From a virus, in the IMG/VR virus record IMGVR_UViG_3300015202_000038, positions 1-29,532 of that record: DNA of 29,532 nt; one strand, given 5' to 3'. The notes under the pieces were generated by a model. It was not told the origin of the DNA and did no database searches. It saw only the letters and a program-made list of their open reading frames with translations. How positions within the stretch are numbered: position 1 is the stretch's first letter; each line of letters opens with the position of its first letter. Shown here piece after piece: positions 1 through 29,532 of the stretch. A program made the translations under genes and the position numbers.

Positions 1-381
1 TTGCTCGGCAGTCATCCGATCCAGATACCGCCAGAACGCCAGTACAGTTTGCGCTTGATCGCCAAGCACGCGCTCGGGATGGGTCAACACAATCGCGGGT
101 GCGCCGTCCGCATTGTCATTCACCACACGCAACAAGATCGCGTGCGCCCGGCTGATGTTCAGCAGTTCGGCGGTGGCTGTGTCGGCTTCTGCCTGTTTGG
201 CAAGCATAAGCCGGTTTGCGCTCCACCCGCCGATTAGGTGCAGCACCTGCCCCTGCGCGCACATGCAACCGATGTTGCTGGGGTCTTTGTTGTAGGCGGC
301 TTTGTCGATCAGTTTGCCCTTGTATGGGCGGCCCTTGTCTGTCGACCAGCGGGTGAGAATTGGGGTGAGGTCGGGGTTCAT
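1..381 (-). CDS. hypothetical phage protein, C-terminus beyond window
   Basis: The reading frame starts at ATG (complement of 379-381) and stays open for 127 codons to the left window edge, so the C-terminus is missing. An AAGGACG ribosome site lies just upstream of the ATG. I do not recognise the family. The visible part has a basic N-terminal stretch (STDKGRPYKGK), a segment with two cysteines close together (GCMCAQGQ) and helices rich in Ala and Leu. It is the last minus-strand gene in the window and is served by the triple -10 promoter at 428-465. Long good-quality coding on the minus strand and a matching promoter make it real. No function can be assigned. Confidence 0.75.
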   Translation of the reverse strand, partial: MNPDLTPILTRWSTDKGRPYKGKLIDKAAYNKDPSNIGCMCAQGQVLHLIGGWSANRLMLAKQAEADTATAELLNISRAHAILLRVVNDNADGAPAIVLTHPERVLGDQAQTVLAFWRYLDRMTAEQ

Positions 382-427
382 TGGCTCGTCCTTCGCAAGG
401 CTCGTTGTTGGTGGGTGGGGCTGAATG

Positions 428-465
428 ATTATATGAGATTATACGAGATTATACGATGATCGCAA
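428..465 (-). promoter_or_regulatory. promoter with three tandem TATAAT boxes
   Basis: On the minus strand TATAAT occurs three times at exact 10-bp steps (428-433, 438-443, 448-453), inside tandem copies of GAGATTATAC. A TTGCGA -35 at 460-465 is 16 bp from the middle box, the same spacing as other promoters of this region. It should drive the gene at 1-381 after a leader of about 45 nt. Confidence 0.65.
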
Positions 466-582
466 CTGCTTTAATCCCCTTCTCTGTTGTCCTGGTATTA
501 CGTGATGCTTAAAACCTAAAAAATAAGACTGTGGGGCTGGTGCGGTAAAACGCGTAAAAAATCCGATTCTTATGACGGGCGG

Positions 583-960
583 TCACGTTAACAATTGATG
601 ATGCGTGCATATTTGCATCGCATCATCATTTGTTCATCGCGTCATGCGTCGTTCGTTGCGTTCGCGTCGTTCGATTGCGTGACGCGTTTTGCATCGCGTT
701 TTGCGCGCAATGCGTTCGTGCGTTCATTTTTCGCGTGATCGTTCGCATCGATCAATCGTTGTGCATATACGCGATCAAATGCGCAACGCAACGCATCATA
801 TTCGTTTTGATTGCGCGCAACATGCGACGTGTTTTTGATGTGTTGCGTCGTTTCGATTGCGTTCGCGTTCGCGCGTATTTTTGCGCGTATTTTTTTGTCG
901 TTGTCATCAACGATCGTTTTTTCGTTCATCGCGTCGTTGATGATCGTTTTCAACACGATT
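583..960. other. 378-nt block lacking GG, CC, AG and CT
   Basis: From 583 to 960 not one GG, CC, AG or CT dinucleotide is present, so every C is followed by a purine and every G is preceded by a pyrimidine, on both strands. CG, GC, TG/CA, TC/GA and AT-type steps dominate, giving recurring words such as GCGTTCG and CGATCA. The bias begins right after GGGCGG at 576-582 and ends at GG 961-962. It covers the C-terminal part of the minus-strand gene 642-1019 and about 60 nt downstream of it. Confidence 0.9.
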
Positions 961-1019
961 GGAAAAACGCGCGATTCAATGATTGCCTGATTGCGCGTTG
1001 TTTTGGTTGATTGCGTCAT
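642..1019 (-). CDS. low-complexity Asn/Ala/Arg/Lys-rich protein
   Basis: This 125-residue reading frame starts at an ATG preceded by AAGGA about 10 nt upstream. A more upstream in-frame TTG exists, but it lies before the expected leader hairpin. The product is almost without Gly, Pro and Trp and is dominated by Ala, Asn, Asp, Arg, Lys, Thr and Ile, with a predicted helical and highly charged character (for example DDNDKKIRAKIRANANA). That amino-acid choice follows from the absence of GG, CC, AG and CT in the DNA. It has the same promoter, 5' hairpin and ribosome-site layout as neighbouring genes, which argues for expression. No family is recognised. A nucleic-acid-binding or purely DNA-level role is conceivable. 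Confidence 0.55.
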   Translation of the reverse strand: MTQSTKTTRNQAIIESRVFPIVLKTIINDAMNEKTIVDDNDKKIRAKIRANANAIETTQHIKNTSHVARNQNEYDALRCAFDRVYAQRLIDANDHAKNERTNALRAKRDAKRVTQSNDANATNDA

Positions 1020-1037
1020 TTCATGATTTCCTTGTTT

Positions 1038-1084
1038 CATCGCGTTTTTGCGATGTTTCATATATACGCGCAATCAATTAACAA
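1038..1084 (-). promoter_or_regulatory. promoter with 5' stem-loop for gene 642-1019
   Basis: Minus-strand -35 TTGTTA (1079-1084), 16-bp spacer, -10 TATGAA (1057-1062), then stem-loop CATCGC-AAAAAC-GCGATG (1038-1055) at the expected transcript start, then the AAGGA ribosome site. This is one of about twelve copies of the same module. Confidence 0.6.
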
Positions 1085-1449
1085 AACAATAACATTTTTA
1101 CGTGATGTGCTTAACAAACAAGATTACGTTATTAACCATACTTATTAACCATACTTATTAATCATACTTATTAACCATACTTATTAACCACGTTTCAAGA
1201 TCGGCTTCGCCGCTTATATGCGAAAGGTGGCCCAACTAATCCCAACAAGGTCAGTGGATCCGCCGCAACTTGCGCGCTTGTCACTGTACCAATTTGGTTG
1301 AGCCAACTAATGGTCGTTTCTTACTAACCTCATCTCAACGCGGCTGGACCAACCATAACCACAAGTGATTAAAAAGTTTCGCCGTCATGAATCATCATCA
1401 CCGCGGGCAAAGATTTCACGCATCAAGCTACGGTGAGCATTTGTTATGG
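1085..1449. other. intergenic region with iterons, no gene seen
   Basis: About 365 nt with no convincing reading frame. It holds the AT-rich segment 1085-1130, the 13-bp iterons (1131-1195), a small CGGC-TTC-GCCG hairpin (1202-1212) and an AACTAATGGTC motif (1305-1315) that recurs at 2156 and 2884. A TTACGTGATG word at 1098 is also found at 498. Confidence 0.5.
1131..1195. repeat. five tandem 13-bp iterons
   Basis: The unit ATTAACCATACTT is repeated at 1131, 1144, 1157 (one change, AATCAT), 1170 and 1183 (degenerate end). The array is next to an AT-rich stretch and the compositionally aberrant block. Tandem direct repeats of this kind are typical of replication origins or protein-loading sites, but nothing here proves that function. 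Confidence 0.85.
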
Positions 1450-1650
1450 TCAGTAGTCCTCATCGTAAGAGTCGCGGTCAAGCTGATGTTCGCGGCGTTT
1501 ACGATCAGCGGGGCTGTCAATCTGGACGCAGCAGCTTTCAGGGTAATCTTCCCCCAGTTGTTTGTAAGCTTCATCAAGCGAATCGGCCTCGACGGTAACG
1601 CTGAATTCTTCATGGCATTCGCCAAGCATTACCGCGTGATAACGTACCAT
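1450..1650 (-). CDS. small conserved-type phage protein (66 aa)
   Basis: The 66-residue product begins MVRYHAVMLGECHEEF and ends in an acidic tail (DSYDEDY). The central part (VTVEADSLDEAYKQL) resembles small phage proteins in which a beta-strand is followed by an E/D-x-SLDEAY helix, but no biochemical role is known to me. It is the last gene of a three-gene operon. Its ATG lies 2 nt beyond the stop of the upstream exported peptide gene (stop codon at 1653-1655), with a weak GGAA site. Two adjacent cysteines (ESCCVQ) and one near the N-terminus are the only notable residues. Confidence 0.75.
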   Translation of the reverse strand: MVRYHAVMLGECHEEFSVTVEADSLDEAYKQLGEDYPESCCVQIDSPADRKRREHQLDRDSYDEDY

Positions 1651-1652
1651 GA

Positions 1653-1769
1653 TCAGTGTTTCCGATGAGAAGAGTGCGAGGAACGCGAATGCGAAGAGTG
1701 GCTATGTGAGCCGCGAGCATCAGCGCAAGCAGGCAGCGCGAGCAAGATCAAGGCGAAGATCAAGCGCAT
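1653..1769 (-). CDS. small exported Ser/His-rich peptide
   Basis: A 38-codon gene missed by normal length cut-offs. Residues 1-18 form a clear Sec-type signal sequence: a basic start (MR), a hydrophobic core (LIFALILLALPA) and a small-residue cleavage region followed by CADARG. The remaining 20 residues are almost entirely Ser, His, Arg and Lys in an alternating S-H pattern, suggesting a metal-binding or surface-associated peptide. A cysteine at the end of the hydrophobic core could alternatively make it a lipoprotein, although no canonical lipobox is present. Its ATG overlaps the stop of the upstream gene and its stop is almost joined to the next ATG, as expected for translational coupling. 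Confidence 0.6.
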   Translation of the reverse strand: MRLIFALILLALPACADARGSHSHSSHSRSSHSSHRKH

Positions 1770-1906
1770 GAGCGAAGCTTCTTCGAAGGCGTCAGGCGAC
1801 GGACGTGGGCGTTGTAAACCTTGCGGCGTTCGGACAGCGTGTATTGAGCAAGCTGTTCAAGTCGATCAGAAATGGTTTCGGGGTCAGGGATCATCGGGTT
1901 GGACAT
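1760..1906 (-). CDS. hypothetical small protein (48 aa)
   Basis: First gene of the three-gene operon 1906 to 1450. ATG at 1904-1906 is preceded by GAGGA at 8 nt, and by the promoter and stem-loop at 1923-1972. The product starts MSNPMIPDPETISDRL and continues as a basic amphipathic helix (RRKVYNAHVRRL). There are no recognised motifs. The choice of frame rests on the promoter, ribosome site and overlap with the following gene rather than on homology. Confidence 0.55.
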   Translation of the reverse strand: MSNPMIPDPETISDRLEQLAQYTLSERRKVYNAHVRRLTPSKKLRSCA

Positions 1907-1922
1907 TGCGGCATTCCTCGTT

Positions 1923-1972
1923 ATTGCGTCGTTGCAATACGATCAACATAACGTAAAAACATTGTGGTTCAA
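1923..1972 (-). promoter_or_regulatory. promoter with 5' stem-loop for genes 1906-1450
   Basis: -35 TTGAAC (1967-1972), 16-bp spacer, -10 TATGTT (1945-1950), stem-loop ATTGC-AACGAC-GCAAT (1923-1938), then GAGGA. The spacer length and loop sequence match the other modules. Confidence 0.65.
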
Positions 1973-2164
1973 CTTATTTATACTGTCACAAACTTAACTT
2001 TTAAGAGATCCGCCATTTGGCTTGGCAAAACTTGTAGTTGACCCAAATACCCGGACCGGCCAAGTATACGTGGATGGGCCAGCCATAAGATTGATGCCAC
2101 AATTGCCCACAGAGGTTATCCGGGGGGCAATCGCGTCGGCCAAATTGTCGAGGTTAACTAATGA

Positions 2165-2368
2165 TCAGGCTTCCCGATAAACAACGTGGCACGGCTCGAT
2201 GTAAATGATCAAGTCATGCTTGACAAACGCAACGTAGAAACGCCGGTCGTCAGCCGGAGATGTGTCATCAACAAAATATTGCGGGATAAGGCCATCTTGT
2301 TCGTGTTCATCGGCCATATCGTCATAATGATCAATGGCCAAAATCCAATTCAATGGGATAGCTTGCAT
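2165..2368 (-). CDS. hypothetical small protein (67 aa)
   Basis: The start is taken at the ATG preceded by AGGA at 8 nt (MQAIPLNWILAIDHYDD). Longer in-frame extensions would run into the promoter. The product is acidic in the first half (DDMADEHEQDG) and beta-like in the second (RRFYVAFVKHDLIIYIEPC). A stretch TSPADD is also seen in the neighbouring gene 2446-2646 (TSPADRD) and in 1450-1650 (DSPADRK), so these three monocistronic or short-operon products may be distant relatives. Function unknown. Confidence 0.65.
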   Translation of the reverse strand: MQAIPLNWILAIDHYDDMADEHEQDGLIPQYFVDDTSPADDRRFYVAFVKHDLIIYIEPCHVVYREA

Positions 2369-2384
2369 GTCAGAGATCCTCGTT

Positions 2385-2431
2385 GTGCGTCGTTGCACAT
2401 ACAATTATAACGCATTTACATTATAGTTCAA
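2385..2431 (-). promoter_or_regulatory. strong promoter with 5' stem-loop for gene 2165-2368
   Basis: -35 TTGAAC (2426-2431), 16 bp, perfect -10 TATAAT (2404-2409), then stem-loop GTGC-AACGAC-GCAC (2385-2398) and AGGA. The 16-bp spacer TATAATGTAAATGCGT is identical to that of the promoter at 2659-2705. The stem changed from ATTGC/GCAAT to GTGC/GCAC with compensating bases, which supports an RNA or DNA hairpin. Confidence 0.75.
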
Positions 2432-2445
2432 CTATTCGGTCCCGC

Positions 2446-2646
2446 TCACGGCTCGATGATTTCAAAGTCTCCCCGAATGGATCCGCTCATCACGATGTAT
2501 TCGGCCGTATGTTCGACAACATTCATGGGCCCGTACGCATCGGAGAACAGCTTGACAATGGCAGAGCTAATATTGATCGTTGCATCGCGATCAGCGGGGC
2601 TCGTTGCGTCGATGTTGATCGTTACGGTGAAGCTATGGGTCTTCAT
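2446..2646 (-). CDS. hypothetical small protein (66 aa)
   Basis: The start is at the ATG with GGAG 8 nt upstream (MKTHSFTVTINIDATSPADRD). The product looks like an alpha/beta fold: an N-terminal beta-strand, the TSPADRDAT turn, a helix (SSAIVKLFSDAYG) and a C-terminal strand pair (EYIVMSGSIRGDFEII). It shares the TSPAD element with its neighbours. It is transcribed alone from the promoter at 2659-2705 and lies at the edge of the large divergent intergenic region. No function is recognised. Confidence 0.65.
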   Translation of the reverse strand: MKTHSFTVTINIDATSPADRDATINISSAIVKLFSDAYGPMNVVEHTAEYIVMSGSIRGDFEIIEP

Positions 2647-2658
2647 GTCAGTTACTCC

Positions 2659-2705
2659 ATCGCGTTGTTGATACATCATCATAACGCATTTACATTATAG
2701 TGCAA
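2659..2705 (-). promoter_or_regulatory. promoter with degenerate 5' stem-loop for gene 2446-2646
   Basis: -35 TTGCAC (2700-2705), 16 bp, -10 TATGAT (2678-2683). The leader carries a weaker version of the hairpin (ATC-AACAACGC-GAT, 2659-2672) before GGAG. The spacer is identical to that at 2410-2425. Confidence 0.65.
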
Positions 2706-3221
2706 CTTATTGGTCCCACTTAACACTGCCGTAACTACTGCTGGCAGGTCCACCACTACTGCTGGCTTGGCTTGTCTAACACAGCTGCTGCAGATTTATG
2801 TTATACCATAACGTATATTACTGAGACCTTACAAGCCTGGCCCATCCACTACTCACCCCAAACTGTGCCAAAAATACAAGCTTGACTAATGGTCAGGTAT
2901 TAACGTGAGACTTAGGTTTTTACGTCAGGCTTTTTGAGGCTGTCTGTGAGTCTGGCCGGCTGGCCCTACAGAGGCTTTCAAAAGCTATTCCCAAACTTAT
3001 AAGGCCCATTTGAACAAGGTCAGACGTCGTGTTACGCACGCGGAGCAAACATAACAGGCATCTAATATACTATTTTATACAATATCCCGTACCATATTGA
3101 CGGATATGCTATCTTCACCCTGTGTCCATCAATATGGTAGTACATATTGTATGAAATACCATATTAGACGCCTATGTTTGTTGATCGTGACGACCAAAAT
3201 TCCGTCATTATAGCAGTGCTA
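2706..3221. other. divergent regulatory region, no gene seen
   Basis: About 515 nt between minus-strand gene 2446-2646 and plus-strand gene 3271. It includes a short direct repeat ACTACTGCTGGC (near 2736 and 2756), a GACTAATGGTC motif at 2884 and the large inverted repeat 3047-3180. No reading frame has convincing coding character. Confidence 0.5.
3047..3180. repeat. large imperfect inverted repeat (arms about 56-58 nt)
   Basis: The left arm 3047-3104 and right arm 3125-3180 are reverse complements apart from scattered mismatches and a 3-nt insertion in the left arm, with a 20-nt loop between. Matching blocks include CCATATTGA/TCAATATGG, TACAATAT/ATATTGTA and TCTAATAT/ATATTAGA. The word TACCATATT recurs within it in both orientations. 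It lies directly upstream of the promoter of the HTH gene 3271-3909, so an operator array or a cruciform-forming site is plausible. Confidence 0.8.
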
Positions 3222-3250
3222 TTGACTAAATTGAAACAAACACTTAAAAT
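3222..3250 (+). promoter_or_regulatory. sigma70-like promoter for gene 3271
   Basis: TTGACT (3222-3227), 17-bp spacer, TAAAAT (3245-3250). The AAAGGA ribosome site and ATG 3271 follow. It carries no leader stem-loop, unlike the minus-strand operons. Confidence 0.65.
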
Positions 3251-3270
3251 AGCCTAGAAAGGACCATCCT

Positions 3271-3909
3271 ATGCCAAGAAAAAGACTATACATTCCTCAT
3301 CCCAAGAAACAGAAGATCTACATCAAAATATCCCCGAACAAGCGGACCCGTGTTTTGACCCACGAGCGCTTTACCACACTCGCGAGGATCCAGTTCTCAT
3401 TGGAGGCCGATGAGTTCAAGGAGCTATTAGAGATCTACATGCGAGCGATGAACGGCAACTACAGTCAAGCATCGAGGCTATTGGGAGTCAGCAGATCTAC
3501 ACTAATCCGCTGGCGTGATGACGATCACATACCTCCACAAGGCCAATGGTACTGGCCGATTGTTATGGCCGAGGTCACAAAGACCATACTCGGTGAATGG
3601 CGCAAGCTCAGTTCTACAAAGATGCAGGATCTTCGGCAAGACATTGTTAGAGACCTCAACAAGACATTAAGGCTATATCAAGGCCAGACCAATGACTATG
3701 ATCCCGGGACTGACAATCCCAAGACTTATCTCCTGAGCCTGTTTCGGCGATATGATGAGATAAGCACAGCTCATATTGAACGTGAAGGGAAGTTCTCGAA
3801 ACGAACGATCAGCAATGCAGCAAAGGAACTTGGTCTACAACGCCGCACTGAAGGCTTCGGGCCCGATAAAGAAACGCTATACTCACTTCCGGAGGACCCG
3901 CTAGCATGA
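3271..3909 (+). CDS. helix-turn-helix DNA-binding protein
   Basis: 212 residues, start supported by AAAGGA 7 nt upstream. The N-terminus is strongly basic (PRKRLYIPHPKKQK). Residues 61-82 (NGNYSQASRLLGVSRSTLIRWR) form a textbook HTH of the Fis/Sigma54-activator or homeodomain-like type. The C-terminal part (FSKRTISNAAKELGLQ) looks like a second HTH, so the protein may bind two half-sites. It is preceded by the giant inverted repeat and its own promoter, which fits an autoregulator or an early switch or replication protein. It forms a two-gene operon with 3906-4193 through an ATGA overlap. It is one of the very few plus-strand genes in the left arm. Confidence 0.75.
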   Translation: MPRKRLYIPHPKKQKIYIKISPNKRTRVLTHERFTTLARIQFSLEADEFKELLEIYMRAMNGNYSQASRLLGVSRSTLIRWRDDDHIPPQGQWYWPIVMAEVTKTILGEWRKLSSTKMQDLRQDIVRDLNKTLRLYQGQTNDYDPGTDNPKTYLLSLFRRYDEISTAHIEREGKFSKRTISNAAKELGLQRRTEGFGPDKETLYSLPEDPLA

Positions 3910-4193
3910 ACAAGAAGACAAGCATTGGCTACAAACGTCAGCCGAAGCGTACGGTCATTTATAGGCCGTGTAGGTCTTACAAGCCCGACGCGGATAAGTT
4001 GAAGCAAGAGTTTGACCTATATGATGAGCCAATAAGCTTAACTAACCTTTACGCCTTGTATGACAACTACTCACACTTGATCAAAGCCGCTCGGTGCTTT
4101 CGCATCAAGCAAACATACCTCGACGGCGAATATTATTGGCAACTTGACCTTGAGCGTAAACCATTCAGCTTCAAGTCAATCGGCGAGCTTTGA
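3906..4193 (+). CDS. hypothetical basic protein (95 aa)
   Basis: Starts in an ATGA overlap with the stop of the HTH gene, so it is probably translationally coupled. The first 30 residues are rich in Lys and Arg (KRQPKRTVIYRPCRSYK). Residues 42-80 (SLTNLYALYDNYSHLIKAARCFRIKQ) resemble an HTH-like helix pair of the type found in the upstream gene (N-Y-S-x-A-x-x-L/F), suggesting a related but diverged DNA-binding domain. Its stop codon overlaps the 3' end of the convergent gene 4176-4475 by 18 nt. Confidence 0.65.
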   Translation: MNKKTSIGYKRQPKRTVIYRPCRSYKPDADKLKQEFDLYDEPISLTNLYALYDNYSHLIKAARCFRIKQTYLDGEYYWQLDLERKPFSFKSIGEL

Positions 4194-4475
4194 TCGCACC
4201 CACGCCAGCCGCAGCAGGTTAAGGTTCATGGTGTCTTCATCAGCTTCTTTTATATATACATCTTTTCCGCCGAAGGGATAACTCTCATCAAGACCGTCAG
4301 CTCTGAACATCTCAATCAAGTCATCATAGAGATCATCCTCATCAATACCCGCCTCTCGAGCATAGACGTCTAGGTTATAGCATAAGCCGAGTCCCGGGTC
4401 ATAACCACCATCTGTGGGTTTGCCTGTTTTGGCCCAATTAAGCCAATGAGCAAGAAAGCCGGGAACCTCGGTCAT
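4176..4475 (-). CDS. conserved-type small phage protein with YPFG motif (99 aa)
   Basis: Start at ATG 4475 with GGAGGT close upstream. The pattern is a short helix (FLAHWLNWAKTGKPTDGG), a GLCYNL segment, YPFGG near residue 68, then N-LLRLAWVR near the end. It resembles a widespread group of small phage and plasmid proteins with G-x-C-x-N-L, YPFG and RLAWV elements whose function is unknown. It is transcribed alone from the promoter at 4487-4536. Its 3' end overlaps the convergent plus-strand gene. Confidence 0.75.
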   Translation of the reverse strand: MTEVPGFLAHWLNWAKTGKPTDGGYDPGLGLCYNLDVYAREAGIDEDDLYDDLIEMFRADGLDESYPFGGKDVYIKEADEDTMNLNLLRLAWVRSKLAD

Positions 4476-4486
4476 TTTATACCTCC

Positions 4487-4536
4487 ATTGCGTTGTTGCA
4501 ATAAATTATTATATGATGCGCGGACCTCCAGTAAAA
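4487..4536 (-). promoter_or_regulatory. promoter with 5' stem-loop for gene 4176-4475
   Basis: -10 TATAAT (4508-4513), possible weak -35 TTTTAC (4531-4536, 17 bp), stem-loop ATTGC-AACAAC-GCAAT (4487-4502), then GGAGGT. A GCATCA word sits just before the -10, as in related promoters. Confidence 0.65.
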
Positions 4537-4537
4537 C

Positions 4538-4933
4538 TTATGATTTCTGTGAAAGGCGCCAGTTGGCATAAAAGATATCATGGCGTTGCTTATAAAGCTG
4601 ATGTTGACGGTCAAACTGAACATCGCCGGGTTTAACATCATACACTGCGGTCAGCCAATTGTTGACCGCCTGCTCAGCCTGCATCCACCACAGGCCGAAG
4701 AAGTGAGCAGCGAGCGAGTCCTCGCGCACAACAGCCGGCACGAAGCGACTGTTCTCTCTTAAACCGAGTGCTACTAGCAATGAGCCATCAGTCAGTAATT
4801 GAAGGCCTGTGGTCACTGAGTGGTAGTCATACAACAGCCAGCCCTGCCACTCGCGAAGGTTATCCGCAGCAATACTACCGCAGGCTATGTTGTGGGCGTG
4901 AAGGTAAGCCTGAACTTCAGCGTGGTCAAACAT
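4538..4933 (-). CDS. hypothetical protein (131 aa)
   Basis: The start is set at the ATG encoding MFDHAEVQAYL, which overlaps the end of the upstream gene and has AGG a few bases before it. The product is a mixed alpha/beta protein with a tryptophan- and tyrosine-rich middle (REWQGWLLYDYHS) and an FFGLWWMQAEQAVNNW helix. A C-terminal basic segment (DRQHQLYKQRHD) follows. No family recognised. It is the second gene of a two-gene operon from the promoter at 5090-5151. Confidence 0.65.
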   Translation of the reverse strand: MFDHAEVQAYLHAHNIACGSIAADNLREWQGWLLYDYHSVTTGLQLLTDGSLLVALGLRENSRFVPAVVREDSLAAHFFGLWWMQAEQAVNNWLTAVYDVKPGDVQFDRQHQLYKQRHDIFYANWRLSQKS

Positions 4934-5075
4934 GCCGTGCCTCAACAATTTCAATGGCTCTCGCGCCCACAGTGATGTAAAGGCCGTTAAGCATCTTCAT
5001 CAAGCCGGGCATGTCAGGAAGGGTGATCAGCTTTTCATCGCCGTTAAGGTGAATAATGCGAAGGGTTATCATCAT
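4926..5075 (-). CDS. hypothetical small protein (49 aa)
   Basis: First gene behind the promoter module at 5090-5151. The start is placed at the ATG 8 nt after AAGGA (MMITLRIIHLNGDEKL). An ATG 6 nt further upstream is too close to the ribosome site. The product reads as a beta-strand (ITLRIIHLNG), a turn, and a Met-rich helix (PDMPGLMKMLNGLY). Its 3' end overlaps the start of 4538-4933 by 8 nt, which supports coupling. Function unknown. Confidence 0.6.
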   Translation of the reverse strand: MMITLRIIHLNGDEKLITLPDMPGLMKMLNGLYITVGARAIEIVEARHV

Positions 5076-5089
5076 TGCCATAATCCTTT

Positions 5090-5151
5090 ATCGCGTCGTT
5101 GCGATACATTGTGTTTACGACGATGGCGGCTGATATACAACCGCCATTGTC
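5090..5151 (-). promoter_or_regulatory. promoter region: operator dyad plus 5' stem-loop
   Basis: Stem-loop ATCGC-AACGAC-GCGAT (5090-5105) before AAGGA. Upstream, an 11-bp inverted repeat GACGATGGCGG...CCGCCATTGTC (5119-5151, one mismatch) encloses a TTGTAT -35-like element. The -10 is weak (TAAACA at the expected place), suggesting dependence on an activator. Confidence 0.55.
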
Positions 5152-5161
5152 TTAAACGTGC

Positions 5162-5467
5162 TTAGTCTATCGCGATGCCGAGATTGCGCAGGGCTTCAAG
5201 CGTGAAGGTATGCTTCATAATACTCGCGCAAGTATGCCTCAAGCTAAACATCACCGCTAATTGAATAAGCTGTTGATCTTCCGGGTCGGTGCTTTCGGCT
5301 TCGATCTTGGCGTCGAGCCCTCGAATGAAGGCGAGTGCGATGCTCAAAGCGGAGTCAGTCAAGCGTTCAGCAGCTTCGGGCGTTACACCGGAAGACTTTA
5401 TTCGCTTAACCATCGAGATTACGGCGTCTTCATTGACGGCGTAATCAAATAGCTTGATCATAGCCAT
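5162..5467 (-). CDS. hypothetical helical protein (101 aa)
   Basis: Start at ATG 5467 (MAMIKLFDYAVNED), 1 nt beyond the stop of the upstream gene. Longer in-frame versions would overlap that gene entirely. It is an all-alpha protein with several amphipathic helices (AVISMVKRIKSSG, EAAERLTDSALSIALAFIRG) and an acidic linker ESTDPEDQQ. No transmembrane segment or known motif. Second gene in the operon from promoter 5626-5677. Confidence 0.65.
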   Translation of the reverse strand: MAMIKLFDYAVNEDAVISMVKRIKSSGVTPEAAERLTDSALSIALAFIRGLDAKIEAESTDPEDQQLIQLAVMFSLRHTCASIMKHTFTLEALRNLGIAID

Positions 5468-5468
5468 A

Positions 5469-5615
5469 TCAGTAACGCCGACCTTGCGGGTCAACATAGC
5501 CAAACATGCGGCGTTGATCGCGTTGCTCCTGTTCGCGGCGGCGAGACAGGTCGGTACGGCCCGAGTGAGATGGGGCGCCGAACAAGTCGCGATAAAGCTT
5601 TGAGTCATCGTTCAT
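5469..5615 (-). CDS. hypothetical small basic protein (48 aa)
   Basis: Start at the ATG encoding MNDDSKLYRDLFGAP, directly behind the GGAGAT ribosome site and the leader hairpin. The longer in-frame version would read through the promoter. The C-terminal half is strongly Arg-rich (SRRREQEQRDQRR), followed by MFGYVDPQGRRY. It could bind nucleic acid, but no family is recognised. Short coding length leaves some doubt; the full promoter-hairpin-RBS layout favours it. Confidence 0.6.
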   Translation of the reverse strand: MNDDSKLYRDLFGAPSHSGRTDLSRRREQEQRDQRRMFGYVDPQGRRY

Positions 5616-5625
5616 TTCATATCTC

Positions 5626-5677
5626 CATCGCGTTATTGCGATGAATTGACAATGCAACGATGGCGTCTGATATGCAA
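5626..5677 (-). promoter_or_regulatory. promoter with 5' stem-loop for genes 5615-5162
   Basis: -35 TTGCAT (5672-5677), 17 bp containing GCCATCGT, weak -10 CATTGT (5649-5654), perfect stem-loop CATCGC-AATAAC-GCGATG (5626-5643), then GGAGAT. A separate perfect 7-bp dyad GTTCGAT-CA-ATCGAAC lies upstream at 5716-5731. Confidence 0.6.
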
Positions 5678-5737
5678 CCCTTGCGTTCTGCGACATACCA
5701 GCGCGTGCATTGTGCGTTCGATCAATCGAACAACGCG

Positions 5738-5827
5738 TCAATTATCATCCTTTAGGTCCTTGGGCGTGTCCTCAGGCGTTGAAACGAATGCGCGCGATAC
5801 AATGCACACAAAACGATGGCACATCAT
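5738..5827 (-). CDS. possible small protein (29 aa)
   Basis: The ATG overlaps the stop of gene 5824-6036 in an ATGA junction, and the product ends with a soluble charged tail (STPEDTPKDLKDDN). There is no independent ribosome site, so it would depend on coupling. The same DNA contains a partial copy of the GCCATC and hairpin module, so it may be regulatory rather than coding. Confidence 0.35.
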   Translation of the reverse strand: MMCHRFVCIVSRAFVSTPEDTPKDLKDDN

Positions 5828-6036
5828 CCTTGGGCGCCGTGTGTGATGCGGCTCATCGTTGCGTACGCCTCTTCGAGTGTTTCTATAGCTATTTTCATAG
5901 CCTTCAACGTACCTTTCTCACTTCGGGCTTGGTTATTGACTAGGACGCGTTGCGAAGCTTCCCACTCGAGGGCGGTTATTTGAACAGCTAGGCAAGCTCG
6001 CAATACTCGCTCAGTGGGTGGCGATAGGGCCATCAT
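5824..6036 (-). CDS. hypothetical helical protein (70 aa)
   Basis: ATG 6036 is 6 nt after GGAG. The start lies inside the 3' end of gene 6011-6235 (26-nt overlap). The product is almost entirely helical, with Glu, Ala and Leu repeats (LRACLAVQITALEWEASQRV and LKAMKIAIETLEEAYATM), consistent with a small helical bundle or coiled-coil dimer. No known family. It is the fourth gene of the operon starting at 7069. Confidence 0.65.
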   Translation of the reverse strand: MMALSPPTERVLRACLAVQITALEWEASQRVLVNNQARSEKGTLKAMKIAIETLEEAYATMSRITHGAQG

Positions 6037-6235
6037 TTTTCTCCAACAATTTAGGGTCTGTGATTATTTGGGTGATTGCATGAAAAGGTACTATAGTCGG
6101 GTAGGGGTCGTTGTGGCTGTCCCCGATAGCAAGATAAAGTTTATCGACCTCGACAACAACACCACAGACCATGTTAAGGTTAAGAGTAACAACCATAACT
6201 TTCGGTAACACTTTAAGCTTTTCGTAGAAACTCAT
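6011..6235 (-). CDS. small beta-barrel protein, possibly Sm/Hfq-like (74 aa)
   Basis: Start at ATG 6235 with AGGAAG 5 nt upstream. After a short helix (MSFYEKLKVLPK) come alternating beta-strands: MVVTLNLNMVCGVVVEVDK, LYLAIGDS and TIVPFHAITQII. The order helix, G-V-V-x-x-V-D strand, L-x-L-x-I strand, and final V-P-F-H-A-I-T-x-I resembles the Sm fold. In particular it recalls the KHAIS segment of Hfq. That is my inference from pattern only; an SH3-like barrel is an alternative. A phage Sm-like protein could bind the conserved leader stem-loops of this region. Confidence 0.65.
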   Translation of the reverse strand: MSFYEKLKVLPKVMVVTLNLNMVCGVVVEVDKLYLAIGDSHNDPYPTIVPFHAITQIITDPKLLEKNDGPIATH

Positions 6236-6290
6236 ACGGCTTCCTACCAAGGTTTCGAGGCTGTTGCGCTTTTCGGGGGGGTCATAGCCG

Positions 6291-6803
6291 TCAGTCTGGA
6301 TCTACTACAAGATCAAGATCAGTCGTCACCTTTTCCATAGCGCTGTGAGCTGACTTGATGCAGTCGAATTGAGGTTGGCTAAAGCCGTCGGTGCATTGAA
6401 TGTCGAAAAGCTGTTTTTTTGCACTATCGACCATTTCTTCGAGCGCGGTTATCAAGCTGTCGGCAGCTGATTGTCGAGCAACCTTCATCACGTATTCTTT
6501 TTCGTAATTCATGACCGCGGCCATTAGCTCGAACGTGATAAACTGTTCTTGTTCTTCGTCGCCCATTTGCTGACGCTCCAGCATAGCTCGAAGGATAAAA
6601 GATGAGTCATTGGCCCCCGCGGCGTAAACATCTTGATCTGCAGCTGTGTAGCCGCCGACGGTCGGATTGTGCCTGTGAAAAACGACACCCCAATCGCCGC
6701 GTTGTTTTTTGACCGCGTACCCGAACCATTCACGGCCGATGACCATGATGCGGCTGCGGGGTTGATTATCGTCGGCGTGAGGCTCAAAGCTATATGTTGT
6801 CAT
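6291..6803 (-). CDS. hypothetical protein (170 aa)
   Basis: ATG 6803 is preceded by GGAG at 8 nt. The N-terminal third is beta-rich with aromatic residues (REWFGYAVKKQRGDWGVVFHRH). The rest is mostly helical and acidic (EEQEQFITFELMAAVMNYEKEYV, ALEEMVDSAKKQLFDI), ending in an acidic tail DLDLVVDPD. No family recognised. It sits between 6854-7069 and 6011-6235 in a minus-strand operon. Confidence 0.7.
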   Translation of the reverse strand: MTTYSFEPHADDNQPRSRIMVIGREWFGYAVKKQRGDWGVVFHRHNPTVGGYTAADQDVYAAGANDSSFILRAMLERQQMGDEEQEQFITFELMAAVMNYEKEYVMKVARQSAADSLITALEEMVDSAKKQLFDIQCTDGFSQPQFDCIKSAHSAMEKVTTDLDLVVDPD

Positions 6804-6853
6804 AGTCGTTACTCCGTGATGGTGATGTTATCGTAGCCTTCGAGGGTGAATAT

Positions 6854-7069
6854 TTAAGGGCCCGCCGAGGTCAGCGGTGCTTTGAATACAAAGCATTCGT
6901 TTTTGTTAAGGTTAGTGTAAAGCTGAAGCTCATCGGCTGTCGCGTACAGGCCGTCACTTGACAAGTGCTGGGCTTTCACGAGCGCAGGGACACGCATACG
7001 AAGCTCATCGGCTATTTCAGGATGAGCAGCGGCGGAGGCGGCAATCTGTTGAAGGGTGAAGGGGATCAT
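6854..7069 (-). CDS. hypothetical protein (71 aa)
   Basis: First gene of the operon driven from 7085-7136. ATG 7069 is chosen, with GAGGA about 11 nt upstream; a TTG immediately before it is possible. The product is mainly helical (LQQIAASAAAHPEIADELRMRVPALVKA), with a beta segment at the end (NECFVFKAPL). No family recognised. Directly after its stop the same frame continues with 14 coding-like codons before another stop, which may be chance. Confidence 0.6.
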   Translation of the reverse strand: MIPFTLQQIAASAAAHPEIADELRMRVPALVKAQHLSSDGLYATADELQLYTNLNKNECFVFKAPLTSAGP

Positions 7070-7084
7070 CAACTAATCAATCCT

Positions 7085-7136
7085 CATCGCGTTATTGCGA
7101 TGAATTATTCATACAATGATGGGAGCTATATGTCAC
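7085..7136 (-). promoter_or_regulatory. promoter with 5' stem-loop for operon 7069-5738
   Basis: -35 GTGACA (7131-7136), 17-bp spacer, -10 TATGAA (7108-7113), perfect stem-loop CATCGC-AATAAC-GCGATG (7085-7102), then GAGGA. A CCCATCAT word precedes the -10. Confidence 0.7.
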
Positions 7137-7146
7137 CCGTGATATT

Positions 7147-7620
7147 CTACAACATGCCGCACGGGTCGCAAGACCATTGCAATAAACCTTGCATAATGAC
7201 GGGGCTGATTTTGCCCGATCGATCAAGTTGATTGCGAGCGCGATCACCCCAACGCTGATTATATTTTTGATGACGGCTAATTTGGTGACGGTCGCGCGGG
7301 TGACGCCGGCCATTATAGAAGCGACAGTACCAATGAAACCAACCGAGCGGATCCTCATCAAATATCCAGCCGCGTTCATGCCAATCTTGATATGTCAGTC
7401 CTGCTTTTGCATGAAAGCAATTTTTGCGTGGATCGAACACCCCGCGTTGGTAATGCGCAAGCTTTGTGGTAAGCACGGACAGATCGTCAAAGTCGCAAGG
7501 ACGAGCTTTATCAAAATAAGCGCCGCCGAATACGCCGAGCTTGATCATGCGGGAAGGAGTAAATGCGGGGCGAAAGCCGAGTGGCATGGGAGGGTAGCTG
7601 GGTTCAATTTTTTGTGTCAT
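7147..7620 (-). CDS. conserved phage protein of unknown function (GVFGG family)
   Basis: 157 residues, ATG 7620 with GAGGT close upstream. The sequence shows the signature order of a widespread, uncharacterised phage protein family: an MIKLGVFGGAYF-type opening (residues 25-36), an aromatic HAKAGLTYQDWHERGWI segment, DEDPLGWFHWYCRFYNGRR, and an Arg/His-rich region (DRHQISRHQKYNQRWGD). The C-terminal part resembles the R-Q-x-L-L-x-W-x-x-D end of relatives. Many tryptophans and basic residues suggest nucleic-acid binding, but this is inference. It lies between the promoter module at 7085 and the short frame 7635-7739. Confidence 0.8.
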   Translation of the reverse strand: MTQKIEPSYPPMPLGFRPAFTPSRMIKLGVFGGAYFDKARPCDFDDLSVLTTKLAHYQRGVFDPRKNCFHAKAGLTYQDWHERGWIFDEDPLGWFHWYCRFYNGRRHPRDRHQISRHQKYNQRWGDRARNQLDRSGKISPVIMQGLLQWSCDPCGML

Positions 7621-7634
7621 TTATAACCTCGATG

Positions 7635-7739
7635 TTATCGCATGTTTGATTGTACGATGTTAGAGCATCGCTCGTCAATTGACTCAAGGCTGTGGACATA
7701 CTGATCCCGGTCGGGGGTGGACCGATGCCCGTACACCAT
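7635..7739 (-). CDS. possible small protein (34 aa)
   Basis: ATG 7739 opens a 34-codon frame with coding-like composition (HRSTPDRDQYVHSLESIDE). It ends 14 nt before the ATG of 7147-7620. The ribosome site is poor (AGG immediately before ATG), and a promoter-like pair TTGACG-N18-TACAAT (7649-7678) lies within it. It may therefore be a leader region instead. Confidence 0.35.
   Translation of the reverse strand: MVYGHRSTPDRDQYVHSLESIDERCSNIVQSNMR
7649..7678 (-). promoter_or_regulatory. possible promoter for gene 7147-7620
   Basis: TTGACG (7673-7678), 18-bp spacer, TACAAT (7649-7654), followed by a degenerate leader hairpin CGAT-AAC-ATCG (near 7631-7640) and GAGGT. The hairpin resembles the repeated module but has shorter arms. 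Confidence 0.45.
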
Positions 7740-7821
7740 CCTAATACACGAGTTGGAGATACTGCCGACCACTTGGTGCAAACGCTGCAGCAGCTTTCGC
7801 TCGTGCCTTCATGAAGCTGTA

Positions 7822-8148
7822 TCACCCGAAGATCCAAACATCTAGCTGACAGGTTGCGTGCCAATTGTCGCGGCCAGTAAGGATTTTGCTGTCTTCGGAC
7901 ATAACACCTTGCTGAGCCCGGATCATGCCAAGCATTTCGGTTGAAAGGCGAACGTCGAGCTGTGTCCACTTAGGGACAACGTGAGCGGGCTTATCGGCCA
8001 GGTAAGACAACATATCCATCGCAATTTGAAGAGCGTTTGCCGAATTAATGCGTTGGCCATTACTCAGCGTATCATGGCCGAGCATTGTGCCGACGTTAGG
8101 GAGGTCGAATGATACGCCGTTGGCGTCAAGAGATAGGTATGTGTTCAT
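7822..8148 (-). CDS. hypothetical protein (108 aa)
   Basis: Start at ATG 8148 (MNTYLSLDANGVSFDL), with AAGGG 7 nt before it and the promoter module at 8161-8211. Alpha/beta composition: two N-terminal strands, a long helix (SANALQIAMDMLSYLADKP) and a second helix (STEMLGMIRAQQGVM), then a tryptophan-containing C-terminal strand (CQLDVWIFG). No recognised family. The following 180 nt contain only very short frames. Confidence 0.65.
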   Translation of the reverse strand: MNTYLSLDANGVSFDLPNVGTMLGHDTLSNGQRINSANALQIAMDMLSYLADKPAHVVPKWTQLDVRLSTEMLGMIRAQQGVMSEDSKILTGRDNWHATCQLDVWIFG

Positions 8149-8160
8149 CGTCGTTCCCTT

Positions 8161-8211
8161 ATCGCGTTGTTGCAATGAATTGACATTGCATCAATGGTTG
8201 CCGATAATCAA
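8161..8211 (-). promoter_or_regulatory. promoter with 5' stem-loop for gene 7822-8148
   Basis: -35 TTGATT (8206-8211), 17 bp, weak -10 CAATGT (8183-8188), stem-loop ATTGC-AACAAC-GCGAT with one G-U pair (8161-8176), then AAGGG. The -35 overlaps the stop codon of the upstream gene. Confidence 0.55.
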
Positions 8212-8507
8212 TTATCCAAATCCAGAATTTTCTGAACCCAAGGCCTTGATTTTGCATAAAGAGCAAGAAACTTTTTGTTTTTAATTGATGCTCGCCACAT
8301 TATGGCTTCATCACGAAACGTCTCCTCCATATCATCAGACTCGATCAAGTGACCGCCGAGCGAACATACTTCGGAGTACTCATCTACAGACCATGGGAAG
8401 TGGGTAGCGAGGATTTGATCTTCAGTGATATGGACGCCCACAAGGCCAAGGTTGGACAATGCAAGGCCGGCTGCAATACGAGCAAGCTTTTGATCCATGC
8501 TAACCAT
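8208..8507 (-). CDS. hypothetical protein (99 aa)
   Basis: ATG 8507 overlaps the stop of the upstream gene in a TAATG junction and has AAAGGA 7 nt before it. Helical protein: an Ala/Leu-rich N-terminal helix (QKLARIAAGLALSNLGLVG), a central acidic loop (LIESDDMEETF) and a basic, aromatic C-terminus (IKNKKFLALYAKSRPWVQKIL). No transmembrane character and no family recognised. Last gene of the four-gene operon from promoter 9851-9897. Confidence 0.65.
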   Translation of the reverse strand: MVSMDQKLARIAAGLALSNLGLVGVHITEDQILATHFPWSVDEYSEVCSLGGHLIESDDMEETFRDEAIMWRASIKNKKFLALYAKSRPWVQKILDLDN

Positions 8508-9019
8508 TATGTATTCCTTTCAATAAACTCACGACCGGCAAAGGTCACCGAACCATCATCGAGCATAAGGGCCATCCGCGAAGCGAAGCCGGTGATTTCA
8601 AGGATTTGCATTGGGCTGTATTTGGCGGTATAGGTATCCGCGTGATGCTGCCTTTCAACGCGTAGAAAGTCTACGACTCCTTGAATGTCGGGGCAGCAAT
8701 AGCTTATAAGCTCGACAAGGGGTTCGCCGCGAGCTATGTCGTGAGCATAAGATTTGGCGTCATCTTGAACTTCTTCGATCAGCATGGTAATGATGGTATC
8801 ACGGTCAACGTCGGTAAACCGCGGGTCTTCAAAGGATGTATCGATTGAACACGGAGGAAGAGAAAGCTTATTGGCTACAAACTCGAACAAGCTATCGGTG
8901 TGCGGCAAGTTGCCAGCGTCGTCGAGCTTGTCGATAAACTGGCACAGAATCTTTAGGAGCTGGCGATCTGTAGCATCAGTCGCAGCTTTGTGCTCAAGCA
9001 AGTGTTCAAACGTGGTCAT
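8507..9019 (-). CDS. hypothetical helical protein (170 aa)
   Basis: ATG 9019, with GGAGG about 5 nt upstream, overlaps the stop of 9016-9312 in an ATGA junction. The product is acidic and largely helical (ATDRQLLKILCQFIDKLDD, DRDTIITMLIEEVQDDAKSY). A HHADTY segment and a pair CCPDIQG lie in the second half. I do not recognise it. Third gene of the operon starting at 9839. Confidence 0.65.
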   Translation of the reverse strand: MTTFEHLLEHKAATDATDRQLLKILCQFIDKLDDAGNLPHTDSLFEFVANKLSLPPCSIDTSFEDPRFTDVDRDTIITMLIEEVQDDAKSYAHDIARGEPLVELISYCCPDIQGVVDFLRVERQHHADTYTAKYSPMQILEITGFASRMALMLDDGSVTFAGREFIERNT

Positions 9020-9312
9020 GAAACCCTCCGTAATCTGGCAAACCGTTGCGGGTTACCTTGTTTGTTGGTGAATAGCGCGTGGACAACGATAACGCGGTCG
9101 CGCTCGTCATGCTCATACCTAAACGACAGCGGACCGAGGGGTGGATTGGAGGATGTTTCCCTATACTTGTTTGACGCATGCTGAAGCAGCTCACGGATAT
9201 CAGCTATGCTAGCAGCTTCGTATGACTTGTCGAGCCGTACGATGTTGTGAACTTCAACCTGCCAAACTTGAAGGGCCGGGATTGTCGAAGGCGTGAGGAT
9301 GAGTCGAGTCAT
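9016..9312 (-). CDS. hypothetical protein (98 aa)
   Basis: Start at the ATG encoding MTRLILTPSTIPALQV, in an ATGA overlap with the end of the upstream gene. The fold looks alpha/beta: strand VWQVEVHNIVRL, helix SIADIRELLQHASNKY, strand pair LSFRYEHDERDRVIVVHALF, and a basic C-terminus (NPQRFARLRRVS). No family recognised. Its stop overlaps the next start, so three genes here are coupled by ATGA junctions. Confidence 0.65.
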   Translation of the reverse strand: MTRLILTPSTIPALQVWQVEVHNIVRLDKSYEAASIADIRELLQHASNKYRETSSNPPLGPLSFRYEHDERDRVIVVHALFTNKQGNPQRFARLRRVS

Positions 9313-9839
9313 GATACACCACAAATCTTTGCAATTTTGTCAATCTCGTTCGGGGCGAATGCCCAGCCATACGTGGGCTTGATCATGTCGCTGTTACGCA
9401 ACGCCGCGCGACACGCAAAGGGCTCACGTTTCCACGTCTCAGCAAGTGTTGATATGGTTATGTAGCCATCAGGAACGAAAAGCTTTTTCGATTTGGGAAC
9501 AGGGTCAGGCTTGACGCGCGTGGCAACACTGCGAGGCTCGTCGGGAGTATCAGCAGGCGCGTCAGGCATCACCGGGTCCGGCAGTGCATCATTGATAGGG
9601 CGTTGTCGAGCACGCGCCTCGGCGTTCTCACGTTCGATCATCAAGGGCATACCGGACTCGGCGGACAATCGGCGCAATTCACGTAGGTTTTCGGCGTGAT
9701 ATTCTTTTGTTGATTTGAAGGGATAGATAGAGTCGCGTTCGGCAATCCACGTTTTGCCATTAATGGGTGTGGGCAAATAATTTGGATTAGCTCGAAGCTT
9801 TTCGATTTCGTCAAGCGTACGGCCAGGTGACCAAGGCAT
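9309..9839 (-). CDS. protein with C-terminal HTH-like domain (176 aa)
   Basis: Start at ATG 9839 (MPWSPGRTLDEIEKLRA) behind GGAGAT and the leader hairpin. The N-terminal half is basic and helical. A proline-rich acidic linker (DALPDPVMPDAPADTPDEP) leads to a compact C-terminal domain, roughly residues 124-176. There, YITISTLAETWKREPFACRAALR is followed by YGWAFAPNEIDKI. The same arrangement occurs in the products of 11863-12627 and 26280-26645, so this is a repeated DNA-binding-like module. The first gene of a four-gene operon. Confidence 0.7.
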   Translation of the reverse strand: MPWSPGRTLDEIEKLRANPNYLPTPINGKTWIAERDSIYPFKSTKEYHAENLRELRRLSAESGMPLMIERENAEARARQRPINDALPDPVMPDAPADTPDEPRSVATRVKPDPVPKSKKLFVPDGYITISTLAETWKREPFACRAALRNSDMIKPTYGWAFAPNEIDKIAKICGVS

Positions 9840-9850
9840 TTCATATCTCC

Positions 9851-9897
9851 ATCGCGTCGTTGCGATCATTCATATATGCGACATTGGCGACCGTCAA
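9851..9897 (-). promoter_or_regulatory. promoter with 5' stem-loop for operon 9839-8208
   Basis: -35 TTGACG (9892-9897), 17 bp, -10 TATGAA (9869-9874), stem-loop ATCGC-AACGAC-GCGAT (9851-9866), then GGAGAT. The hairpin begins only 2 nt after the -10, closer than in the other copies. Confidence 0.7.
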
Positions 9898-9901
9898 TCA
9901 A

Positions 9902-10156
9902 CTAATTGATACCGGTTCCGGCTATCGAAGTGGAGACTTCTCGGTCGATGGTATCCCACCGGTCAGCCAACACTTGGGCCAAGCTGGGCTTGATTTTACC
10001 CGTAGCGTCAAAGTACTCTTTAGCCACTAGACTGTCCCAGTAGTCGATGTTTTGTGCTATAATGTCTCGACGAAGGGCATTAAGAACGTCAAGGTAGTTT
10101 TCATAGTTTTGGCCGGCGTAACGAAATACTGCTACTTTTTCAACCTTGCTTGCCAC
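9902..10156 (-). CDS. hypothetical protein (84 aa)
   Basis: Start set at GTG 10156 because AAGGA lies 6 nt upstream; the longer frame has no ribosome site. Sequence begins with VASKVEKVAVFRYAGQ, continues as an acidic helical protein (NYLDVLNALRRDIIAQN) and ends with a Gly/Ser/Thr tail. No family recognised. It follows the DUF2786 gene after a 59-nt gap containing a strong hairpin (10179-10206), so its expression may be partly uncoupled from that gene. Confidence 0.6.
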   Translation of the reverse strand: MASKVEKVAVFRYAGQNYENYLDVLNALRRDIIAQNIDYWDSLVAKEYFDATGKIKPSLAQVLADRWDTIDREVSTSIAGTGIN

Positions 10157-10178
10157 GGTGTTTTCCTTATAGATTTTT

Positions 10179-10206
10179 GCCGTCACCACAGGCTTGCAGT
10201 GACGGC
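10179..10206 (-). other. intercistronic hairpin
   Basis: Perfect 8-bp stem GCCGTCAC/GTGACGGC with a 12-nt loop between genes 10216-10890 and 9902-10156. On the minus strand no U-tract follows (AAAAATC), so it is more likely an mRNA processing or stability element than a terminator. Confidence 0.5.
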
Positions 10207-10215
10207 TAGGGTGTG

Positions 10216-10890
10216 TTAGCGGAGTAGGTTTGCTCGTAGGTTAACGCTTGCGCCGAAGGCGGTGCCTCGGCTGTAACCATCCGCGCTACCGATGCGGGCG
10301 TGTGAAGCTCGCGCTGTCCTGATGTTGCCCCCGAACAGCTGTGTTAGATAAGCGGTGTTACCCAACTGCTCGCTATTACCGAGCACTACTAAGGCATTGC
10401 CTGTGGATGATTGCGGCGTGCTCAGACGTTGCGTCGGTCGCATATCGTAGCAGCGTTGCGCAATTGCGTTGCCGGCCCCCGTCATAAACGAACGACCCCC
10501 ACCGCTGGCGCGAGCTTCAGCTTGAACGGCTCGCAATACCATCACGGCGACAGCATGACACATAGCCACGTTGCTTTCTTCACCGACGAGGGTAATTTTG
10601 TCCATTTTGTCACTGATACGGGTGAATATCCATCGGCAAAAATACAGGTGAGTCAAACCGTTCAAGACCATCGCTGACCAAGGCCGCTTGAGAACTTGAA
10701 GGTCGCGGTGCGTTCGCTTTACATCCTCGGGACGCTCATCGACTGTGGACCGCTCGAGATTATATCGCTCCATCAGCTCGTATGCTTTGCGATTGAAAGC
10801 CTCAGCTTCCTCCACAGTGCAGGCGGTGTTTTCGGATTTTGCGAGGAGCTTTGCAATCTTTTCCTTGATTGCTTTCATGTCGTCAGGCAT
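10216..10890 (-). CDS. DUF2786 domain protein
   Basis: 224 residues; ATG 10890 has AGGA 8 nt upstream. The N-terminal 45 residues (IKEKIAKLLAKSENTACTVEEAEAFNRKAYELM) match the DUF2786 pattern, a helical domain common in phages and in bacterial proteins of unknown role. The middle part continues with LNGLTHLYFCRWIF and an SNVAMCHAVAVMVLRAVQAEAR helix, as usual after DUF2786. The C-terminus is Gly/Ala/Arg-rich (GSADGYSRGTAFGASVNLRANLLR), typical of family members. Function unknown. It is the first gene behind promoter 10904-10976. Confidence 0.85.
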   Translation of the reverse strand: MPDDMKAIKEKIAKLLAKSENTACTVEEAEAFNRKAYELMERYNLERSTVDERPEDVKRTHRDLQVLKRPWSAMVLNGLTHLYFCRWIFTRISDKMDKITLVGEESNVAMCHAVAVMVLRAVQAEARASGGGRSFMTGAGNAIAQRCYDMRPTQRLSTPQSSTGNALVVLGNSEQLGNTAYLTQLFGGNIRTARASHARIGSADGYSRGTAFGASVNLRANLLR

Positions 10891-10903
10891 GGTGTCGTGT
10901 CCT

Positions 10904-10976
10904 ATCGCGTTATTGCGATGAAATAATCATACGACGATGGCAACTTAAGCGCAATACACTTTATACTGCCATCGTC
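10904..10976 (-). promoter_or_regulatory. promoter: operator dyad plus 5' stem-loop
   Basis: -35 TTGCGC (10949-10954), 17 bp, -10 TATGAT (10926-10931), stem-loop ATCGC-AATAAC-GCGAT (10904-10919), then AGGA. A perfect 10-bp inverted repeat GACGATGGCA/TGCCATCGTC (10933-10942 and 10967-10976) brackets the -35. Confidence 0.7.
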
Positions 10977-11023
10977 CATATAATACTTAATTTGATTATC
11001 CTTCATCGAGCGGGGTTCTGCGA

Positions 11024-11218
11024 CTATTCGCTGCACTCGCATTCCATATCAACAAACTCATCGGCTTCTTCAGGAGATGCTCCTATATGAAAAAGTTTAT
11101 CATACAAGTCTTGTTGATCTTTGCGCGATTTGCGGCTTTTACGAAACTTATTCACCGCGGCAGAAAAAATACCATGCTTGCCGGCAAGGAACATTCGATC
11201 TTCAAATGAGTCAGCCAT
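11024..11218 (-). CDS. hypothetical small protein (64 aa)
   Basis: Start at the ATG encoding MADSFEDRMFLAGKHG, with AAAGGA about 8 nt upstream that overlaps the previous stop. The middle is very basic (VNKFRKSRKSRKDQQD) and the C-terminus acidic with two cysteines (ASPEEADEFVDMECECSE). Bipolar charge is common in small phage proteins that bind host factors or nucleic acid. No family is recognised. Second gene behind promoter 11464-11535. Confidence 0.65.
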   Translation of the reverse strand: MADSFEDRMFLAGKHGIFSAAVNKFRKSRKSRKDQQDLYDKLFHIGASPEEADEFVDMECECSE

Positions 11219-11222
11219 TATC

Positions 11223-11453
11223 TTATCCTTTCGATTGATCAAGCAAAGCCTGCACGGCGGCGATCATGCCATCATAGTCGCGAGCTTTGAAGGTGGTGCT
11301 GGTCCAACGCTCAACCATCGAGCGTAGGTTTTTTGGCGTGTAAGAAGCGTTCACGCGCCCACCGATTTTGCAAGCTTGAAGACCTTGCTTGACAACGATC
11401 ATTTGATACCGCGTGATGCCATCGGGCGTGGTGATAGAGACAGCGCTCATCAT
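11223..11453 (-). CDS. hypothetical protein (76 aa)
   Basis: ATG 11453, with AAAGG directly upstream (a second ATG follows and may be used instead). The product is alpha/beta: strand VSITTPDGITRYQMIVVK, a basic loop (NASYTPKNLRSMVERW) and a C-terminal helix (DYDGMIAAVQALLDQSKG). No family recognised. First gene of a two-gene operon. Confidence 0.65.
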   Translation of the reverse strand: MMSAVSITTPDGITRYQMIVVKQGLQACKIGGRVNASYTPKNLRSMVERWTSTTFKARDYDGMIAAVQALLDQSKG

Positions 11454-11463
11454 TTTTACCTTT

Positions 11464-11535
11464 ATCGCGTTATTGCGATGCGGTCATTATATGATGATGG
11501 CGATTTGAGTGCAATGCACCTTATACCGCCATCAT
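11464..11535 (-). promoter_or_regulatory. promoter: operator dyad plus 5' stem-loop
   Basis: Perfect -10 TATAAT (11486-11491), stem-loop ATCGC-AATAAC-GCGAT (11464-11479), AAAGG. A 9-bp inverted repeat ATGATGGCG/CGCCATCAT (11494-11535) encloses GTGCATTGCAC. TTGCAC is only 14 bp from the -10, so the -35 contact is uncertain; compared with the copy at 10904 about 3 nt are missing from the spacer. Confidence 0.65.
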
Positions 11536-11550
11536 CTATACAACACTTAG

Positions 11551-11853
11551 TTATTCTTCGTCGAGCATGTCGCCGGCCAGTTTCGACTTGGTTTGAAGCC
11601 GATTGTGGAGCTTAGCGATTTGCTTGGCAACCTTTTTTTGCTTACCGGGTGTGGTAAACAGTGAGTCCTGGGCGTTACCCTGGGAATACTCTTCGTAGGC
11701 AGCCGCAAGTGCCTCGATGGCCAAGACGTAGGCGGCTTTGGCTGCGGTGATCTTCACCTCAGGCACTTCTTTTTTCTTAGACTTTTTCATTCTTACTGGC
11801 GGTGCCGCTTCAGCTTCGGGCTCTACGACGGGTTCAATTTTCTTTCGTGCCAT
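11551..11853 (-). CDS. hypothetical Lys/Ala-rich protein (100 aa)
   Basis: Start at ATG 11853 (MARKKIEPVVEPEAEAAPP), 7 nt after AGGA. The N-terminal 35 residues alternate acidic Pro/Glu/Ala and basic (RMKKSKKKEV) stretches, histone-tail-like. The rest is helical (AAYVLAIEALAAAYEEY) with a basic segment KQKKVAKQIAKLHNRLQTK. It may bind DNA, but no family is recognised. Second gene after 11863-12627, separated by 9 nt. Confidence 0.65.
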   Translation of the reverse strand: MARKKIEPVVEPEAEAAPPVRMKKSKKKEVPEVKITAAKAAYVLAIEALAAAYEEYSQGNAQDSLFTTPGKQKKVAKQIAKLHNRLQTKSKLAGDMLDEE

Positions 11854-11862
11854 TATCATTTC

Positions 11863-12627
11863 CTATTTAACAAGCTTCAGCAATTCTTCCCGTGCTGACT
11901 TCGGGAATACCCAGTCCTCGCGGCCTTTGACGCGCAATTTGGCCACAGCTTCTGCGTACTTTGGTCGGCGCAACTTGCTGCGCACAATCTTCGGCTCACG
12001 ACCTAGCTCTCTAGCCAGATCAGCGATAGTGATTTGATCATCGCTGACTTCGGTCGATGCCTTCGGCTTATCGTCTTTCGACTTTTTATCAGGCCTCGAT
12101 GCTCGGGCGGCTTTTTTGTCAGCAACATGCTTGGCTTGCCGCGCAGCTTTTTCAGGGTCTTTTTTAGGATCAACCTGACCGCGAGCAAGCGCTTCTTCTT
12201 TGATGCCGGCTTTTTCAAGCTCGGACAGCTTAAGAGCTTGTTCTTTAATGCTATCGCCGAGTTTCACCTTTTTATCCGCGCGTAGACGAGCGTTTTCGTC
12301 TTTCATTTTTTCGCGTGAGTGACGGGTCCACGTGTCTGGTACGTCAATGCCTCGCGCAAGACCTGTGGGAACCTTCGTTGTTTTTGGCGAAGGTTTTTCG
12401 ATGAGCTTTTCCTCGTCAGCGAGCGGTAAGTTTTTTGCAACCACGGGGTCGTCGGTCACGGGCCGGGTTTCGATGTTCGCTCCGGGCAAAACATCGATAA
12501 ACCCGGCAGACTCGAGGGAGGTAATTGCTTCTTGCAACTTAGCGGTTGAAGCTTTCCAGGATTTCAATTCAGGTTTGCTTGCGTTAAGGCGTAGTCGATT
12601 GAGCTTGCCAAGTTGGCTCTCGATCAT
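11863..12627 (-). CDS. Lys-rich protein with C-terminal HTH-like domain (254 aa)
   Basis: ATG 12627 has AAGGA 7 nt upstream. The N-terminal 45 residues are helical, followed by a long, highly charged Lys/Ala/Glu region (about 100-195, for example EKAARQAKHVADKKAARASR) likely to be extended or coiled-coil. The C-terminal domain (about 198-254) reads QITIADLARELGREPKIVRSKLR followed by DWVFPKSAREELLKLV. It matches the domain in 9309-9839 and 26280-26645. A basic tail linked to a DNA-binding-like domain suggests nucleoid or origin binding. It has its own regulated promoters at 12678 and 12772. Confidence 0.7.
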   Translation of the reverse strand: MIESQLGKLNRLRLNASKPELKSWKASTAKLQEAITSLESAGFIDVLPGANIETRPVTDDPVVAKNLPLADEEKLIEKPSPKTTKVPTGLARGIDVPDTWTRHSREKMKDENARLRADKKVKLGDSIKEQALKLSELEKAGIKEEALARGQVDPKKDPEKAARQAKHVADKKAARASRPDKKSKDDKPKASTEVSDDQITIADLARELGREPKIVRSKLRRPKYAEAVAKLRVKGREDWVFPKSAREELLKLVK

Positions 12628-12677
12628 GGCGATTTCCTTGCGTCATATCAGAGGCGTTATCGTCTCGTGATATTTGC

Positions 12678-12706
12678 AACGTACCGCTGACGGTACCAGT
12701 TGTCAA
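12678..12706 (-). promoter_or_regulatory. promoter with operator dyad for genes 12627-11551
   Basis: TTGACA (12701-12706), 17 bp, TACGTT (12678-12683). A perfect dyad GTACCG-CTGA-CGGTAC (12681-12696) lies across the spacer and -10, where a bound repressor would block polymerase. Confidence 0.6.
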
Positions 12707-12771
12707 CATTACTTATACCATCATTTACTGATCAAGTATTAAATAATTGACGACTGGCAGCTTATCGTCGT

Positions 12772-12804
12772 ATTATACGAATGTCGATTGATCGTCAGTC
12801 AATC
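12772..12804 (-). promoter_or_regulatory. possible upstream promoter with dyad
   Basis: Perfect -10 TATAAT (12772-12777) with TTGACT 19 bp upstream (12797-12802). The -35 lies in a dyad CGATTGA-TCGTCAG-TCAATCG (12785-12805). The spacer is long for sigma70. It would give a leader of about 140 nt for gene 11863-12627. Confidence 0.4.
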
Positions 12805-12831
12805 GATGATTTCCTTTGTGTCGTTGTGAGG

Positions 12832-12862
12832 AGAGGGTGTTGCTTAACGCAGCACCCTCTTT
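12832..12862 (-). terminator. hairpin after primase-helicase gene
   Basis: GAGGGTGCTGC-GTTAA-GCAACACCCTC on the minus strand: an 11-bp stem with one mismatched or wobble pair, starting directly after the stop of 12864-14771. It is followed by the moderately U/C-rich TCCTCAC, so it is a plausible but not ideal intrinsic terminator. Confidence 0.6.
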
Positions 12863-12863
12863 C

Positions 12864-14771
12864 TCAGTCATCTTCATCGGGGGCCTCGTTCTTTTTGAGC
12901 GACCAGGTCATCACTCCTTTAATTTTTTTCTTGATGACGCTCATTTTTTCGGCTGCACGCTTCACCATATCAAGGTTGACCGAACGCTTCTCAGCCATTC
13001 TCATAAGCTTATCAACCTCGGTCGGGTTATCAGTAATAGCGTTCTCAAGAAATTCCATCGCGTCTTGCATGTGACTACCCGCGGTGCCGGTCTTACGCAT
13101 TTCGCGAGCGGCATCAATAATCTCTTGAGAGTTCATCTCTTGAAAACCTCCCCAGATAAACTCGGAGTCGTCATTACTTTTGCCCTCAATCCTGAACGCC
13201 AATGCTTCCTTAGGCTTAACGCTTAAGTTGGTTTTAGTTACCGCCATCATTCGAGTATCGCTGTCGTTCGGATCAACGCCACAAGATAAGACGATGCGAG
13301 CAGAGCCTGTAAAGGACATGGAGCCTTGGCCCGCGTTGATAGCGGCACCTCCCGACTTGACAAGGTGGCGAAGGACGAGCACTGCGCAATCAAAGTCCAT
13401 CGCCAATTTCTTGAATATGCCCATCGCTTGCGCGGTCTCACTCGCTTTGTGGGTATCGGCTTTACCGATATAAGTGTTCAGGGTATCGAATACGATTAAG
13501 CGAGGTTGGATTATTTCCAAATCTTCGTAGATTTCTTCCATGGCGCTATCATCATCAATGGAAAAAGGTTCTTCCACAGGGTGGTAATTTGATAAGTGAC
13601 CATAGCCGTTCATTCTCAATCGAGGCTTGGTAACTGCGCGAGCATCATTCTCAAGGTCAAAGTAGACAACGCCCCCTTTAACAACGGGTTGACCTTTTCT
13701 CACGGAGGGTATGCGCTCACCCGCGGCGACCTTTGCGGCAACCATCTGAGCAAGATAGGATTTACCCAAGCCCGGGTCGCCTTCAAGTATCGTCAGCTGT
13801 CGCTTAGCGAGATAAGGCCACCAAAGCCAATCAATCTCTTCTTCTTGGATTTCACTTATTGGGGTGAAGTTAAACCGTTTGAGAGGTTTTTCGTCCCGGG
13901 ACTCTTCGGCGTCGGACTTATTTTTGTAAGCGAGCCGACCTGAAGGTTTTTGATTGAACTGATGATCAATTATTTTTGATAGCTCGCGACGAAGGTGATG
14001 ATCCTCTGTTCGGCGACCGGCAAACTTATTCCAGACTGAGGGCTTGATGACGGCGACAGCCTGGTCAACCGACATACCGGCTTCAATACAAGCATTCTCC
14101 AGCTTCCATAACATTTCACTACGATCTGCTTTACCTATAATTTTTTTGGCGATCAATTCTTTGCGAACCCAAAAGGGTAATTTGTTATTATACTCTTCGA
14201 AAACTTCTTTGGCGCTGAGAATTTCACCATCCATTGCCTGTTCATCAGGCAGCCGGTTTTTAATACGCTTAAGGCTGTATATTGGCCCATCATCCCACAG
14301 CACGCGAACTTTCGGCCGTGTCTTATATTTGTAGTTAATTGTTCCGGGCACGCGGAATAGCTGCGTAATATCCCAGCCGCCGTGGTCAGCCTCGACAAAA
14401 TAAGTTAACCTACGGTTTACGTTTTCATCCATCGGCTCAGTCAAAGCCCACAAGCCGACGAAGCGAGCGGGAGAAGACTCGATTACGTAAGTAGGCTTGA
14501 GGCCCTTGAATATCTCACCGCGGGGGTCTGCGAAATCAAGGTCGGCGTATAGCAAACTCGGGAGGCAAGCTTCGACTTTAGTACGAGCTCGTCGGTTAAA
14601 TCCGTGAGGACACCAGTAGATATCTTTTTCATCATTATCTCGAAGAAACTTGCGAACCGACCCAAACTCATCGGGCGCAAAAAAGGTTTCTTTGAAATTA
14701 CCCCCGCCATCTTTTGTGGCGATGCAAAAAAACGAGCCAGGCTGTTGTTTCCAAATCTCAAGAATTAGCAC
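12864..14771 (-). CDS. primase-polymerase/helicase fusion (replicative)
   Basis: 635 residues with a GTG start (AGGAA 8 nt upstream), overlapping the small HTH gene. The N-terminal part fits archaeo-eukaryotic-type primases of the RepB/PrimPol group. It shows the metal motif LLYADLDF (D77, D79), then ESSPARFVGLW (about 98-108) and LFRVPGTINYK (about 138-148). From about 320 on comes a RecA-like hexameric helicase domain: Walker A GDPGLGKS (331-338), VVYFDLEND (368-376), Walker B LIVFDT (425-430) and a C-terminal RHLVKSGG segment. The enzyme should unwind DNA and prime synthesis for the family A polymerase encoded at 18882. It is divergently transcribed from the polymerase operon. Confidence 0.88.
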   Translation of the reverse strand: MLILEIWKQQPGSFFCIATKDGGGNFKETFFAPDEFGSVRKFLRDNDEKDIYWCPHGFNRRARTKVEACLPSLLYADLDFADPRGEIFKGLKPTYVIESSPARFVGLWALTEPMDENVNRRLTYFVEADHGGWDITQLFRVPGTINYKYKTRPKVRVLWDDGPIYSLKRIKNRLPDEQAMDGEILSAKEVFEEYNNKLPFWVRKELIAKKIIGKADRSEMLWKLENACIEAGMSVDQAVAVIKPSVWNKFAGRRTEDHHLRRELSKIIDHQFNQKPSGRLAYKNKSDAEESRDEKPLKRFNFTPISEIQEEEIDWLWWPYLAKRQLTILEGDPGLGKSYLAQMVAAKVAAGERIPSVRKGQPVVKGGVVYFDLENDARAVTKPRLRMNGYGHLSNYHPVEEPFSIDDDSAMEEIYEDLEIIQPRLIVFDTLNTYIGKADTHKASETAQAMGIFKKLAMDFDCAVLVLRHLVKSGGAAINAGQGSMSFTGSARIVLSCGVDPNDSDTRMMAVTKTNLSVKPKEALAFRIEGKSNDDSEFIWGGFQEMNSQEIIDAAREMRKTGTAGSHMQDAMEFLENAITDNPTEVDKLMRMAEKRSVNLDMVKRAAEKMSVIKKKIKGVMTWSLKKNEAPDEDD

Positions 14772-14946
14772 GTTTACGTTCCTCTTCCACCAGCCTATTA
14801 TATTCCGTGCTGTGGATAAGGATTAGCCGACCGAATGTTTCATAATTAACTTTCCCCCTAGCGATGCGCTTTAATAATGTCTTATACCTGATACCCATTG
14901 CAGTGGCGGTATCAGCCACTTTATGGTATTCTCCGATCTGTTGCAT
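14758..14946 (-). CDS. small HTH/excisionase-like DNA-binding protein (62 aa)
   Basis: Start placed at ATG 14946 (MQQIGEYHKVADTATAMGI) because the predicted transcript begins near 14972; a longer frame reaching 15021 would start upstream of that. HKVADTATAMGIRYKTLLKRIARG is a helix-turn-helix of the MerR/excisionase or Fis-like type, followed by a basic helix at the end (RLVEEERKRANS). Its 3' end overlaps the primase-helicase start by 14 nt, so the two are coupled. Located at the divergent promoter pair, it is a good candidate for the local repressor or switch. Confidence 0.65.
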   Translation of the reverse strand: MQQIGEYHKVADTATAMGIRYKTLLKRIARGKVNYETFGRLILIHSTEYNRLVEEERKRANS

Positions 14947-14957
14947 GAGATGACCCG

Positions 14958-14986
14958 TTGACAAATGGCAATTGCTGTAATATATT
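14958..14986 (+). promoter_or_regulatory. consensus promoter of the plus-strand replication operon
   Basis: TTGACA (14958-14963), exactly 17 bp, TATATT (14981-14986). It precedes the kinase gene (ATG 15034) with a leader of about 40 nt. Confidence 0.8.
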
Positions 14987-15007
14987 TGAAATGTCTCAAT
15001 GAGGCAA
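14979..15007 (-). promoter_or_regulatory. divergent promoter sharing its -10 with the plus-strand promoter
   Basis: On the minus strand TTGCCT (15002-15007), 17 bp, TATATT (14979-14984). The palindrome AATATATT at 14979-14986 serves as -10 for both directions, so only one polymerase can occupy the site at a time. A small palindrome CTCAATGAG (14995-15003) lies in the minus-strand spacer. Confidence 0.6.
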
Positions 15008-15033
15008 CTTATATTTGTCAAGAGGGGTCGCCG

Positions 15034-15510
15034 ATGATCGTTATTGAGGGTATGGACAATTCAGGTAAGTCTACTTTGGCCATTGCGATGGGCCTAAAGC
15101 TTAACTTGGAAGTCATCGAAAGTGGGGGACCTCCTTTATCCGATCAAGAGATAAATGAACGGGTAGATAAGTACAGTGTTATGGGAGAGTACTTATTCGT
15201 CAGGCATCCCGTAATCTCCAATTCAATCTATGGTCAAGTACGCCTTGAGGGTGATCTTATTACCGCTGACCGCCGAGCTCGATTTTATGCCGCTAAGCCT
15301 ATCCTTATATATTGTGACGCTGGCGCGAGAGGTTTAAGTGCTCATGTCGTGAAGGCTCACGATACTGAAAAGCATCTTGAAGATATTACCAACAACTACA
15401 ACAAGCTTTTATATCTGTACCGTCAATGGGCGGCAGAACATGCTCGGTTTATTTATCGCATTGGCGATGATGTAGATAATTTAATCGAGCTGGTCGACTA
15501 CACCACATAA
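15034..15510 (+). CDS. deoxynucleoside monophosphate (thymidylate-type) kinase
   Basis: 158 residues; ATG 15034 is preceded by AAGAGGGG. The P-loop IEGMDNSGKST (residues 4-14) has the E-G-x-D-x-x-G-K-S-T form of thymidylate and other dNMP kinases. VRHPVISNSIYGQV (about 59-72) corresponds to the DR-type substrate loop, ending in a Y-G. ADRRARFYAAKPILIYCDA leads into the usual strand with a D-A after it. It would phosphorylate dNMPs, possibly a modified dCMP, to diphosphates. It is the first gene of the plus-strand nucleotide and replication operon. Confidence 0.8.
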   Translation: MIVIEGMDNSGKSTLAIAMGLKLNLEVIESGGPPLSDQEINERVDKYSVMGEYLFVRHPVISNSIYGQVRLEGDLITADRRARFYAAKPILIYCDAGARGLSAHVVKAHDTEKHLEDITNNYNKLLYLYRQWAAEHARFIYRIGDDVDNLIELVDYTT

Positions 15511-15533
15511 CTATAGATAAGGGGGAAAATAAT

Positions 15534-16394
15534 ATGATACCGACTCACCGGCATGCCGATGGCGGCCTTTATCGGCTTGCGGCTAAAAACATCGCAGGCA
15601 AAGATGATGGTGACTGGCAAGATGGGGTGTTGTACCAATGCTGCACCGATGGCAAAATGAGGTGGACAACTAAGCGGCGCTTCGAAGATAGGTTCAAGTA
15701 TATTGACCCGAAAGCCACTCAGCATGAACGCTTTAATTTGTTTGAAGACGAAGATATTATTGGAACGATAGTGTTTTGTGTCACTGAAGTAGATGACATA
15801 CGACACTTGCTCATAAAGGGTAAAGCTTCGCCCGGCAAGAACGATGAAGTCTTTTTGCAAGTCAAGCGAGTGCTTGAGTCTCAAGCGGAAATTATGACGC
15901 AGGGACTTCATCGGAGTAATGCCCCGCTGATAGATTTTTTAGGGGATGTTACCACTTTTCATAGAAAGTTTGCGCAATTCCCCAACAGCTCGGACAGCCA
16001 CTTACTACCCGAAGACTTATTCGACTTTCGTGCAAAGTTTCATCTAGAAGAGTCACAAGAGTATAAAAACTCCGGCGAGGCTATCTACGCTATTCTTGAA
16101 ACTGGTCAAGGGCCGACAACCGCGGAAGAACGCCGCCATATCGTGAAGCACCTGGCTGACCAGCTCGATGCTGTCTGCGATGCCTTGTTTGTGATATTCG
16201 GCACAGTCGACATTCAGTTTGATCGAGCTACGCTGTATTCAGCATGGCGCCGCGTGATGAGCAAGAATATGCAAAAGGTCCGCGCGTATGCCGAAGGCGA
16301 TGATCGCAGCAAGCGTGATAGCAAGTTCGACATTGTGAAGCCCGCGGGCTGGACGCCACCCGATCACACTGACCTGATCAAGTATGGAGCATAG
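15534..16394 (+). CDS. DUF1653-like/MazG-like nucleotide pyrophosphohydrolase fusion
   Basis: 286 residues, AAGGGGG ahead of the ATG. The N-terminal 60 residues (DGGLYRLAAKN...WTTKRRFEDRFKYI) look like a DUF1653-type small beta domain. The C-terminal part is an all-alpha MazG/PRA-PH-like domain: DFLGDVTTFHRKF (134-146), metal-binding LEESQEY (171-177; E172, E173, E176) and LADQLDAVCDALFV (207-220; D212, D216). A W-R-R-V-M-x-K-N-M-x-K segment follows. Such enzymes hydrolyse (d)NTPs to (d)NMP plus pyrophosphate. In this operon it may remove dCTP and supply dCMP, as T4 dCTPase does; that assignment is inference. Confidence 0.78.
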   Translation: MIPTHRHADGGLYRLAAKNIAGKDDGDWQDGVLYQCCTDGKMRWTTKRRFEDRFKYIDPKATQHERFNLFEDEDIIGTIVFCVTEVDDIRHLLIKGKASPGKNDEVFLQVKRVLESQAEIMTQGLHRSNAPLIDFLGDVTTFHRKFAQFPNSSDSHLLPEDLFDFRAKFHLEESQEYKNSGEAIYAILETGQGPTTAEERRHIVKHLADQLDAVCDALFVIFGTVDIQFDRATLYSAWRRVMSKNMQKVRAYAEGDDRSKRDSKFDIVKPAGWTPPDHTDLIKYGA

Positions 16395-16397
16395 GTC

Positions 16398-17234
16398 ATG
16401 AAAGTCGAATGGTTAGCGCATGTTATGAGGCTTAGCCTTCGGCCGGATGACTTTTACTCCGGCTGCCGAAAAATCCACCAAGGGCTTCATTTCAAGTTCA
16501 TGGATTTGTGGGATGCTGAGGATCCTCTGGTACTTGAGGACTGCGGATATACGTCGGCTAAAATGTCTCACCTTCGTCGGCTATACCTTCACGAAGAGTC
16601 TCGTGACATGGCTAAGATGTTGTGGGACCTTCGACGTACTAAAGACTCTTACGGGTCAGTGTGTTTTACCACTTTTAACCACTTGCTCAAGAACGATATT
16701 ACTAAAAAATCGAAGCGGGCAAGCGTTATGGGTCCTTGCCTTCAGAGCGTTGCAATCACCCAAATAAAGGGCGGTAACAAGAGTGCTCGCTATAGCATTG
16801 ATGTTTTCTATCGAACCACAGAGCTGCTCAAGAAGTTTCCTGCCGACCTTATCTTTATTCGAGATGTTTTGCTTGAAGGATTTAACTTCGAAGGCATGGA
16901 ATTTATGGGCATGACTTGTCACTTTGCAAATGTTACAAGTCATCCACAGTATTATGTCACTGCTCTTGCTCATTGGGATGATTGGGAAGAACGGCTGGAG
17001 CGTATTAAATCAAAAGACAAATACTTTTTCGAGTGGATTGTGAAATGGACAGCTCGATACCTGTGCGACGAGCATTACCGCGGGATCGCAAAGTTTGCAC
17101 AGGCTCAGCGCGTGAAAGATGACGCAGACGCTCGAATAAAAGGTAAAAAAAGAAAAGCGCTGGCCACTTACCTCCGTGAAAACCACCCCGGGCATCGGAA
17201 TGCTTATGTTGAGCCCGAAGGAGACGACGACTGA
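16398..17234 (+). CDS. divergent thymidylate-synthase-family protein (first paralogue)
   Basis: 278 residues, GGAG 8 nt before the ATG. It lacks clear similarity over its first 100 residues, but then shows the thymidylate synthase core: MGPCLQSVAITQI (C114 as candidate nucleophile) and the strand-loop YRTTELLKKFPADLIFIRD (about 138-156). TCHFANVTSHPQY (about 173-185) matches the H-x-Y-x-x-H region. Counted from the conserved Arg139, the position of the dUMP-selecting Asn is Asp150. The C-terminal 50 residues are basic then acidic. Taken with the next gene it suggests a dCMP-acting enzyme or an inactive partner subunit. Alignment was by eye. Confidence 0.65.
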   Translation: MKVEWLAHVMRLSLRPDDFYSGCRKIHQGLHFKFMDLWDAEDPLVLEDCGYTSAKMSHLRRLYLHEESRDMAKMLWDLRRTKDSYGSVCFTTFNHLLKNDITKKSKRASVMGPCLQSVAITQIKGGNKSARYSIDVFYRTTELLKKFPADLIFIRDVLLEGFNFEGMEFMGMTCHFANVTSHPQYYVTALAHWDDWEERLERIKSKDKYFFEWIVKWTARYLCDEHYRGIAKFAQAQRVKDDADARIKGKKRKALATYLRENHPGHRNAYVEPEGDDD

Positions 17235-17317
17235 TGGAGTTAATTTTGAACAGCGATAGCGGTTCTTCTGCTCCTCAACATGCCACACACTTTCACCCAA
17301 TGCCGACGCCTTCGTGA
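17234..17317 (+). CDS. small hypothetical peptide (27 aa)
   Basis: ATG overlaps the stop of the upstream gene (TGATG) and has an excellent AAGGAG ribosome site 7 nt before it. The peptide (MELILNSDSGSSAPQHATHF and seven more) is rich in Ser, Pro and His and ends 9 nt before the next ATG. Short length is the main doubt. Confidence 0.5.
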   Translation: MELILNSDSGSSAPQHATHFHPMPTPS

Positions 17318-17326
17318 GGATGACGA

Positions 17327-18199
17327 ATGAAACCCTATATCTACACGAGCTTCAACGATGCAATCACCCAAGCGTCACACCACTTGCAATACCGCAGCAA
17401 AGTGGTTCACAGCGAGCGTTGGCAAGGTGCGGAGATTGCAAACAAGCCTGAGATGGCTATGCACGAGGTAACGCATTGCTCGTTTGCTGTGGACCTTCAT
17501 GGTCTTTTCAAGGGTCACAAGTTACCTCAGGTTGAAACGCTTGCCAAAGACATTCAGCCTAACCTTCCTTGGGCGGATGACCATTTCCTCGAGCGAGTCA
17601 GCGGTGCACCCATGAACCCGGGTAAAGAATGGGCTAATTGGCCTTACGGCAAATCGGCTGCGACATTTCTTGATAATAACGGTCAATTCAACCATAACTA
17701 TATGGAAAGATATTGGCCAAAAGACGCGGGGCCTCATGTTGCTGCAACAGAAGATGCACTACATTGGGAGATGGAGTTTCACAAGCACGACTGCATGCTG
17801 GGGCCGAAACAAGCTAACCGCGGTATTCGATACCAGTACGGGGATTTGAACGATGTTCTTGACCTGCTGAGGAAAGACCCGCTCACTCGCCAAGCCTATC
17901 TACCGATTTGGTTTCCCGAGGATACAGGCGGTGGAGCTAAGCGAGCGCCTTGCACGATCGGGTACCACTTCACGATGCGCGAAGATAGGCTTGACCTCAG
18001 TTACCATATTCGGTCGTGCGACTTTGTTCGCCACTTCCGCGATGACCTCTACTTGACTGCGCGACTGCAGCTGTGGGTTATCGAACAGCTCCAGGAGCGT
18101 GATAGTCGATGGAACACTGTCCAGGCCGGTAAGTTTATCATGCAGATCGGCTCGCTTCATTGTTTTCGCAATGACTACCAAATGCTGTATGGGAATTGA
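17327..18199 (+). CDS. thymidylate synthase family, predicted dCMP hydroxymethylase or methylase
   Basis: 290 residues, GAGG 7 nt before ATG. The core family motifs are evident: DPLTRQAYLPIW (184-195, for D-P-x-S-R-R), RAPCTIGYHF (206-215; catalytic C209), YHIRSCDFVRHFRDDLY (226-242) and AGKFIMQIGSLHCF (267-280, for H-x-Y). In thymidylate synthase the position 11 residues after the Arg of R-S-C-D is an Asn that selects dUMP. Here that position is Asp240, as in T4 dCMP hydroxymethylase. The second Arg of the phosphate-binding R-R pair is Gln. I predict action on dCMP (hydroxymethylation or methylation). It lies between the paralogue and the dCMP deaminase. Confidence 0.82.
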   Translation: MKPYIYTSFNDAITQASHHLQYRSKVVHSERWQGAEIANKPEMAMHEVTHCSFAVDLHGLFKGHKLPQVETLAKDIQPNLPWADDHFLERVSGAPMNPGKEWANWPYGKSAATFLDNNGQFNHNYMERYWPKDAGPHVAATEDALHWEMEFHKHDCMLGPKQANRGIRYQYGDLNDVLDLLRKDPLTRQAYLPIWFPEDTGGGAKRAPCTIGYHFTMREDRLDLSYHIRSCDFVRHFRDDLYLTARLQLWVIEQLQERDSRWNTVQAGKFIMQIGSLHCFRNDYQMLYGN

Positions 18200-18395
18200 T
18201 GTGGCTACCCATCGGACAAAGTTTAATTTGCAAGATAGAGTGCATATCGACCAAGACAAGTCTCTAGTGGGGTACATCACGGGCATCACCCTTCGCGGGA
18301 ATGATTTTGCCAACTATGAGGTAAGCTATTTTCATAATGGTGGTTCTTATTCACCCGTTATCGAGGAATGGCGACTCGGGAAAGTGGAGAATTGA
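18189..18395 (+). CDS. small beta-rich hypothetical protein (68 aa)
   Basis: It overlaps the end of the preceding gene by 11 nt. ATG 18189 is used here, but GTG 18201 with GGGAA ahead is equally possible. The sequence is beta-like: FNLQDRVHIDQDKSLVGYIT, then YEVSYFHNGGSYSPVIEEWRL. The pattern hydrophobic-Q/G-D-x-V followed by G-x-I-T-x-I and a terminal E-E-W-R-L resembles small SH3/KOW-like phage proteins of unknown role. It ends 1 nt before the deaminase start codon. Confidence 0.65.
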   Translation: MGIDVATHRTKFNLQDRVHIDQDKSLVGYITGITLRGNDFANYEVSYFHNGGSYSPVIEEWRLGKVEN

Positions 18396-18396
18396 T

Positions 18397-18882
18397 ATGG
18401 GCAGAATTAGCCGACAACAGCTTTTTATGGGGATAGCAAGACTCGCAGCAATGCGGGCCACCTGCTTTCGACTAAATGTCGGCGCAGTAATTGTTGAGGA
18501 CAACAACCCTTTGGCCGTGGGGTATAATGGTCAACCCCCTGGTGCACCTCATTGCACGGGTAATGATTGCGTAGGAAGGGTACCGGGTAGGTGCAACACG
18601 CTTCATGCTGAAGCAAACGCGATCAGAAAAGCCGAAGAGCGCTTGGCCGACCCCTTACGGGTACCTGGGTCTGTGGATCTGTATTGTACCCACAGTCCTT
18701 GCCGTCAATGCGCTGGGCTCATCAGCGAAAGCCCTTTGAATATCAGCCGTATCTTTTTTGAAGTTGCTTACCGAGACACCAGCCACCTCAGCATGTTTAA
18801 GCAAACTCGGGAAGTTTATGTTGTCACCGCTGCCGGTTATGTGGTAGATTATTTTACAAATCGCGTGGTGGAGTTGCCTTGA
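18397..18882 (+). CDS. dCMP deaminase (zinc deoxycytidylate deaminase)
   Basis: 161 residues. ATG 18397 is chosen because GGAG lies 7 nt upstream; a longer frame starts inside the previous gene. It has the zinc and catalytic signature HAEANAI (H70, E72) and SPCRQCAGLI (C102, C105), plus the upstream C-x-x-NVGAVIV strand. ARLAAMRATCFRLNVGA and VGYNGQPPGAPHC correspond to the usual dCMP deaminase start and substrate loop. It converts dCMP to dUMP for dTTP synthesis. Its stop overlaps the polymerase start (TGATG). Cytosine supply would thus be drained by this enzyme, the pyrophosphohydrolase and the dCMP-type synthases. Confidence 0.88.
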   Translation: MGRISRQQLFMGIARLAAMRATCFRLNVGAVIVEDNNPLAVGYNGQPPGAPHCTGNDCVGRVPGRCNTLHAEANAIRKAEERLADPLRVPGSVDLYCTHSPCRQCAGLISESPLNISRIFFEVAYRDTSHLSMFKQTREVYVVTAAGYVVDYFTNRVVELP

Positions 18883-21398
18883 TGTTTCCTGAGCTGATGA
18901 TCGTAGGTGAGTCACCCTCCCTTAACCCGCGTGCTAAAGCTATACTCTACGATGCGCTGCTGGATAATGATATTGGCGAAGATAGCTTCAGCTGGGTGAA
19001 TGTTTTAAGGGATGCACCCCCCGACGGTAAAAATGTCACTAAAACTATGATCAAGGGTTCTCGTCAGCGGGTGCTTGACCGTATTGAAAAACGAGACCCG
19101 AGATTTGTATTGTTACTTGGCAACAGCGCATGTCAAGCTGTACTTGATCAAGCCGGTATACGCAAACTACGGGGAAAGCCCCTCGAGCGTGATGGCCGGA
19201 TTTACGTCCCTATCTATCACCCTCACCAAGCTTTGCATGATGATAAGTGGGTGTCCGTAATAACGGGCGACATTCGGCGGATGAAAGAGTGTATGAACTT
19301 TGGGGGTATTCCCGAAGAAAAAGGGATAGAGTACCACGTCGTTGATACTTGGGACAAAGTAGAAGCGATGCTCAAGGATTTACACGGTAAGATTGCAATC
19401 GATCTTGAAACTTCCCGCTTGTACCCTTTCACCACTGTGTGGGACAAGGCGGTTGAAGCGGGCACAGCAACCAAAGCAATGCTTGATGCCCACAAAGCCA
19501 CGCATGGCTCAAACAATATCCCTAAGGTTGTCGCGATGCAGTTTGGCTGCAACAAACGACAGTGGGTAGTACCCATGGAAACAGCGGGCATTTGGGATCA
19601 TGAGACGCTTGTCAAGATTGTTAAACTAGTTACGCTTAAGATCAAAAATGGTTGCTTCACGATTTTTCACAACGGCAAGTTTGATGCTTTGTGGATGCGC
19701 GTTCGGTTCGGCGTCAAGTGGCCCGTTCATTTCGACACAATGCTTGCCCACTATCTCCTTGATGAAAACGACATGCACGGGCTTAAGTACTTGGCGCAAA
19801 AACTGATGGGTGCTTACGACTGGGATATTGAAGGCAAAGAAAAAACAGACTGGTCGATGGAGAATGCGAAGTACGCGGCTCACGATGTTTATTACACCCG
19901 TTTGCTATACTTTATTTTTCGCGACCAGTTATTCGAAGAGGGTGATGTTAAAAAAGTTTTCAAGCACATCTTGATGCCCTGCGTGGCAATGTTTGTAGAC
20001 GCCGAGTTTACCGGCGTTCATATTGACCTTGACCACATGGATGAGGCGGAGAAAGTACTTCGTGATCAGGTTGCCGATGCGATGACTAATTTAAGTGAGT
20101 GGGGTAGCAAAGCTAAGTTGGTTGATAAGAAAACGGGTGTAATCAACTGGGCAAGCTCAGATCAGCTAGGCGACTTGTTGTTTAACGTATTGAAGATCAA
20201 GCCCATCGAAAAAACAAAGAAGGGCAAGAACAGTGTCAGCGAAAGCGTACTACTCCGAATTGACCATCCCATGGTCGGCGACCTTATCAAATATCGAGCT
20301 GCTCAGAAACAGCTCTCATCTTTCATTGACGGCTGGCGCCCATATCTCGATCTTGATGGACGGCTGCATCCTGTCTTCAAGCTTCATGGTACGGTCACAG
20401 GACGCTTATCTTGCGAGCATCCCAACCTCCAGCAAGTCCCCCGTGATCCTCGCATTAGAAGTCTTATTACAGCTCCAAACGGATGGACGCTTATTGAGAT
20501 GGATTTGTCGCAGGTCGAGTTGCGTATCGCGGCTGAACTGGCTAACGAGTACCACCTCTTATCAGTCTTTAAGTCGGGAGGTGATCCTCACTGGCAAACT
20601 GCAATTCGCGAGATTGAGCGCGGTGCGGGCTATAAAAAGGAAGTATTGAAGACTGCTCGAGTGCTTGCTGAAAAAGAGCGTCTAAATCACGTAGATATGA
20701 ATTACAGCGAAGCTATCGAGTATATCCTCAACAAAGGCAATGAGGCCTGCGAGGAGGTTATGATAATGTGGAAGGAGACACGTAAAAAAGCAAAGGCCAT
20801 TAACTTTGGCTATCTCTACGGAATGTGGTGGAAAAAGTTTAAGATATATGCTCGCGACAACTATGGTGTGGACGTTAATGATGGTGAAGCTGAAGCCTCA
20901 CGTGAGGCTTTTTTCGAGCTATATCCTGCGTTCTTGGCGTGGCATAACAAGCAACGCCGCTTCGCTCAATTGCACGGTTATGTGAAGTCACTTACTGGAC
21001 GCAAGCGTCGTTTGCCTGCGGCGTCCTTAGGCCGCGATTGCCCTGAACGCCGTGAAGCACAACGTCAAGCGATCAACAGCCCCGTACAGTCATACGCAAA
21101 CGACCACAACCTGATGGCGGCACTTGATATGGCGAAAGAGTTTAATCGAAACTGGTTCAGGATTGTGGGAACCGTGCATGACGCTATCTTGATGTGGGTA
21201 CGCGATGACAAGGTTGAGCATGTCTATAATCGGGGGTTGGAAATTATGTCATCCCCCAGCCTATTGACTACGTTTGAAATATCTCTCAGTGTACCGATTG
21301 AGGCAGATGCGAAGATCGGTCCTTGGAGTAAAGGAAAGAACCTTAAAAAATGGTTAGCGGAAAACAACAATCAAAGCTTGCAACAAAAAGTGGCGTAG
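18882..21398 (+). CDS. family A DNA polymerase with N-terminal UDG-like domain
   Basis: 838 residues; ATG 18882 has GGAG 8 nt upstream. Residues 1-140 resemble a family 4/5 uracil-DNA glycosylase fold (MIVGESPSLNP, then VLLLGNSACQAVL and YVPIYHPHQAL), without an obvious FeS cysteine set, so it is probably non-catalytic. The proofreading domain shows Exo I IDLETS (D174, E176), Exo II FHNGKFD (D268) and Exo III YAAHD (D335). Polymerase motifs: A MDLSQVELR (D541), B RKKAKAINFGYLYG (R634, K638, F642, Y646), C VGTVHDAI (H766, D767). Motif C has Ala where HDE is usual, and A and B are about 45 residues further apart than in E. coli Pol I. Replicative polymerase of the phage. Confidence 0.93.
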   Translation: MFPELMIVGESPSLNPRAKAILYDALLDNDIGEDSFSWVNVLRDAPPDGKNVTKTMIKGSRQRVLDRIEKRDPRFVLLLGNSACQAVLDQAGIRKLRGKPLERDGRIYVPIYHPHQALHDDKWVSVITGDIRRMKECMNFGGIPEEKGIEYHVVDTWDKVEAMLKDLHGKIAIDLETSRLYPFTTVWDKAVEAGTATKAMLDAHKATHGSNNIPKVVAMQFGCNKRQWVVPMETAGIWDHETLVKIVKLVTLKIKNGCFTIFHNGKFDALWMRVRFGVKWPVHFDTMLAHYLLDENDMHGLKYLAQKLMGAYDWDIEGKEKTDWSMENAKYAAHDVYYTRLLYFIFRDQLFEEGDVKKVFKHILMPCVAMFVDAEFTGVHIDLDHMDEAEKVLRDQVADAMTNLSEWGSKAKLVDKKTGVINWASSDQLGDLLFNVLKIKPIEKTKKGKNSVSESVLLRIDHPMVGDLIKYRAAQKQLSSFIDGWRPYLDLDGRLHPVFKLHGTVTGRLSCEHPNLQQVPRDPRIRSLITAPNGWTLIEMDLSQVELRIAAELANEYHLLSVFKSGGDPHWQTAIREIERGAGYKKEVLKTARVLAEKERLNHVDMNYSEAIEYILNKGNEACEEVMIMWKETRKKAKAINFGYLYGMWWKKFKIYARDNYGVDVNDGEAEASREAFFELYPAFLAWHNKQRRFAQLHGYVKSLTGRKRRLPAASLGRDCPERREAQRQAINSPVQSYANDHNLMAALDMAKEFNRNWFRIVGTVHDAILMWVRDDKVEHVYNRGLEIMSSPSLLTTFEISLSVPIEADAKIGPWSKGKNLKKWLAENNNQSLQQKVA

Positions 21399-22429
21399 CG
21401 CCTGCGCATGACCACAGCAAGGTATTGACCAGTGATAACCAGATCAACATCAGCCAATCAAAGGTAAAGGTCTGGCGGCAGTGTCATCGGCAATACCATT
21501 GGAAGTTCGTAATGATGGTGCAAAAAAAGATGCGTAAGCGACCTTTCATGTTCGGCGGTATTGCTCACGAAATCTGCGAGGCAGACTTTGAAGGCCTTGA
21601 TTGGAACAAGGTTCTTGACGCCATTGAGCTTGACAACAAGAAGCTCTTTAAGCGAGAAATTGAGATGTATGGCAATATCGTTGAAGATATGCGCGATATT
21701 ATGACCGACTACTTTGCCTATTGGGCAGGCACGGAGAATGAGGTTCGACCGATTAAGCATGGCGGTCGACGGTCCGAGCATGAGTTTCGTATCGAGCTCG
21801 ATGATGCGCTTTGGTTTACCGGCAAGATTGACTCGGTAGTTAAAGCTAAAAAGATGCGTTGGGTTATGGAGCACAAGACGTTTAGCCGTATGCCCGGCGA
21901 AGATGAGCGTTGGAAATCCGTGCAAGGATCAGTGTATTTCCGGGCACTCGAAGTGATGGGGTTCCCTTCGATTGACGGGGTTCTGTGGGACTACATCAGC
22001 AGTAAAGCACCCGGTGTACCGGGTCAATTAACTAATACAGGTAAAATATCTCAGGCTCGTATTGATAGCGTTCCTAGTCGAGTTAAGCGCTGGATTAAGG
22101 ATAATGACTATAAACGCAGCGACTACGCTAAGTTAATTGAGTCCACGCGTGAGGGTCTTAGTTCGCGTTATATACGCCTTTTTAGTCCCGTGAAGCGATC
22201 AGTAGTTGATATGATCTGGGAAGATTTTGTCGATACAGCGCGGGAAATCCGCGATAACCATGGTACTAAGAAAGACATGAACGTCGGCAAGCACTGTTCC
22301 TGGTGTGACTATCAGCCGTTGTGCAAGGCGTTACTCACCGGTGCAGATGTTGATTGGATCCTAAATCGTGACTATCAGCAAGAAGATCAATCCCACAAAC
22401 GCAACGCGGTTGACCGCAGCGATGATTAA
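21350..22429 (+). CDS. FeS-cluster RecB/Cas4-like PD-(D/E)XK exonuclease
   Basis: 359 residues, overlapping the polymerase end by 49 nt, with AAAGGAAAG upstream. Nuclease motifs in order: H73 (FGGIAHEICE), D161 (WFTGKIDSVV), E174-x-K176 (VMEHKTFS) and Q-x-x-x-Y at 192 (QGSVYFRALE). One cysteine near the N-terminus (C45, RQCHRQY) and three near the C-terminus (C316, C319, C325; HCSWCDYQPLC) form the four-cysteine FeS pattern of Cas4 and AddB. It probably resects DNA ends to create single strands for the annealing/RecA-like ATPase downstream. No cas genes or arrays are nearby, so it is a phage recombination nuclease. Confidence 0.87.
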   Translation: MVSGKQQSKLATKSGVAPAHDHSKVLTSDNQINISQSKVKVWRQCHRQYHWKFVMMVQKKMRKRPFMFGGIAHEICEADFEGLDWNKVLDAIELDNKKLFKREIEMYGNIVEDMRDIMTDYFAYWAGTENEVRPIKHGGRRSEHEFRIELDDALWFTGKIDSVVKAKKMRWVMEHKTFSRMPGEDERWKSVQGSVYFRALEVMGFPSIDGVLWDYISSKAPGVPGQLTNTGKISQARIDSVPSRVKRWIKDNDYKRSDYAKLIESTREGLSSRYIRLFSPVKRSVVDMIWEDFVDTAREIRDNHGTKKDMNVGKHCSWCDYQPLCKALLTGADVDWILNRDYQQEDQSHKRNAVDRSDD

Positions 22430-22433
22430 GTGG

Positions 22434-22462
22434 TTGCGCATAATTATCGATTATCATATACT
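22434..22462 (+). promoter_or_regulatory. internal promoter before the Sak4-like ATPase
   Basis: TTGCGC (22434-22439), 17-bp spacer, TATACT (22457-22462), about 30 nt before ATG 22492. It lies in the only sizeable gap of the plus-strand operon. Confidence 0.5.
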
Positions 22463-22491
22463 AGACATTCTTGACAAGAGGCATTGTTCAA

Positions 22492-23322
22492 ATGGCTACT
22501 GAGGTTCGCAAGTCTGACCGTGCGCCGGGATCGCGACCGATTGCAGAGGTTACGTATAATCTTTCAACCGCGATTTATGGCCGATCAGGTTCGGGTAAAA
22601 CCACGCTTGCCGGTACATGGCCCAAACCCATTCTTTACCTTAATATCCGCGACAACGGTACCGAAAGTATATCGGACGTCCCGGACATTGATGTCAAAGA
22701 AATCACCACAGGCGATGAGTTCAAGGAAGTTTTGCTGTGGTGTGCGATGCAGGCAAATCGAGGCAAATTGATCTATAAAACCATCGTGCTCGATACAATG
22801 TCTCAGCTTCAATCCATCCTGGTAGAAGAGCTATGCGCTAAGAAAGAGTCGCAGCTGCGAAAGAACAGAAAAATGCCGGGTGATTACGGCACCATGACAA
22901 TGCAGGAATGGGGACTCATCGCGGGAGACCTTAAGGCTGCCATTATGGACGTTCGCAACTTGCCAGTTCAATCTGTGTTCATTGCCCAGGAACGCACCTT
23001 CAACTTGCCCGGCGAAGAAGGCGAAGAGAATATCGATCAACTCGACCCCGAGGTTGGTGTTAAGTTGATGAAGTCCGTCAAGAATGACTTGAATGCCAGT
23101 GTCTCCGCTATCGTTCGCACCTTTATTCGGCTACGCGTCGAAAAGGTGGCAGATGAAGCGGGTAAGAAAGTTCGGCAGGTAAAAGTCGTTTACTGTTTGC
23201 TCGTTGGGCCACACTCGGTCTATACGACAAAGCTCAGGAAGCCCAAAGGGGTTTCGCTTCCTGACTATATTGAAGACCCCGACTTCCGGAAGATCAAGAA
23301 GCTTATGAAGGGACTTAATTAA
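22492..23322 (+). CDS. RecA-like recombinase ATPase, Sak4 type
   Basis: 276 residues from ATG 22492 (AAGAGG 10 nt upstream). Walker A YGRSGSGKTTLAG (about 29-41), a strand-loop LNIRDNGTESI (about 50-60) and Walker B YKTIVLDTMSQLQ (about 95-107, D101) place it in the phage AAA/RecA-core group often annotated as Sak4 or AAA_24. A QERTF segment resembles the sensor region, and the C-terminus is basic. These proteins act in single-strand annealing or recombination together with an SSB. The next gene encodes the expected DUF669 partner. Confidence 0.83.
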   Translation: MATEVRKSDRAPGSRPIAEVTYNLSTAIYGRSGSGKTTLAGTWPKPILYLNIRDNGTESISDVPDIDVKEITTGDEFKEVLLWCAMQANRGKLIYKTIVLDTMSQLQSILVEELCAKKESQLRKNRKMPGDYGTMTMQEWGLIAGDLKAAIMDVRNLPVQSVFIAQERTFNLPGEEGEENIDQLDPEVGVKLMKSVKNDLNASVSAIVRTFIRLRVEKVADEAGKKVRQVKVVYCLLVGPHSVYTTKLRKPKGVSLPDYIEDPDFRKIKKLMKGLN

Positions 23323-23323
23323 C

Positions 23324-24250
23324 ATGGCACGAGTAGCAAAGAAATCGGCTAAAGCCAAGGGCACCGTTAGCATCAACTTCAAAGGTGTAGAGTCACGCCG
23401 TACACCTCCCGAGGGTGATTATGTTGCGACAGTTTTGGAGACGGAGAACACCACGTCCGCGGCAGCCGGCAATGCTCAGATTAAGTGGACCTTGGAAATC
23501 AGCCGTGGTGAGTACAAGGGAACCAAGGTTTGGTTTTACACTCCCCTGGCCGAGAACAGCCTGTGGAAGCTTCACGCTTGGCTGACGGCGATGGGCGAGG
23601 AGGTTCCCGAGGATGAGGTCGATATTGACCTTGACGACCTAGTCGGCAAAGAGTTGGTTGTTGTCTTGACTCATGATACTTATCAAGGCAAGAAGCAAGC
23701 CAAGATCACGGACTTTCAGTCGATGAGTGATTACAGCGGTCAAGCTGAGATGGATGAGGAAGACGACAAGCCGGCGACAAAGAGCAAGAAAGCTTCAAGC
23801 AAGCCGGCAAAAGCTATCGACCTCGATGAGCTCGATGAAGATGAGCTCAAGGACATGTACGTCGAAAAAGGCGTAGGCACCCTGAAGGCAGCTAAAAAGC
23901 TCGATGAAGACGAGCTGCGTGAAGCGATCCAAGAACACATCGACGAAGAGACTGCGGCCGAGGCAAAGGCCAGCAAAAAGCCCACAGCAAAGGGCAAGGA
24001 AAAGCCGGCCGATGAGGACGATGAAGACGATGAAAAGCCCCGGGGTAAAGCAAGGGGCAAGCCTGAGCCCAAGGCAAAGAAAAAGAAAACCTACGATGCC
24101 GACGACCTTGATGAGCTCGATGAAGACGAGCTGCAAGGAGTGATTGATGAGTCGGGCATTGATGTTGACCTCGACGACTTCAAGGGTCTCAAGAAAAAGC
24201 TTGCGGCAGTAAAGGCCGCGCTTGATGAAGACGGTCTGCTCGACGACTAA
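23324..24250 (+). CDS. DUF669 protein, probable ssDNA-binding protein with acidic tail
   Basis: 308 residues, starting 1 nt after the upstream stop. Residues 1-140 form the DUF669 domain: FKGVESRRTPPEGDYVATVLE, then IKWTLEISRGEYKGTKVWF and GKELVVVLTHDTYQGKKQAKI. The remaining half is a very long Lys/Glu/Asp-rich tail carrying two copies of a DLDELDEDEL-type segment (about 167 and 262). Each copy is followed by a small helical unit (LKAAKKLDEDELREAIQEH; LKKKLAAVKAALDED). Many DUF669 proteins stop after the first domain, so the tail is unusual. An acidic extreme C-terminus is typical of SSBs, which recruit partners through it. Confidence 0.78.
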   Translation: MARVAKKSAKAKGTVSINFKGVESRRTPPEGDYVATVLETENTTSAAAGNAQIKWTLEISRGEYKGTKVWFYTPLAENSLWKLHAWLTAMGEEVPEDEVDIDLDDLVGKELVVVLTHDTYQGKKQAKITDFQSMSDYSGQAEMDEEDDKPATKSKKASSKPAKAIDLDELDEDELKDMYVEKGVGTLKAAKKLDEDELREAIQEHIDEETAAEAKASKKPTAKGKEKPADEDDEDDEKPRGKARGKPEPKAKKKKTYDADDLDELDEDELQGVIDESGIDVDLDDFKGLKKKLAAVKAALDEDGLLDD

Positions 24251-24309
24251 TCTTTCGGGTAGAAGAACGGGAAGAACCGGTATTCTCGTCCTAGTTCCAA
24301 CCCGACGGT

Positions 24310-24343
24310 GGGCGGCATCCTTAACCGGGTGTCGCCCTTTTTT
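24310..24343 (+). terminator. intrinsic terminator after the DUF669 gene
   Basis: 11-bp stem GGGCGGCATCC/GGGTGTCGCCC (two G-U pairs) with a 6-nt loop, followed by six T residues. It lies directly before the next gene, so it probably attenuates rather than ends the operon. Confidence 0.75.
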
Positions 24344-24358
24344 CTTATGGAGACTGAT

Positions 24359-24616
24359 ATGCCTTTTTCTAAACAAACGATTGAACCCACAGGATTTAAG
24401 TTCGGGGTTAACTCATCCGCCATTGAAGCCTATGTGGCTGAGTTGATCGCGCTGTATAGGTCTGGTAGGCTTGTCATACAAGCAGCAACGCTAACAACCG
24501 AGAACACTGTGGATGACTGGGAGCTCGAGACGCTGATTATCAAATACGGGAAAGGAAGGCTCGATGGCGAAGAAAGCGGAGACACGACTTCAACAATCGA
24601 TCAAGAAAAAGCTTAA
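24359..24616 (+). CDS. hypothetical protein (85 aa)
   Basis: ATG 24359 is chosen because GGAG lies 6 nt upstream; longer frames start inside the terminator. The product begins MPFSKQTIEPTGFKFGVNSS. It has a helical middle (AIEAYVAELIALYRSGRL) and a D-D-W-E-L-E-T-L-I-I-K-Y segment. It ends in a Ser/Thr/Gly-rich stretch. Its 3' end overlaps the nuclease gene by 53 nt. No family recognised; first gene after the terminator. Confidence 0.6.
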   Translation: MPFSKQTIEPTGFKFGVNSSAIEAYVAELIALYRSGRLVIQAATLTTENTVDDWELETLIIKYGKGRLDGEESGDTTSTIDQEKA

Positions 24617-25073
24617 AGCCGAGTGCGGCGGGAAATGGTGGAAGGTTCATGGTAGCTCATTCCAAGAAGCGGGTCAGCCGGATATCGATGGGGTCTGCGA
24701 AACCTTCTCATTTAAGTTTGAAGTCAAAGTCCCTATCGAAGGAAAGCCTAGCGAGCTTCAACTCCAAACTCTCGCTGAGTGGCGTGATCAGGGAAGCATC
24801 GCCTGTATCGTGGAAACAGCTGATCAAGCGGTCGCCTTGGTTAGAGCTGCTATACGATCACCAGAGAAAAGGTACCGAGGCGATCGTCTCTACCGATGGA
24901 TTTGCAGCACTCTTCGCGCAGCGTTCGGGGAAGACATGGGTTACGGGCGCTGTCCTCGAGGTGGAAAAGTACGAGTGCCACGACGTTCTATTGATTGGGC
25001 CCTTAACCAACTTGAAGAGTACTTGGGTGAAGTTCCTCACGGAAAAACTACCTTGGTACTCGGTGCACCTTGA
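24564..25073 (+). CDS. VRR-NUC nuclease (true C-terminus uncertain)
   Basis: ATG 24564, AAGGA upstream. Residues 1-97 form a complete VRR-NUC (PD-(D/E)XK) domain: E6 (ETRLQQSIKKKLK), AGQPD (D40), FEVKVP (E53, K55) and S-E-L-Q-L-Q-TL (Q66), ending VETADQAVALVRAA. Such nucleases act on branched or flap DNA. After about residue 97 the frame loses protein-like character, while the +1 frame carries the helicase N-terminal motif (LYDHQRKG). The last 70 codons are therefore probably not the native end. Either the gene simply overlaps the helicase, or a +1 shift near 24843 makes a nuclease-helicase fusion. Confidence 0.75.
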   Translation: MAKKAETRLQQSIKKKLKAECGGKWWKVHGSSFQEAGQPDIDGVCETFSFKFEVKVPIEGKPSELQLQTLAEWRDQGSIACIVETADQAVALVRAAIRSPEKRYRGDRLYRWICSTLRAAFGEDMGYGRCPRGGKVRVPRRSIDWALNQLEEYLGEVPHGKTTLVLGAP

Positions 25074-26265
25074 TCTTCCCTCATATCTTCAGCATCAAAA
25101 GGAGTTTGTCAAAGCTTGGGGTATGCGTGACCACTGTATCTTGCTTCTCAACCCCGAGGCGCTGACGCCCCTTGTCAAAAAACTTCAGCGCGTCAAGTGG
25201 GACCGCATGGTCTGGGATGAAGCGCAACGTCTCAAGAACCGTAATAGCCGATCAAGCAAAGATGCGATGTTGCTGGCGCGAAGTGCACGCAAGCGGCTAG
25301 CGCTGACGGGCACACCCATGGACCTCGATCCCAAGGACCTGTGGGCAATTATGCGTTTTGTCGAGGTTGATTGCTTTGGCAAAAACTGGGGTGATTTTGA
25401 GAGTGAATACCTTGTTAAGCCAAATATAGATATTCATAAAGCTCGAGGCATCATCGAAAAGCGCAAAATGATGCTGGCGTATCAAATCGCCAAGCGTAAA
25501 GCCCCGATGCGAGAAGACATGATCGATCAATTCGCCGAACTCATCGCGCCGAACGCCCTGCGAATATCCAAAGAAGATGCAGGCATCGAGCCTGCTAAAG
25601 TTCACGTTGTACGATTTAATCTTGAGCCCGATGAGGATAAGCTGTATCGACAAATGGAAAAGTCGATGTTGGTAAAGGTAAAGGGAAAGGTTATCAAAGC
25701 GCCGTTGAAGATTACTCAGATGGGTAAGCTGCAACAAATTACCGGCGGGCACTTAAAAGATGAAGATGGCGAAACCCACCTGGTCACGACCACAAAGCGG
25801 CGGGTGCTTCGTCGGCATATCCTCGACCATGTCGAGCCCGGCACGCCCTTTGTTATCTTCTGCAAGTTTGTTTGGGAGGTTCACATGCTTTACCGACTAG
25901 TTGATCGACTAGGCTACGGCAAAGGCGCGATGCTGTGGGGTAAGGTTAAAGATATCAAAACGGATCCTCGCCGAACGCGAATGCTGACCGACTTTCAAGA
26001 TGGCAAGCTTGATTGGATGATATGCCAACAGAGAACGGGCGGCGTCGGCGTAGATTTATATCGTGCTCGCCACTTTTATGTCTACTCATTGGGTCATAGC
26101 TATATCGATTATGATCAGATGCTTAGCCGAGGCGACTTCTTACAGCAGGATAAACCGGCGAACTTTTTCTTGCTAGCGGTACGATCATCTATTGACACGG
26201 ATATCATATCTGCTGTAAAAGATAAAAAGACGATCACGGAACGGTTCTATGATCGCCTAGTATAA
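24784..26265 (+). CDS. SNF2-type superfamily 2 helicase
   Basis: 493 residues from GTG 24784 (GAG-rich upstream); the in-frame ATG at 24649 would add residues that shadow the nuclease. Motifs: Q-like LLYDHQRKGTEAI (22-34), I AQRSGKTW (45-52), Ia LLIGPLTNLKSTW, II VWDEAQRLKN (143-152), III LALTGTP (172-178). The C-terminal half has motif V GVGVDLYRARH and a motif VI region YDQMLSRGDFLQQ, which keeps one Arg of the usual Q-x-x-x-R-x-x-R pair. Phage SNF2 helicases remodel forks or recombination intermediates. It overlaps the VRR-NUC frame by 290 nt. Confidence 0.82.
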   Translation: MIREASPVSWKQLIKRSPWLELLYDHQRKGTEAIVSTDGFAALFAQRSGKTWVTGAVLEVEKYECHDVLLIGPLTNLKSTWVKFLTEKLPWYSVHLDLPSYLQHQKEFVKAWGMRDHCILLLNPEALTPLVKKLQRVKWDRMVWDEAQRLKNRNSRSSKDAMLLARSARKRLALTGTPMDLDPKDLWAIMRFVEVDCFGKNWGDFESEYLVKPNIDIHKARGIIEKRKMMLAYQIAKRKAPMREDMIDQFAELIAPNALRISKEDAGIEPAKVHVVRFNLEPDEDKLYRQMEKSMLVKVKGKVIKAPLKITQMGKLQQITGGHLKDEDGETHLVTTTKRRVLRRHILDHVEPGTPFVIFCKFVWEVHMLYRLVDRLGYGKGAMLWGKVKDIKTDPRRTRMLTDFQDGKLDWMICQQRTGGVGVDLYRARHFYVYSLGHSYIDYDQMLSRGDFLQQDKPANFFLLAVRSSIDTDIISAVKDKKTITERFYDRLV

Positions 26266-26279
26266 ATAGGGACAGTATC

Positions 26280-26645
26280 ATGGCAAAAGAAAAAATCGAC
26301 ACGAAGGCAAAGCCCGCCGCCAAGGACGAAGCTGAAACCTTCAAGTACGGCGTAAGCGATATTGCTGAGAAAATGGGTATTGATGCTTCGGCCGTTCGCG
26401 TGAAGCTGCGCAATGCCGGCATTGAAAAGTCAGGCAAGTCGTACGGCTGGAACACCAAGACCGATCTTAACGAAGCCATCGATGAAATTACCACGGCGAA
26501 GAGGGTGAAGGCCGAAGCAAAGCCTGCCAAGGCCGACGCCAAGCCCGCTGCTAAAGGCAAGGTGAAGCCGGCCCCCGCCGAAGATGAAAAGCCCGTCAAG
26601 AAGCCGAAGGCGAAAAAGCCTAAGGATGACGAAGACGACGATTGA
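26280..26645 (+). CDS. HTH-like domain protein with Lys/Ala/Pro tail (121 aa)
   Basis: ATG 26280, AGGGA upstream. Residues 22-72 (YGVSDIAEKMGIDASAVRVKLR, then YGWNTKTDLNEAIDEI) form the same compact HTH-like domain found at the C-termini of 9309-9839 and 11863-12627. The remainder is a low-complexity basic tail (KAEAKPAKADAKPAAKGK) with a very acidic end (DDEDDD). This is the reverse domain order of the two minus-strand paralogues. It probably binds DNA; its exact role is unknown. It is the last gene of the plus-strand replication operon, followed by a strong terminator. Confidence 0.72.
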   Translation: MAKEKIDTKAKPAAKDEAETFKYGVSDIAEKMGIDASAVRVKLRNAGIEKSGKSYGWNTKTDLNEAIDEITTAKRVKAEAKPAKADAKPAAKGKVKPAPAEDEKPVKKPKAKKPKDDEDDD

Positions 26646-26667
26646 TCTTTTAACTCCTCCATCCACC

Positions 26668-26705
26668 AAAAAGCCCTCGTGCCATCAACGGTACGAGGGC
26701 TTTTT
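26668..26705 (+). terminator. strong bidirectional intrinsic terminator
   Basis: A fully paired 16-bp stem (one G-U), AAAAAGCCCTCGTGCC/GGTACGAGGGCTTTTT, with a 6-nt loop and T5/A5 on either side. It ends the replication operon and would also stop transcription from the right. Confidence 0.92.
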
Positions 26706-26841
26706 ATTGGTCGTTTTAGGCGTATTGCCACTAGTTCTGCGTGCGATCATACGGCGATTAGCGCTTTCGCTGCCTAAGCACCGCCCAGGCGTGCAAGATA
26801 CTGCGCTTAATCAATTATTGTTACATCACTTCAGTTCCCCA

Positions 26842-26870
26842 TTGTCTTAAACATTACTGGGAACTATAAT
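26842..26870 (+). promoter_or_regulatory. promoter for the OmpR-type regulator and spanins
   Basis: TTGTCT (26842-26847), 17 bp, perfect TATAAT (26865-26870), about 25 nt before ATG 26896. The 130 nt between the terminator and this promoter contain no feature I can support. Confidence 0.7.
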
Positions 26871-26895
26871 GCCATCATAAACCGGCCCGGGGGTA

Positions 26896-27285
26896 ATGAT
26901 GGCTCTAGATAATCTTGAAGATCAAGTGGAGCTTCTTCGCCAGCAATTAGCCGAGCTGACAGGTTCTGATGCAGAGCTAGGTATGCTCATGTCTTTACGC
27001 CACGGCATCACGCTACAACAAGCCACCATACTTCATATACTTGTAAGACGATCACCCGCGGTGGTATCGCGGCAATCTTTGCACATGCTTTTCTACGGTG
27101 ACCTTGAAGATGGTGGCCCTGAGCTTAGCATTTTCGCCGTGCAGATATGCCGACTCCGAAGAATACTATTAAGAGTCGGCGCAAGGGGCAAGATCGAAAC
27201 TAGGTGGGGCATGGGCTACCTGGCAAACCAAGAGCTTGTCCGGTGGGTTAAAGAAAGATATACCCGATTAAATAAAGGAGATTGA
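26896..27285 (+). CDS. stand-alone OmpR/PhoB-type winged-helix regulator
   Basis: 129 residues (ATG ATG start after GGGGG). After an N-terminal coiled-coil-like segment (EDQVELLRQQLAEL) the protein follows the Trans_reg_C pattern. It has LRHGITLQQATILHILVRRSPAVVS (leading strands and helix 1), then SLHMLFYGD, AVQICRLRRILLRVG (recognition helix with C-R-L-R-R) and the wing IETRWGMGYLA. There is no receiver domain, so it is not a phosphorelay response regulator. It may form dimers through the coiled coil and control late or lysis genes. First gene of the operon with the spanins. Confidence 0.8.
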   Translation: MMALDNLEDQVELLRQQLAELTGSDAELGMLMSLRHGITLQQATILHILVRRSPAVVSRQSLHMLFYGDLEDGGPELSIFAVQICRLRRILLRVGARGKIETRWGMGYLANQELVRWVKERYTRLNKGD

Positions 27286-27286
27286 T

Positions 27287-27742
27287 ATGCCCCTGTGGAT
27301 TATTAAGTTATTGCCCTATGGTGCAGCGGTCGCAGCACTGCTATTCGCTGTGGGGTACCTCGACCACAAAGGGTATGAACGTGCCAAGCAACAAGATACC
27401 GCTATTCAAGCAAAGCTCGATCTTCAAGAAACCAAACGAGACCTTCAGCTGAACGGTGAAGTCGAGGACGTTCAACGAACCTTGACCGAAGGCATGAACA
27501 AGATCGGCGAAGGCTTGGGCAACCGCATCGACTCGATTGAAGCAACCAACAAGACGATCATTCAACCGACTATCATGAAGGAGATTGCTGGTGACGCGCA
27601 CCTTACCTCTGCTGATTGCGCTTTGCCTGACGGCTTGTGGGGATCCGTCAACGCGGCTCGACGTCTCAGTGCGATTACCGATCCCGGCACCCTTAGACCC
27701 ACAGGTAGCCAAGGAATGTCCGCCGCCAAACCTGCTCAGTGA
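27287..27742 (+). CDS. i-spanin (Rz-like inner-membrane subunit)
   Basis: 151 residues, AAGGAG 6 nt before the ATG. A single N-terminal transmembrane segment (LPYGAAVAALLFAVGYL, about 8-24) is followed by a long periplasmic coiled coil (KLDLQETKRDLQLNGEVEDVQ) of the Rz type. The class is further supported by the lipoprotein gene nested in another frame at its 3' end. The pair spans the periplasm and disrupts the outer membrane at the final lysis step, so the host is Gram-negative. Confidence 0.83.
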   Translation: MPLWIIKLLPYGAAVAALLFAVGYLDHKGYERAKQQDTAIQAKLDLQETKRDLQLNGEVEDVQRTLTEGMNKIGEGLGNRIDSIEATNKTIIQPTIMKEIAGDAHLTSADCALPDGLWGSVNAARRLSAITDPGTLRPTGSQGMSAAKPAQ

Positions 27743-27896
27743 TAAGCTCGAGTCGACGTTGGCGATTGAGGATGCTGCGCTTGCTGTTCAATATGCCGAA
27801 TGCAAGTCAGGCCAGGCTGCTGCTGTCAAGGCGTATAATGACACTCGCGATGCCTTGATCAAGTTCAAGGCTGATCACCCGAACAACGTACAGTAA
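27591..27896 (+). CDS. o-spanin (Rz1-like outer-membrane lipoprotein)
   Basis: GTG 27591 lies 7 nt after AAGGAG and half inside the i-spanin gene in a different frame, the classical Rz/Rz1 architecture. The signal sequence (TRTLPLLIALCLTAC) ends in a lipobox LTAC at about residue 15. The mature part is Pro-rich at first (LPIPAPLDPQVAKECPPP) and then helical (AALAVQYAECKSGQAAAV). It continues about 150 nt beyond the i-spanin stop, so it is partly separate rather than fully embedded. Confidence 0.83.
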   Translation: MTRTLPLLIALCLTACGDPSTRLDVSVRLPIPAPLDPQVAKECPPPNLLSDKLESTLAIEDAALAVQYAECKSGQAAAVKAYNDTRDALIKFKADHPNNVQ

Positions 27897-27901
27897 AGGA
27901 A

Positions 27902-27941
27902 ATAGGTTGCCGGCCGAGGGACAGTCCAACCGGCAACCTAT
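27902..27941. terminator. hairpin between convergent lysis genes
   Basis: A perfect 12-bp inverted repeat ATAGGTTGCCGG/CCGGCAACCTAT with a 16-nt loop that contains an inner GGAC-A-GTCC. It sits between the o-spanin stop and the convergent holin stop. There is no clear U-tract, so termination may be only partial or Rho-assisted. Confidence 0.65.
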
Positions 27942-27950
27942 CCTTACCTC

Positions 27951-28208
27951 TTACGAGGAACTGGGCGTGTCTTGTTTCACCAAGCGCGCGATAAGCGGAA
28001 GAATGCCAAACAGCGCAATCCCCGCAAAAGGTCTTACCCATTCAGGTATCATGCCAAGAAGGCCTTGATACTGGTCAGGGTAAGTTTGAAAATAACCCCC
28101 AATCGCGCCAGCAAGAATTGCCAGTTGAATACTACGAAAGTGGATTGCGCTTTTAAGCCTTGACCACCAATCGGCCAAGAAAGCTTTAACCTTATCAAGT
28201 AGTTTCAT
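27951..28208 (-). CDS. holin
   Basis: 85 residues; ATG 28208 with GAGGT upstream. After an amphipathic N-terminus (LLDKVKAFLADWWSRLKSA) come two hydrophobic segments: SIQLAILAGAIGGYFQTY and VRPFAGIALFGILPLIARLV, with a Trp-Pro loop between. A short charged and Ser-rich tail follows (KQDTPSSS). Size, two membrane segments and the adjacency to an endolysin fit the phage holins of the W-S-x-L ... L-P-x-x-W type. It forms membrane lesions that release the endolysin. It is the second gene of a minus-strand lysis pair. Confidence 0.78.
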   Translation of the reverse strand: MKLLDKVKAFLADWWSRLKSAIHFRSIQLAILAGAIGGYFQTYPDQYQGLLGMIPEWVRPFAGIALFGILPLIARLVKQDTPSSS

Positions 28209-28215
28209 GTTGACC

Positions 28216-28674
28216 TCACGCCTTGTTGTAAAGGGCTGTTTCTTTTAGACGGCGAGTGACCAACCCCGGCAACACTCTACCGCTCGCATGAACCCAGCGT
28301 GAGAATTGATCCGCAGCGCCGGCATAGTCATGCCCGTTATGCAGCCTCAGCAGGGTCGATGAGGATAGCGCGCCAGTATTGTACTGGAAATCCACCAGCG
28401 CGTCGAATTGTCCTTGGGTAGTCGGCGTATTGCCCACTGCGTGACTGACTTGCATCGCAGCCGCCGTCAGGGAAGCGGCGAGGCGTATATCGCACTTTGC
28501 TTTATTCCACACAGTGTTAGGACCGATATCGCCGCCTGTGGACCCCCAGCCGATTGTGTAGGGCACACCTTTGCTACCGGGATCGGGGTACGCGTGATAA
28601 GTGCCGTCGCTTTGAAGCTTGGCGCACCCTTCGCTTGATTGAACAAGGCCTGTGCAATCTTGAGAATAGTTCAT
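28216..28674 (-). CDS. endolysin, glycoside hydrolase family 24 lysozyme
   Basis: 152 residues; ATG 28674 preceded by GGAGAG. The catalytic region has the GH24 order E15 (SSEGCAKL), D31 (YPDPG) and T40 in YTIGWGST, with an insertion (SDGTYH) that makes the E-to-T distance longer than in T4 lysozyme. FDALVDFQYNTGALSSSTLLRLHN and QFSRWVHASGRVLPGLVTRR are the typical C-terminal lobe motifs. There is no signal peptide or signal-anchor, so release should depend on the holin. It cleaves the glycan strand of peptidoglycan. Confidence 0.92.
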   Translation of the reverse strand: MNYSQDCTGLVQSSEGCAKLQSDGTYHAYPDPGSKGVPYTIGWGSTGGDIGPNTVWNKAKCDIRLAASLTAAAMQVSHAVGNTPTTQGQFDALVDFQYNTGALSSSTLLRLHNGHDYAGAADQFSRWVHASGRVLPGLVTRRLKETALYNKA

Positions 28675-28684
28675 TCTATCTCTC

Positions 28685-28747
28685 CTATAAACCGGGCTTT
28701 TGCTGGTACGTTATCCAGTTATAACCATCCACGCTAAACTCGAACAT
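28685..28747 (-). pseudogene. possible remnant of a tail-fibre domain (20 codons or more)
   Basis: Between the tail gene stop and the endolysin, a different minus-strand frame reads RYRLSYDGTNNMFEFSVDGY and continues NWITYQQKPGL before TAG at 28685-28687. The Y-D-G-T/F-S-x-D-G-x-x-W pattern is typical of tail-fibre surface repeats. Only ATG 28747 gives a start, so it is either a tiny gene or the frameshifted end of an ancestral longer tail protein. Confidence 0.35.
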
Positions 28748-28772
28748 ATTGTTAGTTCCATCATAACTCAGC

Positions 28773-29532
28773 CTATATCGGGATACCGTAAAGCCGGAAC
28801 CGGCCGCCCGTGATATTGCCGCCAGCTTGACAGTAAAACCGCGCGCCGTTGGCCGGGGTGATGCTGCGATAGCGCCCCGCGCCTAGTTGCGCGTAGTTAT
28901 TTCCGTCTACAGACGATATAGAACCATCGTGCGTTATCTGTTTGTACTTGTCGGCTAGGCCGGGGTGCGCGAGCCGAAACCGGAAAGACGCGCTAAGAGG
29001 CGCTGTACCTGAACCGATATTGGGCGTTTGATAGCCCGTATCGTTCTGGCCGTGGATAGTGTTGTTATATCCGCCGGAACCCCAAACGGTTAATGCCCAG
29101 TCATAAAGGCCGGACGCGTCAAAGGTTGCACCGCCATCGGTGGAAAGCTGCATATAGGTAGGATTGTCAGACGTAACGCCCGACGCCTCGATTTCATAGT
29201 CGAGATAAACCGCGTTATCAAAGGCCGTAAGCGCCACTTGCGCAACCGCCCCGCCGACCGCGACGTCTTGTAGCAATACTCGGCCACCACTACCGCCGCC
29301 GCCGCCACTGCCGGTTATCGGGATACCGTAAAGCCTTACACGGCCCTGAGTAAAGGTTCCCGCGGTGTTGATAATCTCCAAGGCATTGACCGCCGCGGAG
29401 TTTCGATAACGACCGCCGCTCACAGAGGCATAGGCATTACCGGAAGGATCAGTCAGCTCGGAGGTAGCAGTGACATGTTTTTGATTGACGGTAGTGTCAC
29501 CCGGACTATAGATTTTAGCCGTGAGGTTTCCG
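28773..29532 (-). CDS. tail fibre/tail-tip protein, C-terminal part (partial)
   Basis: The frame is open to the right window edge, so the N-terminus is missing; an internal GTG at 29423 is not the likely start. The visible 252 residues are beta-rich. They contain two copies of the unit GRYR...GRxRLYGIPI (about residues 38-72 and at the extreme C-terminus), separated by a Gly-rich hinge (TGSGGGGGSGG). A carbohydrate-binding-like segment YMQLSTDGGATFDASGLYDW lies between. Such Gly linkers and terminal R-x-R-L-Y-G-I-P motifs are found in receptor-binding tail appendages. It is transcribed with endolysin and holin on the minus strand. Confidence 0.7.
   Translation of the reverse strand, partial: GNLTAKIYSPGDTTVNQKHVTATSELTDPSGNAYASVSGGRYRNSAAVNALEIINTAGTFTQGRVRLYGIPITGSGGGGGSGGRVLLQDVAVGGAVAQVALTAFDNAVYLDYEIEASGVTSDNPTYMQLSTDGGATFDASGLYDWALTVWGSGGYNNTIHGQNDTGYQTPNIGSGTAPLSASFRFRLAHPGLADKYKQITHDGSISSVDGNNYAQLGAGRYRSITPANGARFYCQAGGNITGGRFRLYGIPI

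Follow-up and report, generated by a model that had tools for sequence, protein, structure and literature searches.

RESULTS

A group of related phages with distant hosts excludes purine-G steps (AG foremost and GG second; RG below, with CY for CC and CT) from an early unit that starts next to a repeat array; the strand concerned is the one leading away from this array. The selection responsible acts on nucleic acid and is tied to the array-leaving strand; it is not selection on protein, on codons, or on CRISPR PAMs.

A block free of four dinucleotides

The window, by which we mean the whole stretch of DNA analyzed, is a linear IMG/VR virus contig of 29,532 bases. Its DNA polymerase is 55% identical to those of the Brevundimonas phages Polewnik and Strzyga, and the window probably represents about half of a Polewnik-type genome (about 62 kb). 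The initial annotation had noted that GG, CC, AG, and CT are all missing from positions 583 to 960. This absence is real, covers 380 nt on both strands (582 to 961), and is far beyond chance: the four pairs make up 21.7% of the window's dinucleotides, the next longest runs free of them in the window are 79 nt (1032 to 1110) and 49 nt, and the longest elsewhere (46 records, 697,367 bases, with the window and its own copy excluded) is 54 nt. The composition of the block is ordinary, with 47% G+C, and CG is strongly raised (59).

Maximum-scoring segments placed the block in an extended depleted zone (570 to 1198), with an RG-poor segment on the plus strand from 582 to 1198 (three RG remaining inside) and a CY-poor segment on the same strand from 570 to 1136 (five remaining). 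Past the strict block the depletion is weaker and continues as far as about 1198. An assembly artifact was ruled out, as isolates and other metagenome contigs carry the pattern.

The block gene and its protein family

Coding sequence overlaps the block, as first proposed, but not only in the form of a plus-strand frame. The block consists of most of a minus-strand gene (642 to 1019), encoding a basic, low-complexity protein of 125 amino acids, together with DNA downstream of that gene. The Shine-Dalgarno sequence of the gene, AAGGAA (1028 to 1033, minus strand), is among the few AG/GG sites retained.

Homologs of the block gene were found at nine further loci (each contig counted once) and on contig L082, 10 contigs in all besides the window; the copies on L057 and L059 are near-identical. 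The family was reached only through the polymerase and HTH neighbor genes; as a lone query, the window protein found no homologs in the viral contigs or the phage collection. Family proteins are 23 to 45% identical to the window protein. That relatives obey the ban with sequences this different, and that a repeat/iteron search found only weak repeats inside the block, tells against expansion from short words, one of the causes suggested at first.

The depletion is not a by-product of the encoded proteins. The four dinucleotides occur four times in the block gene, against at least 35 times in each of 300 synonymous recodings (mean 51). When 10 family coding sequences were recoded in this way (300 recodings each), eight fell below every simulation, among them the homologs on L061 (4 observed, simulation minimum 45) and L058 (6 observed, minimum 40); the two that did not are on L060 (50 observed, minimum 48) and L055 (68 observed, minimum 63). 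Coding-strand AG and GG were depleted in all eight low genes, and CC and CT were near-absent only in those of the window, L058, and L061. Where the rest of the family has a conserved Trp, the two strictest homologs (the window and L061) have His, a change that takes out TGG and involves no G-to-A step. Weak mRNA structure was rejected as the goal: the window gene folds more stably than its synonymous recodings (-111.5 versus -81.7 kcal/mol), and among the other eight genes three from Polewnik are clearly less stable than the null, that of L061 is about equal, and the rest are more stable.

The block protein had no Pfam or PHROG match, and a PDB sequence search gave no real match. The model of the L056 homolog (mean pLDDT 74, four helices), better than that of the window protein itself (66.5), retrieved nothing with Foldseek at E ≤ 0.001; the weaker matches include winged-helix DNA-binding domains, for example RacA (probability 0.44, TM score 0.57 by target), and weakly suggest, as a lead only, that the family may be winged-helix-like. 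A Fis-type HTH regulator gene (3271 to 3909, plus strand) serves as a syntenic landmark; in most relatives it and the block gene are divergently oriented. Other window proteins, encoded at 9309 to 9869, 11863 to 12627, and 26280 to 26645, were seen by eye to have comparable basic or charged regions beside a small HTH-like region; they have no Pfam match above the cut-off.

A strand-specific domain in Polewnik and Strzyga

In Polewnik and Strzyga the ban spans 3.0 to 3.5 kb, mainly on one strand. Seven Polewnik genes (4035 to 6015) contain 0.0 to 3.0 AG+GG per 100 nt, versus 8.0 to 20.4 in the other 74 annotated genes, and their CC+CT content is near normal. The RG-depleted segment on the Polewnik plus strand runs from 3952 to 7437 (205 nats) and includes the opposite-strand HTH gene; Strzyga mirrors it at 19792 to 22818 (233 nats), and no RG segment in nine control records scored above 16.3 nats. 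The sense strand of the Polewnik HTH gene itself is purged only in the leader, its coding part being normal, and upstream of this gene lies a segment purged on both strands that is non-coding there.

Pooled over the two domains, counts were 1 for CAG (96 expected), 0 for TAG (54), 4 for GAG (59), and 21 for AAG (53), and, by following base, 4 for AGC (96), 5 for AGT (54), and 4 for AGA (53). AG is hit harder than GG, which stands at 0.3 to 0.4 of expectation, and AA and GA are mildly raised. Ribosome-binding sites are spared, with 11 of the 26 remaining AG lying in AAGG of the ribosome-binding-site type, and RG is also kept at promoters.

The ban is kept by selection, independently of codon phase. 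Across 13 early genes of both phages, AG+GG numbered 24, 13, and 20 in the three codon phases, versus 43, 101, and 107 expected, and a late-gene control agreed with its own null. Codon bias was ruled out by this test and by own-codon shuffles. Glycine makes up 2.1% of residues in early genes (0% in the three strictest blocks) versus 9.7% in late genes. Untranslated DNA is depleted too (Polewnik 6016 to 6287; AG 0 versus 10.9 expected), as is the strand antisense to the HTH gene (AG 5 versus 24.9).

Whether the bias persists while the sequence drifts had been proposed as a check on the initial annotation, and it does, through 20% divergence between Polewnik and Strzyga. At 542 differing aligned sites in the domain there were 25 AG/GG versus 151 expected (z = -16.8) under a null in which the same differences were reassigned among sites and the dinucleotides touching them counted; three control regions were at expectation (z from -0.5 to 0.3). 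CC/CT at these sites was also under the null in the domain (273 versus 350), and G+C stays at 42 to 67% in nine purged genes. The pattern is driven by the nucleic acid, as the initial annotation held.

Repeat arrays and leader hairpins

Directly upstream of the block gene, the window carries the tandem array TTATTAACCATAC x4.8 (1129 to 1190, plus strand), made of TTAA boxes with a 13-nt period. Polewnik has a 17-mer x3.6 at 3777 to 3839, with a Strzyga counterpart at 22931 to 23002, L064 and L067 have TTAAC clusters beside the zone, and Desulfofustis phage OP947159 (L085) has large 21-bp tandem arrays at 878 to 1116 (21-mers x5.8) adjoining its purged zone. In these six phages the zone starts no more than about 150 bp from the array, and the purged strand is the one that runs 5' to 3' away from the array. 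Several phages have both strands purged in the core adjoining the array, and the window, L061, and L058 are both-stranded. No tandem repeat was detected near the zone in L056 or L058; no promoter consensus scored at the window zone, and GC skew placed no origin at the zone. An annotated ORF (969 to 1205) in L085 crosses the 21-bp array and is probably spurious.

A predicted leader hairpin, with a GC-closed stem and an AANNAC loop, lies just 5' of the ribosome-binding site and start codon of early genes. The window has 11, all on the minus strand, versus 0.4 expected from shuffles. That of the block gene (1037 to 1056) is of the CATCGC-AAAAAC-GCGATG type, and hairpins of the same type lie at 1921 to 1940, 2382 to 2401, 4485 to 4504, 5088 to 5107, 5625 to 5644, 7084 to 7103, 8159 to 8178, 9849 to 9868, 10902 to 10921, and 11462 to 11481. 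Five relatives (G007, G017, G005, G004, and G019) have 4 to 10 matches each. From 52 matches, 34 (33 distinct) were chosen for alignment; the search had fixed the two innermost pairs and the next two had to pair. All cells of the alignment pair, and 33 of 33 keep the outermost pair, left free in the search, with eight changes on both sides. Judged from these alignments, the putative hairpin is covarying, is common to early genes of the window, and recurs in relatives. Rfam gave no family above the gathering score for window positions 1 to 12700, and two sub-threshold matches were taken as chance.

Distribution of the ban among phages

The ban is present in the window, L061, L058, L067, L064, L056, L057, L059, L082, Polewnik, and Strzyga, and also in Desulfofustis phage OP947159. 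It is moderate in MW202777, where part of the purge falls on the antisense strand of small annotated genes, and weak in L055 and L070. It is absent or nearly so in L060 and in the more distant polymerase relatives MW202455, Tlacuache, PMBT14, and STP12, and none of the remaining phages tested (StAshley, Babayka, Poludnitsa, Delta, and MMDA13) has it. Relatives of normal content, which the initial annotation had regarded as contrary evidence, thus exist in part: L060 is nearly normal, and L055 is weakly depleted. A host-wide bias was rejected on the evidence of StAshley, Babayka, and Poludnitsa, unrelated phages of the same host strain that lack the ban. Because Desulfofustis belongs to another phylum, the ban follows phage lineage and not host.

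A gene-content comparison of 17 genomes found no gene that tracks the ban, and neither this comparison nor family scans gave a candidate RNase cutting at RG. Weaker stretches poor in AG, GG, CC, and CT were seen at other loci, L063 15978 to 16263 (G009) and L070 15348 to 15581 (G023). The window also has a thymidylate-synthase-like gene (17327 to 18199) with, by eye, Asp where thymidylate synthases have Asn, so that its product is likely a hydroxymethylase and the DNA may be modified. A 278-amino-acid protein is encoded beside it (16398 to 17234) and is kept in all 17 genomes.

DISCUSSION

Proposed evasion by early transcripts and its alternatives

Among the classes of cause named in the initial annotation, we rank the avoidance of sequence signals first. 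That the ban follows a strand, begins at the array, disregards codon phase, and spares ribosome-binding sites points to selection on the transcript or its template. We tentatively favor, while rating it somewhat below an even chance, the explanation that early transcripts purge purine-G steps and so escape RNA-level attack or termination. The RG-free strand would correspond to RNA, and the first transcripts would encounter an activity directed at RG in the RNA or at CY in the template, which either cleaves or halts RNA polymerase. Loss of RG would let immediate-early transcripts survive, with the retained ribosome-binding sites as an unavoidable exception, and the leader hairpins might add a second layer of protection; overlapping or antisense transcription would account for the both-strand purge in the core. 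Because alphaproteobacterial and Desulfofustis phages share the ban, whatever enforces it is most likely universal or encoded by the phage.

Several results favor this explanation: the strand specificity in Polewnik and Strzyga relative to controls, the separation of the seven RG-poor Polewnik genes from the rest, depletion in all three codon phases and in untranslated and HTH-antisense DNA, the deficit at diverged sites and the concentration of leftover AG in AAGG, the array-adjacent starts, the covarying leader hairpins, and the lack of a ban in unrelated phages of the same host. Other results weigh against it. The window, L061, and L058 are purged on both strands, although a sense transcript alone needs only one; the Polewnik HTH gene is purged only in the leader on its own sense strand; and the MW202777 purge is partly antisense to annotated genes. 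An RNase would cut the AGG that persists in ribosome-binding sites, and L060 has the gene without the ban. The 17-genome comparison yielded neither a tracking gene nor an RNase candidate, and the transcripts themselves are inferred, with no promoter consensus scoring at the window zone.

The both-strand core could instead be a primase-start desert at a replication origin, in which the zone lacks CT/CC template and hence no primer is made, within the core on either strand and outside it on one of the two. Primases starting with AG or GG need CT/CC template, and PMC5204125 describes cellular primases as starting at CTG, CTA, or CCC, so that primers begin purine-purine. The match between the banned template pairs and these literature start sites, the harder ban on AG than on GG, the both-strand core adjoining tandem repeats, and the non-coding both-strand segment upstream of the Polewnik HTH gene all agree with such a desert. 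It suits the chemistry, in that primers would start with AG or GG, but does not suit the strand: given the direction in which the purged strand leaves the array, its complement would be the leading-strand template, which is the least exposed. With GC skew placing no origin at the zone and the phage primase looking like another type, we regard this alternative as unlikely. Slightly less likely again is a modified template, in which a bulky hydroxymethyl-pyrimidine in CY context in virion DNA would stall host RNA polymerase, itself unmodified, so that the template strand transcribed first is cleared of CY. This would account for strand specificity and for tolerance of single sites. The thymidylate-synthase-like gene is kept in 17 of 17 genomes, is annotated "pyrimidine hmase" in MW202777, and is adjoined in the window by dCMP deaminase and kinase genes, and Polewnik has a separate ThyX; however, L060, PMBT14, and Tlacuache, relatives that lack the ban, have the same nucleotide-metabolism genes, which contradicts the model in part, and a limited literature search found no context-specific hypermodification with a CY preference.

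A translational cause, in which the loss of internal Shine-Dalgarno-like sites would prevent false initiation or pausing, is improbable. AG and GG form the core of ribosome-binding sites and AAGG survives at gene starts, but there is no gradient with Shine-Dalgarno likeness, as AGC and AGT are as rare as AGA and CAG is almost lost, and untranslated and antisense stretches obey the ban. More doubtful still is a strand-linked mutational process turning RG into RA; the mild rise of AA and GA is what it would leave, but the G+C range of the nine purged genes, the Trp-to-His change in the two strictest homologs, and the RG kept at ribosome-binding sites and promoters speak against it. The initial annotation had raised CRISPR PAM avoidance, since the absent pairs include NGG, NAG, and CC PAMs, and PAM depletion in phages has been published (PMC4246573 and PMC12174588). 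A PAM on either strand exposes DNA, but the ban is local, largely one-stranded in Polewnik and Strzyga, lineage-bound, and host-independent; the simple form of this explanation is refuted, and we give what is left of it almost no credence.

Returning to the evasion of an early activity, the first transcription unit may be written in a restricted alphabet that is invisible to a strand-reading activity (an RNase, a terminator, or a primase) recognizing a dinucleotide, a proposal that we put forward with the same reserve, as plausible yet not probable. If it holds, the ban would mark the genes needed before the phage controls the cell, and it would shape amino acid use, glycine being nearly lost.

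Comparison with known systems

Depletion of PAMs and restriction sites in phages is understood to be genome-wide. The published cases (PMC4246573 and PMC12174588) resemble ours in that selection removes a short motif from phage DNA, but there it is a defense motif and here two dinucleotides are nearly absolutely banned, strand-specifically and at one locus. PAM depletion would be expected on both strands and across the genome and would be common to phages of the same host; the ban is confined to one locus and, over most of the Polewnik and Strzyga domain, to one strand, and StAshley, Babayka, and Poludnitsa lack it. Avoidance of Shine-Dalgarno sequences would be graded by anti-Shine-Dalgarno complementarity, a grading not seen here. 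The bacterial primase start sites CTG, CTA, and CCC (PMC5204125) begin with the CT and CC that are banned in the template, but again the phage primase seems to be of another type.

The regulator CtrA has been linked to TTAA arrays that some alphaproteobacterial phages carry in an early gap, and the gap region of Brevundimonas phage Delta and others has TTAA-type repeats beside divergent genes (both in PMC9437464). The window array is similar to this extent; however, Delta and MMDA13 have no AG/GG ban, CtrA gap regions are defined by TTAA-N7-TTAA sites bound by CtrA, and the window array, at most a candidate CtrA target, has a 13-nt spacing.

Motif avoidance in phages usually concerns sites of 4 to 8 bases or PAMs. 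Our literature search for a dinucleotide ban in phage early genes found no description within its scope. Here, phages whose hosts are distant bar two dinucleotides almost totally and strand-specifically from 0.4 to 3.5 kb, which implies a strong selective agent in early infection. The tolerated sites, the strand, and the start point offer a direct handle for finding this agent, and the ban itself provides a signature by which immediate-early units can be located in phages that lack annotation.

Sequence-specific RNases are known to have self-immune mRNAs, as with MqsR and GCU. Our case differs in that a dinucleotide and not a longer motif is avoided, that the avoidance reaches untranslated and antisense DNA, and that no RNase was found. 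The likeness is to a transcript free of the motif that is cut by an RNase present during its expression, and, as in such mRNAs, the motif is missing from the sense RNA in every frame, all three codon phases being depleted.

What the first reader, a model, noticed from the sequence alone, without database searches (positions are those of the whole stretch)
15034..18882. Candidate cytosine-modification pathway assembled from non-T4 parts
One operon encodes, in order, a dNMP kinase, a MazG-like pyrophosphohydrolase, two thymidylate-synthase-family proteins and a dCMP deaminase, ending at the DNA polymerase. These are the same activities T4 uses to exclude dCTP and make 5-hydroxymethyl-dCTP (gp1 kinase, dCTPase, dCMP hydroxymethylase, dCMP deaminase). 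In both synthase homologues the position counted 11 residues after the conserved Arg is Asp (Asp240 and Asp150) instead of the dUMP-selecting Asn. That change is known to shift the family to dCMP. Sequence positions are observed; base modification is inferred.
Basis: partly seen in the sequence, partly recalled or inferred. Interest (0 to 1): 0.8.

Follow-up and report, generated by a model that had tools for sequence, protein, structure and literature searches.

The report
Two-synthase phage cytosine-modification module
This phage carries a widely shared gene set that probably makes a chemically altered cytosine nucleotide for its DNA, using one recognisable thymidylate-synthase-like enzyme plus a second, previously unnamed relative that almost always sits beside it; it matters because many phages already in laboratories carry the same pair and could be tested directly.

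Summary
At 15034-18882 lie, in order, a kinase, a MazG-like pyrophosphohydrolase, a second TS-fold protein (B), a TS-family protein (A) and a dCMP deaminase, running into a family A polymerase. A passes the Pfam TS cut-off; its C209/R229/D240 align without gaps to T4 gp42 C148/R168/D179. B matches no Pfam family, but its AlphaFold model (pLDDT 88) matches only TS-family structures at E<=1e-3, and its C114/R139/D150 align with the same catalytic positions of A. D240 holds in 72/73 A relatives, D150 in 63/64 B relatives. The module is conserved in phages of many hosts.

Asp points to dCMP, but it also occurs in the RB69 5-hydroxylase and in a TS from the genus of the 5-methylcytosine phage Xp12, so it does not reveal the C5 group. 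A keeps the folate-contact Asp that three 5-hydroxylase-type proteins lack, has no C-terminal tail, and rarely travels with DHFR: these favour hydroxymethylation, by inference. No modified base was shown. Cytosine-modified viral contigs with TS, pyrophosphohydrolase and dCMP deaminase are known (MetaGPA); the paired, unnamed B family is the new part.

The parts
15034..15510 (+). P-loop dNMP kinase (same PHROG family, 761, as the kinase near the RB69 5-hydroxy-dCMP synthase); proposed 5-modified-dCMP kinase
   Evidence: no Pfam or PDB sequence hit
15534..16394 (+). MazG-like nucleotide pyrophosphohydrolase; conserved half from about residue 130; proposed dCTP-removing enzyme (specificity inferred)
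   Evidence: PHROG 671 E 3.7e-15; weak hit to 3nl9; EExxE and (E/D)xxD conserved in 41 relatives
16398..17234 (+). Protein B: unnamed TS-fold protein with conserved Cys114, Arg139, Glu142, Asp150
16737..16739 (+). B Cys114 codon (aligned with the TS nucleophile)
   Evidence: 63/63 in relatives
16845..16847 (+). B Asp150 codon (aligned with EcTS Asn177 / T4 Asp179)
   Evidence: 63/64 in relatives; register with A by hhalign
17327..18199 (+). Protein A: TS-family, proposed dCMP C5-modifying enzyme (hydroxymethylase favoured)
17951..17953 (+). A Cys209 codon (EcTS Cys146, T4 Cys148)
18020..18022 (+). A Asp232 codon (EcTS Asp169 pterin contact; Asn in RB69-type 5-hydroxylases)
18044..18046 (+). 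A Asp240 codon (EcTS Asn177, T4 Asp179)
18337..18882 (+). dCMP deaminase (likely start 18391)
18879..21398 (+). Family A DNA polymerase with an N-terminal uracil-DNA-glycosylase-like domain

Best explanation
The operon supplies a C5-modified cytosine nucleotide for replicative incorporation. The MazG-like enzyme removes dCTP and returns dCMP. A transfers a folate one-carbon unit to C5 of dCMP, most likely giving 5-hydroxymethyl-dCMP. The kinase phosphorylates the modified dCMP, which host kinases are expected to accept poorly. The deaminase turns leftover dCMP into dUMP for dTMP synthesis (by ThyX in many relatives), and the phage polymerase copies with the modified dCTP. B is a second TS-fold protein made together with A: either a dedicated partner or a second pyrimidine-modifying enzyme. 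Shown by sequence or structure prediction: the families, the conserved residues, the fold of B and the gene order. Inferred: substrate dCMP for A (about 0.75), modified cytosine in the DNA (about 0.6), the hydroxymethyl group in particular (about 0.45), and the role of B (open). The stated confidence is for modified cytosine made by this module.
For: A aligns without gaps to T4 gp42 over Cys, Arg and Asp. Its 26 aligned sequences all keep Tyr94, Arg126, Cys146, Arg166, Asp169, Asp177 and His207 equivalents, with Thr or Ser at 147. Asp177 and a changed position 147 are the two top residue marks of TS in cytosine-modified contigs (PMC8670742). MilA, N229D LcTS and the RB69-type dCMP hydroxylase are among its closest structures. 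The module is conserved with the polymerase across many phages. ThyX is in 15 of 38 records and no second PF00303 protein was found, so A need not make dTMP there. Hydroxymethyl favoured: Asp169 kept, unlike three 5-hydroxylase-type proteins (RSQN); no C-terminal tail, as noted for T4 dCH, while the DoCa6 TS keeps one; DHFR in only 1-2 of 38 records, whereas all eight Pamexvirus phages have it. B: catalytic positions near-invariant, fold TS. B-A gene pairs have overlapping stop/start in 32 of 64 pairs, against 8 of 63 for A-deaminase.
Against: No base analysis of any relative was found. T4's active-site Asp145 is Arg206 in A, so the water-contacting residue of T4 is not conserved. Known hypermodification enzymes are nearly absent (carbamoyltransferase and TAGT 0/38, GT2 2/38). 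The same gene set in SPO1 serves 5-hydroxymethyl-dUMP. The alignment of A upstream of residue 120 to TS is uncertain, so the Glu58 equivalent was not settled. C-containing palindromes remain mildly avoided in the window (O/E 0.81), between lambda/T7 (0.61/0.54) and T4 (0.96).
Confidence: 0.58

Rival explanations
1. A is a dCMP methyltransferase: the phage replaces cytosine by 5-methylcytosine, as Xp12 does, with the same kinase, pyrophosphohydrolase and deaminase support.
For: The TS of DoCa6, a phage of the Xp12 genus, also has Asp at 177 and sits beside a dCMP deaminase. N177D in TS by itself gives a dCMP methylase (literature cited in PMC8670742). No glycosyltransferase of the kinds searched travels with the module, and A keeps a Trp aligned with EcTS Trp83.
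Against: A lacks the C-terminal tail that TS needs and that the DoCa6 protein keeps. DHFR, needed to recycle dihydrofolate, is in only 1-2 of 38 records. The DoCa6 region read shows no B.
Confidence: 0.17
2. A (or B) is a flavin-dependent dCMP 5-hydroxylase like RB69 AfhB, giving 5-hydroxy-dCMP.
For: AfhB (9iqu/9iqc) has Asp at 177 and gives the highest target TM-scores for A (0.71) and B (0.60) among listed matches. A shares Phe at 209 and a very short C-terminus with it. The kinase belongs to the same PHROG as the RB69 kinase.
Against: Three AfhB-type proteins have Asn at 169 (RSQN); all aligned A have Asp. Arabinosyltransferase and sugar genes of the RB69 type were not seen, though only GT2 and TAGT models were searched.
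Confidence: 0.12
3. A and B act on uracil nucleotides (dTMP or 5-hydroxymethyl-dUMP), the deaminase feeding them dUMP, as in SPO1.
For: Same gene set as SPO1: TS family, deaminase, pyrophosphohydrolase/kinase. Arg126-Gln127 in A matches the SPO1 enzyme. Most records have no ThyX detected.
Against: Asp instead of Asn at 177 in 72/73 A and 63/64 B. E. coli TS and SPO1 dUMP hydroxymethylase both keep Asn. 15 of 38 records carry ThyX.
Confidence: 0.1
4. On the role of B: it is a subunit that forms a heterodimer with A and completes A's active site, rather than an enzyme of its own. (This can hold together with the main explanation.)
For: TS active sites are shared between two subunits (established). 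B lies next to A in most loci, with coupled translation in half of the pairs. B lacks the Arg pair that TS donates to its neighbour and is not conserved at the ribose-binding His/Tyr positions.
Against: B keeps Cys, Arg and Asp almost without exception, unusual for a dead subunit. Twelve A-bearing loci show no B, so A can exist without it.
Confidence: 0.3

Closest known systems
T4 dCMP hydroxymethylase gp42 and the T4 dCTP-exclusion pathway
   Same: TS fold, Cys/Arg/Asp aligned without gaps with A; the same set of partner activities
   Different: Remote sequence (25% over 79 residues); Asp145 replaced by Arg; kinase and pyrophosphohydrolase not recognised as T4 types; a second TS-fold gene; no glycosyltransferase found
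RB69-type 5-hydroxy-dCMP synthase (AfhB, PDB 9iqc/9iqu)
   Same: Asp177, Phe209, short C-terminus; kinase of the same PHROG encoded nearby
   Different: Asn at the pterin-contact position 169, which is Asp in A and Glu in B; no B annotated beside it in the RB69 region read
Xp12-genus TS of DoCa6 (5-methylcytosine phage group)
   Same: Asp177 beside a dCMP deaminase in a siphovirus with PolA
   Different: Full-length TS with C-terminal tail, DHFR encoded in the group (PMC9206674), no B seen
MetaGPA cytosine-modified viral contigs (PMC8670742)
   Same: Co-occurrence of TS with Asp177, PRA-PH/MazG-type domain and dCMP deaminase, tied experimentally to modified cytosine
   Different: That study characterised a 5-hydroxymethylcytosine carbamoyltransferase; none of 38 records here has it; no second TS-fold gene was described in the sections read
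'Pyrimidine hmase synthase' database entries (UOF77028, XAO54149)
   Same: Automatic annotations of B homologues, already hinting at a TS-like fold
   Different: No analysis or experiment attached that I could find

Membership tests
Thymidylate synthase superfamily (protein A) | Pfam PF00303 over cut-off; Cys146, Arg166 and His207 equivalents | tested here: met
   30.0 bits against 24.3; residues invariant in 26 A sequences
Thymidylate synthase superfamily (protein B) | Pfam PF00303 match | tested here: not met
   No PF00303 match for any of 13 members
Thymidylate synthase superfamily (protein B) | TS fold with the nucleophilic Cys and Arg in register | tested here: met
   All 50 PDB matches at E<=1e-3 are TS-family; hhalign P 9e-5 with C114/C209 and R139/R229 aligned
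dCMP-specific TS branch | Asp instead of Asn at EcTS position 177 | tested here: met
   A 72/73, B 63/64; alignment to T4 Asp179
T4-type dCMP hydroxymethylase | Polar Asp145 in the active site | tested here: not met
   Arg at this position in all 26 aligned A sequences
T4-type dCMP hydroxymethylase | Makes 5-hydroxymethyl-dCMP | not testable with these tools
   Needs an enzyme assay
RB69-type dCMP 5-hydroxylase | Asn at EcTS position 169 (RSQN motif) | tested here: not met
   Asp in A, Glu in B; RSQN in RB69, Melin and Atu_ph04. Taking the motif as defining is my inference from three sequences
Xp12-type dCMP methylase | C-terminal TS tail and accompanying DHFR | tested here: not met
   A ends shortly after the His207 equivalent; DHFR 1-2 of 38 records. 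Both are my inferred marks, from DoCa6 and PMC9206674
DpoZ (2-aminoadenine) systems | DpoZ polymerase over its cut-off | tested here: not met
   90.7 bits against a cut-off of 500
MazG-like pyrophosphohydrolase | EExxE and ExxD-type metal motifs | tested here: met
   Conserved in 41 relatives; the nucleotide removed is not testable here

The most novel reading that the evidence does not exclude
A and B form a two-protein machine of unlike TS-fold subunits, each keeping its own Cys and Asp, that carries out a cytosine C5 chemistry not yet described in phage DNA, with B acting on A's product or sharing its active site.
Probability: 0.15. Interest if true: 0.85.

Novelty: new variant of a known kind. 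Interest (0 to 1): 0.55.

Why it matters
A conserved, uncharacterised TS-fold family (B) travels with a dCMP-type TS in phages of very different hosts, including laboratory phages such as mycobacteriophage Muddy. If it marks modified cytosine, DNA assumed to be ordinary in many isolates is not, which affects restriction, CRISPR, cloning and sequencing of these phages. A single LC-MS run on an available isolate would decide it.

Tried and rejected
Sequence-only links for B (Pfam, NCBIfam, PDB by phmmer and hmmsearch) gave nothing useful; a first profile comparison with 13 B sequences was weak and became clear only with 64.

The genome search with PF00303 missed A in the window itself, although hmmscan finds it, so its negatives are soft.

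Restriction-site avoidance was tried as an independent sign of modification: the window and relatives fall between unmodified and modified controls, with SPO1 low as well, so it does not decide.

A tree of the TS core has branches too long to place A among the known chemistries. The Xp12 genome itself and the 2025 work on 5-hydroxycytosine biosynthesis were not available; DoCa6 was used instead. Papers on Yersinia P744, PMBT14, Serbin and Strzyga report no base analysis in the passages searched. The Strzyga study used EcoRI patterns, but that genome has no EcoRI site, so it says nothing.

Full report
What is there. The window is a 29,532-base IMG/VR virus record. On the + strand lie a P-loop kinase (15034-15510), a MazG-like pyrophosphohydrolase (15534-16394), protein B (16398-17234), protein A (17327-18199), a dCMP deaminase (18337-18882, probable start 18391) and a family A DNA polymerase (18879-21398), then a Cas4-like exonuclease and a Sak4-like annealing protein. 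A primase-helicase lies upstream on the other strand.

Protein A. A scores 30.0 bits against PF00303 (cut-off 24.3). BLASTP with T4 gp42 aligns C209/R229/D240 with C148/R168/D179 without a gap between them. In 26 aligned A sequences the residues equivalent to EcTS Tyr94, Arg126, Cys146, Arg166, Asp169, Asp177 and His207 are invariant. Position 147 is Thr or Ser, 127 is Gln as in SPO1, 143 is Arg, and 209 is mostly Phe. Of 73 distinct A relatives, 72 carry Asp at 177; the exception, a paralogue in L009, has lost the Cys as well and has Asn. The closest solved structures include MilA, the N229D LcTS and the RB69-type dCMP hydroxylase (model pLDDT 79).

Protein B. B has no Pfam TS, NCBIfam or PDB sequence match, and its only PHROG is of unknown function. 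Its AlphaFold model (pLDDT 88, pTM 0.85) matches PDB entries of the TS family only at E<=1e-3, best target TM-score 0.60 with the dCMP hydroxylase 9iqu. A profile of 64 B sequences aligns to A plus reference enzymes with P 9e-5, placing C114, R139 and D150 on C209, R229 and D240. These residues are almost invariant (63/63, 64/64, 63/64), and Glu142 stands where TS has Asp169 (61/64). The partner-donated Arg pair and the ribose-binding His/Tyr of TS are not kept (inference from the alignment). B is therefore TS-fold and probably catalytic or substrate-binding, but not a member of PF00303 as defined.

Distribution. The same gene order occurs in Brevundimonas, Serratia, Pseudomonas and Yersinia phages and in environmental records, and with a diverged B in Mycobacterium phage Muddy. 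Of 45 loci found with B as bait, 44 contain A and the last is cut off after B (a few are the same contigs as in the first search). In L002 the two genes are apart. B and A overlap by 4 or 1 bases in 32 of 64 pairs, against 8 of 63 for A and the deaminase (starts were chosen nearest the upstream stop for every pair, so counts are approximate). Twelve A loci show no B nearby by the iterated profile; eleven of their whole records were also searched, with a less sensitive profile, without a match.

Which chemistry. Asp at 177 means cytosine rather than uracil (PMC8670742, PMC6400193, PMC5175136). It does not say which group is added. RB69 ORF048c, nearly identical to the hydroxylase in 9iqc/9iqu and belonging to the phage group whose enzyme is described as a 5-hydroxy-dCMP synthase (PMC13390438), has Asp. 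So does the TS of DoCa6, a phage of the genus of Xp12, whose DNA carries 5-methylcytosine. Three pointers favour a folate-dependent hydroxymethylase. A keeps Asp169, which is Asn in three 5-hydroxylase-type proteins. A lacks a C-terminal tail, a lack also noted for T4 dCH, while the tail is critical in TS. DHFR is found in only 1-2 of 38 module records, while all eight Pamexvirus phages have it. Against a strict T4-like site, T4 Asp145 is Arg in A. All this is inference.

Context. ThyX is present in 15 of 38 module records and no record shows a second PF00303 protein (this tool is not fully sensitive). Carbamoyltransferase and TAGT are absent, and GT2 is in 2 of 38, so a simple, non-glycosylated base is the easiest expectation. 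The kinase belongs to the PHROG of the kinase encoded near the RB69 hydroxylase. The same set of activities also exists in SPO1 for 5-hydroxymethyl-dUMP, so the gene set alone would not prove cytosine.

Verdict. The general idea, cytosine modification by a TS with Asp177 plus pyrophosphohydrolase and deaminase, is known from MetaGPA. The unnamed B family paired with A is what is new. Base modification remains unproven.

Noticed in passing
window 18879-21398: The DNA polymerase begins with a uracil-DNA-glycosylase-like domain (PF03167, 29.8 bits; family 4 model weakly) that keeps GESP- and HP-type motifs but apparently not the iron-sulphur cysteines.
   Followed up: partly
L009:5310-6005: A third TS-like gene: a paralogue of A directly upstream of A, with Cys replaced by Thr and Asn at the specificity position, apparently inactive. 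B is also detected in this locus by the iterated profile.
   Followed up: partly
L030:4454-5224 and 5227-5982: Two tandem copies of B upstream of A in one phage.
   Followed up: no
Brevundimonas phage Strzyga (L092, L031, L093): The tetramer AATT is absent from the 62-kb genome (about 38 expected per strand), while GTAC, CTAG and CGATCG are also strongly avoided. AATT holds no cytosine, so a cytosine modification could not protect it.
   Followed up: partly
window 15534-15920: The first half of the MazG ORF is not conserved among relatives and looks like a small extra domain.
   Followed up: no
window 26896-27285: A response-regulator-type DNA-binding domain (PF00486) in a phage, near the lysis genes.
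   Followed up: no
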